Shown here: in pieces, positions 1 through 64,000 of the stretch
Layout: every line of letters begins with the position of its first letter
How positions within the stretch are numbered: the stretch's first letter is position 1
Origin: a virus
DNA: 64,000 bases
Direction: 5' to 3' (one strand)
Virus record (IMG/VR): IMGVR_UViG_3300036806_000217
Span: 23,341-87,340 of that record
Position numbers and translations under genes: made by a program
Notes under the pieces: generated by a model
What the model saw: the letters and a program-made list of their open reading frames with translations, nothing else
Told to the model about the DNA's origin: nothing
The model's database searches: none

Positions 1-525
1 GCCGACGGCGCCCGCTGGGGCAGCCACCGCGTCGCCCTGGCCCTGCGCACCACCCAGTCGTGGAGGGACTGGACCGGCCACTCCGGAAAGCTCATGAGCC
101 AGGACGAGTTCGCGGAGTTCCTCGAAGACCACGTCTCGGAGCTGGTGGCGCCCGCCGCCGCCGAGATGCTGGAGATCGCCCAGTCCCTCCAGGCAGCCAC
201 GAAGGTCGAGTTCAAGTCCGCGTCCCGGCTCGCCGACGGGCAGCGGCAGTTCGAGTTCGTGGAGACCGTCCAGGCCAAGGCCGGAACGAAGGGCCAGCTC
301 ACCATCCCGGAGAGCTTCAAGATCGGCGTGAAGGTCTTCGAGGGCGCCGAGGTCGGAGACACCGTCACCGCCCTGCTCCGGTACCGCATCAACGGCGACA
401 AGCTGACCATCGGCTACAAGCTCCAGCAGCCCCAGGACGTCCTGACCATCGCGTTCCAGGACGTCGTCACCGCGGTCGGCGAAGGCATCAACGGCGGCAC
501 CGTCCTGAACGGCACCCCGGCTTGA
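1..525 (+). CDS. DUF2303 family protein (5' end outside window)
   Basis: The reading frame is open from base 1, so the start lies upstream; 174 codons are visible. The sequence matches the DUF2303 (YfdQ-like) family: a segment LADGQRQFEFVETVQAKAG, then a beta-rich part ending in RYRINGDKLTIGYKL, which is the characteristic C-terminal signature. The biochemical role of the family is unknown; members sit in phage early and recombination/replication regions, which fits the helicase gene just downstream. The stop overlaps the TTG start of the next gene. Confidence 0.85.
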   Translation, partial: ADGARWGSHRVALALRTTQSWRDWTGHSGKLMSQDEFAEFLEDHVSELVAPAAAEMLEIAQSLQAATKVEFKSASRLADGQRQFEFVETVQAKAGTKGQLTIPESFKIGVKVFEGAEVGDTVTALLRYRINGDKLTIGYKLQQPQDVLTIAFQDVVTAVGEGINGGTVLNGTPA

Positions 526-779
526 TCCCCACGGGCAGCAACCGCAGCGCGGGCAGCAACATCCTCTGCCCGCGCTGCGGCGCGCCCGTGATCACCACCC
601 CCGACGGCGAGCTCCTCAACCCCGAGACCGACCCCCTGGGCCTCCACCTGCCCGACGGCGGACGCCTCGACGCCACCCAGGCCCTGCCGATCCTCGCCGG
701 ACGCGCCCCGCCCCGCGGCCACCACCGACATGCCCCCGGTCCCTACGGCTGCAACCCAGCACCTCTCACATTGTTCTGA
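522..779 (+). CDS. Small CxxC zinc-ribbon-like protein
   Basis: This 85-codon gene starts at a TTG overlapping the stop of the DUF2303 gene, so translation is probably coupled; no clear Shine-Dalgarno is visible. The protein has CPRCGAPV near residue 15, an acidic middle and a C-terminal cluster of histidines and one cysteine, compatible with one metal site. Function unknown. The whole frame is open much further upstream, but that part overlaps DUF2303 and is read as a shadow. An internal GTG is an alternative start. Confidence 0.6.
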   Translation: MIPTGSNRSAGSNILCPRCGAPVITTPDGELLNPETDPLGLHLPDGGRLDATQALPILAGRAPPRGHHRHAPGPYGCNPAPLTLF

Positions 780-798
780 GCACGAGGAGCACCACGAC

Positions 799-2553
799 GT
801 GGACAACGTCCGCCACATCGACGACCCCCGCACCGGGGACGACGGCACCGGGCGGCCCCCCAGCCTCGACGACGACGCCGAGCAGTACCTCATGGCCGCC
901 ATCCTCGACAGCCCCCGCGGCTACCAGGAAGCCGCCGAGGTCGTGGACCGCGTCGACATCGAGAAGCCCGGCTACCGGCTGATCTGGGACGTCACCGGCC
1001 AGCTCGTCCAGGCCGGGCAGCCGTCCCACTTCATCGCCGTGCGCGCCGAGATCGAACGCCTCGGCCGGATGCGGGACATCGGGCACGGCAAGCTCATCGA
1101 CGACCTGTCCGCGGTCAACATGCCCGCCGGGTCGGCCGGCTACTTCGCCGAGAAGATCGCCAAGAACGGGCGGGCCCACCGCGCCCGCACCGTAGCCCTG
1201 CGGCTGCGGAATGCCGCCGACGACCCGAACGCGGACGTCGACGTCTTCGACAAGATCCTCACCGAGTACTGGACCTACGAGGCCCAGCGCGCGATGGGCA
1301 CCAGCGGCCCAGCCAGCCGCGTCGACGCCCTCATCGCCGAGATGCTCGACACCAAGGCCCTGGACGACATGCCCGCCCTGGAGCCGCTCCTCGGGGACCT
1401 GCTGCACCTGGACACCCTCGCCCGCGTCATCGGCCCCTCCGGCCACATGAAGAGCTTCGCGGTCATCGACTTCGCCGGCCACATCGGCACCGGCCGCCGC
1501 TGGCACGGCCGCTACGTGCGCCAAGGCCTGGTGGTGTACCTCGTCGCCGAAGGCTCCGGCGGCATCCGCAAGCGCGTCCGCGCCTGGGAGCGGCACCACG
1601 GCGTCGCCATGGAGCACGTCCTGTTCCTGCCCCGCCCCGTCCAGGCCATGGACTCCGAGTGGCTCACCCTCATTGAGGCCTGCCGGCGCCTGGGCCCGGC
1701 GCTGGTCATCGTCGACACCCAGGCCCGCGTCTCGGTCGGGGTGGAGGAGAACTCGGCGAAGGAACTCGGCCTGGTCATCGACCGCATGGAGCAGCTGCGC
1801 GCCGCAACCCGCGCCTGCATCCTGCTGATCCACCACACCGGCCACGTCGGCGACCACGGCCGCGGCTCCACCTCCGCCAAGGGCGCCCTGCAGTCCGAGC
1901 TCCACGTCTCCAAGAAGGGCGACCGGGCCGCGAACACCATCGTCACGATCAAGACCGGCAAGCAGAAGGACGACGAGCAGGACGGCGACATCCAGTTCGG
2001 GCTGAAGGTCGTGAACCTGCCCGGCGAGGCGAAGCCCGACGGTCGGCCCGTCACCTCCGTGGTCCTGGTACCGCTCGGGGAGGCGTCACAGGCCTCCGGA
2101 TTCGAGGCCCCAGAGGGCACCGTCGACTGGCTCGTGCAGAAACTCGACGCCGCGAAGGTCCCCGCGGACTGGGGCAATCGGCTCGTCAAAAAGTGGTTCA
2201 TCGATCAAGGAGTCCCGGCCGGCAGCACGAAGGTCGAGGAGGTCGTGAGGCTGCGGAAGTCGCGTGTTTCAGACGTTCCCCCGCATGTTCCCTACCAGCC
2301 AGTAACAGAAATGTTCCCCCAAGCCGGGGAACACGAAGACGTTTCCGCAGGTCAGACGTTCCCCGGGAACGTCGGGGGAACACCGGGGACCCCCGTTCCC
2401 CCGCAGACGTTCCCCCGCCCTCCTTCTAGGGAGGGGGAACGCAAGGACGGCGACCCGATATGCGCCTCCTGCGACAAGCCCATGGACCCCGCCTGGAAAG
2501 CCCGCGGATACGACACCCACGTCATCTGCGACACCACCGGAGAACCCGCATGA
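799..2553 (+). CDS. RepA/DnaB-like replicative helicase-type ATPase
   Basis: 584 residues from a GTG preceded by GAGGAG nine bases upstream; an in-frame ATG at 730 lacks a ribosome site. Residues about 15-120 resemble the DnaB N-terminal domain. An AAA_25/RepA-like RecA fold follows, with Walker A GPSGHMKS (about 215-222), YLVAEGSGG, a Walker B-type strand ALVIVDTQ, and IHHTGHVGDHGRGS typical of RepA-type hexameric helicases. The C-terminus is a low-complexity Pro/Gly linker encoded by a GTTCCC repeat array, then a CxxC...C zinc-binding tail. It should load on and unwind the phage origin. The next gene begins in the stop (ATGA). Confidence 0.88.
   Translation: MDNVRHIDDPRTGDDGTGRPPSLDDDAEQYLMAAILDSPRGYQEAAEVVDRVDIEKPGYRLIWDVTGQLVQAGQPSHFIAVRAEIERLGRMRDIGHGKLIDDLSAVNMPAGSAGYFAEKIAKNGRAHRARTVALRLRNAADDPNADVDVFDKILTEYWTYEAQRAMGTSGPASRVDALIAEMLDTKALDDMPALEPLLGDLLHLDTLARVIGPSGHMKSFAVIDFAGHIGTGRRWHGRYVRQGLVVYLVAEGSGGIRKRVRAWERHHGVAMEHVLFLPRPVQAMDSEWLTLIEACRRLGPALVIVDTQARVSVGVEENSAKELGLVIDRMEQLRAATRACILLIHHTGHVGDHGRGSTSAKGALQSELHVSKKGDRAANTIVTIKTGKQKDDEQDGDIQFGLKVVNLPGEAKPDGRPVTSVVLVPLGEASQASGFEAPEGTVDWLVQKLDAAKVPADWGNRLVKKWFIDQGVPAGSTKVEEVVRLRKSRVSDVPPHVPYQPVTEMFPQAGEHEDVSAGQTFPGNVGGTPGTPVPPQTFPRPPSREGERKDGDPICASCDKPMDPAWKARGYDTHVICDTTGEPA
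2272..2440. repeat. GTTCCC/GGGAAC repeat array, candidate replication origin
   Basis: Within 169 bp there are ten copies of GTTCCC or its complement: six forward (2275, 2287, 2313, 2358, 2395, 2409) and four reverse (2327, 2365, 2376, 2435). Most sit in a longer GACGTTCCCCC context, and 2355-2373 is a palindrome, GACGTTCCCCGGGAACGTC. They lie in the linker-coding 3' end of the helicase gene. Iterons beside or inside a replication gene are common in phages and plasmids; the origin assignment is inference. Confidence 0.6.
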
Positions 2554-2771
2554 ACCACACCCGCACCAACCGATCCGACCTCGCCGTCGGCCACCTCGAC
2601 CCAGTCGCCATTGCTGCCGCCTACCAGTGCGGCCACTGCGACAGCGACCCGCCCACCCTCGACCTTGACCGCAACGGCGTCTGGCACATCCACATCGGCC
2701 ACGACGACAGCTGTCCGGTCCTCGCCGGCACCCTCACCGGCGCACCCGACCTCGCCCGAAGTCTGCGCTGA
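2550..2771 (+). CDS. Small CxxC...C protein
   Basis: 73 residues, starting in the helicase stop (ATGA). It has YQCGHCDSDPP, a short beta segment WHIHIGHDDSCP and a C-terminus containing TLTGAPDL. The Cys/His pattern could hold one zinc ion. The final TLTGAPDL is encoded by 25 bases identical to the end of the gene at 4934. No known function. Confidence 0.72.
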   Translation: MNHTRTNRSDLAVGHLDPVAIAAAYQCGHCDSDPPTLDLDRNGVWHIHIGHDDSCPVLAGTLTGAPDLARSLR

Positions 2772-2859
2772 CCCGCCGTCAAGGACACATGCCGCCAGAC
2801 AGCCGTTCCTGAGGCCCCAATGCCGTCCCACAAACGGCGCCGCATCCGAGGAGATGACC

Positions 2860-3168
2860 ATGCCAGCCCCCGTCTCGAAGGCCAGGATCGACCGCCTCGC
2901 CGAGAAGATCACCACACGATTGAAGCGCGGCTGCGGCGAGTACCAGCTGCGCTACGACGTCGAGGAGCTGCAGCACTTCGCCCGCTGGGCGGCCGAGGTT
3001 GCATTGCAGGATGCGCAGCGCGGCCAGCCCCAGGACGTCGCAGTATCGCCCGCGCCCGTCGTGGCCGCGCCTGGGGCCTGCGACCCCCCTGGGGCGGGCG
3101 CAGCGCCTCCGATCGTCTCCCAGGCCGTCACAGGGCCCTCTGAGGCCGTCGGGCAGGTGCAGCCGTGA
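2860..3168 (+). CDS. Hypothetical protein, helical N-terminus
   Basis: 102 residues. The ATG at 2860 is preceded by GAGGAG (2848-2853); an ATG two codons earlier is also possible. Residues 4-50 form an amphipathic helical region rich in Arg, Lys and Glu; the rest is an Ala/Pro/Val-rich tail that is probably disordered. Its stop overlaps the GTG of the HTH gene, placing both in one operon. No family recognised. Confidence 0.7.
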   Translation: MPAPVSKARIDRLAEKITTRLKRGCGEYQLRYDVEELQHFARWAAEVALQDAQRGQPQDVAVSPAPVVAAPGACDPPGAGAAPPIVSQAVTGPSEAVGQVQP

Positions 3169-3587
3169 CCGCGCCGTTCTCCCCCGCCGATCTCGCCCTG
3201 GTCGCGCTCATCGCCGAAGGCCACGGCAACCGCGACATCGCCGCGAAGCTGGACCTGACCCTGGGCACACTCAAGTACCGCATCGAATGCCTGATCCGCA
3301 GCCGGCGCACCTGCAGCCGGGCAGCCCTCGTCGCCCAGGCCTGCCACGCCGGACAGCTCGGACCAGCGGCCAGCGAGCCGCTCGTGCTGCCGTGCCGGCT
3401 GCGGGAGATCCTGCCGGGCCTCGCCGCCGGATGGAGCAACCCACGGATCGGGAAGAGCCTGTTCCTGTCGGCGGACACCGTGAAGGGGCGCGAGGTGCAG
3501 CTGTTCGCGCTGCTCGGGGCCAACGGGCGGGCCAACGCGATCCTGCTGGCGTATCGGGCTGGACTGCTGCAGGAGGCGGGACGGTGA
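3165..3587 (+). CDS. Tandem LuxR-type HTH DNA-binding protein
   Basis: 140 residues from a GTG overlapping the previous stop. Two LuxR/GerE-like HTH units occur in tandem: residues about 6-50 (ALIAEGHGNRDIAAKLDLTL) and about 78-128 (GLAAGWSNPRIGKSLFLSA), the second ending in the usual A..LAYRAGLL helix. There is no receiver or sensor domain, so it is probably a small transcription factor of the early region. A duplicated LuxR HTH in one short polypeptide could bind as an intramolecular pseudo-dimer. The next gene starts in its stop. Confidence 0.8.
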   Translation: MTAPFSPADLALVALIAEGHGNRDIAAKLDLTLGTLKYRIECLIRSRRTCSRAALVAQACHAGQLGPAASEPLVLPCRLREILPGLAAGWSNPRIGKSLFLSADTVKGREVQLFALLGANGRANAILLAYRAGLLQEAGR

Positions 3588-4042
3588 CCGCCCTCCTGAT
3601 CCTCGGCACCGGCTCCCGCCACCTGGGCCTGCACCAGTGGGCCAAGCCCGACCGCGCGCTGGTCGACGTGACGCTGATGGACTGCTGGCACGACGCCGTT
3701 CAGGACGGCTACGACGGCATCCGGCTGCTCCAGGGCGAGGCTGACGGCGCGGACACGCTCATGCGGGAGTGGGCCGTGGGCTGCGGCGTGCCCGTGGAGG
3801 GCATGGCGGCCCGCTGGCAGGAGTGCGGGACGACGTGCCCCGAGGGGCATCTGATCACGCGTCGGGGCCGCACGTGGTGTCCGACGGCCGGGTTCCGCCG
3901 CAACCAGGCCATGGTCGACCGGCAGCCCGGATGGGTCGTCGCGTTCCTGATTGCGGGCATGCCGTGCAAGGGCACCCGGGACTGCGCGACGCGGGCCGTG
4001 CGGGCCGGGATTCCGGTGCTGACCGTGGAGGCCGCACGGTGA
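3584..4042 (+). CDS. SLOG/YspA-like (DUF2493-type) nucleotide-binding protein
   Basis: 152 residues from a GTG in the stop of the HTH gene. The pattern LGTGSRH at residue 7, then GIRLLQGEADGADTL, RNQAMVD and GWVVAFLI, matches the Rossmann-like SLOG fold of the YspA/DUF2493 group, found in many phages and thought to bind nucleotides or nucleotide-derived ligands. An inserted CGTTCPEGH...TWC segment may be a metal site. The substrate is not known; the call is on fold only. It ends 62 bp before the oppositely oriented gene. Confidence 0.75.
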   Translation: MTALLILGTGSRHLGLHQWAKPDRALVDVTLMDCWHDAVQDGYDGIRLLQGEADGADTLMREWAVGCGVPVEGMAARWQECGTTCPEGHLITRRGRTWCPTAGFRRNQAMVDRQPGWVVAFLIAGMPCKGTRDCATRAVRAGIPVLTVEAAR

Positions 4043-4063
4043 CCGCCCCCACGCAGCACGACG

Positions 4064-4088
4064 GCCCGGTCGGCGACGCGGACCGGGC
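4064..4088. terminator. Hairpin between convergent genes
   Basis: GCCCGGTC (4064-4071) pairs perfectly with GACCGGGC (4081-4088) across a 9-base loop. It lies between the end of the SLOG gene and the end of the leftward gene, where a bidirectional terminator is expected. There is no U-run. Confidence 0.4.
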
Positions 4089-4104
4089 GGAGGAGACGGC
4101 GGGG

Positions 4105-4356
4105 CTACTCGGCGGCGGGGTCGGTGGGCTCGGCGGCTCGCTTGGCGTCGACCTCGTCGGCGAGCTTGCGCGCCCACTCGCGGCTGTAGGGCACGTGCTT
4201 CTCGATGGTGGTCAGCGGGACTCCGGCGTTGCGGGCGTCGGCGATGAGTTCGGAGAGGGCGTCCTTGGCGGCCTTGTGCTTGCCGCTGGCGGCTTCGAGT
4301 CTCCGCAGCCAGGCGGCCATTTCCTTGGGCGGGGGCTTGGGCGTCATGACTCGCAT
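4105..4356 (-). CDS. Small leftward HTH-like protein, possible regulator
   Basis: 83 residues if started at ATG 4356; a TTG at 4413 would add 19 residues but has no ribosome site. The protein is almost wholly helical and charged, with a C-terminal AGVPLTTIEKHVPYSREWAR that looks like an HTH in which the second helix follows a Tyr-Ser turn. It is the only leftward gene in the first 12 kb and diverges from the gene at 4495; three TGCCAACT motifs lie between or at the starts. An autoregulatory repressor is plausible but unproven. The opposite strand is also open here, but its product is low-complexity Gly/Leu. Confidence 0.65.
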   Translation of the reverse strand: MRVMTPKPPPKEMAAWLRRLEAASGKHKAAKDALSELIADARNAGVPLTTIEKHVPYSREWARKLADEVDAKRAAEPTDPAAE

Positions 4357-4369
4357 GGTCTCACGGGCG

Positions 4370-4472
4370 AGTGCCAACTGACTAGGCAATCCCGCTCCAT
4401 GATTTATTGCCAACTATGTTGCGATCATGGGCGGCGTCACCCCATACTGAAAGTGCAAAGAAAGTTGGCACT
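4370..4472. promoter_or_regulatory. Divergent control region with three TGCCAACT motifs
   Basis: TGCCAACT occurs at 4372-4379 and 4408-4415, and inverted (AGTTGGCA) at 4463-4470; the outer two share ten bases (AGTGCCAACT). Between them TTGCGA (4419) and CATACT (4443) are 18 bp apart and could be the -35/-10 of the rightward gene at 4495. The middle copy overlaps a TTGGCA hexamer usable as a leftward -35. The layout suits an operator set. Confidence 0.5.
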
Positions 4473-4494
4473 AAGTCAGCAGGGGGAAACCACC

Positions 4495-4905
4495 GTGAAC
4501 GCCACCGCCCGCCGCTCCGTCACCCGCCGGATCGCCACCACCCTCACCGCCGTCCTCGCCCTCCCGAAGACGGCGCTCTTCCGCCTCCTCAACGGCGCCG
4601 AGATCCAGCGCATGCTCGACCAGGGCGACCTGATCACGGTGAACACGGTCCTGGACGGTCTCGGCGTCGGCGTCGACTTCAAGGACGGCTACCGCTCCTG
4701 GACCGGACGCCACATCGCCCAGGCGTACCGGGTCGCCAACCAGCGCCAGCCCCTCAAGGCGTGGGTGCAGCACCGCACCACCGGCCGGTGGATCTTCGTC
4801 TACTGCTACACCCCCGGCGACGAATCGATCACCGCCGGACTGCGGATGTACTCGCGGACCGCGCACCTCGTACCGGTCAGCGCCACCTTCTCGGAGGCCG
4901 CCTAG
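4495..4905 (+). CDS. Hypothetical early protein, first gene after the control region
   Basis: 136 residues from a GTG with AGGGGGA eight bases upstream. The basic N-terminus (ARRSVTRR) leads into a hydrophobic/amphipathic stretch to about residue 35, then an acidic helix and a mixed C-terminal domain containing YRSWTGRHIAQAYR and RTTGRWIFVYCY. It could be membrane-associated. No family recognised. The TGCCAACT motif in its leader suggests control by the divergent neighbour. Confidence 0.75.
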   Translation: MNATARRSVTRRIATTLTAVLALPKTALFRLLNGAEIQRMLDQGDLITVNTVLDGLGVGVDFKDGYRSWTGRHIAQAYRVANQRQPLKAWVQHRTTGRWIFVYCYTPGDESITAGLRMYSRTAHLVPVSATFSEAA

Positions 4906-4933
4906 GACCGACTTCGCCGCCACCACCGCCACC

Positions 4934-5218
4934 GTGATCCTCGACGCCGCACCCCTGGTCGCCTCCGCAGTCGCGGACCTGCCCCACCCGGCCCTGGCCC
5001 GCTTCACCTACGCCCCCGACGGGGTCCGCCTGACCGTCGCCGACACCACCGCCCCCGAACGCGACCTGATCTTCACGCGGGTGTGCTGCGCGTTCGACGC
5101 CGCCGACTGGGACATCAGCGCCCGCCTCGCCGACGGCATCCGCGTCGGCGTCACCTTCCACCCGCCGTGGACCCGCACCCTCACCGGCGCACCCGACCTG
5201 CCGTTCCCGCCCCGCTGA
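4934..5218 (+). CDS. Hypothetical protein
   Basis: 94 residues from a GTG 28 bases after the previous stop. The protein is mostly beta-strand-like (ARFTYAPDGVRLTVADTT) with adjacent cysteines (RVCCAF) and a Pro-rich end containing TLTGAPDL, the same coding bases as in the gene at 2550. A frame open upstream of the GTG leaves the exact start uncertain. Confidence 0.65.
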   Translation: MILDAAPLVASAVADLPHPALARFTYAPDGVRLTVADTTAPERDLIFTRVCCAFDAADWDISARLADGIRVGVTFHPPWTRTLTGAPDLPFPPR

Positions 5219-5234
5219 CCAAGGAGTCACCGCC

Positions 5235-5801
5235 ATGGACAAGATGACCCGCCGCACCCTCGCCCTGTGGCCCGACGCCCCGACCACACCCCTCGACGCC
5301 CTGCGCCACACGATCGCGATCGGCCACGACATCGCCGACGCCGACATGGCCGTCATGGTCACCAGCGGCGTGTACGGCCCCGGCGTCCGGACCGGCCTCA
5401 CGTGGGGCGACCTGCGGGCACTCGCCAGCCTGATCGACACCGAGGAACAGCCCCACAGCCCGGAGCCCGAACCGCCCGCCACCCCCGCCACCCCCGCCAC
5501 GGTCCGGTTCCACAACGGCACCACCGCCGTCCTCGACGGCTGGTCCCTCACCGAGTTCGGCGCCACCTACTACGGCGACGTCTACACCCAGTTCTCCGGC
5601 TGGATCGACCGGAAGGACCCGGAGACCCCGGTGGTCGGCGCCGCGCAGATCCTGCACGCCGACCTCCCGGGCCGTGACCCGATCGTCGAGCAGGACGTGA
5701 ACGTGGAGGTCACCGGCTACGGCGGGCCGCGCAAGTACATGAAGCTGCGCTGGCGTTCGGGCTACGACCGTGCCGCCGACCAGCGCATCAACCCCGCCTA
5801 G
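5235..5801 (+). CDS. Hypothetical protein with Pro-rich linker
   Basis: 188 residues from an ATG with AAGGAG about ten bases upstream. Two parts are visible: an N-terminal helical region (residues 1-70, with TWGDLRALASLID) and a C-terminal beta-rich domain (from about 88, FHNGTTAVLDGWSLTEFG), joined by EPEPPATPATPAT. No family recognised. Confidence 0.78.
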   Translation: MDKMTRRTLALWPDAPTTPLDALRHTIAIGHDIADADMAVMVTSGVYGPGVRTGLTWGDLRALASLIDTEEQPHSPEPEPPATPATPATVRFHNGTTAVLDGWSLTEFGATYYGDVYTQFSGWIDRKDPETPVVGAAQILHADLPGRDPIVEQDVNVEVTGYGGPRKYMKLRWRSGYDRAADQRINPA

Positions 5802-5841
5802 CCCCCGCCGTCACCCGCCCCACCACCGCCAGGAGCCCGCC

Positions 5842-6252
5842 ATGCCGAAGCCCGAACTCGGACCCGTCGCCGTAGGTGACCACCTGCTCGTCCTGCCCCG
5901 CAGCTACGGACGCGGGACGCGCCCCGCACCGATCGACGCCGTAGTCACCACGGTCGGCCGGGTCTGGATCGACCTGGAGAGCACCGCAGCCCGGCCCGTC
6001 AATGCGTGCCCCCAAACCTGGCGGATGCGCCTCGACACCCAGTCCGACGCCGGGCCCAAGGCGCAGCAGCAGTACGCCACCACCTATGTGACCGCCGAGC
6101 AGTACGCCTGGAGACAGCGCAACGCGGCGGTTGAGGAGTACCTGCGGGAGGTCAAGGTGCGCCTGGACTACGAGTCGCCCTGGAACGAGCCGGAGCGCCG
6201 CATCGTCCTCGCCAACCTCCTTCGCGCCCACGACGGGCTCGACCCGCTCTGA
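5842..6252 (+). CDS. Hypothetical protein
   Basis: 136 residues; CAGGAG precedes the ATG by about eight bases. The N-terminal half looks like a small beta barrel (VAVGDHLLVLPRSYGRG), and the C-terminal half is a charged helix (EQYAWRQRNAAVEEYLREVK). No known motif. Confidence 0.76.
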   Translation: MPKPELGPVAVGDHLLVLPRSYGRGTRPAPIDAVVTTVGRVWIDLESTAARPVNACPQTWRMRLDTQSDAGPKAQQQYATTYVTAEQYAWRQRNAAVEEYLREVKVRLDYESPWNEPERRIVLANLLRAHDGLDPL

Positions 6253-6298
6253 CCCGCTCCTCCCCCACGCCCCGCCCCGCGACCGAAAGGCCAACACG

Positions 6299-6808
6299 AT
6301 GACCGCGCCCCTGACCGACCAGCAACTCGCCGAGATCACGGCCCGGCACGAGTACGGCGATGAGGAGTTCATCCGCCACTGCGAAACCGACATGGCCGCA
6401 GTGCTCGCCGAAGTCGCCCGCCTCCGCGCCGACCTGACCCAAGCCCGCGCGGCAGCCCCGCTGCTGGTCGACCGCGAGGACCTGACCGAGCTGGCCGCGA
6501 TCCTCGACGCCGAGCGCTACCGCCTAGACAAGGGCGACGGGAGTCCCGTGCCGCAGCCGCGCTGGGGTGCGAATGTCCGCGTCTCGCAGGCCGTCCAGGC
6601 GGCGCTTGCGGGCGAGGACCCGCCGCGCCCGAGCCCGGAGCACTCCGCGGTGTACATGGACGGCGACCGGCAGGTGTGGTCCGAGTACAAGACCGTGCCC
6701 GAGAGCGATGCCGTGCTGTCGCTGGTGTGGGCCGCCGAGAAGACCAGCTCCCGCGCTGCCCTCGCCGATGAGGGCGTCGACCTGCGCGTCGTCGGGTGGA
6801 TCCGCTAA
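6299..6808 (+). CDS. Hypothetical protein with N-terminal coiled coil
   Basis: 169 residues; GAAAGG precedes the ATG. Residues 8-60 are helical with a heptad-like run (DMAAVLAEVARLRADLTQA); a variable C-terminal domain follows, rich in acidic and aromatic residues. It resembles the many ead/Ea22-like early phage proteins in layout only. No function assigned. Confidence 0.75.
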   Translation: MTAPLTDQQLAEITARHEYGDEEFIRHCETDMAAVLAEVARLRADLTQARAAAPLLVDREDLTELAAILDAERYRLDKGDGSPVPQPRWGANVRVSQAVQAALAGEDPPRPSPEHSAVYMDGDRQVWSEYKTVPESDAVLSLVWAAEKTSSRAALADEGVDLRVVGWIR

Positions 6809-6863
6809 CCCCGCCTGCCCGTCGCTGTGGCACCCGCGGCGGCAACCAACGAAAGGACTGGTC

Positions 6864-7064
6864 GTGACCGCCGAGAAGCTCCACCGCCTCCGCTGCGACG
6901 CCAAGCGCGACGGGCGCAACAACCCGCCCTGCGGAACACCGTCCGAGACCTCCGGCGGCTTCATCTTTCTGCCCGACTTCCGCGCCCACCTCAAGACGCA
7001 GGGCTGGCACCGCAGCGGCAGCAAGGACATCTGCCCCGACTGCTGGACCGACGGCTACCGCTAA
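6864..7064 (+). CDS. Small cysteine-containing protein
   Basis: 66 residues from a GTG preceded by GAAAGG. Four cysteines are arranged RLRCDAK, PPCGTP and ICPDCWTDG, compatible with one zinc site formed across the chain. It sits directly before the methyltransferase gene, 53 bases upstream. Function unknown. Confidence 0.7.
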   Translation: MTAEKLHRLRCDAKRDGRNNPPCGTPSETSGGFIFLPDFRAHLKTQGWHRSGSKDICPDCWTDGYR

Positions 7065-7117
7065 CCCCCCGCCCCGTCTTCGCGTCTTCGGGCGCACCCC
7101 AACCCAGGAGCAGCACG

Positions 7118-8869
7118 ATGAGCAAGTCCGCGACCCGCAGCCGCACCGCCACGCACAGGCCGGCCACCAAGCGCCGCCGGTTCCGCCACGACGAGCTCGT
7201 CGCAGTCGACCTCTTCAGCGGCTTCGGCGGACTGACCAAGGGCATCGAGATCGCCGGATTCAACACGATCATGGCCGCGAACCACAACGCCTACAAAGTC
7301 GAGGTCCACGAGGCCAACCACCCCAACGCCGAGCACTGGATCGCAGACCTGGTCGACCCCGAAGCTGCCGACTACCACTCGGCGCGCGACCTTCCCGCAG
7401 CCGATCTCCTCGTCGCCGGGGTGTCCTGCGTCAACCACTCGAAAGCGAACACGCTCAAGGCCTACGCGCAGGGCCTGACGCTGTTCGAGCTTGAGGACCC
7501 CGAGTTCGACGCGCGGGTCACCCGGTCCGAACGGGACCGGGCAACCGCGAACTGCGTCCTGCACTACGCCGCCCAGCACCACCCGCGGCTGATCCTCATC
7601 GAGTGCACCACCGAGCTCACCTCATGGGGGCCCGCACTGCCGTCACGCCCGAAGGTCGGCGACGGCAGCACGTACCGGTGGTGGCTCAAGCAGTTCGACG
7701 TGATCGGCTACGACCACAAGGTGCTCTACCTGAACTCGATGTTCTTCGGCGTGCCGCAGTCGAGGAACCGCGCCTACTGGGCGTTCTGGGACAGGACCCT
7801 GGGCGCCCCCGACCTCGACCACAGGCCGGCGACGCACTGCCCCAGTTGCGACATGGACGTGGAGGCGGTGTGGTCCTGGCGGACCGGCGTCCCGCCGACT
7901 GGAACGGTGAGCTACGGCCTGCAGTACGACTACCGCTGCCCACGCTGCCGCCGCGAGGTCGTGCCGCCGATGACGCCGTCGCTGGTCGCTCTCGACCTGG
8001 CCAACCTGGGCACCCGCATCGGCGACAAGCCCGTCAAGACGTTCAAGGACGGATGGGTCGGACCGCTCGCCCGCACGACGATGGCACGCGCCGAACGGTG
8101 CCGGCAGAAGTTCGCCGACTTCCCGGCCGTGCTGATGCCGGCCAAGGCCGTGCACGGCTCGGAGCGGCACCCGTGGCAGCCTCTGTCGACGCAGACCAGC
8201 CAGCAGGAGACCGCCCTGATCTCTACTGGCTCGGTCGTTGCCGCGCACCGGCACAACGGCGACGGGCAGCACTTCACCCTGCCGATGGACACCGTCACGA
8301 CAACGCAGGAGAAGGCCCTGCTGCTCGCCGTCGACAACTTCCAGGGCGCACCGCGGGGCGTCCATGACCCGCTGCCGACGCAGGTCGGTTCCGAGACGAT
8401 GGCGATGCTGTCCACCGGCGTACTGCCGTTCCGCAAGCACACCACGCCGACGACGCACGGCGAGGCGATGCCGACGGTCACATCGGACCAGATCCCCGGG
8501 GTGCTGACCGCGGCCGGCGCAGTACACGCCGGCTGGTACAAGCAGAACGGCTCGGTCGGCAACGAGACCGCGCCGCACCCCATGACCGACCCGTTCGGCA
8601 CCATCACTGCCCACGACACGACCGGGCTGCTCATGGCCGAGTGGCGTGCGCAGTTGTCCGACCTGCCGTTGGAGGACTGCTACTTCCGCATGATGCGCGA
8701 GTACGAGATCGGTCGTGGCTGCGGCTTCGACGTCGACTTCCCCGACCACAAGGGCACCTTCATCGTCTGGGGGAGCGCTCGCGACCAGGTCGACGGCTAC
8801 GGGAACGCCGTGTCCCCGCCGGTCGGCGCGTGGATCGGGGCTCGGCTGCGCGCCGTCCTTCATGCCTGA
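7118..8869 (+). CDS. DNA (cytosine-5) methyltransferase with inserted zinc ribbon
   Basis: 583 residues; AGGAG precedes the ATG by eight bases. Family motifs in order: I, AVDLFSGFGGLTKG (29-42); IV, GVSCVNHS, where Cys104 is the expected nucleophile but the usual PCQ is SCV; VI, IECT (161-164) in place of ENV; VIII, GVPQSRNRAYW (211-221); and the C-terminal GYGNAVSPP of motifs IX/X. Between VIII and the recognition region lies CPSC...CPRC (C241, C244, C274, C277), a likely zinc ribbon. The protein should methylate cytosine in phage DNA, most simply to escape host restriction. The altered IV and VI motifs leave activity to be shown. Confidence 0.88.
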   Translation: MSKSATRSRTATHRPATKRRRFRHDELVAVDLFSGFGGLTKGIEIAGFNTIMAANHNAYKVEVHEANHPNAEHWIADLVDPEAADYHSARDLPAADLLVAGVSCVNHSKANTLKAYAQGLTLFELEDPEFDARVTRSERDRATANCVLHYAAQHHPRLILIECTTELTSWGPALPSRPKVGDGSTYRWWLKQFDVIGYDHKVLYLNSMFFGVPQSRNRAYWAFWDRTLGAPDLDHRPATHCPSCDMDVEAVWSWRTGVPPTGTVSYGLQYDYRCPRCRREVVPPMTPSLVALDLANLGTRIGDKPVKTFKDGWVGPLARTTMARAERCRQKFADFPAVLMPAKAVHGSERHPWQPLSTQTSQQETALISTGSVVAAHRHNGDGQHFTLPMDTVTTTQEKALLLAVDNFQGAPRGVHDPLPTQVGSETMAMLSTGVLPFRKHTTPTTHGEAMPTVTSDQIPGVLTAAGAVHAGWYKQNGSVGNETAPHPMTDPFGTITAHDTTGLLMAEWRAQLSDLPLEDCYFRMMREYEIGRGCGFDVDFPDHKGTFIVWGSARDQVDGYGNAVSPPVGAWIGARLRAVLHA

Positions 8870-8923
8870 CCTCCGCCCCAACCCCGGTCGTGCCCGGCCG
8901 GGAGCAGCCCACCAAGGAGACCC

Positions 8924-9187
8924 ATGTCTGCTCGAAGTGATGTCGCCCGGATGATGACCAACGGCCTCGGTGTCATGAGTGACGCCGAGGAGGCCACGCT
9001 GCTCGACGCGTTCGCCGCCGAGGTGCGTGCCGCCGCGCTCACTGGGGCCGCCGAGGAGGTTCGCCGCCGGGCGTCGGCATTGCAGGGCACCACGGCGCAG
9101 GTCACCGCCGAGGCCATCGCGTGCCTTCTCGCCGACATGGCCACCGAGGCCGCACCGATCACCGCCGCCGCACCCTCCGCCCTGTGA
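8924..9187 (+). CDS. Small helical acidic protein
   Basis: 87 residues; AAGGAG lies eight bases before the ATG. It is nearly all Ala/Glu-rich helix (MSDAEEATLLDAFAAEVRAA) with one cysteine, and no known domain. It could be a small adaptor or inhibitor, but nothing in the sequence decides this. Confidence 0.72.
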   Translation: MSARSDVARMMTNGLGVMSDAEEATLLDAFAAEVRAAALTGAAEEVRRRASALQGTTAQVTAEAIACLLADMATEAAPITAAAPSAL

Positions 9188-9234
9188 CCTCCGCCTGCCG
9201 GGGCCGATCGGCCCCAACCCACCGAAGGAGCCTG

Positions 9235-9417
9235 ATGCACGTCCGCGTGAACACCTACCCGAAGAAGTCGATCACGTTCACCAGTACTCAGGGCGTCGTC
9301 GTCACCATGCCGGTCGACGTGGAATGCACGGACCCGACGGAGGTCGAGTTCGACCTCCCCGCGCTGGCGTCGATCAGCATCGTCGGCGAGATCACCAGCG
9401 TCACCGGAGGCGAGTGA
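9235..9417 (+). CDS. Small beta-rich protein
   Basis: 60 residues with GAAGGAG before the ATG. Alternating beta residues (KKSITFTSTQGVVVTMPVDV) suggest a single small sheet. The stop overlaps the ATG of the next gene by one base. Function unknown. Confidence 0.72.
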   Translation: MHVRVNTYPKKSITFTSTQGVVVTMPVDVECTDPTEVEFDLPALASISIVGEITSVTGGE

Positions 9418-9866
9418 TGACCAGCCCTGTCCGCACCAGCACCCCCGACCGGATCAACCCGGACGGCTCGACCACGATCGTCATGAAGCGGGCCTGCAAC
9501 GGCTGCGGCGAGCGCCTCGGCGACGTCACCGAAGCCGAGATGTTCGCCGGGATGAACGGCATCCCGCTGCCCGACGTGCGCCCCGAATGCCCCAACTGCC
9601 GTGCCGAGCACCCCGTTGCCGCATGCCGTCCGATGCGGATCTTCGCTGGCCCCGCCGAGTGCCTCAACGAGGAGTGCGAGGAGTACGCCACCGAAGAAGG
9701 CGACGACTCGGGCATCGACAGCTGCTCCCACATCCGCGAGGAGATCTGCTGCGCCGAGCACTCGACGATCCACGAGGACGACGTGGACCCGGCCGAACCG
9801 TGGCCCTGCCAGTACGACACCGGCCGCGCCGCCGCTGCCCCGGTGGCGGAGGGCGGCCAGCGGTGA
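9417..9866 (+). CDS. Cysteine-rich protein, probable multi-zinc binder
   Basis: 149 residues. Eleven or more cysteines are visible, including ACNGCGE, PECPNCRAEHP, CLNEECEE and EICCAEHSTIH, enough for two or three metal sites. The protein is strongly acidic. No enzyme domain is recognised; it is one of many zinc-type small proteins in this early region. Its stop is followed 90 bases later by the next coding start. Confidence 0.75.
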   Translation: MTSPVRTSTPDRINPDGSTTIVMKRACNGCGERLGDVTEAEMFAGMNGIPLPDVRPECPNCRAEHPVAACRPMRIFAGPAECLNEECEEYATEEGDDSGIDSCSHIREEICCAEHSTIHEDDVDPAEPWPCQYDTGRAAAAPVAEGGQR

Positions 9867-9878
9867 GCGCCCCAGCAT

Positions 9879-9894
9879 CCCGCATTTTTGCGGG
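9879..9894. other. Short hairpin in intergenic leader
   Basis: CCCGCA and TGCGGG are separated by TTTT (9879-9894). It lies between two rightward genes, 62 bases before the next start. Six base pairs alone are weak; a regulatory or attenuation role is only possible. Confidence 0.25.
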
Positions 9895-9955
9895 TTACTC
9901 GGGCCGCCCCACAGTTCGGCCCCACCCTGCTGCCAACCCACCTTGGAGGATCCCG

Positions 9956-10423
9956 ATGATCAGCCCCGCCGCACGATTCGCTGCCGCCTACGCCGCCCTG
10001 ACCGCCAGCCACGAGGTCGCCGATCATTGGGTCCAGGTCGACTCCTGTGCCGTCGCCAAGGGCACGCCGGGCCCGACCGGGGCGAAGGCCTGCGCGACCC
10101 ACGTCGCGACCTACACCGCCACCCAGGCCGTCGCGCTGCTCGTCGCTGACCGGCTGCTCGGCCTCGGCCTGACCCCGCGCCGTACCGCCGCAGCCCTGGC
10201 GATCTCCGCCGTGACGCACTACGTCGCCGACCGTCAGGCTGGGCACTGGCGCGACGACCACCCGCGCGGTGTCGCGTGGCTCGCCGCCGTGACCGGACAT
10301 CGGGGCTGGCTGGAGCGCGACCCCGGCTCCCCGTACCTGATGGATCAGGCTTGGCACAAGGGCTGGATCGCCGTGGCCGCCCTTGCTGCTGCTGTGCCGG
10401 TGCCCGGGGACGGCGCGAGGTGA
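9956..10423 (+). CDS. DUF3307-like membrane protein
   Basis: 155 residues; TTGGAGGA precedes the ATG. Helical, partly hydrophobic segments occur at about residues 5-25, 45-62 and 72-90, with a closing one at 140-150. The conserved-looking SHEVADHWVQ near the start and ISAVTHYVADRQAGHW in the middle give two H-x3-D motifs on helices, as in DUF3307-type integral membrane proteins. Role unknown. An in-frame GTG at 9863 would overlap the previous stop but lacks a ribosome site. Confidence 0.65.
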   Translation: MISPAARFAAAYAALTASHEVADHWVQVDSCAVAKGTPGPTGAKACATHVATYTATQAVALLVADRLLGLGLTPRRTAAALAISAVTHYVADRQAGHWRDDHPRGVAWLAAVTGHRGWLERDPGSPYLMDQAWHKGWIAVAALAAAVPVPGDGAR

Positions 10424-10635
10424 GCGCCCGGATCTGTCGGCATCCGCTGCGGATCGTCCCGCACCTGCCGCAGTGGCTCACCTGCGACCTCTGCTGCGCC
10501 GACTTCCTGCACCGGGAGGACTGCCCCGGCATCGGTAGTCCGGTGTGCGCGCAGCGGTGCATGGGCGGGGCGACCGTCGACCCGCTGCTCCTGATGTGGA
10601 TCCAGCCCGCCTGCGAGAGGACCGACCATGCCTGA
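10420..10635 (+). CDS. Cysteine-rich small protein
   Basis: 71 residues from a GTG in the previous stop. CRHPLRIVPH, LTCDLCCADF, REDCPG and VCAQRC give eight cysteines plus histidines, consistent with two zinc sites. The C-terminus overlaps the next start. Function unknown. Confidence 0.7.
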   Translation: MSARICRHPLRIVPHLPQWLTCDLCCADFLHREDCPGIGSPVCAQRCMGGATVDPLLLMWIQPACERTDHA

Positions 10636-10831
10636 CCTTCCCCCCACCGACGAGCAGGTCCTCACCGCCGCCGCCAGCGGATACAACGCGCACACCATCG
10701 CCCGACTCCTCGGCGTCGAGGACACGGCCGTTCGCCGCACCATCGCCCGGATCCGGCGCCGCCTCGGGGCGACCAGCCTCGACCACGCCGTACAGATTCA
10801 CCAGACCAGCAAGGAGCAGCCCGATGCCTGA
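10628..10831 (+). CDS. Single LuxR-type HTH protein
   Basis: 67 residues; GAGAGG lies before the ATG. Nearly the whole protein is one GerE/LuxR HTH: residues 6-55, AAASGYNAHTIARLLGVEDT then the IARIRRRLGATSLDHAV recognition and dimer helices. It lacks any sensory domain. It overlaps genes on both sides and its first residues (MPDLPPTDE) mirror those of the next protein (MPDLTPADE). Confidence 0.78.
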   Translation: MPDLPPTDEQVLTAAASGYNAHTIARLLGVEDTAVRRTIARIRRRLGATSLDHAVQIHQTSKEQPDA

Positions 10832-11165
10832 CCTCACGCCCGCCGACGAACTGAGGGCCGCAGCCGAGCGCTTGCGCCGCCTCGGGAACGCCGCCCTGAT
10901 GGACGTCCTCACCAACAGCTTCTGGCACTCCGAGATCGTCCCCGCCGAGGACTCTGACGGCCGCTACGCCCACGGGATGCGCAGCGGGATGGGCGGTGAG
11001 GCCGGAGACCTGGGCGCGGTGTTTACGCCGGGCATGGTGACGCTGCTCGCGGAGTGGCTGGACACGGCCGCCGACTACGCCGAGCCGGGCGTCCACTTCC
11101 CCACGCACATCGGCCGCGCCTACGCCGTTGCGCGGGCCGTCAACACCCCGACCGAGGAGACCTGA
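10824..11165 (+). CDS. Hypothetical protein
   Basis: 113 residues; AAGGAG lies nine bases before the ATG. A helical N-terminus (ELRAAAERLRRLGNAAL) is followed by a mixed region containing ALMDVLTNSFWHSEIV and LAEWLDTAADYAE. This pattern is common among small Streptomyces phage early proteins of unknown role. It ends on the ATG of the next gene. Confidence 0.74.
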   Translation: MPDLTPADELRAAAERLRRLGNAALMDVLTNSFWHSEIVPAEDSDGRYAHGMRSGMGGEAGDLGAVFTPGMVTLLAEWLDTAADYAEPGVHFPTHIGRAYAVARAVNTPTEET

Positions 11166-11566
11166 TGGCCACCACCCTGCGCGACGAGATCAAGGCCGCC
11201 CTGTCCGAGGCGGGCGCGTTCTGCGGCGAGTGCGGATTCGAGCCCGGCGACACTGGCTGCCCCGACTGCCAGCGCTGCCACGACATGTACGCCACCGCCG
11301 TGCTCGCCGTGGTGCACCCGCTGCTCGACGCCCAGCGGGCCGAGGTCGACGCGGCCCACGCCCGCTGCGCCGACTGGGAGCAGGCCCACCGCAAGCTCGT
11401 GGCCCGCTGCGGGCAGCTGCGGTTCGCCATCCGGGTGGCCTCGGCCGCGCTGCGCGCCACCGCCGACCGGCTCGACGACGGGGCCGTCGAACCCATCCAG
11501 GCCGAGACGCTGCGTCGCACCGCAGTGGACCTCGACGCCATGGCTGACACGAAGGAGCCATCATGA
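11165..11566 (+). CDS. CxxC-containing helical protein
   Basis: 133 residues. FCGECGFEPGDTGCPDCQRCH near residue 20 forms a compact zinc-type cluster; the remainder is a long helix with heptad spacing. The combination suggests a metal-capped coiled-coil dimer. No known family. The stop overlaps the next ATG. Confidence 0.72.
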   Translation: MATTLRDEIKAALSEAGAFCGECGFEPGDTGCPDCQRCHDMYATAVLAVVHPLLDAQRAEVDAAHARCADWEQAHRKLVARCGQLRFAIRVASAALRATADRLDDGAVEPIQAETLRRTAVDLDAMADTKEPS

Positions 11567-11751
11567 TCGTCGCGACGTACACCGTGATCTGCACCGGCTG
11601 CGGGGCCCAAGGCCCGTCGAGCAGCACCTCGCCCGGCCGCGCCCGCGACGAGGCGAAGCGCGACGGCTGGACGCTGACACCCAACCCCGAACCGGGCCAG
11701 CGCGAACCTGTCGACCTGTGCTCGAACTGCGCCACCACGAAGGAGACCTGA
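11563..11751 (+). CDS. Small two-CxxC zinc-ribbon protein
   Basis: 62 residues with AAGGAG before the ATG. ICTGCGAQG and DLCSNCATT are separated by about 35 residues, the spacing of a treble-clef or zinc ribbon. It is translationally close to its neighbours on both sides. Confidence 0.72.
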   Translation: MIVATYTVICTGCGAQGPSSSTSPGRARDEAKRDGWTLTPNPEPGQREPVDLCSNCATTKET

Positions 11752-11752
11752 G

Positions 11753-12019
11753 ATGCCCGGCGACCCGGCGTCCGACCTGCGCGACGCCCTACTGGCCAAC
11801 AGTGAGGCTGCTACTGAGCGGGCCCGGATGGTGCGGGCCCACCTCGCCGACCGGGAACGCATGGTGTTCGCGCACCGGCGCCTGGCCGCCGTCATCACTG
11901 CCGCCCGCCGGCTGGCGCTCGCCTCGGACGGTGAGCCGTGGGCTGCGGACCTGCTGCGGGTCCTTGGGGACGCGGGGGTGTGCACGATCAGCGCGGAGGA
12001 CAAGCGGGAGCAGCGGTGA
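11753..12019 (+). CDS. Small helical protein, last gene of the early rightward operon
   Basis: 88 residues, ATG one base after the preceding stop, with AAGGAG upstream. Arg/Ala-rich helices and one cysteine near the end; no known motif. It is followed directly by a strong terminator. Confidence 0.7.
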   Translation: MPGDPASDLRDALLANSEAATERARMVRAHLADRERMVFAHRRLAAVITAARRLALASDGEPWAADLLRVLGDAGVCTISAEDKREQR

Positions 12020-12024
12020 ACCGT

Positions 12025-12064
12025 CGAAGGCGGCCAGCCCCATTCCTCGGGCTGGCCGCCTTCG
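12025..12064. terminator. Strong bidirectional hairpin terminator
   Basis: CGAAGGCGGCCAGCCC (12025-12040) and GGGCTGGCCGCCTTCG (12049-12064) form a perfect 16-bp stem with an 8-base loop. It separates the rightward early operon from the leftward operon ending at 12136. GC-rich stems without a long U-run are usual terminators in actinobacteria. Confidence 0.85.
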
Positions 12065-12135
12065 TCGCGCCGTGTTCCCGGTCGCCCGCGAGCGGCCTGG
12101 TGCGCTGACACCGACGCTACGGCGAGGCACTGACA

Positions 12136-12771
12136 TCACAGGCGCCGGATGCCCTGCGCCCCCATCGCGGTCAGCGCGGACTCGACCTCGGTCAACTGCT
12201 CGCGCAGGTCCATCAGCCGCTGCGCCTCCACGGCGTGGGCGTCCAGGAGGGGCCGCAGGTCGTCGCCGAGGATGCCCGCGAAATGCCGGTTGGCCTCGCG
12301 GTGGCTCTCCCGCAGGCTCTCGACGAGCCGGTCGACGGCGAACATCGACTGGGTGACCAGTTCCCACGGCCGCCGGCGCAGGGCCTCGACACGCCACTCC
12401 TCGGACGGGAGGATCTCGCGGATCCAGGCGATGACACGGACGGGCAGGTCGGGATCATGTGGTGGCGGGAGTTGCCGGGGCCAGGTGTGCGGGGGTATCC
12501 CAGGGCGAGGGCGACGTTCGGGGATGCGTTCGATTGTGCATGCGCGGGGGCAGGCGGGCCAGTGGTGCGAGGCAGGTCACAGCCCCGGCAGGGCGTCCTG
12601 CTCGACGTCGTGCCGCCGCTCCCGGAAGTCCACATCACGGCAGCACGGGCCCATCCGCAGCATGCGCGACAGGCCGTCCGTGAGCAGCCGGCCACCGCAG
12701 CGGCCCTCGCAGTGCACAGCAGGACGCCCCCCGGATGGCGGTGCACCGGGGAGTGTCGCGGGCGCGGTCAT
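12136..12771 (-). pseudogene. DUF6011-like gene interrupted by an in-frame TGA
   Basis: Read leftward from ATG 12771, the frame encodes a DUF6011-like start (CGGRLLTDGLSRMLRMGPCC), meets a TGA at 12579-12577, then continues in the same frame for another 146 codons of convincing sequence to a stop at 12136. The part after TGA has no ATG, GTG or TTG until 12345, yet codons upstream of 12345 (VRVIAWIREILPSEEWRVEA) look genuinely coding. One ancestral 211-residue gene with a CGA/TGG-to-TGA change fits best. Stop readthrough, or two products with restart at 12345 (69 residues), are alternatives. The start overlaps the upstream gene (ATGA). Confidence 0.65.
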
Positions 12772-13115
12772 GCATCTTCCGGTTCCGGGCGGCCGTGCCC
12801 GTCGATCTCCCCGCCGGGTGGCGGAAGCTCAGGTGGTGCAGTCGCCTGCGCGGCGATTCGCTCGGCCTCCAGGACGGCCCATGAGCGGCCGTGCTCGTCC
12901 CAGAGTGCATCCCAGGCCCGCCCGGCATGGCCGAGCAGACGGCTGCAGACGAGGATTGCCGCGGCGGCGAGGGCGAGGAACACGCCCAGGTAGATCGCCG
13001 TGGCGTGGCTGGGGTTGATCCAGGTGGCGAACCCGGCTGTGATCATGGCCACGCTCGTTGCGACGCCCGCAGAGAGCACGTTGATCATCCACATCGCATG
13101 GGACCGGGACGTCAC
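12768..13115 (-). CDS. Small membrane protein with two TM segments
   Basis: 115 residues from a GTG in the upstream stop. Two hydrophobic helices, at about residues 10-33 and 38-60 (ATAIYLGVFLALAAAAILVC), form a hairpin; the C-terminal half is charged and Pro-rich, so cytoplasmic. A holin-like topology is visible, but it sits far from the lysin gene, so no lysis role is claimed. Confidence 0.72.
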   Translation of the reverse strand: MTSRSHAMWMINVLSAGVATSVAMITAGFATWINPSHATAIYLGVFLALAAAAILVCSRLLGHAGRAWDALWDEHGRSWAVLEAERIAAQATAPPELPPPGGEIDGHGRPEPEDA

Positions 13116-13672
13116 GGCTCCCCCGCAATGTCCGCCGCCCCGCCGCTGGTCACGGCTTTGTCCGGCGTTGTCCGGGACGCCGTTGCCTGGGCAGGCAATG
13201 GCGTGGCCTTGTCCAGCACGGGAGGCTCGTGCCGACAGACCGGGCAGGCGCAGACCTCGTCCGGCCCGTACTTACACGTCACGCGGCACTGGCCGTGCAG
13301 GCCATGCTGACAGGCTGTACTCAGGTAGAAGTGCGCCCCGTCGGCCGCTTCCCGGTATGCGTCGATGGCCGCTCCCAACTGCTCGGCCGCGTCGTGCACC
13401 CCGGCCTGTGACAGCTGGCTGGCGATGGCCTGTACAGCCTCAACGAGGACATCGGTGCGGCAGTAGTCGGCGTAGGAGCGCGTCAGCAGACTGGAGCAAT
13501 TCAGGCAGCTTGTTTCCCACGTGATCGCCTGGTTCAGCTCGGCGAGTTGTCGGCGCAGTTGGTCGCGCTCGCGGAGCAGCCCGTCCACGGCGGTCACCGC
13601 GTCGGCGAGCGGGACGGTGTTGTACTCCGGGTGCAGGTTGCGGCGCAGCACCTCGCGCAGGTCCTCGGTCAC
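13112..13672 (-). CDS. Coiled-coil protein with C-terminal Cys/His cluster
   Basis: 186 residues from a GTG with GGGAG seven bases upstream; the frame is open further but that part is Arg-rich shadow. Residues about 28-55 form a coiled coil (LLRERDQLRRQLAELNQA), followed by CLNC, and near the end CQHGLHGQCRVTCKYGPDE then CACPVC. The last cluster is common in Streptomyces phage proteins and probably binds zinc. Function unknown. Confidence 0.74.
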   Translation of the reverse strand: MTEDLREVLRRNLHPEYNTVPLADAVTAVDGLLRERDQLRRQLAELNQAITWETSCLNCSSLLTRSYADYCRTDVLVEAVQAIASQLSQAGVHDAAEQLGAAIDAYREAADGAHFYLSTACQHGLHGQCRVTCKYGPDEVCACPVCRHEPPVLDKATPLPAQATASRTTPDKAVTSGGAADIAGEP

Positions 13673-13674
13673 CG

Positions 13675-13836
13675 TCAGCTCCCGCTCGATCCGGCGAGCT
13701 GCGACGAGGGCCGCGCCACCCGGTCGAGCATCTCGCCGGCTGCCTCGCCCGGCTCCCAGTCGCGCAGGTCGGTCAGGCTGGTGCCGGTCAGGTCCGGCAG
13801 CCACGTGGTCAGGTCGGCGGGCGCGGGGTTGTTCAC
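13675..13836 (-). CDS. Small acidic protein
   Basis: 53 residues from a GTG overlapping the upstream stop. The sequence (LTTWLPDLTGTSLTDLRDWE) is acidic and probably folds only with a partner. It is kept because it fits the chain of 4-base overlaps exactly. Confidence 0.62.
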   Translation of the reverse strand: MNNPAPADLTTWLPDLTGTSLTDLRDWEPGEAAGEMLDRVARPSSQLAGSSGS

Positions 13837-14066
13837 GGTGTCTCCAGGGGGTTGAGGCGGCCGACGGCGGCACGGATGCGGGTCGCGGCCATGCGAAAAG
13901 ACGGCTGGTGGGTGATCGCGTCCAGGTTGGCGCACTCGGTGCGGATGGCGTCGAGGACCGCGTCGAGGAGGTCCTCGGCGGCGCGTGCCTGCTGCTCGGC
14001 GGCGAGGGCGCGCTGCTGCCAGTCCACGGCGGGGGCGAGGAGCGGGCGGGTGTCGACGGCGGTCAC
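13833..14066 (-). CDS. Small helical protein
   Basis: 77 residues from GTG 14066 in the upstream stop (a second GTG lies one codon earlier). A continuous Ala/Gln/Glu helix (QQRALAAEQQARAAEDLLDA) occupies the middle, suggesting a coiled-coil dimer. No family recognised. Confidence 0.68.
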   Translation of the reverse strand: MTAVDTRPLLAPAVDWQQRALAAEQQARAAEDLLDAVLDAIRTECANLDAITHQPSFRMAATRIRAAVGRLNPLETP

Positions 14067-14350
14067 CACGACCCACCGTGCCGCTCGGGGTGGCAGCAGG
14101 TGCTGCCGTCGCAGGTGCAGGCCTCGGTGTGGCTGCCGAAGGTGCAGCACAGGCAGGTGTCCTCGGGCGCTGCCTGCGGGCAGTCGGCGCGGCGCATGGC
14201 CGTCAGTTGGGCAATCCGGATGGTGAGGGCGTCGCGCTCGTCGAGGAGCTCCTCCACGTCGGCCCGGGGCCAGCCCTCATCCCGGTCAGCGGGGACAGCG
14301 GCCAGGTAGGCGCGGACCCGGGTGGCCGCCAGGGCGTCGATGCCGCTCAC
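14063..14350 (-). CDS. Small protein with C-terminal cysteine cluster
   Basis: 95 residues from a GTG in the upstream stop. After a helical N-terminus comes DTCLCCTFGSHTEACTCDGST followed by CCHPERH, seven cysteines within 30 residues plus histidines. A zinc cluster is likely. Function unknown. Confidence 0.7.
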   Translation of the reverse strand: MSGIDALAATRVRAYLAAVPADRDEGWPRADVEELLDERDALTIRIAQLTAMRRADCPQAAPEDTCLCCTFGSHTEACTCDGSTCCHPERHGGSW

Positions 14351-14700
14351 CGGTTCCTCCTCACCGCGGCGGGTTCCTGCGCCCACCACCAGCCCGCACG
14401 TGTCCTGTGCCGATCCAGGTGCCCCGGGGCCAGGTTGCACGCTTCGGGCGGGTACGACGACGGCACGAGGTGCGCGGGGCCGCCCATGTGCCCGCACTCT
14501 GGCTCGCCGTAGGCCGGGAACGGCATGAACCAGTCCGCATGGCCCAGGATGTTCTGCTCGTCGCGGTAGCACAGGTGTGTGAGGCAGCCGCCGCACATCT
14601 CGCACTCCACGCAGCGGTCCAGGTCCCACGGGTCGACCTGCAGGCCGAAGCGGGCCATGTAGCGGGCGTTGCCGCACGGCGTCGTCCAGGTGTAGGTCAT
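14347..14700 (-). CDS. Cysteine-rich protein
   Basis: 117 residues; GGGGAGGA precedes ATG 14700 by six bases, and that ATG overlaps the upstream stop. CVECEMCGGCLTHLCY and PECGHMGGPAH form Cys/His clusters, and ACNLAPGHLDRHRTRA near the end adds another. It may bind two zinc ions. No catalytic motif is seen. Confidence 0.72.
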   Translation of the reverse strand: MTYTWTTPCGNARYMARFGLQVDPWDLDRCVECEMCGGCLTHLCYRDEQNILGHADWFMPFPAYGEPECGHMGGPAHLVPSSYPPEACNLAPGHLDRHRTRAGWWWAQEPAAVRRNR

Positions 14701-15011
14701 CCCCATTCCTCCCCGCGCGGTTCGCCGCAGCCGCGCAGCGTGATCTGGTCGGGGCGGACCCCGAACTCGGCGGCGACCCGGGCGCGTTCGGCTTCGTGCT
14801 GCTCGGCCTGTGCGTGTGCCTCTGCGAGCCGCTCCTCGACCTCGGCGTCGGTGAGTTGCGTCGCGTCGAGTCCGGCGCGGAGTGCGCCACCGTTGGCGAC
14901 CAGCCACTGGCGGAAGGCGGCCAGGTCCAGGGTGGGCAGCGCGGCGATCTCGGCGTCCGTCGTCGGGCGGGGCGGGATGTCGAAGTCGTAGCGGTCCTCG
15001 GGCGCGGTCAC
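14697..15011 (-). CDS. Hypothetical helical protein
   Basis: 104 residues from a GTG in the upstream stop. A Pro-rich opening (DIPPRPTTDAEIAALPTLD) is followed by long charged helices (EVEERLAEAHAQAEQHEAE). Probably a coiled coil. No known domain. Confidence 0.7.
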   Translation of the reverse strand: MTAPEDRYDFDIPPRPTTDAEIAALPTLDLAAFRQWLVANGGALRAGLDATQLTDAEVEERLAEAHAQAEQHEAERARVAAEFGVRPDQITLRGCGEPRGEEWG

Positions 15012-15535
15012 GGGGTTGCCACCTTGTCCAGGCTCGCGGCCCACTCGGTCAGCTGCTCAAAGTCGCCCGGCAGCAGCCCGAGTCGCGGGCTGACGGTCAG
15101 CAGCAGCGCCGGGCCGGGGTGGATGTCGGCGACGTACTCGCGGTCCGGGTCGCCGATCTCGTCGTCGATCCACGCGAACGGGCGGCCCTGGGCCCAGCGG
15201 ACGACTTCCCACGTCTTGAAGTACGTGCCGTCCTTGCGGCTCGGCAGGCGGACTTCCTCGAACGGGACGTGGTCCAGGGTGGGCAGGCCGAGGTGCGGGC
15301 CGATCCAGTCGTTGGCCTCCGTCTGCCAGGTGGTGCACCAGACCAGTTCGAACGGCAGCGCCATCAGGGCCGGGCCGTGCTCGGGGTTGAGCCACACCCG
15401 CAGCGGTTTGACGTGCGGGCCGGTCCAGCCGGATGGGCGCATGCGGTGCGTCTCGTAGCCCTCGGGGCGGCGGGACGCCTTGGCGGCGTAGGGGTTGAGT
15501 GGGCCGTCGACGTCGATGAGGAGCAGCGGCTTCAT
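15008..15535 (-). CDS. HAD-superfamily-like hydrolase
   Basis: 175 residues; ATG 15535 lies in the upstream stop. HAD motif I is clear as LLLIDVDGPLNPY (Asp8 nucleophile, Asp10), motif II as VWCTTWQTEA (Thr68/69), and motif IV as FAWIDDEIGD (Asp124/125). No large cap domain fits in this length. Phage HAD proteins include nucleotidases and polynucleotide phosphatases; the substrate here is not readable. It is the only clear enzyme in this stretch of the leftward operon. Confidence 0.78.
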   Translation of the reverse strand: MKPLLLIDVDGPLNPYAAKASRRPEGYETHRMRPSGWTGPHVKPLRVWLNPEHGPALMALPFELVWCTTWQTEANDWIGPHLGLPTLDHVPFEEVRLPSRKDGTYFKTWEVVRWAQGRPFAWIDDEIGDPDREYVADIHPGPALLLTVSPRLGLLPGDFEQLTEWAASLDKVATP

Positions 15536-15810
15536 GATCCCGCCTCGACGGGCAGCCACTGGGTGACGGTGACCTCCCGCTGCTCCACGGCGGTCGCGGT
15601 CACTGGGTCGTCGTCGAAGTAGATGCCCTCCATGTCGTGGTGGCGGTAGTAGACCTCCCACGTCTGGCCGTCGAGGTTGAAGACGAGGCGGTGCAGGGTC
15701 TTGCCCTCGTCGGCTTCGAGGATCTCGTCCAGGATGAGGTTCTCGCGGCGGTAGTTCACGCCTGAGTCGATCAGCTCGGCGGCGGTGAAGGTGCGGGTAA
15801 TCGGGGCCAT
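15532..15810 (-). CDS. Small beta-rich protein upstream of the HAD gene
   Basis: 92 residues; AAAGGA lies nine bases before the ATG. It contains an acidic helix (ENLILDEILEADEGK) and strands (QTWEVYYRHHDMEGIYF). The gene overlaps the HAD gene by four bases. About 100 bp without a gene precede it, where an operon-internal promoter could lie. Function unknown. Confidence 0.72.
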   Translation of the reverse strand: MAPITRTFTAAELIDSGVNYRRENLILDEILEADEGKTLHRLVFNLDGQTWEVYYRHHDMEGIYFDDDPVTATAVEQREVTVTQWLPVEAGS

Positions 15811-15911
15811 GAGGGTGATCCTTTTGTGATGGTTTGTGGCACTTCATTGTCTCAGGTCTGACGCCCGCTCACATCGCCTTTCGCAGACCCGTTGCGCGGG
15901 CTTTGTGCAGG

Positions 15912-16304
15912 TCAGCCCGCATCCGTGGGCCGGACAGGCGGGTCGTGCTCCGCGTCGTATGCGCAGCCGTGGCAGAAGACCGGCACGCCGTGGTCCGGGA
16001 TGCACGGCGGTCCGGCTGAGAAGAACGCGCGGTGGAGCGCCTCGGCGTTGGCGGTGATCGTCGCAAGCAGCGCCGGATCCAGCGGGCCGCGTACCGCCAG
16101 CCGCTGCTCACGCCTGGCCTTCATGCGGGCCAGCATCTGCTCCCGCGTCGGCCGCTCCCACTGGTGCGCACCGAGGCCGTGATGACCCTCCGGATGGCCG
16201 CAGCGCCTGCACCCGAACGGCGTCGGCACCGTGCCGTGAGGCCAGCGGATCGGGCCACGGCGCAGGCCCGTTGCTAGGTCGGAGGTTACGAGGGTTGGGC
16301 GCAT
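15912..16304 (-). CDS. Zinc-finger protein with CxxCG/HxW-type module
   Basis: 130 residues; GAGGA precedes the ATG. CRRCGHPEGHHG followed by HQWERPTREQMLARMKARR is a module also present in the gene at 20582 (CRHCGVPKREH...PTQEQIKERMLARR), so the two are distant paralogues at their N-termini. A second cysteine set (CIPDHGVPVFCHGC) lies near the end. A nucleic-acid-binding role is likely but not shown. Confidence 0.72.
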   Translation of the reverse strand: MRPTLVTSDLATGLRRGPIRWPHGTVPTPFGCRRCGHPEGHHGLGAHQWERPTREQMLARMKARREQRLAVRGPLDPALLATITANAEALHRAFFSAGPPCIPDHGVPVFCHGCAYDAEHDPPVRPTDAG

Positions 16305-16309
16305 GCGGG

Positions 16310-16558
16310 TCAGTCCTCGTCGGGCCACGCGTCGGCCAGCCCCTGCTCGGGCGTGACCTTCCCGGTGGCGATCTCGTGGATGGCGTTCGCCGCAGCCCAG
16401 TTGTCGCCGGGCAGCGAATCACCGAGCGCGTTGGCGATCGTGGCGATGGCGGCCAGGGCTTCGGCGATCACCGCGTCGATGAGCGGGTCGAGGCCGTCGG
16501 CGGTGACGGTGCGGGTGGAGGCGGCGTAGGCGATCAGGTTCTCGCGGGCAGTGGTCAT
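16310..16558 (-). CDS. Small acidic helical protein
   Basis: 82 residues from ATG 16558 with AAGGAG ten bases upstream; an earlier start nine codons upstream is less well placed. Ala/Ile-rich helices (LIDAVIAEALAAIATIANAL) and an acidic tail. No family recognised. Confidence 0.7.
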   Translation of the reverse strand: MTTARENLIAYAASTRTVTADGLDPLIDAVIAEALAAIATIANALGDSLPGDNWAAANAIHEIATGKVTPEQGLADAWPDED

Positions 16559-16606
16559 CACGGTCTCCTTGCTGGGCCCGGCCAACGGCAGGACAGGCGG
16601 GGCGGG

Positions 16607-17083
16607 TCAGGGCTGGCGGGTGCAGCAGGCGTGCTCGGGGTCGCACGGCTTCGGGCTGGGCTGGCGGTCGAGGTGCTCACGCCACTCCGGGGTCAGCTCC
16701 GCGTCAGGGACGTCGGCCATATCCCGGACGCGCGGGACGGGCCGCTCCGGCGTGAATGGGTGCTTCCAGGACCGCTCCTCGTCGCCCGGGCAGGCGTTGC
16801 ACGACTGCGGCGCCCACGACCCGTCGCGCTCGTCGCCGTGCTGGTCCTTGCGATGGCCGCAGCGGCACGGTGCCTCGGGCTGCGCGCTGGCAGCACGCTC
16901 GGCCTCACTGACCTGCCGGATCACGCCAGCGAGATCCGCGTGCCCGTACGGGTCGTCGTCCTGCATGAACCCGGCGTCGCACAGGGCCCGGCGGATGTCG
17001 TCGAGCTGGTGCTCCTTTGCGCGGCGGGCCTGGTGGGCGAGACGGAGACGATGCTCCAGGGCGGCGACGGTCGGATCGGTCAC
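16607..17083 (-). CDS. Protein with N-terminal coiled coil and Cys/His zinc motif
   Basis: 158 residues from a GTG with AAGGAG seven bases upstream. A basic coiled coil (LEHRLRLAHQARRAKEHQLD) is followed by CRCGHRKDQHGD...CNACPG, a motif frequent in Streptomyces phage proteins, and a C-terminal CDPEHACC. Probable zinc binding; function unknown. Confidence 0.74.
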   Translation of the reverse strand: MTDPTVAALEHRLRLAHQARRAKEHQLDDIRRALCDAGFMQDDDPYGHADLAGVIRQVSEAERAASAQPEAPCRCGHRKDQHGDERDGSWAPQSCNACPGDEERSWKHPFTPERPVPRVRDMADVPDAELTPEWREHLDRQPSPKPCDPEHACCTRQP

Positions 17084-17136
17084 AGCGGTTCTCCTTCGGG
17101 TTGGCTGCCCGGCCGGACAGCAGGGGTGGGGATGGG

Positions 17137-17244
17137 TCAGTACTGATTCCAGGCCTTGTTGCACCATCCGGCCGCGAGGGCGAACCAGTGCAGCGGTGAG
17201 AACCGCAGTCGCAGACAGCGGGGACACACGAGCTTCTCGATCAT
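17137..17244 (-). CDS. 35-residue CPRC mini-protein
   Basis: ATG 17244 overlaps the upstream stop (ATGA), and the 35-codon frame ends at TGA 17139-17137. It begins MIEKLVCPRCLRLRF and continues through an aromatic helix with one more cysteine. The exact operon overlap and CPRC motif argue that it is real. It could cap a metal with a partner. Very short, so moderate confidence. Confidence 0.6.
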   Translation of the reverse strand: MIEKLVCPRCLRLRFSPLHWFALAAGWCNKAWNQY

Positions 17245-17465
17245 TCGCCCGTCTCCTTGCCGCCGAAGTGGGTCTTGAGCTTGGCGGCGATGTCGGCTTC
17301 GGTTCGGCCGCCGACGATCGCGATCCGCTGCGCCGGAAGGCCGACCTCCGCGAGGTCGAGGATGATCGGCTCGTCGGCCATGAGGCGGGTCATGTTCTCG
17401 CCCGACAGGCCGAGAATCACGATGGGCTGCGGGCTCTTGCCGTCGTAGGCAGTGGCCTTGATCAC
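17241..17465 (-). CDS. Hypothetical small protein
   Basis: 74 residues from GTG 17465 with GGAG upstream. Alternating strands and helices (QPIVILGLSGENMTRLMADE, RIAIVGGRTEADIAAKL) suggest a small alpha/beta fold. It directly follows the glycosyltransferase gene, 17 bp downstream of its stop. No known family. Confidence 0.72.
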   Translation of the reverse strand: MIKATAYDGKSPQPIVILGLSGENMTRLMADEPIILDLAEVGLPAQRIAIVGGRTEADIAAKLKTHFGGKETGE

Positions 17466-17482
17466 GCGGGTCTCCGATCGGG

Positions 17483-18892
17483 TCAGTGGGTGGTGAGCAG
17501 GTCGTCCAGGCGCACGACGTCCGAGACGGGCGGGCCGGCGGGACCGCCGAGGGCGACCTCGACGCCGTCGCCGCGGGTGCCCCAGTTGCCGATCTTGGCG
17601 AACGTGAACAGGGCGAAGAAGTACATGGGCTTGACCACGAACATGCGCCACACCCCGGCGATCGGGGCGCAGGCCACCAGCAGGATGTGGAACCAGACGG
17701 ACTCGTCCGAGCGCTTGACCATGAAGAAGCGCAGGGAGATCATCCAGTTCACGCCCGTACCCACCAGCAGCGTCGACACCGCCAGCGAACCGGCGTGCGC
17801 CCGCGCCGACGGCTGCATCAGCAGCGCGACCGGGATGGCCACCGACAGGATCAGCTGGATCAGCTCCAGCAGCGGCATCCAGAACACCGGCGACTGCACC
17901 TGGGCGTAGCGGAACCACCAGAACGTGCGCACGAACGTCCCACGCATCCATCTGAGCTGCTGGCGCCTGTAGTTCGACCAGGACTCCGGCACGAGGGTGT
18001 AGGCCACGCATGTGGGCTGGTGGACCGCGTCACCGTGCAGCAGCCCGTACAGGGTCAGCATGCTGTCGTCGTTCATCTGCATCGGCCGGCCCCAGAACGT
18101 CTCATGGGCGTACACCCCGGCGTACTGCCGGATGACCTCACCGCGGTACAGGGCGAGGGTTCCCGAGTTGACCGTGACGCGCTTCAGCACCGACTGGGCG
18201 GAGCGGAACCCGCGGGTGAACGGCGTGTACAGCATCGCGGTGAGGAACGTCAGCCAGTTGCTCTTGGTGTTGAGCACCGCCACCAGGCCGGCGACGGAGG
18301 TGACCTTCGGGTCGGCGAACGGCTTCAGGCCCTCGGCGACCGCGGCGGCGTCCAGGATGCTGTCCGAGTCCAGGGTGACGATGATGTCGGAGTCGTCGTC
18401 GGCGAGGGCTTCCATCTGGGCGTGGCGCTTGCCCTGGTTCTCGGTGCGCTGCCACGTCGCGTCGATGCCCACCGCGGCGGCTGCGGCCACGAACCAGTCC
18501 CGGACGTGGGCCTGAGGGTCGGCGGAGCCGTCGTCGACGCACCGCACCCGGTCCGGCAGGCGGGTCTGGTCGAGGACGGACTGCAGGCAGGCCCGGAGCG
18601 CGGCCTCGTCCTCGTTGTAGATCGGGATCTGCACGACCACGACCAGGTCGTCCAGCTGCCGCTGCTGACGGTTGGTGACCTTGCGGGGCTTCTCGAACCA
18701 CGACAGGGGCACCCACCACAGCAGCAGGAACGAGAACGCCCACGCGAGGGCGAGCCGGTTGCCGTGGCCGGCGAACGCCGCAGTGACCGTGACGGCGTGC
18801 CACACGGCCCAGGCGGTGAACCCGGCTATCGGGAGGGTGGCGAGCAGGACGGTGCGTCTGCGGTTGGCGTAGGTCGCCACCGGGGCGCGCAT
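17483..18892 (-). CDS. Processive family-2 glycosyltransferase, hyaluronan/chitin synthase-like
   Basis: 469 residues; the ATG overlaps the upstream stop (TGATG). Two N-terminal TM helices (about 15-37 and 47-65) precede a GT-A domain: VVVVQIPIYNEDEAAL (84-99), CVDDGSAD (118-125), TLDSDS with Asp175/Asp177 for UDP-Mg binding, MNDDS with the likely base at Asp275/276, and QQLRW (311-315), the QxxRW signature of processive synthases. WGTRG and three or four C-terminal TM helices follow. It should polymerise a UDP-sugar and extrude the chain. The product sugar cannot be read. It probably remodels the surface of the infected or lysogenic cell. Confidence 0.88.
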   Translation of the reverse strand: MRAPVATYANRRRTVLLATLPIAGFTAWAVWHAVTVTAAFAGHGNRLALAWAFSFLLLWWVPLSWFEKPRKVTNRQQRQLDDLVVVVQIPIYNEDEAALRACLQSVLDQTRLPDRVRCVDDGSADPQAHVRDWFVAAAAAVGIDATWQRTENQGKRHAQMEALADDDSDIIVTLDSDSILDAAAVAEGLKPFADPKVTSVAGLVAVLNTKSNWLTFLTAMLYTPFTRGFRSAQSVLKRVTVNSGTLALYRGEVIRQYAGVYAHETFWGRPMQMNDDSMLTLYGLLHGDAVHQPTCVAYTLVPESWSNYRRQQLRWMRGTFVRTFWWFRYAQVQSPVFWMPLLELIQLILSVAIPVALLMQPSARAHAGSLAVSTLLVGTGVNWMISLRFFMVKRSDESVWFHILLVACAPIAGVWRMFVVKPMYFFALFTFAKIGNWGTRGDGVEVALGGPAGPPVSDVVRLDDLLTTH

Positions 18893-19056
18893 CAGTGGTC
18901 CTGCGGGGTGCGTCCGCGGCGGAACCGGGCCCGGATGACGAGCGCGCCGACGCCGACGATGGTGACGATTCCGGCGACGAGCCAGATCTGGCCGAACGCG
19001 ATCCCGGCGAGGGAGAGCGTCGCGCCGGTGCCAGCGAGAGATCCATACGAGTGCAC
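18892..19056 (-). CDS. 54-residue membrane peptide with LAxTG-type sorting signal
   Basis: GTG 19056 has AAGGA seven bases upstream; a longer frame to 19122 is open but lacks a ribosome site. The peptide runs HSYGSLAGTG, then a hydrophobic helix (about residues 15-42), then RARFRRGR. This is the three-part layout of a cell-wall sorting signal; LAxTG is the motif used by actinobacterial class E sortases. No signal peptide is visible, so it may instead be a simple one-pass membrane subunit. Its stop overlaps the glycosyltransferase start, implying coupled translation and a joint role. Confidence 0.65.
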   Translation of the reverse strand: MHSYGSLAGTGATLSLAGIAFGQIWLVAGIVTIVGVGALVIRARFRRGRTPQDH

Positions 19057-19102
19057 GAGGGTTCCTTGATCGGGTAGGTGAGTTGATGGTGCGGTACGTG
19101 CG

Positions 19103-19139
19103 GTGGCCCGATCCTTCCGCATGATCGCGATCGGGCCAC
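19103..19139. terminator. Hairpin inside the leftward operon
   Basis: GTGGCCCGATC (19103-19113) pairs perfectly with GATCGGGCCAC (19129-19139) across 15 bases. It lies after the gene ending at 19150 and before the LAxTG peptide gene. It may terminate or attenuate upstream transcription, so that the glycosyltransferase pair is controlled separately. Confidence 0.55.
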
Positions 19140-19149
19140 GCGGGGCAGG

Positions 19150-19632
19150 TCAGACGTCGCGCAGGACCAGCGGACGCAGCCGGTACTCGGTCACGTCCCG
19201 CCGCCCGTCGACCTCGACATACAGCTGCTGCTCGTCGGGGTCGTCGTCGGCCCAGCCGCACGCGATGCTCTTCGCGGCCGGGTAGCGCGCCGTGGCGAGG
19301 TCCTCGCACTGCTTCCGGGCGGCGGCCTCCGTCAGCCAGCGCCCGTCGGGCAGCGGCACGAAGTCTCGTTCGGCCTGGTAGAACACGACCTCGCCGGGCT
19401 CGTTGAGCAGGCCGAGGGCGTGGGCGTGGTTGTCGTGGCGTTCGGCGAGGGTGGCGACGAGCAGGGCGGTCTCGGCCATCTGTCGGGCGTAGCGGCCCTT
19501 GCGGTCGCCGGAGGGGATCTGCGCGGCGAACTTCGCGGCCTCGCCGACGAGCTGGCGGGCGTACTCGGTGAGCTCTTCGAGGGTGGCGTCCTGGTGGACC
19601 TGGAGGGTCTGGCGGGCGATCAGATCAGACAT
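19150..19632 (-). CDS. Hypothetical protein
   Basis: 160 residues from ATG 19632 with AAGGAG upstream. The N-terminal 75 residues are helical (TLEELTEYARQLVGEAAKFA); the rest mixes strands, with LPDGRWLTEAAARKQCEDLA and a beta tail YVEVDGRRDVTEYRLRP. It resembles actinobacterial proteins of unknown function only in composition. A hairpin follows its stop. Confidence 0.74.
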   Translation of the reverse strand: MSDLIARQTLQVHQDATLEELTEYARQLVGEAAKFAAQIPSGDRKGRYARQMAETALLVATLAERHDNHAHALGLLNEPGEVVFYQAERDFVPLPDGRWLTEAAARKQCEDLATARYPAAKSIACGWADDDPDEQQLYVEVDGRRDVTEYRLRPLVLRDV

Positions 19633-19674
19633 GCGGTGTTGCTCCTTCGGGGTTGGCCGGGCGGGCGAGGACAA

Positions 19675-19872
19675 TCAGGCGGTGGTGCGGGCGCGCTGCT
19701 CCGCGAGTTGAGCGAGCAGTCCCGGCGACGGGATCAGCTCCGAGTACCAGCAGCGCGGGCCGGTGCACGTGTACCAGACGCCGCAGAACGCATGCTCCGG
19801 CGTCCCCGGCGGCTTCGGGGACATCGGGCCGTGCTGCGGGCAGGACGGGCGCACGGCCAGCTCGGTGCTCAC
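19675..19872 (-). CDS. Small cysteine-containing protein
   Basis: 65 residues from GTG 19872 in the upstream stop. RPSCPQHGPMSP, EHAFCGVWYTCTGPRCWY gives four cysteines and two histidines, probably one zinc site. The C-terminus is a short helix. Function unknown. Confidence 0.7.
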   Translation of the reverse strand: MSTELAVRPSCPQHGPMSPKPPGTPEHAFCGVWYTCTGPRCWYSELIPSPGLLAQLAEQRARTTA

Positions 19873-20582
19873 CACGCCACCCCTTCCGGCTCGACCTTCA
19901 CCGCAGCGTCGTCGCGGGCGGCCCATCGGGCGGTGTCGGGCCAGCGGTCGCGCCACTTCGGCGGCACGGTCTTGGCCTCCCACAGGTTGGTGGTGGTCAC
20001 CGTCCGGCCGTCGAGGAACTCGATGTCGAAGCGCCGGCCGCAGAACCCACGGAACCCGCTGCCACTCCGACCGTGCTCGGGGCCGATCTTGTAGACGGTG
20101 TGGTCGATGACGACCAACTCGTCCGGGCCGTCCATGGTGAAGCTGCCGCCCGGACCCCACACCCCGTCGAAGCTGTCCTCGGTGCGCTGCACGTCGACGG
20201 CGATCACGCCCGCCTGGAATGTCGCGGCGATGGCGTACTCGGTCGTCGTGCCGTCCTGGTTCCACAGGCCGTAGGTGCACGAGGCACTGGCGCCGTCGTC
20301 GGTGGGCGCGTAGTCGACGGCGGACCGAACGTTGCCCCGGTGGCCCTTGCCGAGGTCGTCGTGGATGACCTGCTGCATGCGCGCCCAGAGCCGGTCCTCG
20401 ATGCGCTTGACCGCGGCCTGCTGGCGCACTGCGCGGCGGGCGAGCATCCGTTCCTTGATCTGCTCCTGGGTGGGCTCGGCGTGTGGATGCCACTTGGCCT
20501 CGGCGCTCCAGCGGCGGAAGTGCTCGCGCTTCGGCACACCGCAGTGACGGCACGCCGACGGCTCCGGGGTTCGGGTGGTCAT
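19869..20582 (-). CDS. Protein with N-terminal zinc module and beta-rich C-terminal domain
   Basis: 237 residues; AAGGAG does occur upstream in degenerate form (TAAGGAGA). CRHCGVPKREHFRRW...HPHAEPTQEQIKERMLARR (about 10-50) is the same module as in the gene at 16304. A long helix and a beta-rich domain follow (about 90-215). The module may recognise nucleic acid. No catalytic residues recognised. Confidence 0.74.
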   Translation of the reverse strand: MTTRTPEPSACRHCGVPKREHFRRWSAEAKWHPHAEPTQEQIKERMLARRAVRQQAAVKRIEDRLWARMQQVIHDDLGKGHRGNVRSAVDYAPTDDGASASCTYGLWNQDGTTTEYAIAATFQAGVIAVDVQRTEDSFDGVWGPGGSFTMDGPDELVVIDHTVYKIGPEHGRSGSGFRGFCGRRFDIEFLDGRTVTTTNLWEAKTVPPKWRDRWPDTARWAARDDAAVKVEPEGVAW

Positions 20583-20624
20583 GCTGTCGGTCTCCTTAAG
20601 ACGCTGACTGGGACGGAGCGGGGG

Positions 20625-21338
20625 CTAGGCGGCATCGTGCTCGAAGGGCGGTGGTTCGCCCATCACGTCGAGCAGCCGCTCGGGAAGCGAATTGGGGCCA
20701 AGCAGCGGGTTGACGCAGGCCACGTTGCCGTCCAGCCAGTTGAACGGCACCGCGCCGCCGACCTCCAGCCACAGGGCGGTGTGCGACAGGTCGATAGCGA
20801 CCGGGTCGATGTCCATGCCGTACACGCACTCGAACGTCACCATCGGCAGGACCAGCGCGACCAACTCCGGCGGCGTGCTGCCGTCGACAGTCAGCCGCGA
20901 CACATACGCCTCGGCGATCATGCGGGAGGCCTCGATCAGGAACACCCCGGCGCCACACGCCGGATCGACCGCCCGGATCCTCAGGATCTGCTCCGGATCG
21001 TCCGCCTTGAGCAACTGCTCGGTCTCGCGGATCTCGCGGAGGATCTGCTTGACGCGGGCCTTGAGCGCCTTCGCTTCGGGCTTGCGGGAGAGGAAGATCA
21101 GCTCCCAGATGCCGTCCTCGTAGATGACGTTGAGTTCCTGCAGGCCGCCGGGGGTACCCACAATCTGGGTACCCTTCTCGTCCTCGCCGAGCAGGCGCGT
21201 CGCCTTCTCGGCGTCCCGGTGGCCCATGGCCTTCGCGAAGTCCGTGGCGGCCACCCACGGCGTTCCGTCCTCGGCCAGACCGAAGCGCATGCTCTCGCCG
21301 CCGAGGTCGAACGGCATGATTTCGCGCGGGTCGTTCAC
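20625..21338 (-). CDS. Bro-N antirepressor domain fused to a truncated N6-adenine methyltransferase domain
   Basis: 237 residues. Residues 8-105 are a Bro-N domain: MRFGLAEDGTPWVAATDFAK, then MGHRDAEKATRLL and a helical end. From about 118 the protein switches to a type IIG/Eco57I-like methyltransferase core: VDPACGAGVFLIEASR (motif I, 124-139) and YGMDIDPVAIDLSHTALWLE (173-192), ending just after the GN-x-V...NPL segment. The catalytic NPPY/F motif and recognition domain are missing. It can probably bind AdoMet but not methylate. Bro-N proteins act as phage antirepressors or regulators. The gene overlaps the XRE gene upstream (ATGA-type). Confidence 0.8.
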   Translation of the reverse strand: MNDPREIMPFDLGGESMRFGLAEDGTPWVAATDFAKAMGHRDAEKATRLLGEDEKGTQIVGTPGGLQELNVIYEDGIWELIFLSRKPEAKALKARVKQILREIRETEQLLKADDPEQILRIRAVDPACGAGVFLIEASRMIAEAYVSRLTVDGSTPPELVALVLPMVTFECVYGMDIDPVAIDLSHTALWLEVGGAVPFNWLDGNVACVNPLLGPNSLPERLLDVMGEPPPFEHDAA

Positions 21339-21571
21339 GATGCCTCCGAGAGTTCGCTGTCGTCGATCTCCTGGAGGAGTTCTTCGATGGTGAGGTCGTA
21401 GAAGGTCATGAACCGCTTGAGGGTGGTGACGGTCGGTTCGACCAACTGGTTGGCGAGGCGGGACAGGGCTGAGGTGGAGATGCCCGTCCGCTTCATGATC
21501 TTGTAGTTGCTGGTGTCACCCCTTCTGGCTGCGGCTTCGCGCAGCCGGGCGACGTTCAGTCGGTAGGGCAT
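21335..21571 (-). CDS. XRE-family regulator, first gene of the leftward operon
   Basis: 78 residues forming one Cro/C1-type HTH: LNVARLREAAARRG, NYKIMKRTGISTSALSRLAN, then TVTTLKRFMTFYDLTIEELL. The ATG has GGGTGAG close upstream, a weak site. It diverges from the repressor-like gene at 21768 across 196 bp and overlaps the Bro-N fusion, so it may act as the Cro-like partner of the switch. Confidence 0.8.
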   Translation of the reverse strand: MPYRLNVARLREAAARRGDTSNYKIMKRTGISTSALSRLANQLVEPTVTTLKRFMTFYDLTIEELLQEIDDSELSEAS

Positions 21572-21767
21572 GACTCACCCGTTGATTCGAAGGAGGGGAC
21601 TAGTTGCCTAGCAAGAACTACTGTACTCGGACGCCCGAACCACGTCCACTCTCGACAACTAATTTCATTCGTGAAACGCAGCGAAATGGGGGACCCGCCT
21701 TCAAACCCCCTAGTCCCCCATATGCAACTATTCCCATCGACCGACCAACCGCCGATACGCTGCCAAC
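21572..21767. promoter_or_regulatory. Divergent regulatory region, candidate immunity switch
   Basis: These 196 bp separate two divergent HTH genes and are visibly richer in A/T than their surroundings. CTAGT/ACTAG and AACTA words recur (21600, 21617, 21657, 21713, 21725). TACGCT ends six bases before ATG 21768, the -10 geometry of leaderless actinobacterial promoters. CTAGGCAA (read leftward, 21611-21604) also occurs at 4382, by the other divergent pair. Confidence 0.55.
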
Positions 21768-22337
21768 ATGGGGAGCCCAGCAAGCATGAGCCGCCACCCA
21801 CGCTTCGCCCAGTGGCTGGCCACCGCCATGCGCACAGCCGGCCTCGACATCGACAAGCAACGCGGCGGCGGCCGAGCCGAACTCGCAGAACGCCTCAACG
21901 TCTCCCGCAGCACCATCACCCGCTGGCTCGAAGGCGGCAGCCTCCCCGGCCCCGAATACATCGAGCCCCTCGCCGAAGCCCTCAACGTCTACGTCGACGA
22001 CATGCTCATCAGCGGCGGCATCGTGTCGCCCGGCCGCATGACCCCGGCCGGCGCTGAACAGGCCGCCCGCAATGGCGGGATCTACGACTCCGGCGTCGAG
22101 CTCCCCGCGGACCTCGACCTGACCAAGCTCGCGGAACTCCTCGGCTACCTACCCGAAGAGCAAGAGATCTTCGTGGCCGTCGTCGAGACCACCATGGCCG
22201 CGCTCCGCGAACGCCGGATCAGAGCCATCGCGCCGCCCTTCGAGGTCACCGTCGCCGAGAGCGACAGCTTCCGCCAGTCCGGGGCGTCCCCGACGATGCA
22301 GATCGACGAGCCCACCACCGAGGACTACCCGCACTAG
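21768..22337 (+). CDS. XRE-type repressor-like protein
   Basis: 189 residues from ATG 21768 (possibly leaderless), or 183 from ATG 21786, which has GGGGAG upstream. The HTH spans about 15-80: GRAELAERLNVSRSTITRWL then LAEALNVYVDDMLISGG. The C-terminal part is acidic and helical and may dimerise; there is no peptidase motif as in LexA/CI. It is the first rightward gene after the switch region, so a lysogeny repressor is the simplest reading. Confidence 0.78.
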   Translation: MGSPASMSRHPRFAQWLATAMRTAGLDIDKQRGGGRAELAERLNVSRSTITRWLEGGSLPGPEYIEPLAEALNVYVDDMLISGGIVSPGRMTPAGAEQAARNGGIYDSGVELPADLDLTKLAELLGYLPEEQEIFVAVVETTMAALRERRIRAIAPPFEVTVAESDSFRQSGASPTMQIDEPTTEDYPH

Positions 22338-22421
22338 CCGCCCCGCTAGCCTGCTCGTGGCGCGCGCCCAGCCGGCGAAGGGGGCAGGCGCGCGGCGGGC
22401 GGGATCGGGCATCCTGGGGCG

Positions 22422-22835
22422 ATGAGCGACACCACCGCAGCGGACCGCGCATACATCCAGCACGCCACCAGCGCAGCCCACGCCGCCGGACGCGCCGCAG
22501 CTCTACGCGGCATCACCCTCCCCCGCGACGTAGCCCAGCAGATCGCCGACGCCGTCCTCGGCCACGCCGACAACAAGTACAGCGTCCGCGTCAGCCTCGA
22601 CCGGCGCGCCTGGCAGCACCCCGACGCCCATGAGCACGCGCTTCAGCAGCTGCGCCGCCAACTCCTGGACGAGATCACCAGCCGAGAGCTACTGCCCGTC
22701 GCACTGCCCGCCCAGACGCTCACCTACGTGTCGTGGCGGTACGGATCCAACGAGCCCCTCGCCGCTTCCACTGCCGAGCCGGCCGACTGGGACTCGGTCG
22801 AGATCACCCTCACCGTGCCCGTGAGGACGCCATGA
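22422..22835 (+). CDS. Hypothetical protein
   Basis: 137 residues. Helical N-terminus (YIQHATSAAHAAGRAAALRG), then a mixed domain ending in a strand WDSVEITLTVPV. Its stop overlaps the next ATG. The role is unknown; the position between two HTH genes suggests a regulatory or toxin-like partner, without direct evidence. Confidence 0.72.
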   Translation: MSDTTAADRAYIQHATSAAHAAGRAAALRGITLPRDVAQQIADAVLGHADNKYSVRVSLDRRAWQHPDAHEHALQQLRRQLLDEITSRELLPVALPAQTLTYVSWRYGSNEPLAASTAEPADWDSVEITLTVPVRTP

Positions 22836-23137
22836 CCCTGTACGACCGTGTCGCCGCCACCCCCGACGGTGCCCGCGCCCTCGCCCAGGCCCGACTGCGG
22901 CACGAGACCCTGCACCTCCTCTGGGACGCCCAGGCCGCATCCGGGATGAGCGTCGAGCAGCTGGCGAAGGCGCTGGGCGTGCGGCGTAGGACCGTGCGCC
23001 GGGCCTTCGACGGCGACGGGAACCTGCCCGTCGGCACGCTTGCCCGCTACCTGCACGCCATGGGGTACGAGGTCGAGCTGCGGGTGGTCGCGGCCGGGGA
23101 ACCACGGCGGAAGATGATCGACGGGAAGGCATCGTGA
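22832..23137 (+). CDS. Antitoxin-like XRE HTH protein
   Basis: 101 residues, ATG in the previous stop. SGMSVEQLAKALGVRRRTVRRAF is an HTH, followed by GNLPVGTLARYLHAMGYEVELRV, the usual ending of HigA/VapB-like XRE antitoxins and short regulators. It overlaps genes on both sides; a toxin-antitoxin pairing with either is possible but neither neighbour has a toxin signature. Confidence 0.76.
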   Translation: MTLYDRVAATPDGARALAQARLRHETLHLLWDAQAASGMSVEQLAKALGVRRRTVRRAFDGDGNLPVGTLARYLHAMGYEVELRVVAAGEPRRKMIDGKAS

Positions 23138-23556
23138 CCGAGCAGTTCGACCCCCACATCCTGGCCTCCGTGGAGCAGTGGCGTGCCGAGCGCGCAGCAG
23201 ACACCGCCTGGACCCGCCACCTCCCGCCCGAGGCCCGCGCCGAGATGGACACCGAGCTCGCCGCGCTGGACGGCGATGCGCGAGCCGTGGCCCTGATCGC
23301 CTGGCGCAACACCGCCGCCGTGTACGCCGACCCCGAGCTGCACGCCGCGCTCAGCCGGGACGCGGACCGGCAGGCCACGCCCGACCGCGACGGCTACACG
23401 TTCGGCGTGTACCTGCCGCCCGGGGTCAGCGAGGAAGTCCGCGACCGGCTCGGGGACCGGATCATGGACCTCGTTGCCGACGCCGTCCCCGACGCTGAGG
23501 TTGTCGGGCAGGCCGGGGATCCGCTCGGGGCTGTGGACGGGATCGCCCGGCCGTAG
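23134..23556 (+). CDS. Hypothetical acidic protein
   Basis: 140 residues from a GTG in the previous stop. Helical first half (VEQWRAERAADTAWTRHLPP), then a strand-containing part with GYTFGVYLPPGVSEEVRDRL. No recognised domain. It ends the three-gene rightward set and is followed by a strong hairpin. Confidence 0.72.
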   Translation: MTEQFDPHILASVEQWRAERAADTAWTRHLPPEARAEMDTELAALDGDARAVALIAWRNTAAVYADPELHAALSRDADRQATPDRDGYTFGVYLPPGVSEEVRDRLGDRIMDLVADAVPDAEVVGQAGDPLGAVDGIARP

Positions 23557-23648
23557 CCGCTACGCTCGGGGCGCGGTCGCTGACACCCGCAGTTCGGTAG
23601 TCCGGACGAGAACGACCCTGGCCGCTGCAAACGAGCCAGGACAACAGG

Positions 23649-23675
23649 GCGCCCCCGGCCGATGGTCGGGGGCGC
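23649..23675. terminator. Hairpin between convergent genes
   Basis: GCGCCCCCG (23649-23657) pairs perfectly with CGGGGGCGC (23667-23675) over a 9-base loop, between the rightward gene ending at 23556 and the leftward gene ending at 23690. A bidirectional terminator is likely. Confidence 0.7.
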
Positions 23676-23689
23676 GGCTGCGTGGTGGG

Positions 23690-24523
23690 CTACTCGGACG
23701 GCGGGGTGATGACGAACAGAGTGTGCGGCAGGCCCCGGCCGGACGCACCCGGACGCTTGCCGACCTCCGCAATCAGGCCCTGCTCAAGCAGTGCCCGGAC
23801 GTTGAGCGCGATTCCAGGCGCGGAGAGCGGGCTGATCTCCGCAAGGTCCGCCCGTGAGAAGAACTCCGAGCCGAAGCGCTCCCGTGCGACGGCCAGCAGC
23901 TTGTGTCCACGCGTATCCGGCGCGTCCCGCCTGGCCAGGTCCGACCGCTGCCCCTGGCGGACGTCCCGGCCCGCAAAGAAGGGTTCGATGAGCGGCCACG
24001 GGAAGAGCCACATGTTCGCGATGAAGCGCCACTGCTCGCGAGGAACGGGCCAATCCGGGTCGGACTGCGCGATCTGCATCACGCGGGCCCGGCTCAGGCC
24101 AACACGACGGCTGATCTCCGCCACGTTGACCCACTGCCCCTCGTAGGCGTGCCAGTCGACGGTCGAGATCCCGACGGCGCCGCTGGCCGAGACGAGCATC
24201 GGCGACGGCGTTCGGGAGAGATTGTGCAGCGGTCCTTCCGTCGTGATCGCTTCGACCTCGGCCACCGCCGCATCCTCGCGGGCGTCGAACCACTCAACGC
24301 TGCGCTCGAACCTGAGCGGCCACCACGTCGCCGCCGTGGTTGCGTGCTGGCTCCAGCGCAGCTTGAGATTGTTCGTGATCCCGACGTACAGGAGCTGGCC
24401 AAAGACGTCGTAGAACCGGTACAGCGCGGTCGTTCCGGGCTTGTGCTCCGGGGCGGGTAAGCCGGTGGACTCCCGCTCGGTCTCGCTAGTCCTCGGGGCT
24501 TCCTGGGGCGTGCCCTGTTTCAT
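23690..24523 (-). CDS. GIY-YIG nuclease-domain protein with C-terminal HTHs
   Basis: 277 residues; AAGGAAGAG precedes the ATG. The GIY-YIG fold is near the start: LYRFYD (34-39), LYVGIT (45-50), then NLKLRWSQH with the conserved Arg. A middle HTH (VNVAEISRRVGLSRARVMQI) is AlpA/MerR-like, and a C-terminal winged-helix-like part (about 205-270) follows. Such architecture fits a homing-type or regulatory nuclease that finds DNA by its own HTHs. The gene overlaps the AlpA-like gene upstream by 38 bases. Confidence 0.78.
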   Translation of the reverse strand: MKQGTPQEAPRTSETERESTGLPAPEHKPGTTALYRFYDVFGQLLYVGITNNLKLRWSQHATTAATWWPLRFERSVEWFDAREDAAVAEVEAITTEGPLHNLSRTPSPMLVSASGAVGISTVDWHAYEGQWVNVAEISRRVGLSRARVMQIAQSDPDWPVPREQWRFIANMWLFPWPLIEPFFAGRDVRQGQRSDLARRDAPDTRGHKLLAVARERFGSEFFSRADLAEISPLSAPGIALNVRALLEQGLIAEVGKRPGASGRGLPHTLFVITPPSE

Positions 24524-24743
24524 CTGCGGTCTCTTCCTTACGCTCTTCCAGATCGGTCCGTCGCCCCTGCTTGAGCCCGGCCAAGCGCTGTTCCCAGTAC
24601 GCCTCCAGGGAGGCGAGGGGGTAGCGAGGCACGGTGCTGCCCGGTGCCATGACTGCTTTCGGGAACGCCTGATCGGTGGCGGCCAGCCGATGGATGAGCT
24701 GTCGGCTGCGCTGTACGTGTGCGGCGAACTCGGTGACGGTCAT
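24486..24743 (-). CDS. AlpA/excisionase-like small HTH protein
   Basis: 85 residues from ATG 24743 with GGAGGGG upstream; ATG 24782 with GAGAGGA is equally possible (98 residues). TVTEFAAHVQRSRQLIHRLA then YPLASLEAYWEQRLAG gives an AlpA/HTH_17-type winged helix, and a charged tail follows. It resembles the HTH inside the GIY-YIG protein it overlaps, so the two may act together. An excisionase function is only possible, as no integrase is seen. Confidence 0.7.
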   Translation of the reverse strand: MTVTEFAAHVQRSRQLIHRLAATDQAFPKAVMAPGSTVPRYPLASLEAYWEQRLAGLKQGRRTDLEERKEETADETGHAPGSPED

Positions 24744-24856
24744 CGGATCGGGTGGCCCCTCCTGGCCCGGGGTGGGCGACATACGGACATCCTCTCAAGA
24801 AGGTGTTGCTGATGTAAAGGAAGTCGCGTAGCTTGGGACTCGCGACAACACGCAAA

Positions 24857-24965
24857 GGCCCCGACCGCTCGTGACAGATCGGCCGGGGCTGACAACGGGT
24901 CGTCCGGGCGGTGACACGCCCGGACGACCCTCAACCCCGACTCGGAGGTGACACTCCGGGTCGGG
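24857..24965 (+). ncRNA. Three tandem hairpins with identical GTGACA loops
   Basis: Hairpin 1 (24857-24890) is imperfect, hairpin 2 (24897-24930) has a perfect 14-bp stem, and hairpin 3 (24936-24965) has 12 pairs with one wobble. Each closes on exactly GTGACA (24871, 24911, 24948), while the stem sequences differ. They lie in the divergent gap, ending 31 bases before the gene at 24997. Loop conservation with stem covariation points to an RNA or cruciform recognised by a protein or antisense partner. Direction of transcription is inferred. Confidence 0.6.
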
Positions 24966-24996
24966 CATCCGCCACCTGATCTCACCAGGAGCGAAC

Positions 24997-25239
24997 ATGC
25001 TTGATCGTAGCCAGGAAGTTCCTGGTTCCGGCAGTCCCGCACCGGCCTCCACCCTCGGCGGCCCGGACACCATCACCGCCGCAGCCGCACGCACCCGACA
25101 CCTGCGCACCCCCGGCGACCGGAACCAGACCGGGTACGACTTCGACGGCGACGGGCAGCTCGTGCTCCGCGACGGCTGGGACTCGCACCACGCTGACCGC
25201 GCCTTCGGGCAGGGACCGGACGGCGGTAGCGCGGCATGA
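24997..25239 (+). CDS. Hypothetical small protein downstream of the hairpins
   Basis: 80 residues; CAGGAG precedes the ATG. The sequence is Gly/Pro/Asp-rich (GDRNQTGYDFDGDGQLVLRD) with little helix; the middle resembles a short Asp-rich turn. It may be a regulatory or leader protein. The stop overlaps the next ATG. Confidence 0.68.
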   Translation: MLDRSQEVPGSGSPAPASTLGGPDTITAAAARTRHLRTPGDRNQTGYDFDGDGQLVLRDGWDSHHADRAFGQGPDGGSAA

Positions 25240-25649
25240 GCGCCGCCGACCCGGACGCCAACCCCCGCCTCAAAGCGATCATCGCCCGCCACACCAACGA
25301 CATCGCATTCCTCGTCCCCGGATGCCCGACCGACGGCAACACCAGCATCGACGGCGTCACCCTCGGCGAACTCCTCGCCGACGCCCGCGACCACCTGGAG
25401 GCCATCGACGCCGACAACGCCAGCATCCTCAACGCCGCCCTCATCTACCTCGCCGACGCCCTCGACGCCGACAACGACACCGCCCAAGACGTGCTCCTCA
25501 GCTACGTCGACCACTACCTCACCGGCAGCGAAGATTCGGACGGCTTCATGGACGGCGTCGAAGACATGGCCCGCAAACTCGCCGCCGAGTACGGCCTCAG
25601 CTACCCCGACGGCGCCGTGCTCCACGACCAGGCGGCAGGTGCACGATGA
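25236..25649 (+). CDS. Hypothetical acidic protein
   Basis: 137 residues from an ATG in the previous stop. Helical and strongly acidic, with TLGELLADARDHLEAIDADN and DNDTAQDVLLSYVDHYLTG. Overlapping neighbours on both sides imply co-expression. No known family. Confidence 0.72.
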   Translation: MSAADPDANPRLKAIIARHTNDIAFLVPGCPTDGNTSIDGVTLGELLADARDHLEAIDADNASILNAALIYLADALDADNDTAQDVLLSYVDHYLTGSEDSDGFMDGVEDMARKLAAEYGLSYPDGAVLHDQAAGAR

Positions 25650-25969
25650 CCCGCCCCACGATCCACGGCGACGGACCCGCCCGCCCCGCCACCGACGCCG
25701 AGATCAAAGCCGTCCTCGACCAATACACCGCCGCGGACGGCGCCGTCGACTTCCACGCGCTCTGGCTCGACGCGCAAGCCAAGGACCGGCAGGACGCGAT
25801 CGACTACGCCGTCCTCCGCGTCAACCAACTCCTCCAGGCCCTCGCCGACGACACCGGCGACTACGCCCAGCGCAACGCCACCGTCGACGACTTCCGCACC
25901 GCCGTCCGCCACCTCCGCACGCTCAACAGCGGACACCTGCCCCAGCTCACCGCACGCCAGGAGGCCTGA
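25646..25969 (+). CDS. Hypothetical helical protein
   Basis: 107 residues, ATG overlapping the previous stop. An acidic amphipathic helix runs through VDFHALWLDAQAKDRQDAID and a second through LRVNQLLQALADDTGDYAQR. No motif recognised. Confidence 0.7.
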   Translation: MTRPTIHGDGPARPATDAEIKAVLDQYTAADGAVDFHALWLDAQAKDRQDAIDYAVLRVNQLLQALADDTGDYAQRNATVDDFRTAVRHLRTLNSGHLPQLTARQEA

Positions 25970-25970
25970 C

Positions 25971-26174
25971 ATGGCCACCGCCGCACCCGACGTCGCCACC
26001 GAACTCGACCTCGTCCGTGCCGACGGCATCCGCCACTACTGGCGGGCCGTGGCACTCCTCGCCGAAGCCGAAGGGCTCCGCGACAGCGACTACAAACACG
26101 ACCTCATGGAGCGCTGCCAGCGCCACACCGAACTCGCCAAAACCGCAGCACTGCTCACCGGCAGCAGCAGCTGA
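25971..26174 (+). CDS. Small helical protein
   Basis: 67 residues, one base after the previous stop, with CAGGAGG upstream. TELDLVRADGIRHYWRAVAL and a following Glu/Lys-rich helix suggest a simple helical bundle. Function unknown. Confidence 0.68.
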   Translation: MATAAPDVATELDLVRADGIRHYWRAVALLAEAEGLRDSDYKHDLMERCQRHTELAKTAALLTGSSS

Positions 26175-26212
26175 CCCACCCCCCGGGCAACGACACCACG
26201 GAGGACCGACCC

Positions 26213-26437
26213 ATGCCATGGAACCCGTTCGCACCCAAGGCGCCCGCCGTCGACACCCGCTACCACGACGCCGAGCAGCGCCGCCAGGAAGACGCCGCCC
26301 ACAAACGCCAGGTCGCCGCCGACGCAGCCGCCCGCCAGGAGGCATCCGACGCCTACTACGCCGAGATCATGCCCCAGCGCCGGGCCCGCCGCGCCGCCTG
26401 CACCATGTCCAACCACGACCGCTGCCTCAGCCACTGA
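26213..26437 (+). CDS. Small basic helical protein
   Basis: 74 residues; GGAGGA precedes the ATG. A long helix rich in Arg, Gln and Ala (DAEQRRQEDAAHKRQVAADA) is followed by an Arg-rich stretch and CTMSNHDRC. It may bind nucleic acid. Two large hairpins follow its stop. Confidence 0.68.
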   Translation: MPWNPFAPKAPAVDTRYHDAEQRRQEDAAHKRQVAADAAARQEASDAYYAEIMPQRRARRAACTMSNHDRCLSH

Positions 26438-26450
26438 GCAGCCCCCGAGC

Positions 26451-26526
26451 GCGGCCGACCCGACCCCCCGCGCGGGTCGGCCGCACAGCCGGCGCCCGCC
26501 CCGCACCCCCGGGCGGGACGGGCGCC
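26451..26526. terminator. Two adjacent GC-rich hairpins
   Basis: Hairpin A: GCGGCCGACCCG (26451-26462) with CGGGTCGGCCGC (26473-26484), 12 perfect pairs. Hairpin B: GGCGCCCG (26491-26498) with CGGGCGCC (26519-26526), enclosing CCCGC/GCGGG. They probably end the operon that starts at 24997 and insulate the next one. Confidence 0.6.
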
Positions 26527-26569
26527 ACCACCGACCGAGCACGACGACCTGAATGGAAGCCGACCAGCC

Positions 26570-27466
26570 GTGGCCAAGACCGACGATCACCCGATCCACC
26601 CCTACGAGCGCGAGCTCAACATCGCGCTCGCGGTGATGTGCTGGGCCTCGGTAGCGATGGCCATCGGCTTCGAGGCAACTACGGCACTCCCCCTCGTCGC
26701 CAGTGAGCGAGTCCCGGCCGACGTGAGGATCAGCGATCTGATCGCCACGGGTGCCGTGGTGGCCATGGCCGCCTACGCCCTCCTGCTGGAGTGGGTCAAC
26801 CGTCACCACCCGTCCCGCCGCCGGGCCTGGCGCCGGTCAGGCTGGTCCTGCCAGGGAGTGCTACTGGCGATGTGTACCGCCGGCGCCATAGAGAAGCACC
26901 ACTACCTGGCGCTCCCTTGGATTGCCACGACGGCCGTCATGGGCCTGGGCAGTTGGAACCTCTGGATGCGTGGCCAACTACTGCCAGCCGAGGACCAGAA
27001 GGTCATCAACGAGCTGATCGCAGACAAGGAGCGCCGCGAAAGAGACGCAATCCGCGCCGCCGAACACCGCCGCCGCGAGACCCGCTTTCAGAAAGTCGCC
27101 GCCTCCTACCAGCCGGCCGGAGCCGCACCCCTGAGCGTTCCTGCCCTGAAGCCCGAAGTCGATCCGAAGCCCTGGCTCATCCCGGATGGAAAGCACAGCC
27201 CGGTCGTGTACTTCATCCAGAACGGCGACCGCGTCAAGATCGGCACGACGACGAACCTGCGCTCCCGGATCAGCGCCCTTTCGTTGCGGCCCACCGACAT
27301 CGTGCTGCTCGTCAACGGCGGACGACCGTTCGAGCAGGCACTCCACAAGCGCTTCGCCAGCGTGCGAGTCGGCAACACCGAGTGGTTCGCCAATTCCGGG
27401 CCGGTCGCCGAGTACATCGTCATCGAGGCTGCGCGGGCCCGAGCTATCGCCAAGTCGAAGGGATGA
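26570..27466 (+). CDS. Membrane protein with C-terminal GIY-YIG-like (T5orf172/MUG113-type) domain
   Basis: 298 residues from a GTG with GGAAG upstream. Four hydrophobic segments (about 17-36, 56-76, 92-108, 114-134) anchor the N-terminus; a charged helix (142-178) acts as a stalk. Residues 212-285 read VVYFIQNGDRVKIGTTTNLR, then FEQALHKRF and NTEWF, the signature of the T5orf172/MUG113 branch of GIY-YIG nucleases. The nuclease would sit on the inner face of the membrane. The next gene starts in its stop, linking it to the transfer-like module. Confidence 0.78.
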   Translation: MAKTDDHPIHPYERELNIALAVMCWASVAMAIGFEATTALPLVASERVPADVRISDLIATGAVVAMAAYALLLEWVNRHHPSRRRAWRRSGWSCQGVLLAMCTAGAIEKHHYLALPWIATTAVMGLGSWNLWMRGQLLPAEDQKVINELIADKERRERDAIRAAEHRRRETRFQKVAASYQPAGAAPLSVPALKPEVDPKPWLIPDGKHSPVVYFIQNGDRVKIGTTTNLRSRISALSLRPTDIVLLVNGGRPFEQALHKRFASVRVGNTEWFANSGPVAEYIVIEAARARAIAKSKG

Positions 27467-28380
27467 CCATGGACGAGATCGACGACGCCCCCGTCGCCTC
27501 GCCGGAGACCATCCGGCGCCTCATGCTGTTCGCGGTCATCCTGTCCATCGCCTCGACCGCCACAGCGTTCTGGCTCTCCTACGAGCACCTCCACGACGTC
27601 GCCAGCGGCCATGGCCTCAGCGCAGCCCGCGCCTGGGCATGGCCCGGCACGGTCGACACCTTCATCATCATCGGCGAGGTGATGATCCTCGTCGCCAACC
27701 TTCTCCGCAGGACCGACGGGTGGGCCATCTGCGTAACCGTCATCGGCTCCGTGGGCTCCGTCGCCCTGAACGTCGCTGGCGTCGGAGCGCACGCGGCGAT
27801 CATGACGTATATCGTCGCGGCGGTGCCGCCCTGCGGCGCGCTCATGTCCTTCGCGATTCTCATGCGGCAGATCAAGAAGGTCCTCACTCCACGACGGGAC
27901 GAGGCGGAGCCGTCGGCGGATGCAACGACGGATCAGCCCATCGCCGACGACGGAGCAGCCGACGGAAGCCGGCCACCCGTCGTCGGGAAGACCGTCGACC
28001 CGACGCCTCCCGACGCGACGGAAGCGGCTCGATCCGTCGTCGAGTCGACGCCTTCCGTCGACCTTCCCGACGCTTCCCCCGTCGCTGCATCCGTCGTCGA
28101 GAGGCCAGCCCAGCCGCCGACGACTCGTCGGCCGAAGGCGACCCGATCCGCCACCGGGAAGCGTCCGCCCCGTCGGTCTCTCGACGAGTGGGTGGAGATC
28201 GCCGGGCCGATCTTCCACGCCGAGTTCCAGCGCCTCCGCAGGAAGCCGACCGCCAATGAGTTTGCTCAGGCGATCGACCGGGCCGGCTTCGGCCTGCCCT
28301 CGGACACGGTGGCGAAGACGATCCGTTCGGAGATTCTCGACCGCGCGGACGTCCCGGCTCTGAGTGAGGAGGGGCAATGA
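27463..28380 (+). CDS. DUF2637 membrane protein (Spd-like)
   Basis: 305 residues; ATG in the previous stop, GAAGGG upstream. The N-terminal 135 residues match DUF2637: WLSYEHLHDVASGHGL, RAWAWPGTVDTFIIIGEVMI and two further TM helices (four in all, about 18-38, 60-80, 86-106, 110-134). A long Asp/Pro/Val linker (145-215), encoded by a CCGTCG repeat array, leads to a C-terminal basic domain with RSLDEWVEIAGPIFHAEFQR. DUF2637 proteins are hallmarks of Streptomyces conjugative plasmids and integrative elements, where they accompany Tra and Spd functions. Confidence 0.84.
   Translation: MTMDEIDDAPVASPETIRRLMLFAVILSIASTATAFWLSYEHLHDVASGHGLSAARAWAWPGTVDTFIIIGEVMILVANLLRRTDGWAICVTVIGSVGSVALNVAGVGAHAAIMTYIVAAVPPCGALMSFAILMRQIKKVLTPRRDEAEPSADATTDQPIADDGAADGSRPPVVGKTVDPTPPDATEAARSVVESTPSVDLPDASPVAASVVERPAQPPTTRRPKATRSATGKRPPRRSLDEWVEIAGPIFHAEFQRLRRKPTANEFAQAIDRAGFGLPSDTVAKTIRSEILDRADVPALSEEGQ
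27910..28096. repeat. CCGTCG repeat array inside the DUF2637 gene
   Basis: Eleven copies of CCGTCG or its complement start at 27910, 27926, 27948, 27960, 27977, 27992, 28016, 28034, 28055, 28079 and 28091, about 12-24 bp apart and in both orientations. They fall in the part encoding a low-complexity linker. Short repeated octamer-like sites beside traB are how Streptomyces plasmids mark the DNA that TraB binds; such a role here is inference. Confidence 0.5.
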
Positions 28381-28401
28381 CGCCTGGCTAGGTGATCTAC
28401 G

Positions 28402-28485
28402 ACGACGACAGCGACGACGTACCCCTGGGGTACCCCCCGTAGGCCCCTGACCTGACCCTATCCCCTCACGACGACAGCGACGACG
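28402..28485. repeat. 18-bp direct repeat flanking a palindrome
   Basis: ACGACGACAGCGACGACG occurs exactly at 28402-28419 and 28468-28485. Between them GTACCCCTGGGGTAC (28419-28433) is a perfect 7-bp-arm palindrome. The set lies in the 126-bp gap between the DUF2637 gene and the next gene, whose AAGGAG follows at 28495. It could be an operator or part of a cis-acting transfer site. Confidence 0.5.
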
Positions 28486-28506
28486 ACGCACCTCGAAGGA
28501 GACCCC

Positions 28507-29985
28507 GTGGCGGACACTCAGGCGCCGCCCGCGCCCGCACCGCAGACCGTGTACGTTCCCGTGCCCCAGCCGCCAGCCGTAACGGCGGGCTGGGCGGTTC
28601 CGGCTGGGCAGGCCCCGGCGAAGGAGCCGTCCGAGCGGAAGGGTCGCGGCCGCGGGATCCCGGCAGCGCCGGCATTGGCGGCCGCGGGCAACGCGACGGC
28701 GCTCGGCGTCACCTCGGCCTACGCCGCGGGCGGCTGGCCCGGCATGGCCGCAGCGGGCGGCGCTGCCGTGCTCGCCGCGGGCGGGGCGGTGGTGCACCGG
28801 CGCCGAGCGGTGAAGCGCAGCGCGGACATTCGCAAGGCACTGCGGGCCGCGGGCCTCGGCGGCGGCTCGCTCGGTTCCGGTGGCGGCCGCGGATTCGGCC
28901 TCGGTGGCGGGTCGTCTTCGCGCCGTGGCGGGTTGTTCGGTGGCGGGTCGGGTGGCGGCCGGAAGTCGGCGGCCGCGGGCTCGTCTCGTGGCGCCTCGGG
29001 TTCGCGTTCTGGTGGCGGGTCGACGGCTCCGTCCCGTGGCGGCCGCGCGGGTGGGTCGAACTCGCCGCGTGCCGGCAAGTCCGGGGCGGGCGCCAGCACC
29101 GGTTCGTCCGGTCGCCTGGGTCGGGCCCTGGACCGGATGCTCGGCGGCAGTGGCCAGAAGGCCGGCGTCGACAAGGCGGCCCGGAAGTCCGCGAGCGAGA
29201 CCGCTGCGGCGGCGAAGAGCGTCAAGGCGGCGCGGAAGGCGGCGAAGGCCGCGGCGAAGCAGGCCCGCAAGGATCTCGGCCTGCCGTCCCGCAGCAGCCG
29301 GCTCGCCGCGGCGTCCAAGCGCGGCGCCGGCCGTGCCTGGTCCAAGACGGCCAGTCCGCGGGCGGCTGCCCGTCGCCTCGCCGCCCGGAGCGTGCGGAAG
29401 GCCCGCGGCCTCACCGCCGACGGGCTTCGCTCGCTGCGCGCCGGGGTGTGGGGCCTGCTCAAGCACATGTCCTGGAAGAAGGGCGGCAAGCGGGCCCTGG
29501 CCGCGTGGAAGGCGCACCGCGCCAAGCGCAAGACCACCACGCCCGCCGCGCCGCCCACCCCGCCGATCGCGTCCACCGTCCGCCGACCCGCCAGTACGAC
29601 CCCCATCCGATCCTCTGGAGGACCCGGCATGTCCGGCTACCACTTCGTCGCACCCGCCACGGAAGGCGTCCGCGCCGCCGCGAACTACAACCCCACCGGC
29701 ATGCTGCAGGTCATCGAGGACTTCGCCGGGCTCTCCGAAGCCCTGGAGCTCCACGCCCAGGCCATGCGCGTGACCGTCGAGAACGCCGACGCGAAGTTCC
29801 CGCTGGCCCCGCAGGTCATCGACGTCATGCGGCAGGTCCACAACCTGCAGCTGAAGGCCGCCGAGCTCGCCAAGGAGCTCCAGCCCGCATCCCGCAAGCT
29901 CCACGAGGCCGACCTCGCCCGCCACTCCAGCCCCCGCAAGGGCCCGCAGGGCGAGCGCATGTGGGACATCGCCTCCAACAGCTAG
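28507..29985 (+). CDS. Large basic Gly/Ser-rich membrane protein of the transfer-like module
   Basis: 492 residues from a GTG with AAGGAG upstream. The layout is: Pro-rich start; two close hydrophobic segments (about 58-100); a Gly/Ser/Arg-rich unfolded region (115-205); a Lys/Ala/Arg-rich histone-like region (215-345); then, after GGPGMSGYHFVAP, a folded helical domain (about 375-485) with AELAKELQPASRKLHEADLA. The highly basic middle should bind DNA. In Streptomyces plasmids proteins of this kind lie just before traB. The ATG at 29629 could also give the C-terminal domain as a separate product. Confidence 0.76.
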   Translation: MADTQAPPAPAPQTVYVPVPQPPAVTAGWAVPAGQAPAKEPSERKGRGRGIPAAPALAAAGNATALGVTSAYAAGGWPGMAAAGGAAVLAAGGAVVHRRRAVKRSADIRKALRAAGLGGGSLGSGGGRGFGLGGGSSSRRGGLFGGGSGGGRKSAAAGSSRGASGSRSGGGSTAPSRGGRAGGSNSPRAGKSGAGASTGSSGRLGRALDRMLGGSGQKAGVDKAARKSASETAAAAKSVKAARKAAKAAAKQARKDLGLPSRSSRLAAASKRGAGRAWSKTASPRAAARRLAARSVRKARGLTADGLRSLRAGVWGLLKHMSWKKGGKRALAAWKAHRAKRKTTTPAAPPTPPIASTVRRPASTTPIRSSGGPGMSGYHFVAPATEGVRAAANYNPTGMLQVIEDFAGLSEALELHAQAMRVTVENADAKFPLAPQVIDVMRQVHNLQLKAAELAKELQPASRKLHEADLARHSSPRKGPQGERMWDIASNS

Positions 29986-30014
29986 TCCGCCGTCGCGCGG
30001 AGAAAGGCACGATC

Positions 30015-32135
30015 GTGGATCTCGACTGGGACGCCAAGCACGGAGCCGTCACCGGCTCCCTCAACACAGCCGGTGCCGCACTGGCCTTGGCGTCGATCGA
30101 ACACGTCGCCCACCTGCCGCTGTGGTCCGCCACCGCGGTAGCCGGCGCCGGACTGGTGGGCACCCACCTGGCCGGGGTCCGCAAGAAGGTCACCGGTGCG
30201 ACCCTCGCGCTGCGCGCGGCGTCCTGGATGGCCGTTGGCGGCTGGTGCTCCTGGGCCGCGGTCGAAGGTCCGTGGACGCGTGACGTCCTCGTGGCCCTCG
30301 CCGCCGGCGCCGTCGGACTGGGCGGCGCCATGGCCGGTGCGCACCACGTCGAGGAGAAGAAGGCGGAGGAGCAGGCCAAGGCCGAGGCCGCAGCGAACCT
30401 CGCCAGTCTGGACGGCAAGCGGCGGAAGGTCGCCGAGGAGTGGCAGGAGCGCATCGCGAAGGTGTGCACCGGTTCCACCGTCCAGATCACCGGCGTGGAG
30501 GAGTGGCCGTCCGGCGGCGGCTTCACCCTGGATGGCAACTGCCTGCACGGCACCAAGTGGCGCGACCTCAAGACCCACGAGGACGCGCTGGCCGCCGAGG
30601 CCCAGCTCCCGGAGGGCTGCGGCGTCGAGGTCAAGAAGGGCGCTCACCGCGGCGCTGTCCTCATGGACGTGGCCACCGTCAACGCCCTCATCGACGACTG
30701 CCCCTATCCGTCGGACTACTCGCCGCTGTCCATCAACGACCCGGTGTCTCAGGGCGTGTTCCGCGACGGCTCCAAGGCCGAGGTCCTCCTCCGCGAACTT
30801 ACCGGCCTGATCGCGGCCCGCCGCGGCGCCGGCAAGACCAACCTGATGAACGTGGGCATCGCCAACGGCGTGCGGATGGTCGACAACCTGGACTGGGTCA
30901 TCGACCTCAACGGCGGCGGCCTGGCCCTGCCGTGGCTGCACGCCTGGGAGGCGGCGGGCCGTCCGGGTCGGCCGCCGATCGACTGGGTTGCCGACACCCC
31001 GGCGAAGGCCCTGGCCATGGCGCAGGCCGCACTGCGGATCGCGAAGGCCCGCAAGCCCGGCTACAAGAAGCGGGAGATCGCGGCGAACGACGACAAGCTG
31101 CCCGTCGGCTCGGACGTCCCGGCGGTGACGATCAGGTGCGACGAGATCGCGGAGATCTTCTCGCCGCGCGCCCGCAAGAACGAGGTACTGAAGAGGACCG
31201 GGGACATCCTCATCCAGATCGTCGAGATCGCCCGCGCTGTCGCCATCAACGAGATCCTGGCGGCGCTGCGCGTCACCCAGGACGTGCTCGCCGAGCCGCA
31301 GGTCCTCAAGCAGTCCGGCCTGAAGATCGGCATGCAGTCCGACGAGGCCGAACTCGCCTACCTCTGCGGCTGGGGCGACAAGGTCTCCCCGGAGGACATC
31401 CCCTATCCGGGCTGCGGCGTCATGAAGATCGGCGAGGAGCCCGCACGCCCGTTCAAGGCGTACCGGCTCAAGCCCGCACAGATCGCCGACATCGTCGTCG
31501 CTACCAGCGGCCTGCGCCCCGAGCTCGACGAACTGTCCCGCCGCGCAGCCGGCCCGGCCTACGAAACCCGGTGGGACGGCATGGACCACATATTCGGCAT
31601 CGGCGACCTGCCCGAACGCGCAGGCGATGAGGACGGCGACGAAGACGGGGACGGCGAGGGCACCGAGGACTTCGCTGCGCCCCGCGGCTCCGGCGTCACC
31701 GCGAACTGGGGCACCGAGCCGCCGCGCGTCGACACCCAGGCCGCCCTCGACCAGGCCGACGCCGCCCGCGACGCCATCCGCAAGGCAGCCGACGAGGCAA
31801 CCAGCCGCGACGACGACCTCGACGCACAGTTCCAGGCCGTCCTCGAAAGCGGCGGCGCCCTGTGGAAGCCGCCAGCCGACGTGCCGACCCGCACGGGCCA
31901 GCCCATGCCCACCCCGGGCATCAGTGACGACGCCCGCTGGGCCGCCGTGTTCTCCATCGTCGCGAAGGCCGGTCCGGCCGGGATCAGCCCCACGGCGATC
32001 CGCGAGTTCTTCACCCAGATCAGCCCCGGCCTCGAGGCACCGCACCGGGCGACGATCACGACATGGGTCCAGGCCGAGCCGCAGATTCACCAGCCCGTCA
32101 AGGGCAAGTACGCCCTGCGCCCCGAGGAGAAGTGA
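30015..32135 (+). CDS. TraB/FtsK-like DNA translocase
   Basis: 706 residues from a GTG with AGAAAGG upstream. N-terminal hydrophobic helices (about 15-110) are followed by a charged stalk and a RecA-like motor: Walker A AARRGAGKTN (about 274-283), LDWVIDLNGGGL, and Walker B AVTIRCDEIAEI. An acidic linker (DEDGDEDGDGEGTED) leads to a C-terminal winged-helix-like domain (from about 635, PTAIREFFTQISPGLEAPHR). Membrane anchor, FtsK-type ATPase and C-terminal wHTH is the layout of Streptomyces TraB, which moves double-stranded DNA between hyphae. In a phage it may act in transfer, segregation or genome pumping. Confidence 0.85.
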   Translation: MDLDWDAKHGAVTGSLNTAGAALALASIEHVAHLPLWSATAVAGAGLVGTHLAGVRKKVTGATLALRAASWMAVGGWCSWAAVEGPWTRDVLVALAAGAVGLGGAMAGAHHVEEKKAEEQAKAEAAANLASLDGKRRKVAEEWQERIAKVCTGSTVQITGVEEWPSGGGFTLDGNCLHGTKWRDLKTHEDALAAEAQLPEGCGVEVKKGAHRGAVLMDVATVNALIDDCPYPSDYSPLSINDPVSQGVFRDGSKAEVLLRELTGLIAARRGAGKTNLMNVGIANGVRMVDNLDWVIDLNGGGLALPWLHAWEAAGRPGRPPIDWVADTPAKALAMAQAALRIAKARKPGYKKREIAANDDKLPVGSDVPAVTIRCDEIAEIFSPRARKNEVLKRTGDILIQIVEIARAVAINEILAALRVTQDVLAEPQVLKQSGLKIGMQSDEAELAYLCGWGDKVSPEDIPYPGCGVMKIGEEPARPFKAYRLKPAQIADIVVATSGLRPELDELSRRAAGPAYETRWDGMDHIFGIGDLPERAGDEDGDEDGDGEGTEDFAAPRGSGVTANWGTEPPRVDTQAALDQADAARDAIRKAADEATSRDDDLDAQFQAVLESGGALWKPPADVPTRTGQPMPTPGISDDARWAAVFSIVAKAGPAGISPTAIREFFTQISPGLEAPHRATITTWVQAEPQIHQPVKGKYALRPEEK

Positions 32136-32136
32136 G

Positions 32137-32601
32137 ATGTCCGAACGTCCGTGGTACCGCGAGCCGTCGGCGTTCTTCGCCGAGGCCGCGTTCGAGGAGC
32201 AGCCGGTCGCCCACGCCGAGGTGGCCGTCCGGCCGACCATCCACCCGCCGAACTACATGCCCGGTGCCGTACTCCCCGAGGTGCGCATGGGCCGCGACGG
32301 CGTCCCGCAGTACGCCTACATGCCCACTCCGGTTCCGCAGGGCCTGGACGTGAGGTCGCAGCGGATGGTCGGCTGCGGCGTGATGGCGTTCGGCGTCGGC
32401 GCGGGCACCGCCCTGGTCGAGGTCGGCTCCTACGTGATGTTCGCGGGGATGGCTTTGGCCACGCACGCGATCATCGGGGTGGCGGCGATGTTCGCGTTCG
32501 CGGCGATCAGCGTCGTCGTGCTCCGGACTTCCGGGGGCGTGCGGATCGGCCACTTCCACCAGGGCGACAACTCCAGCTTCAGCGCCGGGAATCAGCGATG
32601 A
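32137..32601 (+). CDS. Small membrane protein downstream of the translocase
   Basis: 154 residues, ATG one base after the previous stop. The first 80 residues are soluble and Pro-rich; two hydrophobic helices follow (about 82-102 and 107-130, FAGMALATHAIIGVAAMFAF), then a short polar tail. A Spd-like accessory role is suggested only by position. Confidence 0.72.
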   Translation: MSERPWYREPSAFFAEAAFEEQPVAHAEVAVRPTIHPPNYMPGAVLPEVRMGRDGVPQYAYMPTPVPQGLDVRSQRMVGCGVMAFGVGAGTALVEVGSYVMFAGMALATHAIIGVAAMFAFAAISVVVLRTSGGVRIGHFHQGDNSSFSAGNQR

Positions 32602-32663
32602 CCCGCCCGCGGCGCCGACCCGCCCCTACGATGCGCAGACCACGACCTGGGGGGAACCGGAAG

Positions 32664-33293
32664 ATGGCCACGAAGAGACGCACCAAGAAGCAGCGCGAGC
32701 AGGAACAGGTAGCGAAGCTGCTGCTCGGCGTCGTCGGGATCGGCGTCGTGCTCATCCTGGTGGTGGCCGCGGTCCAGGAGTTCGAACTCCACCCCGTCGC
32801 CGGGGCCCTGCTGCTGTTCACCGCGGTCGCGGCCACGGTCCTCGCCGTCGCGGACCGGCGCCGCAAGGCCCAGGAGCGGCGCAGGCTCGCGGACCTCAGG
32901 TCGCGGGAGATCGGCCGCTACCACGTCATGAACCCCAAGGAGTTCGAGCACGCGCTGGCGTTCCTGTGCACCCGGGACGGCTGCACCAGCGTCACGGTCG
33001 TCGGCGGCGCCGGTGACCTCGCCGCGGATGTGCTGGCGACCGCCCCGGACGGCAGGCGGATCCTGATCCAGGCCAAGCGCTACCAGCGCGGCAACAACGT
33101 CGGCTCCCCCGACGTGCAGAAAGTCGGCGGGACGTACCAGGTCGTGCACCGGGCGCAGCTCGCCGCGGTCGTCACCACCGCCGGGTACACCGCGCAGGCC
33201 CGCGCCTATGCGGCAACCGCCGGGATCCGCCTGTTCGACGAGCACGCCCTGGCCGGCTGGGCGTCGCGCACCGGCCCCGCACCGTGGCACTGA
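32664..33293 (+). CDS. Membrane-anchored Mrr-type restriction endonuclease
   Basis: 209 residues from ATG 32664 with GGGGGGAA upstream; ATG 32598, overlapping the previous stop, would add 22 Arg/Pro-rich residues. A basic start (KRRTKKQREQ) and two TM helices (about 18-38 and 44-62) precede an Mrr_cat fold: MNPKEFEHALAFL, GGAGDLAADVLA with the metal-binding Asp, RRILIQAKRY with the Q-x-K motif, then VVTTAGYTAQARAYA. It should cut DNA at or near the membrane. Host DNA, superinfecting DNA or transferred DNA are possible targets. Confidence 0.84.
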   Translation: MATKRRTKKQREQEQVAKLLLGVVGIGVVLILVVAAVQEFELHPVAGALLLFTAVAATVLAVADRRRKAQERRRLADLRSREIGRYHVMNPKEFEHALAFLCTRDGCTSVTVVGGAGDLAADVLATAPDGRRILIQAKRYQRGNNVGSPDVQKVGGTYQVVHRAQLAAVVTTAGYTAQARAYAATAGIRLFDEHALAGWASRTGPAPWH

Positions 33294-33341
33294 CGCCGCG
33301 TCCGCCGGACAGTGGCACCCCGAACGCGAGAGGATGACGGC

Positions 33342-33635
33342 ATGACCCGTATCACCGTGTCCCAGCAGGCCAAGTTCGGCGAGGTCTTCGCGCCGGGCTG
33401 CTTCGATTCCTCCGTCGGCAAGCACGTCCCGTTCAAGGTCGACGGCCAGTCGGTGACGACCTGCGAGCTGCTCGCGGCCGAGGTCGCCGAGGACGGCCTG
33501 TCCGTGCAGTTGACGCTGGAGACGCCGGACGATGAGCCGTCGATCGTGGCTGACCTCGTGGTGGAGCATCCGAACAGCGCCTCGTTCGGCTTCGCCAGCG
33601 ACCGGCCGCCGTACTCGATCGGAGGCCAGCCGTGA
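33342..33635 (+). CDS. Small beta-rich protein
   Basis: 97 residues; GAGAGGATG sits ahead of the ATG. Repeated strands (VPFKVDGQSVTTCELLAAEV, LSVQLTLETPDDEPSIVADL) suggest a small barrel or sandwich. The next gene starts in its stop. No known family. Confidence 0.72.
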   Translation: MTRITVSQQAKFGEVFAPGCFDSSVGKHVPFKVDGQSVTTCELLAAEVAEDGLSVQLTLETPDDEPSIVADLVVEHPNSASFGFASDRPPYSIGGQP

Positions 33636-33856
33636 CCCTCATTGCCCGCGCGGCCGTCGCCTACTGGCGGTGGAACGAGCGCGTCTGGCTCCAGCTCCGG
33701 CGCTTCGACAACGCCCTGATGGCCCTCGCCGTCGGCGGCGCCATCGCGGCGTGGATCGTCGGCGTCAGCATCGGCAACATGCCGCTGATGTGGGCCCCGG
33801 CTATCCTCGGCGCGATCTACTGGGGTGCGGTCGCCCTGGACGAGAGGCGATCGTGA
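33632..33856 (+). CDS. Small two-TM membrane protein
   Basis: 74 residues from a GTG in the previous stop. An aromatic, basic start (YWRWNERVWLQLRRFD) is followed by two helices (about 27-45 and 49-67). Overlaps with both neighbours place it in the same operon. Function unknown. Confidence 0.74.
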   Translation: MTLIARAAVAYWRWNERVWLQLRRFDNALMALAVGGAIAAWIVGVSIGNMPLMWAPAILGAIYWGAVALDERRS

Positions 33857-34188
33857 GCGCCCCCGGCTACATCCACCCCGCCTCCGGCCGCGAGTACCGC
33901 GAGGACGATCCCGCAGCCCGCCTCGCAAGCCTCACCCAGGCTTTCGCCAGGCAGTGCGAGCAGTACCTGGTCCACTACGAGCGGCAGCTACAGGGCACCG
34001 ACTACATGGACCAGTACCGCACCTGGCCCGGCGACCCCGACCGGATCACCCGCACGATGGTCCGCACCGCCGAAGCGATCGACAAGGCGTATACCGACGT
34101 CACCGCCGACCGGACGCTGCACGAGTACGGCCTGGGCAAGCGGGACGCGGAGTGGGAGCGGAAGTACGGGAAGGTCGAGAAGCCGTGA
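33853..34188 (+). CDS. Hypothetical protein
   Basis: 111 residues from a GTG in the previous stop. Helical and charged, with RLASLTQAFARQCEQYLVHY and DRITRTMVRTAEAIDKAYTD. No domain recognised. Confidence 0.72.
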   Translation: MSAPGYIHPASGREYREDDPAARLASLTQAFARQCEQYLVHYERQLQGTDYMDQYRTWPGDPDRITRTMVRTAEAIDKAYTDVTADRTLHEYGLGKRDAEWERKYGKVEKP

Positions 34189-34388
34189 CCCGCCGCCCGA
34201 ACGTGGCCCGTGCCTGTCACCAGTTGGAGCGGCACGGAAGCGGGACGCCCAACGACGTGGCGCAGCCGCTGACATGGGCCGAGAACCTGGCCAACTTCAA
34301 GGCCGCGACGAGCATCACCATGGCCGAGGCTGGCCGGAGCATCGTGGCGTGGCAGGAATACCTGCGCGGCAAGCGGGAGGCGGCGTGA
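34185..34388 (+). CDS. Small basic protein
   Basis: 67 residues from a GTG in the previous stop. A short basic start is followed by LANFKAATSITMAEAGRSIV and a terminal basic helix. It could bind nucleic acid; nothing more can be read. Confidence 0.66.
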   Translation: MTRRPNVARACHQLERHGSGTPNDVAQPLTWAENLANFKAATSITMAEAGRSIVAWQEYLRGKREAA

Positions 34389-34615
34389 CCGCCTCCGGCT
34401 TCACTGCGCCCGTCTCCGGCTACTACCTGTTCCTGCCGGGCCAGCCGCCGCGCCTGCTCACCGAGGAGGAGGCCGCGATGCCGTTCGCCGAGGTGGCCGA
34501 CCGGTACGGCAGACCGCTGCATCTCTGGGAGGGCGACCGGCTGATGAACTCCGGCGGGAGCATCGCGGACGAGTCGACGGGGCCAGTGCTGACGATGGAT
34601 TGGAAGTACGGGTGA
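34385..34615 (+). CDS. Hypothetical small protein
   Basis: 76 residues from a GTG in the previous stop. It contains SGYYLFLPGQPPRLLTEEEA and a C-terminal strand VLTMDWKYG. No family recognised; overlaps with both neighbours support translation. Confidence 0.68.
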   Translation: MTASGFTAPVSGYYLFLPGQPPRLLTEEEAAMPFAEVADRYGRPLHLWEGDRLMNSGGSIADESTGPVLTMDWKYG

Positions 34616-34920
34616 CCGGGCAGCAGCGCGGCCAGCAGTCGCCCCAGGGTGCGGTCAAACCGCCGATCCTGGCCGGTGTTCCGGCGACGCCACCGCAACC
34701 GTCAGGCGCGCCCCGGCTGCCGCTCAGCGTTCGCGAAGGCTCCGTCTGGTGCTGGGAGCCACTGAAGCCCCACGCCGCCGAATGCACCGTCACCGCGACC
34801 CGGTGGAACGGCGAGGAGTGGTGGATCGAGTTGGAGACGGGACGGGACCGGGCGCGCCACTGGAACGAGCTGGACCGGTTCGTTGAGGCGGCCGTCCTCG
34901 TCAGGCCCGGACCGCAGTAG
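34612..34920 (+). CDS. Hypothetical protein with SH3-like look
   Basis: 102 residues from a GTG in the previous stop. A Pro-rich arm (1-40) precedes a compact region of short strands, SVREGSVWCWEPLK then WNGEEWWIELETGRDRARHW, reminiscent of a small beta barrel. It closes this operon and is followed by a hairpin. Function unknown. Confidence 0.7.
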   Translation: MTGQQRGQQSPQGAVKPPILAGVPATPPQPSGAPRLPLSVREGSVWCWEPLKPHAAECTVTATRWNGEEWWIELETGRDRARHWNELDRFVEAAVLVRPGPQ

Positions 34921-34980
34921 CGACGGAGGTTCCCCCGATCCGCCTGCGCCCGTGCCGCCCCGGGTGCACACTCGAAGGAC

Positions 34981-35012
34981 CGGCCCCGTCGCATCCCCCG
35001 TCGACGGGGCCG
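34981..35012. terminator. Bidirectional hairpin terminator
   Basis: CGGCCCCGTCG (34981-34991) pairs perfectly with CGACGGGGCCG (35002-35012) over ten bases. It sits between the rightward operon end and the short leftward gene. Confidence 0.72.
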
Positions 35013-35019
35013 CTGCATG

Positions 35020-35217
35020 TCAGCCCTCCGGCCGCTCGCCCCACACCTCGGGCGGCTTCTCGGCCCGCGCCATCCACCGGTTGCGCCCCGGCAACGCCAT
35101 CGCCCGGCCCGCCGCCAACGGCAGCAGCCCCTCGGCAGCACACAGACGCGCGAGCTCGGCCTCAGCCTCAGCCTGCGAATCCGCCTGCACCGTCACCGTC
35201 GTGGCCATGAACATCAT
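35020..35217 (-). CDS. Short leftward protein
   Basis: 65 residues from ATG 35217; ATG 35208 is also possible, and neither has a clear ribosome site. TVTVQADSQAEAEAELARLC suggests a strand-helix unit, as in small ferredoxin-like or AsiA-like folds. It is the only leftward gene between 24.8 kb and the window end, which hints at separate (possibly lysogenic or regulatory) expression. Confidence 0.55.
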   Translation of the reverse strand: MMFMATTVTVQADSQAEAEAELARLCAAEGLLPLAAGRAMALPGRNRWMARAEKPPEVWGERPEG

Positions 35218-35347
35218 GGTGACGCCGCGTCACGGCGAGCGCACCCGAAACAGCACGATCCGCCACAAGCAGATGACCACGTCAGGGAAGCCACTGGCGC
35301 ATACTCAAGGCAGCCCCTGCCACTCCTGACCCTTCGGGAGCTGTGAC

Positions 35348-36049
35348 GTGCCCACCATCTGTCCTGGTCGATGCAACTCCGCTTGGCGCCGCGCCGAAGA
35401 ACTCGGCCGGCAACACACCCTCGAACCCGTCCCCGGCGAACCCGTGCACTGCTGGGCCTGCTACGCCGGAGCCCACACTCAACTCCACCAGCTCCCCGCC
35501 CTGTTCGACGCGATCTACCTCGAAGGCGAGGAAGGCACCCTCGCGAAGTTGGTCGGCACCATCGGCCGTGTCGGACTCCAGGCACCGCCGTGGCCCGGGC
35601 AGCACGCCCGCCTGTTCGCCGACGGCCTCGGGGAGGGCATCCTCATCCTCGCCAACGACGTCCGCGAGCACATGGACGAACCCTGGATGAACCCCGGCAC
35701 CGGTACCGCCACCATCAACCGCGCCATCGGCACCCTCATCCGGCACCTGCGCTGGCTGCTGGCCGAACACCCCTGCGCCACCGACTCCCACGGCGGACGC
35801 TCCGGCAACCCCGCCTGGCAGATCTACAGTTGGCACCGCTCCGCTGAAGTGTTCTGCAAGCAGGACGAACAGCGGCCGGTCGATCGGATCGCCGCCTGTC
35901 CGCGCTGCCGGGACCCGTGGATGCGATCGCGGAACGGCGTCGTCGAGTGCACCAACATGGACTGCCAAAATGTCATGTCCAACGACGAGTACGCCGTCCA
36001 CGTCCAGCGGCTCCACGACGCGGCGAAGTTCGCGGGCATCGCCGCTTGA
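35348..36049 (+). CDS. Zinc-binding protein, DNA-binding candidate
   Basis: 233 residues from a GTG with GGGAG upstream. Two metal-type parts frame the protein: CPGRCNSAWRR with HCWACYAGAH near the start, and CPRCRDPWMRSRNGVVECTN plus MDCQNVM near the end. A helical middle (LAKLVGTIGRVGLQ, INRAIGTLIRHLRWLLAEH) connects them. Related proteins are common ahead of late genes in Streptomyces phages. A regulatory role is possible. Confidence 0.76.
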   Translation: MPTICPGRCNSAWRRAEELGRQHTLEPVPGEPVHCWACYAGAHTQLHQLPALFDAIYLEGEEGTLAKLVGTIGRVGLQAPPWPGQHARLFADGLGEGILILANDVREHMDEPWMNPGTGTATINRAIGTLIRHLRWLLAEHPCATDSHGGRSGNPAWQIYSWHRSAEVFCKQDEQRPVDRIAACPRCRDPWMRSRNGVVECTNMDCQNVMSNDEYAVHVQRLHDAAKFAGIAA

Positions 36050-36074
36050 CGAAAATTGCCATCATGCATGATCC
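36046..36074 (+). promoter_or_regulatory. Possible promoter ahead of the HTH gene
   Basis: TTGACG (36046-36051) is a good -35 and is followed by an unusually A/T-rich stretch (AAAATTGCCATCATGCATGA). TGATCC lies 17 bp downstream as a poor -10. It overlaps the preceding stop. Confidence 0.35.
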
Positions 36075-36110
36075 TGATCGCACGAGCGGCATGTCCGCTT
36101 GTTGATCTCG

Positions 36111-36140
36111 GGCCCCGACGCTTCCCAGCGCGGGGCCTTT
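36111..36140 (+). terminator. Rho-independent terminator
   Basis: GGCCCCG-A-CGC (36111-36121) pairs with GCG-CGGGGCC (36128-36137) leaving one bulged A, and TTTC follows. It lies between the zinc protein gene and the HTH gene, so it either ends that operon or attenuates the promoter just upstream. Confidence 0.75.
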
Positions 36141-36162
36141 CTGCATGTCCAGGAGGTGCCCT

Positions 36163-36390
36163 GTGGTGGATCTGAGTGTTGATCTGACCGCCACTCTGTG
36201 GACCGTCGAGCAGGCCGCCGAAGCAGCACAGGTCAAGCCGAACACGGTCCGCAACTGGAAGTACCGGGGCCGACTGGAGCAGGCCGGCACGGACTGGCGG
36301 GGTCGCCCCGTGTTCCGCGCGGTCGATGTGATTCGCGCCGAGCGGGCGACCCGCGAGAAGGCCCGCAGGGTGTACCCGGTCGCTGCCTGA
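36163..36390 (+). CDS. MerR/HTH_17-like DNA-binding protein
   Basis: 75 residues from GTG 36163 with AGGAGG seven bases upstream (a second GTG follows at once). LWTVEQAAEAAQVKPNTVRN is the HTH, followed by a wing (WKYRGRLEQAGTDWRGRPVF) and VDVIRAERATREK. The small size suits an excisionase, late activator or DNA-packaging adaptor; position before the late region favours the second, as inference. Confidence 0.78.
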   Translation: MVDLSVDLTATLWTVEQAAEAAQVKPNTVRNWKYRGRLEQAGTDWRGRPVFRAVDVIRAERATREKARRVYPVAA

Positions 36391-36533
36391 CTCCCGCCGC
36401 CTTCCCCCCACGGCGGGGTCCCGCGCCCGCGCCCCGTTTCGAGGGTGACGTGACGCGGGTTAGTCGCGCGTCTCGGCGCCCCCCGAGGCGCGCGACGCCA
36501 ACCAGCACAACCAACACCACCAAGAGGATCACC

Positions 36534-36911
36534 ATGAGCATCCCCCTGAACGGGTACATCGTCATCACCGAGACGGGCGAGAGCGTCGACACCGGCCAGC
36601 GGGTCCCCGTCAGCCACCGCATCGACGCCGCCTACTACAAGGCCGAGGGCAGTTTCACCACCTTCAAGGACGCCGACCACAAGGACGTCTTCACCGTCCG
36701 CAACGATCTCCTCGCGTCGGTCAGCCGCGTCGCTGTCGAAATCGACGCGCTCACGCTCACCGTGCAGGGTCTCCTCGACGCCGCCGACAAGCACGACAGG
36801 GCGGTCGGCTCGCACAGTCGCCGCGAGGAACTGCCTGACGGTCGGGCGACCGTGACGGACTACGAGATCACGGTCAAGGCCGTCGGTGCGTCCGCCGACT
36901 CGCCTGAGTGA
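36534..36911 (+). CDS. Hypothetical protein
   Basis: 125 residues; AGAGGA precedes the ATG. Strands (LNGYIVITETGESVDTG) surround a helix (LLASVSRVAVEIDALTLTVQ) and a beta tail (RATVTDYEITVKAVG). Gene neighbours are all small and unknown. The stop overlaps the next GTG. Confidence 0.72.
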   Translation: MSIPLNGYIVITETGESVDTGQRVPVSHRIDAAYYKAEGSFTTFKDADHKDVFTVRNDLLASVSRVAVEIDALTLTVQGLLDAADKHDRAVGSHSRREELPDGRATVTDYEITVKAVGASADSPE

Positions 36912-37033
36912 TCGTCCGCTTCTGGTGCCACCTGGATTCCTGGTGGCACCGCCTGCGCCTCCCGGGCGGCTGGGTGTGCGACCGCTACGACCTGGCGCTC
37001 GGGCTGACGCGTGCCGAGCTGACGAGGCGGTGA
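36908..37033 (+). CDS. 41-residue Trp-rich small protein
   Basis: The GTG overlaps the previous stop, and the frame ends with TGA at 37031-37033, two bases before the next ATG. It reads VIVRFWCHLDSWWHRLRLPG and goes on with a second Trp-Cys pair. The exact fit between overlapping neighbours supports it; function unknown. Confidence 0.58.
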   Translation: MIVRFWCHLDSWWHRLRLPGGWVCDRYDLALGLTRAELTRR

Positions 37034-37035
37034 CG

Positions 37036-37182
37036 ATGCCCGCCTCCGACGCTCTGCGCTGGTGTTCCTGCGCCCACGTGTACGACAAGCACGCCGATGG
37101 CGGCACCTGCCGGGACCGGTCGCTGGACGGCTGGCCGTGTGAGTGCGAGCAGTTCGACGGCGACGACGAAGGCGAGGCGTGA
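37036..37182 (+). CDS. 48-residue cysteine-rich protein
   Basis: ATG 37036 follows the previous stop by two bases. RWCSCAHVYDKHADGGTCRD followed by PCECEQF is a Cys/His pattern seen repeatedly in Streptomyces phage small proteins. It likely holds one zinc ion. The stop overlaps the next ATG. Confidence 0.66.
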   Translation: MPASDALRWCSCAHVYDKHADGGTCRDRSLDGWPCECEQFDGDDEGEA

Positions 37183-37361
37183 TGGCCAGCCTCGACCCGA
37201 TCACCGTGATCTGCCCGGAGTGCGACGTCCCCATCGTCATCCCAGTGAGTGCAACGCCGGGCGACTGGGTCGGGCTGCGCACCGTTGAGGTCCACGTCGG
37301 CATCGATCGCGAGCCGATCACCGCACACATCGCCAAGCACCAGACGGAGCCCACGGCTTGA
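37182..37361 (+). CDS. C2H2-like small zinc protein
   Basis: 59 residues. ICPECDVPI and, 40 residues later, ITAHIAKH give CxxC...HxxxH, a plausible single zinc finger over a small beta sheet. Starts on the previous stop and overlaps the following gene. Confidence 0.68.
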   Translation: MASLDPITVICPECDVPIVIPVSATPGDWVGLRTVEVHVGIDREPITAHIAKHQTEPTA

Positions 37362-37549
37362 CCGAGGACGATCCTGCCCGCGCCCGCCTCGCCCCGTTCA
37401 CCCACCCGTCCGACGTCGACGCCCGCTTCGGCAGCTGCTCGCGCTGCGGCGCTGACGCCATCGAGATCAACGGCCGCTGGTCGCACGACGCGATCTCCTG
37501 CACGCCCCGGTACGGGGTGGCCGCCGAGTTCGTGCCCGACGACGACTGA
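37358..37549 (+). CDS. Small CxxC protein
   Basis: 63 residues from a TTG overlapping the previous stop. FGSCSRCGADAIEINGRWSH then SCTPRY supplies three cysteines and a histidine for a metal site. The TTG start rests on the overlap pattern. Confidence 0.62.
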   Translation: MTEDDPARARLAPFTHPSDVDARFGSCSRCGADAIEINGRWSHDAISCTPRYGVAAEFVPDDD

Positions 37550-37562
37550 CCCACCCTCAGCT

Positions 37563-37639
37563 ACCCGGAGCGCCAGCCGCTGCCGGGTGTTTCGCGTGCG
37601 CGCGGTCCCCGGTTGGGGAACTGCGGCGACCGCGCGCAC
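37563..37639. terminator. Two hairpins after the small zinc genes
   Basis: Hairpin A (37563-37588) pairs ACCCGGAGCG with CGCTGCCGGGT with one bulge, and GTTT follows, as in a rho-independent terminator. Hairpin B pairs GTGCGCGCGGTC (37596-37607) perfectly with GACCGCGCGCAC (37628-37639) over a 20-base loop that contains GGGGAAC. Confidence 0.62.
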
Positions 37640-37658
37640 CAGTTCCCCCGCAGTTCCC
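37616..37658. repeat. Second GTTCCC motif cluster
   Basis: GGGAAC at 37616 and GTTCCC at 37642 and 37653 lie within 43 bp; GGGGAACTGCGG (37615-37626) is the exact complement of CCGCAGTTCCCC. The core is the same as in the ten-copy array at 2.3 kb. The cluster sits just before the ribosome site of the gene at 37674, a natural operator position. Confidence 0.45.
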
Positions 37659-37673
37659 CGAAGGAGATCACCC

Positions 37674-38153
37674 ATGCTCGCCACCCTCACCCGCTCCGAG
37701 CGCCGCGCCGCTTCACGCGACGACGCCCGCGCCCACCCGGTCCCGGCCCGCGAGCCGTCGCACGGCCTCGTCGGCGAAATCGTCCACCAGCGGCACGGCG
37801 GACGCGTCCCGTACCAGGGCACCTGCTCCGGCCAGCGCCGCGTCAACGCCAAGCGCAACGCCCGCGCCGAGCTGTGGCGCACCGTCACGGTCCGCGTCAG
37901 CGACGAGATCGAGCCGTACTTCCGCCGGAGCATTCACCTGCTCGGCGACGGAGCCCGCGTCCAGGGCCGATCCATTCCCCTGGACTGGTTCGGCGTCGAC
38001 CTCGCCGTGCACATCCCCGGCGCGCCCGCGACGGCAGTCCGAGCCATGCCCGCCTACCGCAGCGTCTGGCGCGGCGACCGCTACGAGCCTGAGCTCGACA
38101 GCGTGACGTGGATCGACGCCGACGGGCGGCACTTCGAAGCCGAGGCCAACTGA
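37674..38153 (+). CDS. Hypothetical protein
   Basis: 159 residues; AAGGAG precedes the ATG. A basic start (RSERRAASRDDARAH) is followed by an extended region and a beta-rich C-terminal half (RSIPLDWFGVDLAVHIPG, LDSVTWIDADGRHFEAEAN). No recognised family. The GTTCCC cluster and hairpins upstream suggest that its expression is controlled. Confidence 0.74.
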   Translation: MLATLTRSERRAASRDDARAHPVPAREPSHGLVGEIVHQRHGGRVPYQGTCSGQRRVNAKRNARAELWRTVTVRVSDEIEPYFRRSIHLLGDGARVQGRSIPLDWFGVDLAVHIPGAPATAVRAMPAYRSVWRGDRYEPELDSVTWIDADGRHFEAEAN

Positions 38154-38467
38154 TGGCCATCCCGCCCTCGGAGACCTTCGCAGGCCGTCTGATCATCGTC
38201 TGGCCCAAGCCAGGCGGACCCGCTGTCCACGGCAACCTCGTCGCCTTCATCGACGCCGACAGCGGCGACCCGATCGTGACGATCACAGACCTCACCGTCC
38301 ACGTCGACCTCTACGCACCCGCCGTCGCCGAGGTCGCGATGTACGCCGACGCCGACGGCAAGCCACTGCTCGGCGCGCACGCCATGCCAGTTCGCGCCGC
38401 CGACGGCAAGGCCTACCGCACCGGCACGTTCCGGTGGCTCGTCGCCGAGATGCGAGTCGCGACATGA
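38153..38467 (+). CDS. Small beta-rich protein
   Basis: 104 residues, ATG one base into the previous stop. Strand-like runs (GRLIIVWPKPGGPAVHGNLV, IVTITDLTVHVDLYA) predict a beta sandwich; possibly a virion decoration or host-interaction protein, but nothing decides this. Confidence 0.72.
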   Translation: MAIPPSETFAGRLIIVWPKPGGPAVHGNLVAFIDADSGDPIVTITDLTVHVDLYAPAVAEVAMYADADGKPLLGAHAMPVRAADGKAYRTGTFRWLVAEMRVAT

Positions 38468-38748
38468 GCGGCGGCTCCTACGACTATCTGTGCTTCAAGG
38501 CCGACGACCTCTCCGGTCGTCGCGGCACGGTCGAGGAGATGGCGCAGCGCCTGGAAGGACTCCCCTACGCCTCCCCGGCAGCCGCCGACACCCGACGCGT
38601 CCTCGCCCTGCTCGACGAAGCGCGCGCCCTCGCTGAACGGCTGTCCGACGTGTGGCACGCCGTCGAGTGGTGGGACTCCGGCGACTACGGCGAGGACGAC
38701 GCCCGAGAGGCCATCGCCAAGTACCGCGACATCAGCACCACAACCTGA
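38464..38748 (+). CDS. Hypothetical protein
   Basis: 94 residues from an ATG in the previous stop. It begins MSGGSYDYLCFKADDL, an opening shared by many actinobacterial and phage proteins of unknown function, and continues with helices (DTRRVLALLDEARALAERLS) and WWDSGDYGEDDAREAIAKYR. Probably a small globular helical protein. Confidence 0.75.
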   Translation: MSGGSYDYLCFKADDLSGRRGTVEEMAQRLEGLPYASPAAADTRRVLALLDEARALAERLSDVWHAVEWWDSGDYGEDDAREAIAKYRDISTTT

Positions 38749-38773
38749 CCCACCCTCACCCCTGGAGTCCCGC

Positions 38774-39073
38774 ATGTCTGCTCTCACCGACGAGTTCCAC
38801 GCCCTGGTCACCGCGCTGGAGAACGAGGGCCACGCCCTCGCCGCCCGCTTCCGCGCCCTGCTCGGCCACGCCCCCGCCCTGGAGGCCGAGGCGGTCGCCG
38901 ACGCCAAGCAGGTCGAAGCCGACGCCGTCGCTGCGGCCGAGCCCGTCATCGCCGAAGCCGAGGGCGACGTCAAGCAGCTCGCCGCCGAGGCCGTCGCCGA
39001 CGTCGAAGGTGCCACCGCCCCGCAGACCGCCCCCGACGTCGCACCCGCCGGGCCCGCAGCACCCACCGTCTGA
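38774..39073 (+). CDS. Ala/Glu-rich helical protein
   Basis: 99 residues; TGGAG precedes the ATG. Long acidic helices (LTDEFHALVTALENEGHALA, then repeated VAADAE-type words) end in an Ala/Pro tail. Repetitive composition suggests a rod-like or unfolded protein. It leads the virion-surface gene set. Confidence 0.7.
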   Translation: MSALTDEFHALVTALENEGHALAARFRALLGHAPALEAEAVADAKQVEADAVAAAEPVIAEAEGDVKQLAAEAVADVEGATAPQTAPDVAPAGPAAPTV

Positions 39074-39099
39074 CCCGCCCGCCACCCGAGGGAGGCCGC

Positions 39100-39213
39100 A
39101 TGCCTCAGCAGCACACCGTCGTGATGACCGTCGAGGCATCCGGCACAGTCACCCCCGCCCCGCAGCCCGACGCCGCCGAGGCCACCGACGTGAAGGAGCC
39201 CACCGATGGCTGA
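39100..39213 (+). CDS. 37-residue small protein
   Basis: The ATG has GGGAGG six bases upstream; the frame ends in TGA at 39211, overlapping the next gene by eight bases. It reads MPQQHTVVMTVEASGTVTPA and then an acidic tail. Ribosome site and overlap support it, but the short length keeps confidence moderate. Confidence 0.55.
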   Translation: MPQQHTVVMTVEASGTVTPAPQPDAAEATDVKEPTDG

Positions 39214-39604
39214 AGGCCTGTCCACCACCACGGTCTCCGGCCTGCTGAACGCCCTCAGGTCTACGGGTGCCGCATACGGGCCGCCCGCCGGGAACTACAT
39301 CCAGCTGCACACCGCCAACCCCGGTGCGGCGGGCACCACGGCGATCAGCGTCGGCTCCACGACCCGGCTCGCCGCCACACTCAACGCCTCCTCCGGCGGA
39401 TCCGCACTGGCCCTGTCCAGCTCCGTCGGCCCGTGGACCAACGGCGGCACCACGGAGACCATCACCGACATCTCCGTGTGGACCGCCAGCAGCGCCGGAA
39501 CATTCCTGTGGTCGGTGGCGCTGACGGTCAGTCAGCCTTGGATCTCCGGCAACTCGTTCACGCTGAATTCGCTTTCGGTGGCCCTAACCCCGCAGGCGGC
39601 GTGA
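39206..39604 (+). CDS. Virion-associated beta protein, tail-fibre-like domain
   Basis: 132 residues; AAGGAG precedes the ATG. The run NYIQLHTANPGAAGTTAISV, then RLAATLNASSGGSALAL and TITDISVWTASSAGTFLWSV, matches the compact domain found in many phage tail-fibre and decoration proteins. Located before the large repeat protein, so part of the same surface structure is likely. Confidence 0.7.
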   Translation: MAEGLSTTTVSGLLNALRSTGAAYGPPAGNYIQLHTANPGAAGTTAISVGSTTRLAATLNASSGGSALALSSSVGPWTNGGTTETITDISVWTASSAGTFLWSVALTVSQPWISGNSFTLNSLSVALTPQAA

Positions 39605-39641
39605 CCCCGCAGGCAGCGTGACGCCCTGACGGGGAGGGCCC

Positions 39642-41621
39642 ATGGCGACCTTCACCGACAACTTCAACAGGGCCGACGGCGCAGTCGGAGCCAACTGGGT
39701 CCAGGTCTCCGGCACCTGGACCGTCTCCTCCAACCAGCTCAGCTCGGGCACGACCGGCACCGGCCTCGTTCTGCGCTGCGCCACCGCCATGTCCACCAAC
39801 GACAACTCGGCGCAGATCACCATCGCGACGACGGCGGTCGCCAGCCACGGCGTCTGGTGCAGGGGCAATGCGGGCATCACGCAGGGCTACCTGTGGCGCA
39901 ACGACGGCACATCGTGGGTGCTTTTCAGCGTCGTCGGCGGCTCGTTCACCAGTATCGGCACCTACGCCGCAGCAGCCGCAAACGGCGACATTGCACTGAT
40001 CACCGCCGTCGGCACCACGATCAAGGGCTACGTCAACGGCGTCGCCAGGGTCACCGTCACCAGCACCACCGTCACGACCGGCCTCAACGTCGGCGTCCGC
40101 TCCGACGGCGTGTCCGCACTCCGCTTCGACGACTTCACCGGCGCCGACGTCACCTCCGGCATCACCGGCGACGCGGCACAGGCCAGCACAGCAGCACTGA
40201 CCGCCGCAGGTCTGCGGGCCGCAACCGGGAACACCGCACTGGCCGCCACCGCAGGGCTCACCGCCGGCGCAGTCCTGGCCGGCAACGGCGCCGCAGCCCT
40301 GGCCCCTACTGCCGCACTGACGGCTGGTGGAATCCGGGCCGCGGCCGGGGACGCCAGCATCGCCCCCACGGCCGGTCTCACAGCCAGCGGGGTGCTGGGT
40401 ACCGCGGGCGACACCGCCCTGTCCTCCGCGGCGAGCCTGACCGCAGCCGGGGTACGGGCCGCAACGGGCGACGCGGCCGTGGCTGCTTCTGCGAGCCTGA
40501 CTGCGGACGGCGTCCGGGCCGCGGCCGGAGCGGCCAGCCTCGCCGCATCGGCCACCGTGACCGCCACCGGCACGCTCGGCGCCAACGCTTCTGCCAGCTC
40601 GGCAGTCACCGCCGGGCTGCCCGCTACCGGCCTGGTCGACCACCCCGGACAGGCGGCACTCGCTGCCACGGCCACGCTCAGCGCGGCCGGACTGCGTGCC
40701 GCTCAGGCGGACGCCGCCATCGCCATGACCGCGATCCTCACCGCCTCCGGCCAGAGGGCGACCGTTGGCGACGCCGCGCTGAGCGCCACCGTGGCCGTCT
40801 CTGCCGCAGGGCAGCGAGGCGTCGTTGCTGACGCGAGCCTCACCGCCACAACCAGCCTCACCGCGCAAGGACAGGCCGCCCACGGCGGTACGGCCGCCCT
40901 CGCCGCGATCGCAGCGCTATCGGCCGATGGGACCACCGGCGGGCCGGGCGCCAACGCCGCACTCGGCGTCACGGCAACCCTCGCCGCAGCAGGGACGATC
41001 GCTGCAGCGGGCAGCGCCTCGCTCACCGCCACGGCAACGAACACCGCCGACGGAACCCGGGCCGCGACCAGCGGCGCAGCCACCACTAGCACAGCCACTC
41101 TCACCGCAGCCGGCCAGACAGCAGGCGCCGGCAACGCAACACTGGCCGCCACTACAGCGCTCACCGCGGCGGGACAGCGCGGAGCCGCCACCGGCGCGGG
41201 TGTTGCCGCCACCGTCGTCCTGGCCGCGCAGGGGCAGGTCGCCCGCAACGGCACCGCAACGCTCACCGCGACCACCGCGCTGACGGCCGACGGGATCACG
41301 GGCTCGCCGCTCGCCGGCGCTGCGCTCAGCGTCACGGCCACCCTTGGTGTGGCAGGGACCGTCGCCGCTGTCGGCAGCGCGGCACTCGCCGCTACGGCGA
41401 CGCTGACTGCCAGCGGGACGACGGCCTCCGCCCACGACAAAACCATCGTCAGCCTCACTGCCACCACCGCCCCGTCGCGCTGGACCCTCGGGCAGGCCGA
41501 CGACCTCGGCTGGAGCGTGCGCACCGCACCCGACCGCTGGCAGCTCGGCGAGGACACGCAGCCGTACTGGACCGTTCGCGAGGCGCCGGGACGCTGGAGC
41601 ATAGCCGAGGAGGACCAGTGA
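39642..41621 (+). CDS. Fibre-like protein: LamG-like head plus 21 x 20-residue repeats
   Basis: 659 residues. Residues 1-172 form a concanavalin/LamG-like domain starting FTDNFNRADGAVGANW. From 176 to 596 about 21 copies of a 20-residue unit follow, with consensus GDAALAATAALTAAGxRAAx. The tail (597-659) repeats a third motif three times: APSRWTLGQADDLGWSVR, APDRWQLGED, APGRWSIAEED. Repeats of Ala/Thr/Gly with period 20 suggest a beta-solenoid or rod. A host-binding fibre or surface spike is likely. Confidence 0.8.
   Translation: MATFTDNFNRADGAVGANWVQVSGTWTVSSNQLSSGTTGTGLVLRCATAMSTNDNSAQITIATTAVASHGVWCRGNAGITQGYLWRNDGTSWVLFSVVGGSFTSIGTYAAAAANGDIALITAVGTTIKGYVNGVARVTVTSTTVTTGLNVGVRSDGVSALRFDDFTGADVTSGITGDAAQASTAALTAAGLRAATGNTALAATAGLTAGAVLAGNGAAALAPTAALTAGGIRAAAGDASIAPTAGLTASGVLGTAGDTALSSAASLTAAGVRAATGDAAVAASASLTADGVRAAAGAASLAASATVTATGTLGANASASSAVTAGLPATGLVDHPGQAALAATATLSAAGLRAAQADAAIAMTAILTASGQRATVGDAALSATVAVSAAGQRGVVADASLTATTSLTAQGQAAHGGTAALAAIAALSADGTTGGPGANAALGVTATLAAAGTIAAAGSASLTATATNTADGTRAATSGAATTSTATLTAAGQTAGAGNATLAATTALTAAGQRGAATGAGVAATVVLAAQGQVARNGTATLTATTALTADGITGSPLAGAALSVTATLGVAGTVAAVGSAALAATATLTASGTTASAHDKTIVSLTATTAPSRWTLGQADDLGWSVRTAPDRWQLGEDTQPYWTVREAPGRWSIAEEDQ
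40167..41429 (+). repeat. 60-bp periodic tandem repeat within the fibre gene
   Basis: The coding repeats average 60 bp (single units 57-66 bp) and keep the protein motif while bases vary. Twelve successive units are exactly 20 codons long before spacing loosens to 19-22. Such arrays expand and contract by recombination and can tune fibre length. Confidence 0.75.
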
Positions 41622-41938
41622 TCTCACAGTCGGTCCTGTCGCGAAAGTTCGTCCGACTCTCAGTTGGGGCGTCGGGCGTATCCGGGCCGGCCAATCCGAC
41701 CGGCGACGTGATCGCGATGGCGTTCACCACCGGCGATGCGCTTCCCGGCGACGACGAGTGGGTTGACGCATCATGGGCGAGCACGTCGCCACGGTCGGAC
41801 GGCAGATACATCGCACAGTGCCTCGTCGGACCGGGCGGCACGACGACCCTGGCGGCAGGCTCCTACTCGATCTGGCTGAAGATCATCGACTCGCCCGAGA
41901 TCCCGTGCGACCCCGTCGGCCTCCTGACGATCACCTGA
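41618..41938 (+). CDS. Small virion-associated beta protein
   Basis: 106 residues from a GTG overlapping the fibre gene stop. Strands (FVRLSVGASGVSGPANPTGD, TTTLAAGSYSIWLKIIDSPE) look like an Ig-like sandwich. It is a likely chaperone, cap or attachment partner of the fibre, by position. Confidence 0.7.
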   Translation: MISQSVLSRKFVRLSVGASGVSGPANPTGDVIAMAFTTGDALPGDDEWVDASWASTSPRSDGRYIAQCLVGPGGTTTLAAGSYSIWLKIIDSPEIPCDPVGLLTIT

Positions 41939-41948
41939 GGAGGTCATC

Positions 41949-42347
41949 GTGTTCGAACTCTCCGTCGTGATCCCGCCACCGCCCACCTGCTATGCCACCG
42001 GCTGTACCACGGACTCGCTGGTGCACTGGCAGCGACGACTCACCGCCGACGAGATCGCTGTAGCCCAGGACCTGGAACTGCAGCGGCGTGCCGACGCACC
42101 CGTACCGTTCCCCGACGGCGTGCCACTGCCCGACCCCGCGCAGTACAGCCACCTCGTCCACGCCTGCGGACAGCACGCCATCCACATGGAAGCCGCCACC
42201 CGCATCCATCAGAGCGGCTGCTCCGGACCGGACAGCGCAGCGCTGCCGGCCTGCGACTGCGAGCCCGAGCCGCACCCCGAGTCGCTGCGCCCGGAGCAGC
42301 CGGCACTGCCCGACCACTGGACCAGTGCGGCAACAGGAGGTGGGTAA
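41949..42347 (+). CDS. Protein with scattered Cys/His residues
   Basis: 132 residues from a GTG with GAGGAGG upstream. CYATGCTTDSLVHWQRRLTA, HACGQHAIHMEAATRIHQSG and CDCEPEPHPE suggest bound zinc and a Pro/Glu-rich end. Function unknown. The stop overlaps the next ATG by one base. Confidence 0.7.
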   Translation: MFELSVVIPPPPTCYATGCTTDSLVHWQRRLTADEIAVAQDLELQRRADAPVPFPDGVPLPDPAQYSHLVHACGQHAIHMEAATRIHQSGCSGPDSAALPACDCEPEPHPESLRPEQPALPDHWTSAATGGG

Positions 42348-42589
42348 TGCCCGTCGTCAAGCTCCGATGCAGCGAGCATCTCCTGCGCACCATGCTCCGC
42401 CTCGACGACCTGAACGCCGAGATCGTCGGAGCCCGCATGGCCACGGACATCGGCGGCAGCCCCGTCATCGAGTTCGAGGTCGACGCCCCCGGCGCACCCG
42501 ACGGCACCACGCAGATGCACCCCATCGTCAAGCAGGACCACGACAGCGGACGCGTCACCATGCTCGACCCCGGATGGCGCAGCGGCTGA
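42347..42589 (+). CDS. Hypothetical small protein
   Basis: 80 residues; AGGAGG precedes the ATG. It combines a basic helix (RCSEHLLRTMLRLDDLNAEI) and strands (SPVIEFEVDAPG). No known family. It lies directly before the HNH gene. Confidence 0.72.
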   Translation: MPVVKLRCSEHLLRTMLRLDDLNAEIVGARMATDIGGSPVIEFEVDAPGAPDGTTQMHPIVKQDHDSGRVTMLDPGWRSG

Positions 42590-42607
42590 CCCGACTCAGG
42601 GGGCAAC

Positions 42608-42943
42608 GTGCGCAATCGCCCCTGCCTCAACTGCCAGACCCTCACCCGCAACTCCAGCCGCTGCGACACCTGCCAAGCAGCATGGCAGGCCAAGCACGAC
42701 CAGCAGCGCGGCTCGTCCACCCAGCGCGGCTACAACAGCACATGGCGGCGCACCGCCGCCCGACTCATCGCCGACTGGCGGGCCATCAACGGCGACTGGT
42801 GCCCCGGCCACCAGGTCGAACCGCACCCCGCCACGAACCTCACCGTCGACCACATCGTGCCCAAAGCCCGCGGCGGAACCGACGATCCCGAGAACCTGCG
42901 AGTCCTGTGCAGACCATGCAACTCGCGCAAGCACGACACGTAG
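42608..42943 (+). CDS. HNH endonuclease, packaging-associated
   Basis: 111 residues from a GTG with GGGGG upstream. A first CxxC pair (CLNCQTL, CDTCQAAW) is followed by RGYNSTWRR and the beta-beta-alpha metal core: LTVDHIVPKARGGTDDPENL, then VLCRPCNSRKHD. Asp-His and Asn-His residues of the HNH site are present, with CxxC zinc ligands. HNH genes next to small terminase assist cos cleavage in HK97-type phages, and this one is in that place. Confidence 0.88.
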   Translation: MRNRPCLNCQTLTRNSSRCDTCQAAWQAKHDQQRGSSTQRGYNSTWRRTAARLIADWRAINGDWCPGHQVEPHPATNLTVDHIVPKARGGTDDPENLRVLCRPCNSRKHDT

Positions 42944-43634
42944 GGCGGCCGCCACCTTTTCGGGCAGCGCCAAGGTTTTAAGACGGCAAGAATTTCCAGC
43001 GCGACCCAGGATTTCGCAGCCGCATCCCAGCGGCCGGCCCGATTCCGTCATCGATCAACCGAAAACTTTCCAGCAGTCCAAAGGCGCCAAGACGAGATCG
43101 CCGGCGCCTGGCAGGGCGACGCCTTATGCAAGATCCACCCTGACGCCCCTGCCGCCTTGCTCAGTTCAGCAACCCCGGCATCGACCAACTCAAGCGACAC
43201 CCTGGTCGACCCCGCCCAACCAGCAGGTCGCCCCTGGCATCCCTCGCACATGGGCCAGACCGCCCGTCCACCCGCTCGACAACTCGGCATCGCCGGCCCG
43301 CATCAACGCCCTGGCCATGCACCCCCACTACGACGGCAGCCAGCCCGCCACGGTGACCCCGGACGGCCCACGCCCACGAAAGCGAAGCGAAAGCAAGAGG
43401 CCCGGCCGAGACCCACCGTCACCAGCGGAGACCAGCCTCACACTCCGTCACCACCGAGCCTCGCCGGCTATGGGGCGGGGGGTGGGTAAATCTCGGAGCA
43501 AGATCGTCCGGGGGACCCGACCCCCCATCCCCCTCCCGCGCGTACGGGTTTCGAGCCCAATTTGGTGATCAAGGATTTTGGCGTCGGCAGCCTCTTCTCG
43601 ACATGACTGCCAGCAGCCTGCTGCGGGAGGTGCC
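42944..43634. other. 691-bp stretch without a convincing gene; candidate cos/packaging region
   Basis: No frame here has both a ribosome site and protein-like composition. Bases 42950-43080 are unusually A/T-rich for this genome (TTTTCGG, TTTTAAGACGG, AATTTCC, AAAACTTTCC). Bases 43468-43550 hold runs of G then C: GGGGCGGGGGGTGGGTAAAT, GGGGGACCCGACCCCCCATC, CCCCCTCCCGCG. G-rich/C-rich runs directly before small terminase and after an HNH gene are typical of cos sites. AGGCGCC/GGCGCCT also form an inverted repeat near 43080. Confidence 0.45.
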
Positions 43635-44117
43635 ATGCCCGGCCCCCTGCCCAAGCCTGCCGAAGAGCGCCAGCGGCGCAACCACCGCGACCTGGGCATC
43701 GTCACCCTGCCTGGCGGCGGCATGCCGTCCTCCCCCAACGGCGTCTGCGCCGCTGCGAAAGATGCCTGGGATTCGTACTGGGGCGATGTGGTCGCCGGCG
43801 TCGTGCGTCCCGGCGACGCTTCGCTGGTGGACCGCTGGGTACGCAACATCGACCGCTACCACCGAATCATCGGTCTGGCCGACGCCGAGCCCGTCGTGAC
43901 CGGCTCTACGGGCCAGATGAAGCCGAACGGCCTGTACGACCTGGCGTTCAAGATCGAGGCGTCGATCAAGGCGGATGAGCAGCAGCTCGGGATCGGGCCT
44001 CTGAATCGCCTGCGCCTGGGCGTGAAAATCGCCGAAGGTGCGAAGTCCCTCGCCGACCTGACCGCCGAAGCCGAGGGGGGCGACGATGACGACCCTCGCG
44101 CCTACCTCACCGGCTGA
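43635..44117 (+). CDS. Terminase small subunit, P27-like
   Basis: 160 residues; GGGAGG precedes ATG 43635. It opens MPGPLPKPAEERQRRNHRD, the usual start of P27-type small terminases, and continues with helices that bind DNA and oligomerise (WDSYWGDVV, VDRWVRNIDRYHRIIG, GLYDLAFKIEASIKADEQQL). It recognises the packaging site and guides the large subunit. Its end overlaps the large subunit gene by 32 bases. Confidence 0.88.
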   Translation: MPGPLPKPAEERQRRNHRDLGIVTLPGGGMPSSPNGVCAAAKDAWDSYWGDVVAGVVRPGDASLVDRWVRNIDRYHRIIGLADAEPVVTGSTGQMKPNGLYDLAFKIEASIKADEQQLGIGPLNRLRLGVKIAEGAKSLADLTAEAEGGDDDDPRAYLTG

Positions 44118-45657
44118 CGTCCTCGGCTGGCCCACCGACGTCCCAGCGCCGCTGTCCTCGCCGCCATTGACGAACGCCCCGAGCGACGGCCCGAAGGTGA
44201 TCCGCTGGATCGAGCGGCACTGCCGCTACGGCGAGGGTGACCGATTCGGGCAACCGGTCATGCTGGAGCTGTTCCAGAAGCTGTTCCTGATCTGGCTGTT
44301 CGAGCTGAAGCAGGACGGCACTCGCCGGTACCGGCGGGCATTGCTGGAGGTACCGAAGGGGAACGGAAAGACTCCGATCGCCGCATGGGTGGCCGCGTAT
44401 CTGCTGGCGACGCAGCGCTCGGCGATCATCCCGGTGGCCGCAGCTTCCTACGACCAGGCCGAGCTGCTGTTCGGCGACATGCGCACAGCCGTCGCCGAGT
44501 CACCCACCCTGGGCCCGCTGTTCAACACGTTCGAAGGCGAGATCCAGGTCAAGGACGGCCCCGGCCGGGCCTACAAGGTCGCCGCGGTCGCCGGCACGAA
44601 CGATGGCCAGCGGCCGTCCGCATTCTTTGCCGACGAGATCCACGAGTGGATCGGCAACAAGGCCCGGGTGCACCTGGTCATCGCCAACGGCGCGGCCAAG
44701 CGCGTCGGCTCGATCGTGGTGAACACGACCACGCCCGGCGCGGACCTGGACACGATGGCGGGCAAGCTCCACGAGTACGGCGTGAAGGTCAACGCGGGCG
44801 AGATTGACGACCCGGAGTTCTTGTTCGTCTGGTGGGGCTGCCCGGAGGACCGCTACGACCTGACCGACCCCGATTCCGACGGCTTCCAGGAGCGTCTGTT
44901 CCGGGCGGTCCGGGACGCGAACCCGGCCGCCGACAAGTTCCTGTCCGTCCCGGACGTCGCCGCCCGTTTCTACCAGACCGCGCGGCACGAGTTCGTGCGC
45001 TACCACCTCGGCATGTGGACCACCGTCGCCGAGCGGTGGATGCCGACGGGCGCCTGGGAGGGCTGCGAGAAGCCTGGCGCCGTGCCGGACGGGGCCGAGG
45101 TCTGCCTGGGCTTCGACGGGTCCTTCAACAACGACTCGACAGCCCTGGTCGTCGTATCGTGCCCGGTCGACGAAGACGAACTACCGCATGTGGACGTCGT
45201 CGAGGCGTGGGAGCGCCCCGAGAACAACGTGGGCGACTGGCAGGTGCCGATCCTGGACGTCGAGGCGGCGATCCGGGCGGCCTGCACGCGCTGGGCAGTC
45301 CGCGAGATCGTCTGCGACCCCTATCGATGGGCCCGCACCTACCAGGTGCTGGAAGACGAGGGGCTGCCGATCGTCGAGTTCCCGCAGTCGCCCGCTCGCA
45401 TGATCCCGGCGACCACGAGGTTCTACGAGGCCACCGTCAACAAGCAGCTGACGCAGTCCGGTGACGCTCGGCTGGCCCGGCATCTCGGGAACTGCGCCAT
45501 CAAGGTCGACTCGCGCGGCTCGCGGCTCACCAAGGAACACCGCCACTCCCGCCGCAAGATCGACTTGGCTGTTGCCGCGGTGATGGCCCTCGAACGTGCC
45601 TGCCAGGAACCCGAACGCAAACCCCAGGTCGAGTTTTTCAGCTGGGCCGAGCTGTAG
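44086..45657 (+). CDS. Terminase large subunit
   Basis: 523 residues. ATPase domain: Walker A LEVPKGNGKT (about 88-97) and Walker B AFFADEIHEW (about 182-191), with the coupling motif VVNTTTPG. Nuclease domain from about 335: GFDGSFNNDST, CDPYRWA and KIDLAVAAVMAL carry the acidic metal ligands. It translocates DNA into the prohead and cuts it. The start lies inside the small-subunit gene, so coupled translation is likely. Confidence 0.93.
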   Translation: MTTLAPTSPADVLGWPTDVPAPLSSPPLTNAPSDGPKVIRWIERHCRYGEGDRFGQPVMLELFQKLFLIWLFELKQDGTRRYRRALLEVPKGNGKTPIAAWVAAYLLATQRSAIIPVAAASYDQAELLFGDMRTAVAESPTLGPLFNTFEGEIQVKDGPGRAYKVAAVAGTNDGQRPSAFFADEIHEWIGNKARVHLVIANGAAKRVGSIVVNTTTPGADLDTMAGKLHEYGVKVNAGEIDDPEFLFVWWGCPEDRYDLTDPDSDGFQERLFRAVRDANPAADKFLSVPDVAARFYQTARHEFVRYHLGMWTTVAERWMPTGAWEGCEKPGAVPDGAEVCLGFDGSFNNDSTALVVVSCPVDEDELPHVDVVEAWERPENNVGDWQVPILDVEAAIRAACTRWAVREIVCDPYRWARTYQVLEDEGLPIVEFPQSPARMIPATTRFYEATVNKQLTQSGDARLARHLGNCAIKVDSRGSRLTKEHRHSRRKIDLAVAAVMALERACQEPERKPQVEFFSWAEL

Positions 45658-45674
45658 TGCCCGAAGGGGGTTCC

Positions 45675-45863
45675 GTGAAACTCCCCCGCCTGCGCATGCC
45701 GAAGATCCCGCGCCCGGCAAAGCCTCAGCGCATCGCCTCGGACCTGGTCGAGATCGCGGGCATGGGCTGCCTGGTCACCGCGGCGTGGTGGTGGCTGCCG
45801 ATCGCCGGGCTGATCGCCCTGGGGCTGGCGCTGTTGCTGATCGGCTGGGTGATGGACCGATGA
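45675..45863 (+). CDS. Small single-TM protein between terminase and portal
   Basis: 62 residues from GTG 45675 with AAGGGGG upstream; GTG 45657, overlapping the terminase stop, is an alternative. A basic, Pro-rich start (LPRLRMPKIPRPAKPQRI) is followed by one long hydrophobic helix (about 24-60). The stop overlaps the portal start. Its role in head assembly is unclear; a membrane tether is possible. Confidence 0.68.
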   Translation: MKLPRLRMPKIPRPAKPQRIASDLVEIAGMGCLVTAAWWWLPIAGLIALGLALLLIGWVMDR

Positions 45864-47113
45864 GCCTGCTCCGCAGGGCCTCCGAGAAGCGGTTCTTCGT
45901 CCCCTCCGGGGCCGGCGACCCCTGGGCGATCCCGTCGAACGGCTCACTGGCCGCGATGACGGCCTCCGGGGTGCCGGTCACCGAGGACACCGCCATGCAG
46001 TTGCTGGCCGTGGCCGCGAGCGTGCGGATCCTGGCCAACGCCGTCGCCTGCCTGCCGTTCGACGCCATTCGCATGAAGGGGGCGCTCAGGGAGACCCTGG
46101 AGCCGCCCCCGCCGATCGTCGCAGACCCTTTCGGCGGCGCCAACAACGCGGCGTGGCCGACGCAGCGCGCCGGCATCTCGCAGATGATGGTCAGCCTCCT
46201 CCTGCGGGGCAACGGCTACGGCATCGTGACGAGCCGGGACCGCATGATGCGCCCGTCCCGCGTCCGGGTGCTGCACCCGGACCGGGTGCAGTGCGAGTTC
46301 GACCAGTACGGCGCCCGCGTCTACGAGGTCAACCGAAAGCCGGTGGACGCCGAAGACATGGTGCATCTGGTGGGCATGTCCTACCCGGAGTCCCCGACTG
46401 GGATCAGCGTCATCTCCCATGCACGCAATGCCATCGGATTGGGTCTGGCCGCGGAGGAGTTCGGCAGCCGCTTCTTCGGCTCCGGCGCCCACATGTCGGG
46501 CATCGTCACCGTGCCCGGCGACCTGGACAAGGAGCGCGCCCGACAGCTCAAGGAGTCGTTCACCTCCTCGCACGGCGGCCTGCAGAACTCCCACACGGTG
46601 GGGATCCTGTCGGGCGGCGCCGAGTGGAAGCCCATCAGCGTATCCCCGGAGGACGCGCAGTTCCTGGGCACGCGGGCGGCCCAGAACCTGGACATCGCGA
46701 TGCTGTTCGGGGTGCCGCCGCACATGCTCGGCCAGGTCGACCGCACCACCTCGTGGGGCACCGGTATCGAGCAGCAGTCGCTGGGGTTCCTGCGCTACAC
46801 CCTGGCCCCGTGGCTGGGCTGCTTCGAGGACGCCTGGTCGGCGATGCTTCCCAAGCCGCAGGTTGCCCGCTTCAACGTCGACGCCCTGCTGCGTACCGAC
46901 ACGGCCGGCCGGTTCGGCATCTATCTGAACGCCCGCAATGCGGCGCTGATGACGCCGGACGAGATCCGCGCGCTGGAGAACCTGGCGCCGCTTCCCAATG
47001 GTGCGGGCCAGGACCCGTTCGCGCCGCTGAACTCCGCGCACACCACCGATCCGGGATGGACGCCCGGACAGCCCGAGCCAGAACCCCAGCCTGCGACCGG
47101 TCAGGAGCCGTAG
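45860..47113 (+). CDS. Portal protein, HK97 family
   Basis: 417 residues, ATG in the previous stop. The family pattern is clear: VAASVRILANAVACLPF, then SLLLRGNGYGIV, GISVISHARNAIGLGLAAEE with the long stem helix, IAMLFGVPPHMLG and RTTSWGTGIEQQSLGFLRYT near the wing, ending in MTPDEIRALENLAPLPNGAG. It forms the 12-fold channel through which DNA passes. The next mini-gene repeats its C-terminal motif. Confidence 0.93.
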   Translation: MSLLRRASEKRFFVPSGAGDPWAIPSNGSLAAMTASGVPVTEDTAMQLLAVAASVRILANAVACLPFDAIRMKGALRETLEPPPPIVADPFGGANNAAWPTQRAGISQMMVSLLLRGNGYGIVTSRDRMMRPSRVRVLHPDRVQCEFDQYGARVYEVNRKPVDAEDMVHLVGMSYPESPTGISVISHARNAIGLGLAAEEFGSRFFGSGAHMSGIVTVPGDLDKERARQLKESFTSSHGGLQNSHTVGILSGGAEWKPISVSPEDAQFLGTRAAQNLDIAMLFGVPPHMLGQVDRTTSWGTGIEQQSLGFLRYTLAPWLGCFEDAWSAMLPKPQVARFNVDALLRTDTAGRFGIYLNARNAALMTPDEIRALENLAPLPNGAGQDPFAPLNSAHTTDPGWTPGQPEPEPQPATGQEP

Positions 47114-47250
47114 TGGACCTCCCATCTATCGCTGACCGCTATGCCGCCAGCCCGTCAGGCCTGCTGACAGTCAACGAGATCCGCGCGATCGAAAACCTGC
47201 CGCCGCTCCCTTCTTCCGGACCGGCCTCCGACCCCACGGAAGGGGAGTGA
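47113..47250 (+). CDS. 45-residue mini-protein carrying a portal C-terminal motif
   Basis: The GTG overlaps the portal stop, and the frame stops two bases before the protease start. It reads SGLLTVNEIRAIENLPPLPS, nearly the portal ending LMTPDEIRALENLAPLP. This may be a duplicated portal tail that became a separate gene, or a natural piece split off. Function unknown. Confidence 0.6.
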   Translation: MDLPSIADRYAASPSGLLTVNEIRAIENLPPLPSSGPASDPTEGE

Positions 47251-47251
47251 G

Positions 47252-48220
47252 ATGGACCTGTCCGCACGGGCCGCTCGGCCCACTGAACTCCAGCGCCGCC
47301 AGATGCCGTTCCGCGACGTCGAGCTCCGAGCGGCCCCGAACGGCACCGGCGGCGAGACGCTGACCTTCACCGGGTACGCCTGCGTGACCGAGGTCGGCTA
47401 CGAGATGCAGGACTGGCTCGGCCCGTTCACCGAAGTCGTCCGCGGTGGGTCGTTCGCCAAGACCCTGTCCGAGGGCGCGGACGTGCCGTTCCTGATCAAC
47501 CACGGGGGCATGACCTTGGCGAGGACCAAGTCGGGCACGCTGCAGCTGGCCGAGGACACCACTGGCCTGCACACCGAGGCACGTCTGGATCCGGCCAACT
47601 CGGGCGTGCGGGACCTGCAGTCCGCGATGGACCGCAAGGACATGGACGAGATGTCGTTCGCGTTCTGGGTGACGCGCCAGCAGTGGTCCCCGGACTACGA
47701 CCAGCGCGACATTCTGGAGGTCAACCTCAACAAGGGCGACGTGAGCGTCGTCAACTTCGGGGCCAACCCCAACACCGCCGGGGCGACTCTCAACTCGCGG
47801 GACCTGGCCGCCCACCTGGAGCGGCTGTCCGAAGAAGAGCGCCGTGAGGTCTTCGACCGTCTTGCCGCCGAGTTCGACCAGGCACCGGTCATCCTCACCA
47901 CCCGCGCACGGGCCGGGGAGTGGGCCAAGGAGCGCTTCGCCGAGCTCCGCGACGGCAAGCAGTTGTCCGCTGCCACCATGTCGACCCTCCAGGAGATCCT
48001 GGACATGGTCGCCACTGCGGACACCGCCGTCGACCAGGCACAGGTCGTCCTGTCCGACCTGATGGGCGTCCCCAATCCGGACGACACCCAGGACGCAGAG
48101 TCCGACGACGAGCCGGACGAGGACCCTGGCGACGCCCCGGCCAGCGACGAGGACGACCCGCAGGAGAACGGAAACGACCTCGGCCTCTACGAGGCCAGGC
48201 ACCGGCTTCTCGCCCTGTAG
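47252..48220 (+). CDS. HK97-type prohead protease
   Basis: 322 residues; AAGGGGAG precedes the ATG. Residues 15-185 match caudoviral prohead protease (S78): FTGYACVTEVGYEMQDWLGP, VPFLINHGGMTLART with the catalytic His, and MDEMSFAFWV with the catalytic Ser. The C-terminal 130 residues are helical and end in an acidic region (DDEPDEDPGDAPASDEDDP) and could act as an internal scaffold. It trims the capsid precursor. Confidence 0.9.
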   Translation: MDLSARAARPTELQRRQMPFRDVELRAAPNGTGGETLTFTGYACVTEVGYEMQDWLGPFTEVVRGGSFAKTLSEGADVPFLINHGGMTLARTKSGTLQLAEDTTGLHTEARLDPANSGVRDLQSAMDRKDMDEMSFAFWVTRQQWSPDYDQRDILEVNLNKGDVSVVNFGANPNTAGATLNSRDLAAHLERLSEEERREVFDRLAAEFDQAPVILTTRARAGEWAKERFAELRDGKQLSAATMSTLQEILDMVATADTAVDQAQVVLSDLMGVPNPDDTQDAESDDEPDEDPGDAPASDEDDPQENGNDLGLYEARHRLLAL

Positions 48221-48250
48221 TACCGGCGGACCCAGTCCGCCCCACAGACC

Positions 48251-48280
48251 AGCCCCGGACGGCCCACGCCGCCGGGGCTT
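48251..48280 (+). terminator. Hairpin between protease and capsid genes
   Basis: AGCCCCGG (48251-48258) pairs with CCGGGGCT (48272-48279), and TTTC follows. It lies 120 bp before the capsid start and may be a partial terminator or processing site that lets capsid mRNA be made separately. Confidence 0.5.
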
Positions 48281-48399
48281 TCGCCTGCCCGGCTCGCGCC
48301 GGAGCCCGCGCCGGACCCCTGATCAGGGCACCACCCGGGCCACCACCCGTCACCACGGCAGGCACACCGCAACACACCCCCGAGAGAAGGGAAGTCCCC

Positions 48400-49758
48400 G
48401 TGAACAAGCGGGAGATGATCCAGGCTCTCCAGGAGCGGCGTGCCGAGATCCGCAAGAACCTCGACGCCATCCTGGAGACCGTCCACGCCGAGAAGCGCAC
48501 CGCGCTGACCGACGAGGAGAAGGCCGGCTTCGACGCCGGCGAGACCGAGATCCGTGAGATCGACGAGCGCATCGACGAACTCGACACCCAGATCCGCTCC
48601 GACGAGGCCGCCGCCACCATCGCCAAGCGCTACAACGGCCTCCCCAACGCCCGGGTGACCGACCCGCAGATCTACACCAAGCGCGGCAACGGCCACTCCT
48701 ACTTCCGGGACCTGTACGTGGCCCGGCAGAAGGGCGACCGCGAGGCCCTGGAGCGCCTGGACCGCAACAACAAGATGGTCGCCGACGCCAAGGGCGAGCA
48801 GCGCGCCATCTCCACGGGTGCCGGCGCGGGCGGCGAGTTCGTGCCGCCCCTGTGGCTGGAGAACGAGTTCATCGCGTTCGTCCGCCCCGGCCGGATCACC
48901 GCGAACCTGTGCCGCCAGGGCGACGTGCCGCCCGGCACCGACTCCATCAACATCCCGAAGATCCTCACCGGTACCGCGACGGCCCCCCAGGCGACGCAGA
49001 ACTCCGGCGTGCAGCAGACCGACCTGACCACCACCTCGGTGTCCAGCCCGGTCGTGACCATCGCGGGTGGCCAGACGGTCAGCCTCCAGCTGATCGAGCA
49101 GTCGCCGCTCAACATCGACGACGTGGTCCTCGGTGACCTCGCCGCCGACTACGCCAAGCAGCTCGGCACGCAGGTGCTGTCCGGCTCCGGCTCCAGCGGC
49201 CAGGTCACCGGCATGTTCACCCTGGGCGGCACCACCTCGGTGACCTGGACCCAGGCCACCCCGGCGCTGGGCGGCGCGGGCGGCCTGTACGCGAAGATCG
49301 CATCGGCGATCTCCTCGATCCACACCAGCCGCTTCATGCCCCCGACCGCGATCATCATGCACCCGCGCCGCTGGGCCTGGGCTGAGTCGCAGTCCGACGC
49401 CAACGGCCGCCCCCTGGTCGTGCCGGAGGCCGGCGGCCCCTGGAACGTCGCGGGCAACCTCGACGAGCAGGCCTCGCAGGGTCTGGTCGGCCGGATGCTC
49501 GGTCTGCCGGTGTATGTCGACGCCCTGATCCCGGTCAACGGCGGCACCGGCACCAACCAGGACACGATCATCGTCGCGAAGATGGACGACCTGTGGCTGT
49601 GGGAGGGCGACGTGCGCGCCGAGGCCTTCCAGCAGACCTACGCCAACCAGCTTTCGGTGTTCGTCCGCCTGTACAACTACGCCGCGTTCCAGGCCGGCCG
49701 CTACGCGCCGTCCACCGCGCTGATCACCGGCACCGGCGCCGTTACGCCGACGTTCTGA
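48400..49758 (+). CDS. Major capsid protein, HK97 fold
   Basis: 452 residues from a GTG with AGAAGGGA upstream. The first about 90 residues are a coiled-coil delta/scaffold part (LQERRAEIRKNLDAILETVH). The HK97-fold shell follows: GGEFVPPLWLENEFIAFVRP, VTIAGGQTVSLQLIEQSP, then ADYAKQLGTQVLSGSGSSGQ and TAIIMHPRRWAWAESQSD. The protease upstream should remove the N-terminal part. A strong hairpin follows the stop. Confidence 0.93.
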   Translation: MNKREMIQALQERRAEIRKNLDAILETVHAEKRTALTDEEKAGFDAGETEIREIDERIDELDTQIRSDEAAATIAKRYNGLPNARVTDPQIYTKRGNGHSYFRDLYVARQKGDREALERLDRNNKMVADAKGEQRAISTGAGAGGEFVPPLWLENEFIAFVRPGRITANLCRQGDVPPGTDSINIPKILTGTATAPQATQNSGVQQTDLTTTSVSSPVVTIAGGQTVSLQLIEQSPLNIDDVVLGDLAADYAKQLGTQVLSGSGSSGQVTGMFTLGGTTSVTWTQATPALGGAGGLYAKIASAISSIHTSRFMPPTAIIMHPRRWAWAESQSDANGRPLVVPEAGGPWNVAGNLDEQASQGLVGRMLGLPVYVDALIPVNGGTGTNQDTIIVAKMDDLWLWEGDVRAEAFQQTYANQLSVFVRLYNYAAFQAGRYAPSTALITGTGAVTPTF

Positions 49759-49763
49759 TCCCT

Positions 49764-49792
49764 GGTCCGGCCCGGGATCACCGGGCCGGACC
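49764..49792 (+). terminator. Hairpin after the capsid gene
   Basis: GGTCCGGCCCGG (49764-49775) and CCGGGCCGGACC (49781-49792) form a perfect 12-bp stem with loop GATCA, six bases after the capsid stop. It could stop part of transcription or protect the capsid mRNA 3' end. Confidence 0.62.
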
Positions 49793-49810
49793 CTCCCTCA
49801 AGGAGGCGGC

Positions 49811-50155
49811 ATGGCCGCGAACACCCTGGTCGCATCTGCGGCCCGCACCGTCACCGGATCCTCGGCCGCCATCGCGGTGGGCTCCGGGGCGGCAACGCTG
49901 GAGCTGGAGCTGGAGGTCACCGTCGCGACGGGAACGTCGCCGACCCTGGTCCTCAGTGTCCAGTGGTCCGACGACGGTACGAACTTCGGCAACAACGACG
50001 CCTCTGCGGACGCCTTCGCGTCGGTGGCCGCGGTCGGCAACGTCACCAAGTCCATCCCGGTGCGGGCCCCGTACATGCAGCTGACATGGACGATCGGCGG
50101 CACCACCCCGTCGTTCACGTTCAGCGTCATCGACGTAGCCAGCAACGTCATCTGA
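49811..50155 (+). CDS. Decoration-like small beta protein, copy 1
   Basis: 114 residues; AAGGAGG precedes the ATG. An Ig-like/beta-sandwich pattern is visible: ANTLVASAARTVTGSSAAIA, ELEVTVATGTSPTLVLSVQW, MQLTWTIGGTTPSFTFSV. The gene at 50216 is a clear paralogue. Position after the capsid gene suggests a capsid decoration or cement protein. Confidence 0.76.
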   Translation: MAANTLVASAARTVTGSSAAIAVGSGAATLELELEVTVATGTSPTLVLSVQWSDDGTNFGNNDASADAFASVAAVGNVTKSIPVRAPYMQLTWTIGGTTPSFTFSVIDVASNVI

Positions 50156-50163
50156 TCCCGCCC

Positions 50164-50195
50164 CAGGGAGGCGCACCGACCGGTGCGCCTCCCTG
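50164..50195 (+). terminator. Long hairpin between the duplicated genes
   Basis: A 15-bp perfect stem runs from CAGGGAGGCGCACCG (50164-50178) to CGGTGCGCCTCCCTG (50181-50195) with a 2-base gap at the tip. It probably acts as a terminator or RNA-stability element between the two copies. Confidence 0.62.
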
Positions 50196-50215
50196 TTGCC
50201 TGAAAGGGGCCCGGA

Positions 50216-50536
50216 ATGGCCAACACCCTGGTTGCCGGTGCCGCCCGGACCGTATCGGGCAACTCCGGGCCGCTGATCGTCGGCTACAGCCCGCTGAACA
50301 TCGAGGTCGAGGTCACCGCAGCATCGGGAACGACACCGTCGCTGACGCTGGCCGTGCAGTGGTCGGTGGACGGCGTCAACTTCGCCCCGGTGGACACGAC
50401 TCCGGACCAGTTCGCGGCGATCACTGCGGTCGGCAACGACCTCAAGCAGCTCATCGTCAAGGGCTCCTGGATGCAGGTCGTTTGGACGATCACGGGGACC
50501 ACTCCGAGTTTCACCTTCTCCGTTTCCGCTGGCTGA
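50216..50536 (+). CDS. Decoration-like small beta protein, copy 2
   Basis: 106 residues; AAGGGG precedes the ATG. It aligns along its whole length with the previous gene: ANTLVAGAARTVSGNSGP, TAASGTTPSLTLAVQWSVDG, MQVVWTITGTTPSFTFSV. The two are tandem duplicates that have diverged, perhaps to occupy different capsid sites. Confidence 0.76.
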   Translation: MANTLVAGAARTVSGNSGPLIVGYSPLNIEVEVTAASGTTPSLTLAVQWSVDGVNFAPVDTTPDQFAAITAVGNDLKQLIVKGSWMQVVWTITGTTPSFTFSVSAG

Positions 50537-50549
50537 AAGGCCGACACTC

Positions 50550-50834
50550 ATGCCATTCCACAACCCGATCAACTACGCCGACGGGCTGCTGACCGAGCTC
50601 GAAGGAGCCGAGCGCGCGGCGCGGACGGAGACCATCGCGGATATTCGCGAGCAGCTCCCCGAGCTGGCCAAGGCCGTGGACGCCGTCGATGCGAAGTCCC
50701 TGGACGACGACGGCGCCGCCTTCCTCGCCGCGACCAGGGCCCGGCTCGCTGCGGTCCTGGAGCCCAGGAAGGCCCCGCGGACCACTGCCGCAGCCTCGGC
50801 GCCGAACAAGGCCGTCCCGCCGGCGGCGAAGTAA
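50550..50834 (+). CDS. Small helical head protein
   Basis: 94 residues, 13 bases after the previous stop. A helical middle (LLTELEGAERAARTETIADI, LAAVLEPRKAPRTTAAASAP) ends in an Ala/Pro tail. Probably a small head or connector accessory protein, by position. Confidence 0.7.
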   Translation: MPFHNPINYADGLLTELEGAERAARTETIADIREQLPELAKAVDAVDAKSLDDDGAAFLAATRARLAAVLEPRKAPRTTAAASAPNKAVPPAAK

Positions 50835-50900
50835 CCAGCCCCTCTCTGCTCGCCGCATCGTCACTCCTGCATCCATCACTACCGCTGACCAAGGGGGTGG

Positions 50901-51794
50901 ATGGTGGCGCAGACCCTCTTCTTCGTGGGCCAGGACGTCTCGGTCTCGTGCGTTGCCCTGGACGACAACGGCGACCCTGCCGTTGGGACGCTCGCGGTCA
51001 CCTTTACCGTCACCGATCCGACCGGTATCAGCACCACGCCTTCCGCCGTCTCGACCGGCGGGGGCGGATATGTGGCCGTAGTGCCGTCCGCCGCGGTGGC
51101 CGGGGTGTGGACGTACCGGTGGACCGCTGCCGGAACGGGTGTGCAGTGGGCGTCCGAGGGCCAGTTCCAGGTGCGACCGCTGGGCATCGAGCAGTTGGTG
51201 GACCTGGTATCGGTCAAGAAGCACCTGAACATGAGCGAGACTGACACATTGCCGGACGACGAACTGCAGGGCTTCATCCTGGCCGCCGCCGATCTGGCGC
51301 GGGATGTGTGCGGGCCGTTCCTGCCTGAGACCCACCTGCAGTTCTTCGACGGCGGCGTGAACACGATCGTGCCGGACTGGCTGCCGCTGGCGAGCATCCT
51401 GTCGGCGACCGAGTACTACGGCCTCTCCGCGTTCCCCCTGACTGAGCAGCAGCTCGGTTCGCAGATGAATGCCTTCGCCTTCACGGCGGACTACACGACC
51501 GGCCAGATCACACGCCGCACGTTCGGTGGCCAGCCGGCGATGTTCGCGATCGGCGCGAAGAACATCAAGTTCGTCTACCTCGCCGGGCGCTCCGGCCAGG
51601 TCCCCTTCACAGTCCGCCTGGGTGCCCTGGAGCTGATCCGGCACCTGTGGCAGCTGACCCAGCAGGGCGGTCGTCCGCGCTGGGGCGGCGCTGCCCTGGA
51701 CGGCGAGTCCATGGGTGTTCCGACTGGCTTCGCTCTGCCGCAGCGGGTCCTGGAGCTGTGGCAGCCCTTCAAGAGGCCGCCGGGGATCGCCTGA
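50901..51794 (+). CDS. Head-tail connector (gp6-like) with N-terminal Ig-like domain
   Basis: 297 residues; AGGGGGTGG precedes the ATG. Residues 5-85 form an Ig-like domain (VSVSCVALDDNGDPAVGTLA); from about 95 the sequence turns into a gp6/gp15-type connector: LVDLVSVKKHLNMSETDTLP, ELQGFILAAADLARDVCGPF. The fused Ig-like part is an addition to the usual 100-130-residue connector. It should join the portal to the neck. The next ATG overlaps the stop. Confidence 0.78.
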   Translation: MVAQTLFFVGQDVSVSCVALDDNGDPAVGTLAVTFTVTDPTGISTTPSAVSTGGGGYVAVVPSAAVAGVWTYRWTAAGTGVQWASEGQFQVRPLGIEQLVDLVSVKKHLNMSETDTLPDDELQGFILAAADLARDVCGPFLPETHLQFFDGGVNTIVPDWLPLASILSATEYYGLSAFPLTEQQLGSQMNAFAFTADYTTGQITRRTFGGQPAMFAIGAKNIKFVYLAGRSGQVPFTVRLGALELIRHLWQLTQQGGRPRWGGAALDGESMGVPTGFALPQRVLELWQPFKRPPGIA

Positions 51795-52261
51795 TGACCA
51801 CACCGATCGAGGACATTCCCGCATCGAGTATCCCGGCGGCCCGCGCCTGGATCCTCGATGGCATCGAGGCCCAGCTCGCAGGCGCGACGGGGATGCTGAT
51901 CTGCCTGGACGAGCCGGGGCCGAATCAGCCCGACGACATCATCTGCGTCGGCGAGGTCACCCAGACCTACGGGCCGTTGGACATCGTCGGCTCCGGCGGC
52001 CGGCTGTGGCTGACCGAGGAGTACTCGGTCACCGTGACGATCTCGGTGTTCCGCGGCGGCGACGACCCGGTGACGGTGTTCAACCGGGCCCGCCAGCTCG
52101 CGGACCTGGTGGTGGCCGTGGTGCGGTCCGACCCGTCGCTGGGCGGCGCCGTGGACCGGGCCCGGCCCGCGCGGGCGTCGCATTCCAGCGCCTGGACCGA
52201 GGACCACACCGGCCGGCTGTGCGAGATCGAGCTGTCCATCGACTGCCTGAAATCCCTGTGA
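51794..52261 (+). CDS. Probable tail terminator/neck protein
   Basis: 155 residues, ATG in the previous stop. The first part PAARAWILDGIEAQLAGATG, then strands (YSVTVTISVFRGGDDPVTVF) and a helix (NRARQLADLVVAVVRSDPSL), match the shape of tail-completion proteins that cap the tail tube. The place before the tail tube gene agrees. Confidence 0.74.
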   Translation: MTTPIEDIPASSIPAARAWILDGIEAQLAGATGMLICLDEPGPNQPDDIICVGEVTQTYGPLDIVGSGGRLWLTEEYSVTVTISVFRGGDDPVTVFNRARQLADLVVAVVRSDPSLGGAVDRARPARASHSSAWTEDHTGRLCEIELSIDCLKSL

Positions 52262-52269
52262 GGAGTGCT

Positions 52270-52470
52270 GTGCCCAGCTACACGTACACCGGCGACGAGG
52301 GCCGGTACTACCCCACGCTCGCCCTGGCCCCGGAGCCCGGCGGCGAACACGACCTGGACCACAATCCGGGCGACGGCCGCTGGACCCCCGAGGACCCCGA
52401 GCCCGAGCCGCCGGCGGAAGAGGCCGCGGCACCGAAGCTGCGCGCCGCCGCGAAGAAGCAGGAGGCCTGA
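52270..52470 (+). CDS. Small acidic/Pro-rich neck-region protein
   Basis: 66 residues from a GTG with AGGAG upstream. Short ordered start (PSYTYTGDEGRYYPTLALAP) and a low-complexity tail (EDPEPEPPAEEAAAPKLRAA). Likely a minor virion or assembly factor. Function unknown. Confidence 0.65.
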   Translation: MPSYTYTGDEGRYYPTLALAPEPGGEHDLDHNPGDGRWTPEDPEPEPPAEEAAAPKLRAAAKKQEA

Positions 52471-52471
52471 C

Positions 52472-53440
52472 ATGCCGAAGCCGTCTCATCTCGCAGTCCT
52501 GGGCGTCGGCAAGGAAGGCGCCACCCCCGGCACCCCGTCCGCCGCCACGATGTGGGTGCCGTGGAAGACGCTGACGCCGAAGGACGACGTCAACCTCATC
52601 ACCGACGAGGGCCAGCGCGGCGCCCCGGTCGACAACTACGGCCAGCTGCCCGGCCCGAAGGGCAGCTCCCTGGACATCGGCGGGGACGTGTTCGCCGACT
52701 CCATCGGCTTCCTGCTCGCCTCGGTGCTGCCGGATGTCGTGGTCACCGGTTCGTCCGCCCCGTACAGCACCGCGTGCTCGACGCTGTGCACCGGCGACAC
52801 CCAGCCGCCCACGCAGACCTGGACGATCTTCGACCCGCTGGGTACCTGGCAGTACCCGGGCTACCAGTTCTCCGAACTGGGCTTCAAGTGGAACGCCGAC
52901 GGGTTCTTCGAGTGGTCGGCGAAGGGCATGGGCTGGACCTACGTGTCGGGCTCTACCCCGACGCCGTCGTTCTCGACCACGCCGAAGCCGTTCGCGAACT
53001 GGGGCATCACCACGAAGATCGCCGGCTCGAACTTCTTCACCCAGGACGGCGAGCTCACCATCAAGCGCGGCATGACCGCGATCCGCGGCGCCAACGGCTC
53101 CCAGAACCCCTACCGGATCTGGACCGGCGACGTGTCCGTCGAGGGCAAGGCGACCCTCGTCATGGAGGACACCACCCAGCGCGTGATCTACCAGGCCGGG
53201 ACCATGCAGTCCTTCGAGGTCCTGTACACCCAGGGCGCCGGCGCCGCCGCGAACGGCCTGGACCTCAAGTGCTCCACCGTCGCCTACACCGAGGGCACCC
53301 CGTCCTACGGCAAGGACTACATCGAGATGCCCGTGAGCTGGAAGGCCTCGGCGAACACCACCGATGTGGGCGGATCGGCCGGCTACTCGCCCATCAAGGC
53401 CACCCTGACCAACGCCCTGCCCTCGGGCACCTACAAGTAG
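52472..53440 (+). CDS. Major tail (tube) protein
   Basis: 322 residues; GGAGG precedes the ATG. The beta-rich sequence, including SSLDIGGDVFADSIGFLLAS, FSELGFKWNADGFFEWSAKG and TIKRGMTAIRGANGSQNPYR, matches tail tube proteins of long-tailed phages, and the place before the tail chaperones is canonical. It polymerises into the tail tube. Confidence 0.84.
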   Translation: MPKPSHLAVLGVGKEGATPGTPSAATMWVPWKTLTPKDDVNLITDEGQRGAPVDNYGQLPGPKGSSLDIGGDVFADSIGFLLASVLPDVVVTGSSAPYSTACSTLCTGDTQPPTQTWTIFDPLGTWQYPGYQFSELGFKWNADGFFEWSAKGMGWTYVSGSTPTPSFSTTPKPFANWGITTKIAGSNFFTQDGELTIKRGMTAIRGANGSQNPYRIWTGDVSVEGKATLVMEDTTQRVIYQAGTMQSFEVLYTQGAGAAANGLDLKCSTVAYTEGTPSYGKDYIEMPVSWKASANTTDVGGSAGYSPIKATLTNALPSGTYK

Positions 53441-53457
53441 AAGGAGCATCCACCCTC

Positions 53458-53907
53458 ATGGAGCACGTCACCCTCAAGGCGGGCGGCACCGCGGACCTGC
53501 GCGACGTCGCCGACATTCCCGAGCGGCTGCGGCGCCCGCAGCGCAGGATCCAGATGCTGCTGGCCGCCAACCCGGCGTTCTCCGACGTCGTCAAGAAGGC
53601 GTCCCAGGCCGGGGTCGCCGCGGTCGAGGACTTCTCCGAGGACCAGGCCGTGGCCATGGTCTCCGAGATGGGCGCCGACAGCTTCGACCTCCTGGACCAG
53701 CTCAACGACACCGCGATCCTGTCCCGCGTGATGGGCTGGTCCTTCGACGTGCCGGTGACCGCCGAGGGCCTGCAGGACCTGCCCGGCGCGGTCTACGACG
53801 AGCTGAAGGCGCTGTGCGCGAAGGGCGCGCTGGAGGGCACGGACTTCTCGCCGTCGCAGGACGAGAACTCCCCTACCGGCTCCTCTACCGGCTCCGCGTT
53901 GCGGTAG
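53458..53907 (+). CDS. Tail assembly chaperone (G-like)
   Basis: 149 residues; AAGGAG precedes the ATG. Mostly helical, with LRRPQRRIQMLLAANPAFSD and VSEMGADSFDLLDQLNDTAI, and an acidic end. It probably holds the tape measure protein for tube assembly. The following frame (-1) continues past this stop as a second chaperone segment. Confidence 0.82.
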   Translation: MEHVTLKAGGTADLRDVADIPERLRRPQRRIQMLLAANPAFSDVVKKASQAGVAAVEDFSEDQAVAMVSEMGADSFDLLDQLNDTAILSRVMGWSFDVPVTAEGLQDLPGAVYDELKALCAKGALEGTDFSPSQDENSPTGSSTGSALR

Positions 53908-54098
53908 AGGGCAAGTTCGACTACCCGGCGTGGATGCTGCCCGCCGAGGCGTTCCGGGACTGGCAGCTGTGCCAGGTCGTCGGCTCCCCGGACACCTGGA
54001 TGAACATGTCCGCGGAGCGCCTGGACTGGATCCTCGCCGTGGACGGGGCGGTGAAGCAGGCCCGCGCGAACAAGGAGAAGGAGGCCGCCAGTGGCTAG
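53814..54098 (+). CDS. Tail chaperone extension (T-like) made by -1 frameshift
   Basis: This frame lacks its own good start and ribosome site, overlaps the end of the G-like gene, and encodes a plausible helical domain, FDYPAWMLPAEAFRDWQLCQ, then MSAERLDWILAVDGAVKQ. A -1 shift near 53870-53874 (codons TCC CCT, giving CCC then TAC CGG) would join the two. The exact slip site is not certain. A fused G-T product is usual for siphophages. Confidence 0.65.
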   Translation: MREGRAGGHGLLAVAGRELPYRLLYRLRVAVEGKFDYPAWMLPAEAFRDWQLCQVVGSPDTWMNMSAERLDWILAVDGAVKQARANKEKEAASG

Positions 54099-54564
54099 CG
54101 ACTTCTCTATCCGCATCAGCGGCCTGCCGGAGTTCAACGCCGCCCTGACGCGCATCGAGCGGCAGATCGACGTCGCCACGGTGGCGGCGCTGAAGTCGAC
54201 GCAGAACCTGGCCAAGAAGACCATCCGCGCGCAGATGCGCGGGCGTCCGCGCTGGGACCACCGCGGCAAGTCCTCGCGCACCGGCGGCAGCGTTTCTCTG
54301 CACCTGAATCCGCCGCACGTCTCCAAGGGCGGAGGCCCCGGGAAGCTGACCGGGACCCTGACCCGCGGGGTGGGCGGGGTCCGCAAGCCGAAGAAGACCC
54401 CGGAGGGCTTCGCGGGCGGTGTCGGGGTCGGCGGCGGGGTCCGCAACCTCTACAAGAAGCGCATCGAAGGCACCTACCCCTACGTGAAGCCGGGCCTGGC
54501 CAAGGCCACCGCGGGCATGCCCGCGATCTGGGAGAAGGCCTGGGACCGGTCGGTCCGCCTCTAA
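54091..54564 (+). CDS. HK97 gp10-like minor structural protein
   Basis: 157 residues from a GTG with AAGGAGG upstream. SIRISGLPEFNAALTRIERQ, the KSTQNLAKKTIRAQMRGRPR segment and the final VKPGLAKATAGMPAIWEKAW match the gp10-like family. These proteins normally lie before the tail tube gene; here the gene sits between the chaperones and the tape measure. Confidence 0.7.
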   Translation: MASDFSIRISGLPEFNAALTRIERQIDVATVAALKSTQNLAKKTIRAQMRGRPRWDHRGKSSRTGGSVSLHLNPPHVSKGGGPGKLTGTLTRGVGGVRKPKKTPEGFAGGVGVGGGVRNLYKKRIEGTYPYVKPGLAKATAGMPAIWEKAWDRSVRL

Positions 54565-54591
54565 CTGAACAGCGTGTGGGGGTGAGCCGTC

Positions 54592-57414
54592 ATGGCTGGC
54601 CTGCCTCCCGTGTTCGTCGAGTTCCTCGGCAAGTCCACTGGCGTCAAGACGGCGCTGGCCGACATCAAGGCCGAGACCCGCGTGGCGGCGGCCGAGGGCG
54701 AGACGTCGTTCAGTCAGTTCGGGCGGATCTCCAAGGCGGCGGTCGCCGGGATCGGCATCGCCGCCGTCGCCGCGGCCGCGGACACGGTCCACATGGCCGC
54801 GGATTTCCAGACGCAGATGACGCGGGTCAAGACGGGCGCCGGCGAGGCGGCCAGCAACATGAAGCTGGTCTCCGACGGGGTCCTGTCCATGGCCGGGCAG
54901 GTCGGGGAGTCCACCACCGAACTGACGTCCGGGCTGTACACGGTGGAGTCGGCGGGCTACCACGGCTCGGACGCGCTGAACGTCCTGAAGAACTCGGCGG
55001 AAGGCGCGAAGGTCGGCGCCGCGGACCTGGCCACGGTCACCGACGCGGTCACCACCGGCCTGAACGCCTACCACATGGGCGCCTCGCAGGCCTCGGACGT
55101 CACCAACGAGCTGATCGCCACCGAGGCCGAGGGCAAGACCAACATGGAGGCCCTGGCCGGCTCCATGGCCTCGATCCTGCCCACCGCGTCGGCGGCGCAC
55201 GTCGGCATCCAGGAAGTCCTGGGGGCGATGGCCACCATGACCGCCCAGGGCACCCCCGCGGCGGTCGCGGCGACCTACCTGCGCCAGACCATCGGGATGC
55301 TGTCGAACCCGTCGGCGAAGGCGGCGGCGGAGATGAAGGACCTGGGGCTGAACTCCGTCCAGGTCGCCCAGAACCTGGGCAAGAACGGCCTCGCCTCCAC
55401 GCTGACCGAGCTGACGACCGCGATCACCCAGCACATGGGCCCGGCCGGCACCGTCCTGATCAAGCACCTGCAGGACGCGGCGAAGAACACCTCCGCCTAC
55501 CAGAAGGTCCTCGCCGGCCTGCCGCCGTCCCAGCAGACCTACATCGGGGCGCTGGCCACGATGGTCGGCGGCACCAAGTCGATGCAGGCCGCGCTGGAGC
55601 TCACCGGCCCGCACATGAAGACGTTCCAGGCCGACACCGCGGGCATCGCCCAGCACGTCAAGGACGCCCACGGCGGCATCGAGGGCTGGAGCGACGTCCA
55701 GAAGACGTTCAACCAGCGCATGGCCGAGGCCAAGGCCGGCGTCGGGGCGATGGCGATCCAGATCGGCAACGCCCTGCTGCCCACGGTCACCAAGCTGGCC
55801 GGGGTCCTGGCCACCGTGGTGACGTTCCTGACCAAGCACAAGGCGATCGCCGAGGCCCTGGCGATCGTGATCGGCGGCATCCTGGTCGTCTCGATCGCGG
55901 TGCTGACGGTGGCGCTGTGGAACGCGGCGGCGGCCAGTGCCGCGCTGACGTGGCCCATCATCCTGATCGCCCTGGCCGTGGCGGCGCTGATCGCCATCAT
56001 CGTCCTGCTGATCATGCACTGGCGCACCGTGTGGGCCGTCATCAAGGACGTCGGCCTGGCCATCGCCCACGCGGTGATGGCCGCCTGGGACGCGGTCGTC
56101 GCCTTCACCGAGTCGGCGTGGAAGCACATCTCGCAGGCCGTCTCGGAGGCCTGGAACGCGGTCGCCGCCTTCTTCGTCGGCGCCTGGCACGCCGTGGTCG
56201 ACCCGATCGTCCACGCCTGGGACATCGTCAGCAAGGCCGTCTCGGACGCCTGGGACGGCATCGTGTCGTTCCTGGTCGGCGCCTGGCACACGGTCGTGGA
56301 CCCGATCGTCTCGGCGTGGAACTCGATCGTGTCGGTCACCACCACCGTGTGGAACGCCGTCCTCGGATTCCTGCGCAAGTGGTGGCCGCTGCTGCTGGTG
56401 CTGTTCCTGCCGTTCGTGGCGCTGGCGATCGCAATCTGGAACCACTTCCACACCGCGATCTTCAACACCGCAATCATGGTGTGGAACAAGGTCTCCGGGT
56501 TCTTCGTCGGCGTCTGGAACTTCATCGCCTCCACCGCCAAGACGGCGTGGGGCCTGATCCAGAGCTACATCGTGGCGCCCGTCGTCGCGGTCTGGCAGTG
56601 GCTGGTGTCGGCCTGGAACACCATCTACGGCTGGCTCGTGACCCTGTGGGGCCTGGTCGCCGCCGGGGCGAAGATCGCATGGAACGCGATCAAGGTCGCG
56701 ATCATCGATCCGATCATCGCGATGTGGAACCAGATCGTCTCGGTCTGGCACACCATCGCCGGCTGGCTGACCACCGCCTGGCACGGCATCGCCGCGGCGG
56801 CCTCCGCGGTGTGGAACGCCATCAAGACCGCGATCATCAGTCCGCTGACCAGTGCCTGGCACAGCATCACCGGCATCGTCGGCAAGATCGGCTCCGCGAT
56901 CGGCACGGGCCTGCAGTCGGCCTGGAACACGGTGTCCAACATCGGCAGCAAGTTCCTGTCGATCGGCTCCGACATCATCAACGGCATCATCACCGGCATC
57001 GAGAACGCCGCCGGGTCCCTGTTCAGCGCCCTGGGGAAGATCGCCTCGAATGCGCTGAGCTCGGCGAAGAGCTTCCTCGGCATCGGCTCGCCGTCCAAGG
57101 AGTTCGCCGAGCAGGTCGGCCAGTGGATCCCCCACGGCATCGCCCAGGGCATCACCAAGTACTCCGGGGTCGCCCACGCCGCGGTGAAGAACCTGACCGG
57201 GCAGCTCACCAGCCAGAGCCTCGGCGTCGGCACCGCAGGCCTCGGCGTCGCCGGCGGCGCTGCTGCGGGGGGCATCGGCGGGGCTGCGGCCACCGCCCAG
57301 GTCACCACGATCGTCCAGGTCGACGGCGAGGAACTGTTCCGCGCCACCCAGCCGCACGCCCTGCGGTTCGACCGCCGCAACGCCCAGGCCGGCCTCGTCT
57401 ACGTCCGCGGATAG
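54592..57414 (+). CDS. Tape measure protein
   Basis: 940 residues. A helical N-terminal region with MAADFQTQMTRVKTGAGEAA and TELTSGLYTVESAGYHGSDA is the TP901-type tape-measure core. Hydrophobic helices lie about 435-480. From about 490 to 790 there is a Trp-rich repeat series (VVAFTESAWKHISQAVSEAW, AWDIVSKAVSDAWDGIVSFL). Total length would set a tail of roughly 140 nm at about 0.15 nm per residue. It fills the tail tube and takes part in DNA entry. Confidence 0.93.
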   Translation: MAGLPPVFVEFLGKSTGVKTALADIKAETRVAAAEGETSFSQFGRISKAAVAGIGIAAVAAAADTVHMAADFQTQMTRVKTGAGEAASNMKLVSDGVLSMAGQVGESTTELTSGLYTVESAGYHGSDALNVLKNSAEGAKVGAADLATVTDAVTTGLNAYHMGASQASDVTNELIATEAEGKTNMEALAGSMASILPTASAAHVGIQEVLGAMATMTAQGTPAAVAATYLRQTIGMLSNPSAKAAAEMKDLGLNSVQVAQNLGKNGLASTLTELTTAITQHMGPAGTVLIKHLQDAAKNTSAYQKVLAGLPPSQQTYIGALATMVGGTKSMQAALELTGPHMKTFQADTAGIAQHVKDAHGGIEGWSDVQKTFNQRMAEAKAGVGAMAIQIGNALLPTVTKLAGVLATVVTFLTKHKAIAEALAIVIGGILVVSIAVLTVALWNAAAASAALTWPIILIALAVAALIAIIVLLIMHWRTVWAVIKDVGLAIAHAVMAAWDAVVAFTESAWKHISQAVSEAWNAVAAFFVGAWHAVVDPIVHAWDIVSKAVSDAWDGIVSFLVGAWHTVVDPIVSAWNSIVSVTTTVWNAVLGFLRKWWPLLLVLFLPFVALAIAIWNHFHTAIFNTAIMVWNKVSGFFVGVWNFIASTAKTAWGLIQSYIVAPVVAVWQWLVSAWNTIYGWLVTLWGLVAAGAKIAWNAIKVAIIDPIIAMWNQIVSVWHTIAGWLTTAWHGIAAAASAVWNAIKTAIISPLTSAWHSITGIVGKIGSAIGTGLQSAWNTVSNIGSKFLSIGSDIINGIITGIENAAGSLFSALGKIASNALSSAKSFLGIGSPSKEFAEQVGQWIPHGIAQGITKYSGVAHAAVKNLTGQLTSQSLGVGTAGLGVAGGAAAGGIGGAAATAQVTTIVQVDGEELFRATQPHALRFDRRNAQAGLVYVRG

Positions 57415-57423
57415 GGGGTTCCC

Positions 57424-60285
57424 ATGGCCGTGCCCGGCCTGCTGGCCAACTGGCCGCGCATCGCCTTCCAGATCGCCTGGAACCTGGGCGGCCTGCAGTC
57501 CGGTACGCCGTACTGGACGGACCACACCTCCCGGCTCACCGCCGGCTGGACCGCCACCCAGGCCGGGCGCCAGTACGAGCTGGACGCCGTCCAGTCCGGC
57601 GGCATGACGTTCACCTTGGACAACTCCGACGGCACGTTCGACTCCACCAACCCCAGCTCGCTGCTGTACGGCAGCATCAAGCCGTTCCGCCTCGCCCGCC
57701 TGACCGCGACGTGGCCGCCGACGAAGAACCTGTTCCTGCAGGACCTGGCCAAGGGCACCTCGACGGCCAACATCCGCAACTTCGTCGGCGGCGTCCTCGC
57801 AACGGTCACCGGGCTCACCGCCGCACCCAGCGGCCAGACCACCGCCATCAGCCTGACCTTCCCCGCCACCGCCGCCGTGAGCACCGGCTACATCCAGGGC
57901 ACCACCTCCCTGGCGCCGAGCATGGACGCCCTTGCCACGCCCCTGGTCGGCCAGACCGGGTCCCTGGTCGGGCAGCAGATGACCGCGAGCGTGTACTGCT
58001 CGGCGCTGGCCGGCGGCACCACGAACCTGCCCATGCAGGTCCGCATCTACTGGTACGCGCAGGACGGCACCCGGATCAGCTCCAGCGACGGCGCCGCAAC
58101 CGTGGTGCCCGTCGCCCCGTCCTGGTCTCGGGCGACCGCGACCGCCACGGTGCCCGCCGGCGCGGTCTGGGCCCGGCTCGCCTTCATCAACTCGGCGCTC
58201 ACCAGCGTCTCCAACACCGTGTACACCACCGGCTGGCAGTTCGAGGCCGCCGCCGCCGTCACCTCGTGGGCCGACCCGGGCACCACCTACCCGCTGTGGA
58301 CCGGCTACCTGGAGCGGACCAAGCGCAAGTGGAACGGCACCGCGTTCGAGAACATCGACATGACCTGCGTCGACGCCCTCGCCGGACTGTCGCGCACCAC
58401 CCTGCAGCCCAGCCTTCCCGCCCAGCTCCTGTCGCTCGGGCCGACCCGGATGATGCCCCTGGACGAGCCGACCGGGTCCACGGCGTTCCGGGACCAGACC
58501 GGTATGCACGCCCCGGGCAAGGCCGCGAACTCGGCCTGGGGCGCCGGGACCCTGACCGCGGGCAACAGCATCTCCGGCACCGGCTTCCTCGGCGCCGCCG
58601 GACCCGTGGTGACCTTCGCGAATCCCACGCCGTCAAACACCGCCGGCCCCGGCGCCTACATCAACCTCGGCACGCCCAGCGGACCGCCCCGCACGGGTGG
58701 CTGGACCAGGTTGATCTGCTTCCGGACCACGACGGTGCCCGCCGCTGGCGTCCCCATGTACCTGTGGTGGGCGTCGGCCGGATCGTTCGGCGGCGCTAGC
58801 TGCGGCCTGTACATCGACAACAATCAGAACGTCAACGCGCAGGCCACCAACGCCGCTGGCGTGCAGATCAGCTCCTGGGTACCCACTGTCGCCGTGTGCG
58901 ACGGCAACTGGCACATGGCCGCGATCATCCTGACGCCCGACGGCAAGACGCTGAACGTCAACGTCGACGGGGCCGGTTTCTTCGGCACCAGCGGCAGCGA
59001 CTGCCACCCCACCGGGATCGCCTCCGACACCCTGGGCGGCACCGCCGTGCCCGTGAACAGGTATTACGGAAACTTCTTCAGCGGCGACATCGCCTACGCC
59101 GTCGAGGTTCCCACCAATAACGTCCCGAGCTTTCCGGATATCGCAGCGGGGTTCTCCACCGGCTGGAGCGGGGAGAGCTCGGCGGCGCGCGGCCAGCGCA
59201 TCCTGACCCTGGCTGGCTACCCGAACTCCCTGACGGCGCTTGGCACCCAGACGCCGATGGGCGCGGCCAACGTCGGCGGCCAGGACGCGGTGACGGCCCT
59301 GAACGTGGTCGCGGACTCCGAGGCCGGGCAGGCCTACACCGACGCAGCGGGCAACGTCACCCTGGCCGGGCGCCTGTGGCGCTACCTCCACTCCATGCCC
59401 GACGTGGTGTTCGGGGAGAACTTCTCCGGCGGGGAGGTGCCCTACCTGGGCGGCTCGGTGGCCGTGGACCTGGACCCCGACCACATCTACAACACCGTGG
59501 ATGTCAACAACCAGGTCGCCCCGAACGCACCGGCGCAGCCCGACGCGCTGGCCAGCAATGCGGTCTCCCAGGGCGAGTACTTCACCAGTTCGCTGACCCG
59601 GACCCTGAACATCGCGGACCCCAACGGCGCCTACTACGCCGCTACGTACCTGGCGAGCCAGTACGCGGAACCGCAGCCCCGCATCTCGGCGGTCACCATC
59701 GACCCGTCCGCGAACCCGGCGCTGTGGCCCCTGGTCCTGGGGCTCGGGTTCGGGTCGCGGGCCCGGCTGATGCGCCGGCCCAACAACTCGCCGAACGTCA
59801 CGCAGCTGGAGACGTTCATCGAGCAGCTGGCCTGGAAGGGCGACACCGACGGGCGCCTGCAGCTCGCCCTGCAGCTGTCCGCCGCGAGCCCGTACCTGGG
59901 CTGGTGGGTCGTCAGCTCCCTGCACTCGACGCTGCAGGTCCAGGCGAACGCGGGCAGCAACACCATCACCCTCGGAGCACTCACCGGCAGCGCCCTTAAC
60001 CCGGCCGCCGCAGTGCTACCCGCGGGGACGGTGCTTACGGTCGGCTATGGCACCGCCGCGGCGGAGAGCGCCACCGTGAAGACCGTCGCGGTCACCACCG
60101 CCGGCTACACCAGCGTCGTGGTGACCCTGACCGCGAACCTCGCCTCCACACACGCGGCGGGACTGACGGTCTGCCAGCCGCTGCCGGGCGGCTACACCCT
60201 GCCCGCCACGACCCTCGCCGGCTACCCGGCCTCCCTGGACGCCGGCGCGACGCTGTCGGCGACCGGCCCGCGCGTCACCTACTGA
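57424..60285 (+). CDS. Minor tail/baseplate protein with LamG-like insert
   Basis: 953 residues; AGGGGG precedes the ATG. The N-terminus resembles distal-tail/hub proteins (DHTSRLTAGWTATQAGRQYE, MTFTLDNSDGTFDSTNPSSL). A concanavalin/LamG-like domain lies about 440-575 (GGWTRLICFRTTTVPAAGVP, WHMAAIILTPDGKTLNVNVD). A hub-like region with IDPSANPALWPLVLGLGFGS follows. It probably forms the tail tip and binds a host glycan through the LamG part. Confidence 0.82.
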   Translation: MAVPGLLANWPRIAFQIAWNLGGLQSGTPYWTDHTSRLTAGWTATQAGRQYELDAVQSGGMTFTLDNSDGTFDSTNPSSLLYGSIKPFRLARLTATWPPTKNLFLQDLAKGTSTANIRNFVGGVLATVTGLTAAPSGQTTAISLTFPATAAVSTGYIQGTTSLAPSMDALATPLVGQTGSLVGQQMTASVYCSALAGGTTNLPMQVRIYWYAQDGTRISSSDGAATVVPVAPSWSRATATATVPAGAVWARLAFINSALTSVSNTVYTTGWQFEAAAAVTSWADPGTTYPLWTGYLERTKRKWNGTAFENIDMTCVDALAGLSRTTLQPSLPAQLLSLGPTRMMPLDEPTGSTAFRDQTGMHAPGKAANSAWGAGTLTAGNSISGTGFLGAAGPVVTFANPTPSNTAGPGAYINLGTPSGPPRTGGWTRLICFRTTTVPAAGVPMYLWWASAGSFGGASCGLYIDNNQNVNAQATNAAGVQISSWVPTVAVCDGNWHMAAIILTPDGKTLNVNVDGAGFFGTSGSDCHPTGIASDTLGGTAVPVNRYYGNFFSGDIAYAVEVPTNNVPSFPDIAAGFSTGWSGESSAARGQRILTLAGYPNSLTALGTQTPMGAANVGGQDAVTALNVVADSEAGQAYTDAAGNVTLAGRLWRYLHSMPDVVFGENFSGGEVPYLGGSVAVDLDPDHIYNTVDVNNQVAPNAPAQPDALASNAVSQGEYFTSSLTRTLNIADPNGAYYAATYLASQYAEPQPRISAVTIDPSANPALWPLVLGLGFGSRARLMRRPNNSPNVTQLETFIEQLAWKGDTDGRLQLALQLSAASPYLGWWVVSSLHSTLQVQANAGSNTITLGALTGSALNPAAAVLPAGTVLTVGYGTAAAESATVKTVAVTTAGYTSVVVTLTANLASTHAAGLTVCQPLPGGYTLPATTLAGYPASLDAGATLSATGPRVTY

Positions 60286-60352
60286 CCCCTGCCCGCCTCC
60301 AGCACCCCGGCCCTGCCGCCGGTGTGCTGCCCGTGCTGCCCTGGAGGCCCGC

Positions 60353-60880
60353 ATGCCGCTCCCGGTCCCGATCCCCTACAACTGGAACGTCGGCGACACC
60401 GGCAACGCGGCGCTCCTGGACGCGGCGATCCGCGACCCGATCACGTTCCTGACGAACCCGCCGATCGCGACGCTGGTCCAGACGTCCACCCAGTCGATTG
60501 CCACGTCCACTTCCACGGCAGTCACCTGGCCGACACCGACTGTGGACACCTACAGCGGTTGGGCGTCGGGCACTCCAACCCGGTATACGCCGCAGGTGGC
60601 GGGCTACTACCTGTGCATCGGCAACCTGGGATTCGCGGCCACTTCCGCCGTCGGCGCGCGCGATGCCCAGATCGAAAAGAACGGTACGACGGTCGTCAAC
60701 GAGGTCGGCGTCGGCAACGCCGGAACTTCCTACAGCACGGTCATCGGCGTGGTCTCGATGGTTTTCTGCAACGGGACCAGCGACTACATCGAGCTGTACG
60801 CGAACCAGAATTCGGGCGGTGCGCTGGCGACGGTCGTCTCCGGCCGCACCTCACTCACCGTCATGTGGATCCACGCCTGA
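60353..60880 (+). CDS. Minor tail protein, C1q/TNF-like C-terminal domain
   Basis: 175 residues; CTGGAGG precedes the ATG. It begins PVPIPYNWNVGDTGNAALLD, a common start of actinophage tail proteins, then a jelly-roll-like part (RYTPQVAGYYLCIGNLGFAA, GTSDYIELYANQNSGGALAT). Likely a trimeric receptor-binding tip. Confidence 0.78.
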   Translation: MPLPVPIPYNWNVGDTGNAALLDAAIRDPITFLTNPPIATLVQTSTQSIATSTSTAVTWPTPTVDTYSGWASGTPTRYTPQVAGYYLCIGNLGFAATSAVGARDAQIEKNGTTVVNEVGVGNAGTSYSTVIGVVSMVFCNGTSDYIELYANQNSGGALATVVSGRTSLTVMWIHA

Positions 60881-60913
60881 CTGGGTTCGGCCCAACGCTC
60901 CGAGGAGGTGACA

Positions 60914-61291
60914 GTGCCAGATGACGTCACTCTCGGCGAGGTGCAGCGTGGTCTGCGGGAGCATCGGCGTGAGAGCGCCGAGCAGCATCGCGCACTGGAT
61001 GAGCGGATCACGCGGGTGGCCGCGGAGTCGGTGCAGACGGACGTCTACCAGGCGGATCAGCGAGCGACCGCGGAGTTGGCCCGGCGTCTGGAGCGGGACC
61101 GGGTCGAGGGTGAGCGGAAGCTGCGCGAAGACGTGATCACTCCGGCTCTGGTTCGGCTTGCGGCGGTGGAGACGGCGAACGCGAACCGGCCGACGATGTC
61201 GTTCGGCAGGTGGATGCAGGCCCTGGGTGTGGTCATGGCGTTCCTGACGGTGGTGATCGCGGCGTGGGTGGCGACGAAGGGAGCGAAGTGA
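60914..61291 (+). CDS. Coiled-coil protein with C-terminal TM anchor
   Basis: 125 residues from a GTG with GAGGAG upstream. A long coiled coil ([20 protein letters not shown] to [20 protein letters not shown]) ends in one TM helix (about 101-121). Members near endolysins in actinophages are often called holin or spanin candidates. It overlaps the next gene's GTG. Confidence 0.72.
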
Positions 61292-62100
61292 CTGCTCCAG
61301 TCGGCCCGGCGCGGCGTCGCTTTCGGTGGGAGCCGCTGCTGCGGGGCATGATCGTGGTGGGGTTTCTGCTGGGGTGCGCGTACATCGTGGTCCAGTTGCT
61401 GTCGCTGAGGTCGACGGTGGATTCGCAGCAGTCGGGGCAGGCGGCGCAGTCGACGGCCATCACGAAGCTCAGTACTGCCCTGGATCAGACTCGGGCTCAG
61501 TTGCAGGCGCATGGTGTGACGCCGTCGGCACCAGCGGCCACGAAGATCATTCAGGGTGTGCCTGGCGTCCCCGGTGCCGCCGGTCAGAGCATCGTCGGCC
61601 CCGCGGGCCCGTCCGGCCCCGCGGGCAAGGACGGCACATCGCCGGATCCGGCCGCGATCGCAGCCATGGTCGCCACGATGGTGCACCCCAGCCCAGGGCC
61701 CACGGGTCCGGCTGGTCCGCCAGGTCCGGTCGGAGCGAAGGGCTCCCCGGGCGCCGACTCAACCGTGCCGGGGCCGGCTGGTGCGGCGGGTCCCGCCGGC
61801 CAGGACGGAAAGGACGGAAGTCCAGGCCAGAAGGGTGATCAGGGCGATCCCGGGCCTTCCGGACCAGCCGGACCTGCTGGTCCCGCCCCGTCCGGCTGGA
61901 CGTTCACCTCCTCCGACGGCACGGTCTACGACTGCGCCCCGGACTCGGCGGGCTCGACGCATTATTCGTGCACCGCGGAGTCGGGCACGGGTCCGCAGCC
62001 CACGCCGTCGCCCAGCCCGTCGCAGTCGGCGACCGCAGCGAGCAACACCTCGTCGGTCCGCAAGAGCAGCGCCGTGTCGGCGGGACCGGGGTGGCCGTGA
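61288..62100 (+). CDS. Membrane-anchored collagen-like protein
   Basis: 270 residues from a GTG in the previous stop. One TM helix near the start ([20 protein letters not shown]) is followed by a coiled-coil stretch and Gly-X-Y triplets: [61 protein letters not shown] and more (about 92-210). A small C-terminal part with two cysteines (YDCAPDS, YSCTAES) may cap a trimer. It could project from the membrane or serve as a tail fibre. Confidence 0.78.
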
Positions 62101-62420
62101 TGCGCCGCTGGATCGTGCCCGCCATCACCTTGCTGGCGATGGACCTGTACTTCCTGATCTGGCGGACGGCCGAGGTGCAGGGCAACGTCGAGGCGCAGTT
62201 CATCATCGTGACTCCGGCGTTCGTGGTGTCGCATGTGCTGCACCGGCGTGAGGCCGCGAAGCATCACGCCGAGCAGGTCGGCCGGGCCGAGGCGCACGCC
62301 GCCGAGCTGGCCGCACACCGGCAGGAGTTCGCGGTCGTGGCCGACAAGGTGCGTGAGCTGCACGACTTCCATATCGGCTTCAAGCTGCCCGACCGCGAGC
62401 TCCGGCCGCCGCAGCCCTGA
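62100..62420 (+). CDS. Two-TM, coiled-coil protein; holin candidate
   Basis: 106 residues, ATG overlapping the previous stop. Two hydrophobic segments (about 4-20 and 32-48) are followed by a charged coiled coil (HHAEQVGRAEAHAAELAAHR). Small size, two TM helices and closeness to the endolysin make it the best holin candidate here, but class assignment is not possible from sequence alone. Confidence 0.66.
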   Translation: MRRWIVPAITLLAMDLYFLIWRTAEVQGNVEAQFIIVTPAFVVSHVLHRREAAKHHAEQVGRAEAHAAELAAHRQEFAVVADKVRELHDFHIGFKLPDRELRPPQP

Positions 62421-62435
62421 GTCGCCCCTTCCTTC

Positions 62436-62459
62436 GCCCCCGTGCCACCGGCCGGGGGC
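62436..62459 (+). terminator. Hairpin before the last visible genes
   Basis: GCCCCCG (62436-62442) pairs with CGGGGGC (62453-62459), with an inner GCC/GGC extension, and TTCGTCTT follows. Probable terminator after the tail/membrane genes. Confidence 0.62.
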
Positions 62460-62484
62460 TTCGTCTTGCCCTCTGGAGACCCTC

Positions 62485-63396
62485 ATGTCCAACACTGTGC
62501 ACGCCCGGAAGTGTGGCCGCCGGGCGCCGAAGAACGCCCCCGCACTGCACCTGGCCGACTTTCTGACCGGTGTAGTCCCAGCCCATCCGGCGGCAGCGGA
62601 CAACCTGGCGCGGCTGGGCGGCGGCTGGGCCATGCTCGGGAACGACGTGGCCGGTGACTGCGTGTCGGTGACGTGGGCAAACTTCCGCCGCCTGGTGTCG
62701 GGCCGGTACCCGGACCAGGGCCAGGTGTGGACGCTCTACAAGACCCAGAACCCCGGCTTCGACCCGAACGGCTCGGCCTCGACCAACGGGCCGGGCAGCT
62801 CGCACGACGGCGGCATGGACATCCAGACGCTGCTGGAGTACCTCGTCAAGGTCGGCGGCCCGGACGGCGTGAAGGCCCTGGGGTTCGCGAAGGTCGACCA
62901 CACGAAGGTGGCGGAGGTCGCCGCCGCGATCGCGATCTTCGGTGCGGTGTGGACCGGCATCACCGTCCTGGACGCCAACCAGGACCAGTTCGGGCAGGGC
63001 GAGCCGTGGGACTACGTGAAGGGCTCGCCGGTCGACGGCGGCCACTCGGTCCTGACCGGCGGCTACGGCCCCGCGGGGGCGGGTCCGCTGGGTGGCGACG
63101 AGCGGTTCATCACCTGGGCTGCCGAGACGTCGTTCACGGACGGCTTCTGGTCGCACGACGTCGAGGAGTGCTGGGTTGTGATCTGGCCGGAGGACCTGAA
63201 GAACGACGCGTTCCTGCTGGGCGTGTCCCTGGCTGCGTTCGCTGCGGCGTGGACGGCGATCACGGGCAAGGTCTTCCCGGTCGCGATCCCGCCGGTGCCG
63301 ACGCCGACGCCCGTCCCGACTCCTGTGGCGGACCCGGCGGACGTGGCACTGGCGGCGTCGATGAAGGCGTGGCTGTCCGCGAAGGGCCTCGGCTGA
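62485..63396 (+). CDS. Papain-fold-like (C39/gp37-type) protein
   Basis: 303 residues; TGGAG precedes the ATG. NDVAGDCVSVTWANFRRLVS has the candidate Cys-containing helix, and SPVDGGHSVLTGGYGP the candidate His; a Trp-rich end of the domain follows (VEECWVVIWPEDLKNDAFLL), then a Pro/Thr linker and a C-terminal helix. This matches papain-like phage proteins of unknown job. It lies beside the lysin and may act on the cell wall or in the virion. Confidence 0.68.
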   Translation: MSNTVHARKCGRRAPKNAPALHLADFLTGVVPAHPAAADNLARLGGGWAMLGNDVAGDCVSVTWANFRRLVSGRYPDQGQVWTLYKTQNPGFDPNGSASTNGPGSSHDGGMDIQTLLEYLVKVGGPDGVKALGFAKVDHTKVAEVAAAIAIFGAVWTGITVLDANQDQFGQGEPWDYVKGSPVDGGHSVLTGGYGPAGAGPLGGDERFITWAAETSFTDGFWSHDVEECWVVIWPEDLKNDAFLLGVSLAAFAAAWTAITGKVFPVAIPPVPTPTPVPTPVADPADVALAASMKAWLSAKGLG

Positions 63397-64000
63397 TGGC
63401 CGACCTCTACCTGCCGGACCTGAGCGAGTTTCAGGGCACCGTCAACTGGCACACCCTGGTTTCGAGCGCGTACCCGGTGGCGATCATCCGGGCGCACAAC
63501 GGCTCGAGGGCGGACTACTACTGGTCGGCGAACCGGGCCGGTGCGCATGCGGCGGGCATCCGAGGCCTGGGCATCTACCAGTACTTGCAGGCGTCCCGTG
63601 ATGCGGCGGCTCAGGCCAACGCCCTGTGCGATCTGATCGGGTCGCTGCGGGTCGGCGAGTGGGCGATCTGCGACCTCGAGGAAGGCTCGGGGGACCAGTC
63701 CGCTCGAGCCCACGCCTGGTACACGACGGTCGCCGGGCGGCTGCACAACGCCTCGAGCGAGGAGCTGTACTCCGGCGATTACTTCTTCGGTGCGCATCAC
63801 CTGTCGGCTGCGGGGTTCTCGAGGATCTGGCTGGCGGCGTACTCGAGCACGGAGCCGTCGGCGGTGCACGAGCTGTGGCAGTTCACGGATGCCCGGTCGT
63901 TCCCCGGCATCTCGGGGAAGACGGACGCGTCGGTGTTCCACGGCACGACGGCGGAGCTGCTGGCGCACGTCAATCCGCCCACTCCTGCCCCGAAGCCCAA
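63396..64000 (+). CDS. GH25-type endolysin (3' end outside window)
   Basis: The ATG overlaps the previous stop, and at least 201 residues are visible before the window ends. The GH25 lysozyme pattern is clear: YLPDLSEFQGTVNW at the start, AIIRAHNGS, GIYQYLQASRD, WAICDLEEGSG with the catalytic acidic pair, and ELWQFTDA. It cleaves the glycan strands of peptidoglycan. A Pro-rich linker begins at the edge (PPTPAPKP), so a cell-wall-binding domain probably follows. Confidence 0.88.
   Translation, partial: MADLYLPDLSEFQGTVNWHTLVSSAYPVAIIRAHNGSRADYYWSANRAGAHAAGIRGLGIYQYLQASRDAAAQANALCDLIGSLRVGEWAICDLEEGSGDQSARAHAWYTTVAGRLHNASSEELYSGDYFFGAHHLSAAGFSRIWLAAYSSTEPSAVHELWQFTDARSFPGISGKTDASVFHGTTAELLAHVNPPTPAPKP

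Follow-up and report, generated by a model that had tools for sequence, protein, structure and literature searches.

From its sequence, a Streptomyces-type phage appears to have its replication start inside the gene of the very helicase that reads it. In the window (the whole stretch of 64,000 nucleotides analysed here, part of an 87,340-base viral record), ten exact copies of GTTCCC/GGGAAC are placed in both orientations near the 3′ end of a replicative helicase gene, and we give a probability of roughly 0.8 to the reading that this array is a phage replication origin composed of iterons and located within the gene of the helicase that recognizes them. The array itself, its recurring place and layout, the conservation of its DNA across reading frames and the correspondence between the HTH domain of the helicase and the iteron motif were observed directly, and from these we infer iteron binding, melting, self-loading and origin use by the helicase. 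The coordinates of the features are collected in Table 1.

Table 1. Features of the helicase gene and of its iteron array, in window coordinates
Feature	Position	Strand	Remarks
DnaB-type / AAA_25 (RepA-like) replicative helicase gene	730-2553	+	607 aa from first ATG at 730
DnaB-like N-terminal domain, residues 49-144	874-1161	+	Pfam PF00772
AAA_25 / RecA-fold ATPase domain, residues 213-374	1366-1851	+	Pfam PF13481
Three-helix HTH domain, residues 463-513	2116-2268	+	proposed origin-binding domain; AlphaFold pLDDT ~90
N483-R484, opening HTH helix 2	2176-2181	+	position predicts the variable bases of the iteron
Iteron array	2275-2440	.	ten exact copies and one variant; codes for disordered linker
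GTTCCC copies	2275, 2287, 2313, 2358, 2395, 2409	+	
GTTCCC copies	2327, 2365, 2376, 2435	-	
Iteron variant GTTTCC	2341-2346		one copy, in addition to the ten exact ones
AT-richer spacer within array	2290-2312	.	candidate melting site
Conserved non-iteron element CAGGTCAGAC	2348-2357	+	CAGGTCARAC in relatives
19-bp palindrome GACGTTCCCCGGGAACGTC	2355-2373	.	two inverted iterons 1 base apart; directly after element CAGGTCAGAC
Dyad CCCTCC-TTCTAG-GGAGGG	2418-2435	+	set distance from element; stem letters differ among relatives
Cys/His-rich C-terminal motif C578-x2-C581 ... H597-x2-C600	2461-2532	+	possible zinc site

The ten copies and the 19-bp palindrome, which an earlier note on this DNA had reported, were recovered at these positions, and their clustering is beyond chance. 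A short-repeat cluster scan ranked the array as the top cluster of the entire record (Poisson score of 16.1 vs 11.4 for the next unrelated 6-mer cluster) and found no second comparable array of the GTTCCC motif in the record. Window-wide, the 6-mer was found 42 times against 36 expected, and it is its clustering alone that is unusual. Synonymous resampling that preserved the peptide and followed the codon usage of the gene yielded at most seven copies in 20,000 trials, and the permutation of only the segment's own synonymous codons produced about 4.7 copies on average, reaching ten in 3 of 20,000. The copies fall in two frames on the + strand and in three on the - strand, and the local GC content at 2251-2350 (0.58 vs ~0.70 genome-wide) presented a mild dip only. 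Two other clusters were observed in the record: CCGTCG, repeated 11 times in 187 bp at 27910-28096 of the window, which was the second-strongest 6-mer cluster, and CTGACAA, present five times in 175 bp at L002:9469-9643 (score of 12.0). No Rfam families were found in the window.

The gene had been described as RepA/DnaB-like, which was borne out by Pfam matches both to AAA_25 (PF13481; 2.7e-29, 102.7 bits, cut-off 27) and to the DnaB N-terminal domain (PF00772; 1e-7, 32.4 bits, cut-off 23), as well as by an AlphaFold model that matched DnaB structures in Foldseek (best E of 1.3e-13). Its real start is probably the GTG at 799, as judged by alignment with relatives. The model presented a confident helicase core, a confident HTH at residues 463-513, with helices at 465-474, 483-492 and 499-513, and disorder at 515-573. 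This disordered Pro/Gly-rich linker coincides with the stretch coded by the array, in line with the linker-coding location proposed for it in the earlier note, and the array is placed between the coding parts for the HTH and for the Cys/His-rich end, a motif whose ligand order differs among relatives. The search for the HTH in plasmids gave no match. Foldseek with the isolated 63-aa domain returned no significant structural match, so that its putative DNA binding is deduced from its form together with the motif correspondence presented below.

Upstream of the helicase gene, there are genes for an exonuclease VIII family member and a RuvC-like resolvase and, further upstream, a serine recombinase gene, which suggests a temperate, integrating phage. 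PHROGs also identified a DNA methyltransferase (6827-8869), an antirepressor (20625-21338) and a repressor-like gene (21768-22337) in the window. The record opens with 127 bases (L002:1-127) that recur exactly at its end (63874-64000 of the window), suggesting that the assembly is a closed genome, probably a circle of ~87.2 kb. The whole-record GC skew, which the earlier note had put forward as a check on the origin, was computed and tracks gene strand without marking the array site, being uninformative in this respect.

The closest named relative is gp21 of mu1/6, a Streptomyces aureofaciens phage, which is ~30% identical and annotated as a DNA helicase only. At the corresponding position, its gene carries a ACCTGCCC array, with the same element and palindrome. 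Single-protein pattern scans of viral and genome contigs found no relatives, whereas a two-row alignment with mu1/6 gp21 succeeded as a query, and the relatives were gathered by alignment-based scans of viral contigs and Streptomyces genome loci. The genome search with the mu1/6 protein returned mostly chromosomal dnaB, which was used as the control set. All 36 untruncated relatives with a Cys-rich end harbored a two-orientation array in the same place near the 3′ end, always outscoring every other cluster in the locus, and most of them carried another motif (CTCCCC, CTGCCC, CTGTCC or GTTTCC). Moreover, an array was found at the gene 3′ end in 47 of 56 other AAA_25 helicases, mostly just past the stop codon, and in none of the 22 chromosomal dnaB genes, these counts not being independent because the sets were not thinned for redundancy. 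No array was present in five of the six RepA-like helicases examined from cultured phages (mycobacterial, rhodococcal, nocardial and vibrio), which indicates that the layout is not universal. One locus (L051), perhaps a decayed copy, kept the GNR HTH with no array, and in another (L010:7632-7653) the helicase frame ends early at a C run within the array, possibly by a sequencing error. In most of the chromosomal loci (L063-L085), a cluster of four to seven copies of TCCACA, which is DnaA-box-like, was observed upstream of dnaB, ~1.7-2.0 kb ahead of its stop codon.

The arrays share a common layout of direct sites, spacer, the element CAGGTCARAC, palindrome, inverted sites and dyad. The palindrome was found at +10/+17 of the element in many members, and the element-to-dyad distance was +61 to +72 in most relatives; the dyad stems were chosen as the longest ones, and their pairing is therefore not independent and does not constitute covariation evidence. 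Across the family, CAGGTCARAC occurs in frames 0, 1 and 2 in 3, 21 and 15 matches, respectively, and its region is translated as GQTFPG in the window, QVKHS in L026 and RSNIPP in L008. Since one element is maintained though translated in three frames, it is the DNA and not the peptide that is kept, as the earlier note had suspected, and the reading in which the peptide is under selection was rejected on this ground. That note would have been contradicted by relatives that keep the peptide and lose the repeats; the opposite was found, with the array kept while peptide and frame change. In L035 and L036, either of which could be a damaged copy, the helicase stops ahead of the array, and element, palindrome and dyad are still present. 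Other reading frames stay open through both arrays, and the claim for these two is limited to their lying outside the helicase frame. In the wider family, 37 arrays begin at or past the stop codon; 18 of these have every forward frame closed, and 12 have all six frames closed. There are thus arrays, with other motifs, from which no continuous peptide could be translated.

Going beyond the earlier note, the comparison of these sequences revealed that the motif differs among relatives and tracks residues of the helicase's own HTH. The residue following G482, which opens HTH helix 2, matched the motif class in 34 of 34 rows, GN being found with GTT, GR with CTG, and GS, GG or GQ with CTC. Considering only the middle base of the motif, N occurred with T (15/15), R with G (7/7), and S, G or Q with C (12/12), the GS, GG and GQ rows (and then V) having been lumped into the C class after the data were seen. 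Three GNP rows, whose commonest 6-mer was TTCCCC, were counted as GTT with the register shifted by one, and they also hold seven to eight copies of GTTCCC. While the window presents GTT with GNR, mu1/6 gp21 presents CTG with GRD. There are two helicase backbones, each with all three HTH/motif classes. The backbone of the window is nearest that of L086 (62% over 411 columns), which carries CTC with GSP, and such near backbones with different classes indicate that HTH and array changed together. The HTH class changes at least seven times on the backbone tree; the independent phylogenetic pairs on supported branches were all concordant or uninformative, numbering two to four per class, too few for a sign test to reach 0.05.

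Later loci came from a further scan, with HTH rows that were not used for the rule and classes read by eye, a row being left out if its protein end duplicated an earlier one. GTT was found in 25 of 25 GN rows, most of them closely related to rows on which the rule was built. Distant loci carry more weight. Among these, GRD was accompanied by CTGTCC in L210 and by CTGTACC in L217 and its near-duplicate L231, and L220, with GRN and GRP in two ORFs and CTGTCC, also agrees with the rule. The two L220 ORFs, which end at 3448 and 3768, each carry an HTH and are placed ahead of one CTGTCC array. L213 (GVP, CTCCCC) and L224 (TN, GTTCCG) were counted as agreeing, L216 (GRR) with CGCACC breaks the rule as the single clear exception among the later loci, and L225 (GFR) with GTGTGC falls outside it. 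A second rule, relating an HTH loop of GN to TCC and of GS to CCC, was only partial, with L015 (GGS), L042 (GSS) and L049 (AGS, tied) as misfits, and is not claimed.

In the proposed explanation, a DnaB-type helicase would bear its own origin-binding HTH, C-terminal to the motor domain. One or two helicase hexamers would attach to the inverted GTTCCC iterons through their HTH copies, which would place the motor at the array; nearby DNA would melt, and no separate initiator or loader would be required for the helicase to load. As for the peptide coded by the array, it would be a mere flexible linker, tolerating whatever the DNA dictates. The iteron-type origin that the earlier note had placed in the helicase gene is supported in that multiple copies of one short site lie in or next to the gene of the presumed initiator, its activity as an origin being predicted from the sequence.

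The working principle is known from other systems. In SCCmec Cch2, the C-terminal domain binds iterons located directly past the 3′ end of the gene, which are required for binding and unwinding (PMC7581432), and the SaPI/PICI rep-ori is a related self-loading initiator helicase system (PMC6092414). By analogy, Cch2 is the closest tested analogue of the window's helicase and array. As in SaPI Rep/Cch2, the predicted DNA-binding domain is C-terminal to the motor and the iterons are at the gene 3′ end; unlike these motors (Cch with DUF927; Cch2 of the D5 type), that of the window is DnaB/RecA-type, and Pfam and fold place the protein outside the SaPI Rep/Cch2 family. Moreover, the SaPI Rep/Cch2 origin is intergenic, whereas in the window's subfamily the array is within the helicase gene and is distinguished by its two orientations, embedded palindrome and fixed element. 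In phage lambda, the iterons lie midway along the gene of the initiator O (PMC7466680, PMC6022878), and those of the window are similarly inside a gene, between domain-coding parts. However, lambda O is a motorless initiator to which host DnaB comes by way of P, whereas the window protein is itself a helicase. The best reading by analogy is that the window system would be SaPI Rep/Cch2-like in mechanism and lambda O-like in layout. Phage N15 also has its origin inside repA, which codes for a multi-domain replication protein, probably of a different protein family; the likeness is one of layout. In the Streptomyces plasmid pWTY27, the iterons GTGGGAAC and TTCCCAC were protected by RepA in footprints (PMC3583192). 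They resemble GGGAAC/GTTCCC in sequence and are located in a 300-bp noncoding stretch, whereas those of the window are in a gene. A literature search, largely without subscription journals, found no description of such a layout for DnaB-type phage helicases. With a known working principle, a different motor family and no earlier description found, the system would represent a new variation on self-loading initiators.

Sites in two orientations to which an HTH binds might just as well be operators, through which the helicase or a phage repressor would control the helicase operon or downstream transcription, and the window does code for a candidate repressor and an antirepressor. This is unlikely, since the array is inside or just past the gene 3′ end, away from any known promoter, that position recurs in 47/56 of the other AAA_25 helicases, no second comparable array of the motif exists in the record, and the motif follows the helicase's own HTH. 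The last point, together with the serine recombinase, which points to a prophage that integrates and therefore needs partition less, also makes it highly unlikely that the array is a partition/incompatibility (centromere-like) site and not a replication start, even though repeat arrays beside rep genes can be centromeres and some mycobacteriophages carry a parS locus of five direct repeats just downstream of repA (PMC7157519).

It is very unlikely, too, that the array is an origin read by a separate phage or host initiator, with the helicase HTH serving otherwise: lambda-type phages have such an initiator, whose gene contains the origin (PMC7466680), but HTH class and motif co-vary here within one protein across both backbones. 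Hardly any credence is due to a low-complexity Pro/Gly linker giving repeated DNA by chance in a GC-rich genome. The segment is indeed Pro/Gly-rich and disordered, and its own codons yield some copies by chance, as described above, but this is contradicted by one conserved element in three reading frames, by copies on both strands and in several frames, and by relatives' arrays past the stop codon.

Beyond this phage, the iteron origin within a helicase gene would quite probably represent a type of phage replicon that is widespread and so far undescribed. In such replicons, a DnaB-type helicase would act as its own initiator, with the origin in its gene or immediately behind it; HTH and array would pass jointly from one backbone to another, and a short HTH position would be a code predicting the origin sequence. 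If true, the helicase sequence would suffice to locate, and partly to predict, the origin in many actinobacterial and environmental phages and prophages. These bacteriophages would also offer a natural series of self-loading DnaB-type helicases, in which the open question of how a ring helicase reaches its chosen site could be studied in a simple system. Further gains would be a rule of DNA recognition for which nature supplies several swaps, and compact replicons on which Streptomyces vectors could be built.

Follow-up and report, generated by a model that had tools for sequence, protein, structure and literature searches.

Three consecutive hairpins with different stems and one common loop lie between two divergent genes of a viral DNA, which raises the question of what function would keep a loop constant while its stems vary. 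The window, by which we mean the whole 64-kb stretch analysed, is part of an 87-kb IMG/VR record; it encodes terminase, portal, head protease and tape-measure proteins and therefore comes from a tailed actinophage or prophage. The original prediction, made from the sequence by itself, described three hairpins presenting GTGACA, about 40 bp apart, on unrelated stems of which the second was perfect over 14 bp. This description proved accurate, with coordinates right to one base, stem sequences unrelated to one another, a second stem paired at 14 of 14 positions and loop starts spaced by 40 and 37 nt. In each hairpin GTGACA makes up the entire 6-nt loop, so that across the array the loops are kept and the arms vary:

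24858-24889, no strand assigned: hairpin 1; 13 stem positions, 11 of them Watson-Crick; loop GTGACA on the plus strand, TGTCAC on the minus strand
24897-24930, no strand assigned: hairpin 2; perfect stem, 14/14; loop GTGACA on plus, TGTCAC on minus
24936-24965, no strand assigned: hairpin 3; 12 stem positions, 11 Watson-Crick and one G-T; loop GTGACA on plus, TGTCAC on minus

The 214-nt intergenic gap holding the array folds 5.4-5.6 standard deviations below its shuffles on both strands. GTGACA or TGTCAC occurs only 7 times in the 64-kb window. When the window and about 90 kb of other loci were scanned for pairs of hairpins within 150 nt that share a loop of at least 5 nt, the only hit besides the window array was the homologous array of locus L007. 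The array matches no family in Rfam 15 (at the gathering score or, for relatives, at E ≤ 1).

The array is flanked on one side by a divergent excisionase/HTH-like gene and on the other by an operon of small ORFs and GIY-YIG-like, DUF2637 and FtsK-like proteins:

24486-24782, minus: small divergent excisionase/HTH-like protein, likely a regulator (phrog_66), with homologues divergent to most arrays
24997-25239, plus: operon ORF 1, 80 aa, of no known family
25236-25649, plus: 137-aa ORF, 81% identical in L007, where it stands behind an array with different loops
26570-27466, plus: membrane protein with a T5orf172/MUG113 (GIY-YIG-like) domain
27463-28380, plus: DUF2637-type (SpdB-like) membrane protein, assigned by tblastn to annotated DUF2637 proteins
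30015-32135, plus: FtsK/SpoIIIE-like protein (phrog_31069)

Judged by gene content, on which the link to transfer rests, the operon is a phage-borne transfer module of the actinomycete integrative/conjugative-element kind. The earlier placement of the array upstream of a transfer-like module thus agrees with the DUF2637/FtsK-type operon found there. One record thereby combines a tailed-phage structural module (44086-60285) with the DUF2637/FtsK module (26570-32135), that is, a phage with conjugative-element-like transfer genes.

Covariance-model searches added 22 arrays to the collection. With few exceptions these come from genomes, phages or mobile elements of Streptomyces, and they too sit between a small, divergently oriented DNA-binding gene and a transfer operon of the DUF2637/FtsK type. 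L007 was found by protein search with the 137-aa gene, and its homologous leader has three hairpins in which every loop is GTTGCA; L027, with loops GTTGCA, came from a DUF2637 search. The first covariance model comprised these two arrays and that of the window, and it retrieved L004 (GTCGCA, interrupted by the contig end) together with L144, which belongs to Streptomyces sp. SID11385, and L148-L151, likewise in Streptomyces genomes. A nine-array model then yielded L158-L167, L183-L184 and L192-L193; the E-values of these searches rest on short calibrations. The Streptomyces genome that started the model search was supplied by a strict pattern for the ribosome-binding-site region, whose 64 matches on genome contigs were all chance. 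L152 is a chance match and not an array. No array was present in the 301 Micromonosporaceae genomes (0/301), and no close DNA relative of the window was found in plasmids or phages. Two other triple hairpins were seen: one at L025:1942-2050, with loop GTGAG on similar stems (direct repeats), is unlike the window array, and one at L042:4337-4560, with loop GCAGCAG on different stems, apparently lies within coding sequence.

Comparison of the relatives showed that stems and loops evolve by different rules. In the nine-array alignment 93% of cells are paired and both sides have changed in 24 of 44 pairs, against a shuffle mean of 12.1 and at most 5 when the partner was slid; fitting of this alignment to the structure inflates the covariation numbers, but the slid controls are still far lower. 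Stem covariation is also seen in the alignment of three arrays. The loops are identical within the array in 21 of 23 cases, distributed over the classes GTTGCA (7 arrays), GTCGCA (7), GTGACA (4), GTTGGA (1), CTGACA (1) and GTAGCG (1). Shuffling of loops among arrays (100,000 shuffles) gave a mean of 2.4 and a maximum of 9 homogeneous arrays, a contrast inflated by relatedness. The two non-homogeneous arrays are L151 and L192, the former of which, beside unrelated genes, may be decaying.

Loop changes between related elements are concerted. The window (GTGACA) and L007 (GTTGCA), whose operon genes are mostly 65-85% identical, differ in the same two bases of all three loops, and L150 (GTGACA) and L184 (CTGACA), with genes 60-76% identical, differ in base 1 of all three. 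Since the stems within an array are unlike, recent duplication of hairpins does not explain the loop identity. Exchange of a whole regulatory cassette is possible for the window/L007 switch because the divergent gene is also much diverged there (40% identical); across elements this gene follows loop class only in part. The original prediction regarded the loop as a repeated recognition sequence on structured nucleic acid, proposed a covariation analysis in relatives, and counted drifting loops on persisting stems against itself. That analysis finds strong stem covariation and the opposite of drift, with loops that differ between elements and change together within an array, and so upholds the recognition-sequence idea.

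Where the hairpins stand relative to transcription signals was examined on both strands. The plus-strand features are:

24806-24834, plus: sense promoter-like region with -35 TTGCTG (24806-24811), 17 nt and -10 TAGCTT (24829-24834), called from sequence
24841-24996, plus: predicted sense leader of the transfer operon, with ends placed by promoter and start codon
24975-24989, plus: hairpin 4, CCTG-N7-CAGG, which partly sequesters the Shine-Dalgarno AGGAG (24987-24991)

The promoter-like region and the ribosome-binding-site hairpin also fall within the 214-nt gap. Across leaders the order is hairpin 3, then a CCTG-N-CAGGAG hairpin with the Shine-Dalgarno, then the start codon, and hairpin 4 is kept in nearly all arrays and in leaders with a single hairpin. 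In 13 of 17 arrays a sense TANNNT lies 14-23 nt before the array start, and a TTGNNN embedded in a palindrome often precedes it by 16-18 nt. The promoter-like region does not match the E. coli consensus. With a predicted sense -10 upstream and the Shine-Dalgarno hairpin and start codon downstream, the array fills, by position, the 5' leader between sense promoter and ribosome-binding site. The spacers between hairpins are A-rich on the plus strand, which also fits a function of the sense RNA. In L144, L148, L150, L160, L163 and L164, element-specific palindromes overlap the sense promoter region and are probably operators of the divergent regulator.

The minus strand carries a second set of signals, with the -10 box inside the downstream gene:

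25004-25009, minus: predicted antisense -10 box TACGAT, a TANNNT at fixed offset in the leaders; predicted start at about 24998, opposite the start codon
24850-24998, minus: predicted antisense RNA of about 149 nt with three loops TGTCAC and a fold of -92 kcal/mol
24852-24857, minus: CTTTGC (GCAAAG on plus), a short U tract that would follow hairpin 1 in the predicted antisense RNA

Of 24 leaders (18 with arrays and 6 with a single hairpin, two of these six near-identical), 23 carry a minus-strand TANNNT a little way into the first ORF, at 17-23 nt from the Shine-Dalgarno anchor, whereas shuffling gave a mean of 2.8 and a maximum of 10. No other TANNNT occurs in 80 nt of the leaders on either strand. 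Under equal scoring the box is present in 16 of 18 arrays but at only 6 of 950 other starts with a Shine-Dalgarno in the same DNA. Because this region was left outside the covariance search models, the antisense -10 is independent evidence; since neither the hexamers (TACGAT, TACAGT, TAGAGT, TACTAT, TAAGGT, TAGATT, TACCGT and others) nor the N-termini they help to encode are alike, the box is not simply protein conservation. An A stands six bases downstream of it in 19 of 23 leaders. The later find L193 has the box, L192 is without it and L144 has only CAGGAT. In S. coelicolor, 80% of the mapped start sites have TANNNT as their -10 motif, and 256 antisense start sites have been mapped (PMC4895711). 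No -35 for the antisense promoter is conserved across leaders, and a generic scan of the leaders found no consensus promoter or terminator.

The predicted antisense 3' end would consist of hairpin 1 and a U tract too short for the terminator scan, which did not detect it. Of 17 arrays, 15 have the U tract on the minus strand and two, L164 and L183, lack it; over all 17, the 5 nt that follow hairpin 1 contain on average 3.1 T, with tails resembling TTTGTG. The minus strand folds better than the plus strand in 14 of 18 arrays. The tails and this folding difference are suggestive, and stem mismatches read on the minus strand are G-U in 28 cases against A-C in 15, a weak bias (about p = 0.07, symmetric count). 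Single-hairpin leaders (L039, L046, L056, L004 and plasmid pSITFR-21c) also have the Shine-Dalgarno hairpin and the antisense -10, so that the antisense arrangement, as read from these signals, is wider than the triple array. Such leaders, with a CCTGC-N-ACAGGAG hairpin and an antisense TANNNT before transfer-type operons, were noted in L046, L049, L039, L040, L056, L004:1084-1139 and L185:4600-4690.

The reading we favour, at a probability of roughly 0.6, and also the simplest, is that the array forms the part common to a sense and an antisense RNA, the latter repressing the DUF2637/FtsK operon by loop kissing, in element-specific classes. The sense RNA would be the 5' leader of the transfer operon (about 24841-24996, plus). 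Leftward transcription from a promoter in the operon's first codons (-10 TACGAT, 25009-25004, minus) would produce an antisense RNA of about 150 nt that begins opposite the start codon, covers the ribosome-binding site, folds three hairpins with complementary loops (UGUCAC in the window) and probably ends after hairpin 1. Kissing of sense and antisense RNA at any of the three identical sites would nucleate pairing, and the resulting duplex would occlude the ribosome-binding site and repress the operon. Because the hexamer is element-specific, silencing would be limited to the own loop class: an element is expected to silence transfer genes of its class in vivo, resident or incoming, and to tend to ignore the others. 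In computed pairings of loops with loop complements, cognate combinations reach about -6 to -8 kcal/mol, while non-cognate ones mostly stay weaker than -2.5 kcal/mol, with the exceptions of GUUGCA with anti-GUCGCA (-5.8) and of GUGACA with CUGACA in either direction; the GUUGCA and GUCGCA classes may thus cross-talk. The original prediction had listed an antisense target with three kissing loops, which is close to this best-supported reading, as only one of several options.

Nothing in cis-encoded antisense pairing by itself demands identity of all three loops. They may be kept alike by any-to-any kissing, by a loop-binding protein or by trans action on other leaders. In one alternative the sense leader alone matters: an RNA-binding protein encoded by the element would bind the loops as tandem sites and control translation or antitermination, as at ANTAR targets or lambda boxB. 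Such a protein would account for loop identity better than antisense pairing does, and three identical hexaloops with short linkers, in element-specific versions and in a leader, resemble the tandem hexaloop hairpins that ANTAR proteins bind in leaders (PMC3369931). However, ANTAR dual hairpins need an A as the first and a G as the fourth loop base, whereas here the first base is G or C in every homogeneous class (GTGACA, CTGACA, GTTGCA, GTCGCA, GTTGGA, GTAGCG) and the fourth is G or A. The conserved antisense -10 would be left unexplained, pairing on the minus strand is at least as good, and no RNA-binding family recurs among neighbour genes, so we consider a protein of this kind improbable. 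A search for an ANTAR domain or gene in the element, whose positive control also gave no signal, found none. A neighbour-gene family as the explanation of loop class was rejected, no RNA-binding family being recurrent. The minus-strand RNA might instead be a long 5' leader of the divergent regulator gene (24782-24486, minus), with overlapping divergent mRNAs in an excludon-like arrangement and hairpins acting in both leaders. The regulator lies directly downstream of the array on that strand in the window and most elements, the antisense promoter is directed towards it, and in the loop-switched window/L007 pair it has diverged further than most operon genes (40% against 65-85% identity). The short U tract after hairpin 1 in most arrays nevertheless points to an end before the regulator is reached, a sense promoter and operator intervene, and the divergent gene has its own Shine-Dalgarno-like sequence, which makes this arrangement unlikely.

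The array might act as DNA, either as an origin (single-strand or transfer) or as a cruciform, to which a Rep or Tra protein binds. In favour of this, the stems pair about equally well on both strands, the elements encode FtsK-like transfer proteins and a leader hairpin of Streptomyces phage OnionKnight (L186) has the complementary loop TGCGAC. Yet the site is fixed between promoter and ribosome-binding site together with a conserved antisense -10, the 22 kb examined of L005 and L006, relatives that carry FtsK, contain no array, and the loop motif forms no clusters elsewhere in the elements; we regard a DNA role as very unlikely. Iterons, clt/TRS and a single-strand origin were rejected as DNA-only readings, there being no repeat clusters outside the array. 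No positive evidence emerged for the protein sponge, protein translational operator or replication/transfer origin that had also been offered at the outset. GC-rich hairpins are common in Streptomyces DNA, which would favour an account by ordinary terminators or chance hairpins, but the comparative data contradict it: loops are identical in 21 of 23 arrays, stems covary, the position is just before a start codon and the sense strand lacks U tracts. No hairpin followed by a U run of at least 5/8 was detected at the array. The initial dismissal of terminators is borne out by these observations, and we give that account hardly any credence.

Accounts of how DNA transfer is controlled in Streptomyces integrative elements, plasmids and phages centre mainly on protein repressors. 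An antisense RNA of the favoured kind would resemble, in its three stem-loops and in pairing begun by loop contacts, ColE1 RNAI, whose three loops are not known to share one sequence and whose target is a replication primer, whereas here it is a transfer-operon leader with its ribosome-binding site. In the ColE1 RNAI/RNAII system, which employs a three-stem-loop antisense RNA, loop-loop contacts start pairing and loop changes alone create compatible groups (PMC9458437). In RNAI of the I-complex plasmids IncK1 and IncK2, changes in the top loop, even of a single base, set specificity while stem changes do not (PMC10724649), although that RNA is one stem-loop controlling rep translation. FinP, antisense to the traJ leader of F-like plasmids, and RepX of RSF1010 (RepX/repA) are stem-loop antisense RNAs that sequester the site where translation of their target, a transfer or a replication gene, begins (PMC8136791). 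They share with the predicted RNA the leader-complementary stem-loops over a translation start, but have two stem-loops rather than three and no described triple identical loop; FinP moreover uses the FinO chaperone, which is not seen here; neither RNA is related in sequence to the array, and the array occurs in actinobacterial elements. With covarying stem-loops and a putative -10 (without a -35) at the start of the target gene, the array would belong among cis-antisense RNAs of the FinP/RNAI kind. The sps palindromes, targets of SpdA2, occur as 2-3 repeats near spread genes of Streptomyces plasmids and have the motif CGTCACGTGACG (PMC4170104). That motif contains GTGAC and its repeats also lie near spread genes; it is, however, a conserved 12-bp palindrome bound as double-stranded DNA, while in the array the arms vary and the loop is conserved. 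Literature searches found no RNA of the triple-identical-loop kind, and three identical loops per RNA in element-specific versions appear to be new.

A wider form of the antisense reading, which we put forward only tentatively, is that the arrays represent a new triple-loop family that provides phages and conjugative elements of Streptomyces with an RNA code of immunity or incompatibility. Each RNA would carry one hexamer seed in three copies, the hexamer would sort elements into mutually exclusive groups, and its action would extend in trans to further leaders. Such trans action would explain why the three loops must stay identical. A candidate trans target is found in L163 (G940:C10), where a second leader precedes a small ORF and diverges from a GntR-type gene about 705 nt upstream of the array; this leader has a perfect 14-bp hairpin with the loop GTCGCA, as in the L163 array, and GTCGCACC beside the Shine-Dalgarno. 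Apart from this one hairpin, free copies of the loop octamer that could be trans targets or antisense seeds show no excess elsewhere in the elements. If the antisense reading is right, the thrice-repeated hexamer would predict which elements silence each other, and the identical-loop rule would be a new design principle for antisense RNAs. Loop swaps could draw directly on the six classes found in nature, whose pairing energies are largely separate. In L186 the gap at 4749-4943, flanked by a divergent DNA-binding gene and by a gene for a membrane protein, holds a hairpin whose loop, TGCGAC, is the complement of GTCGCA.
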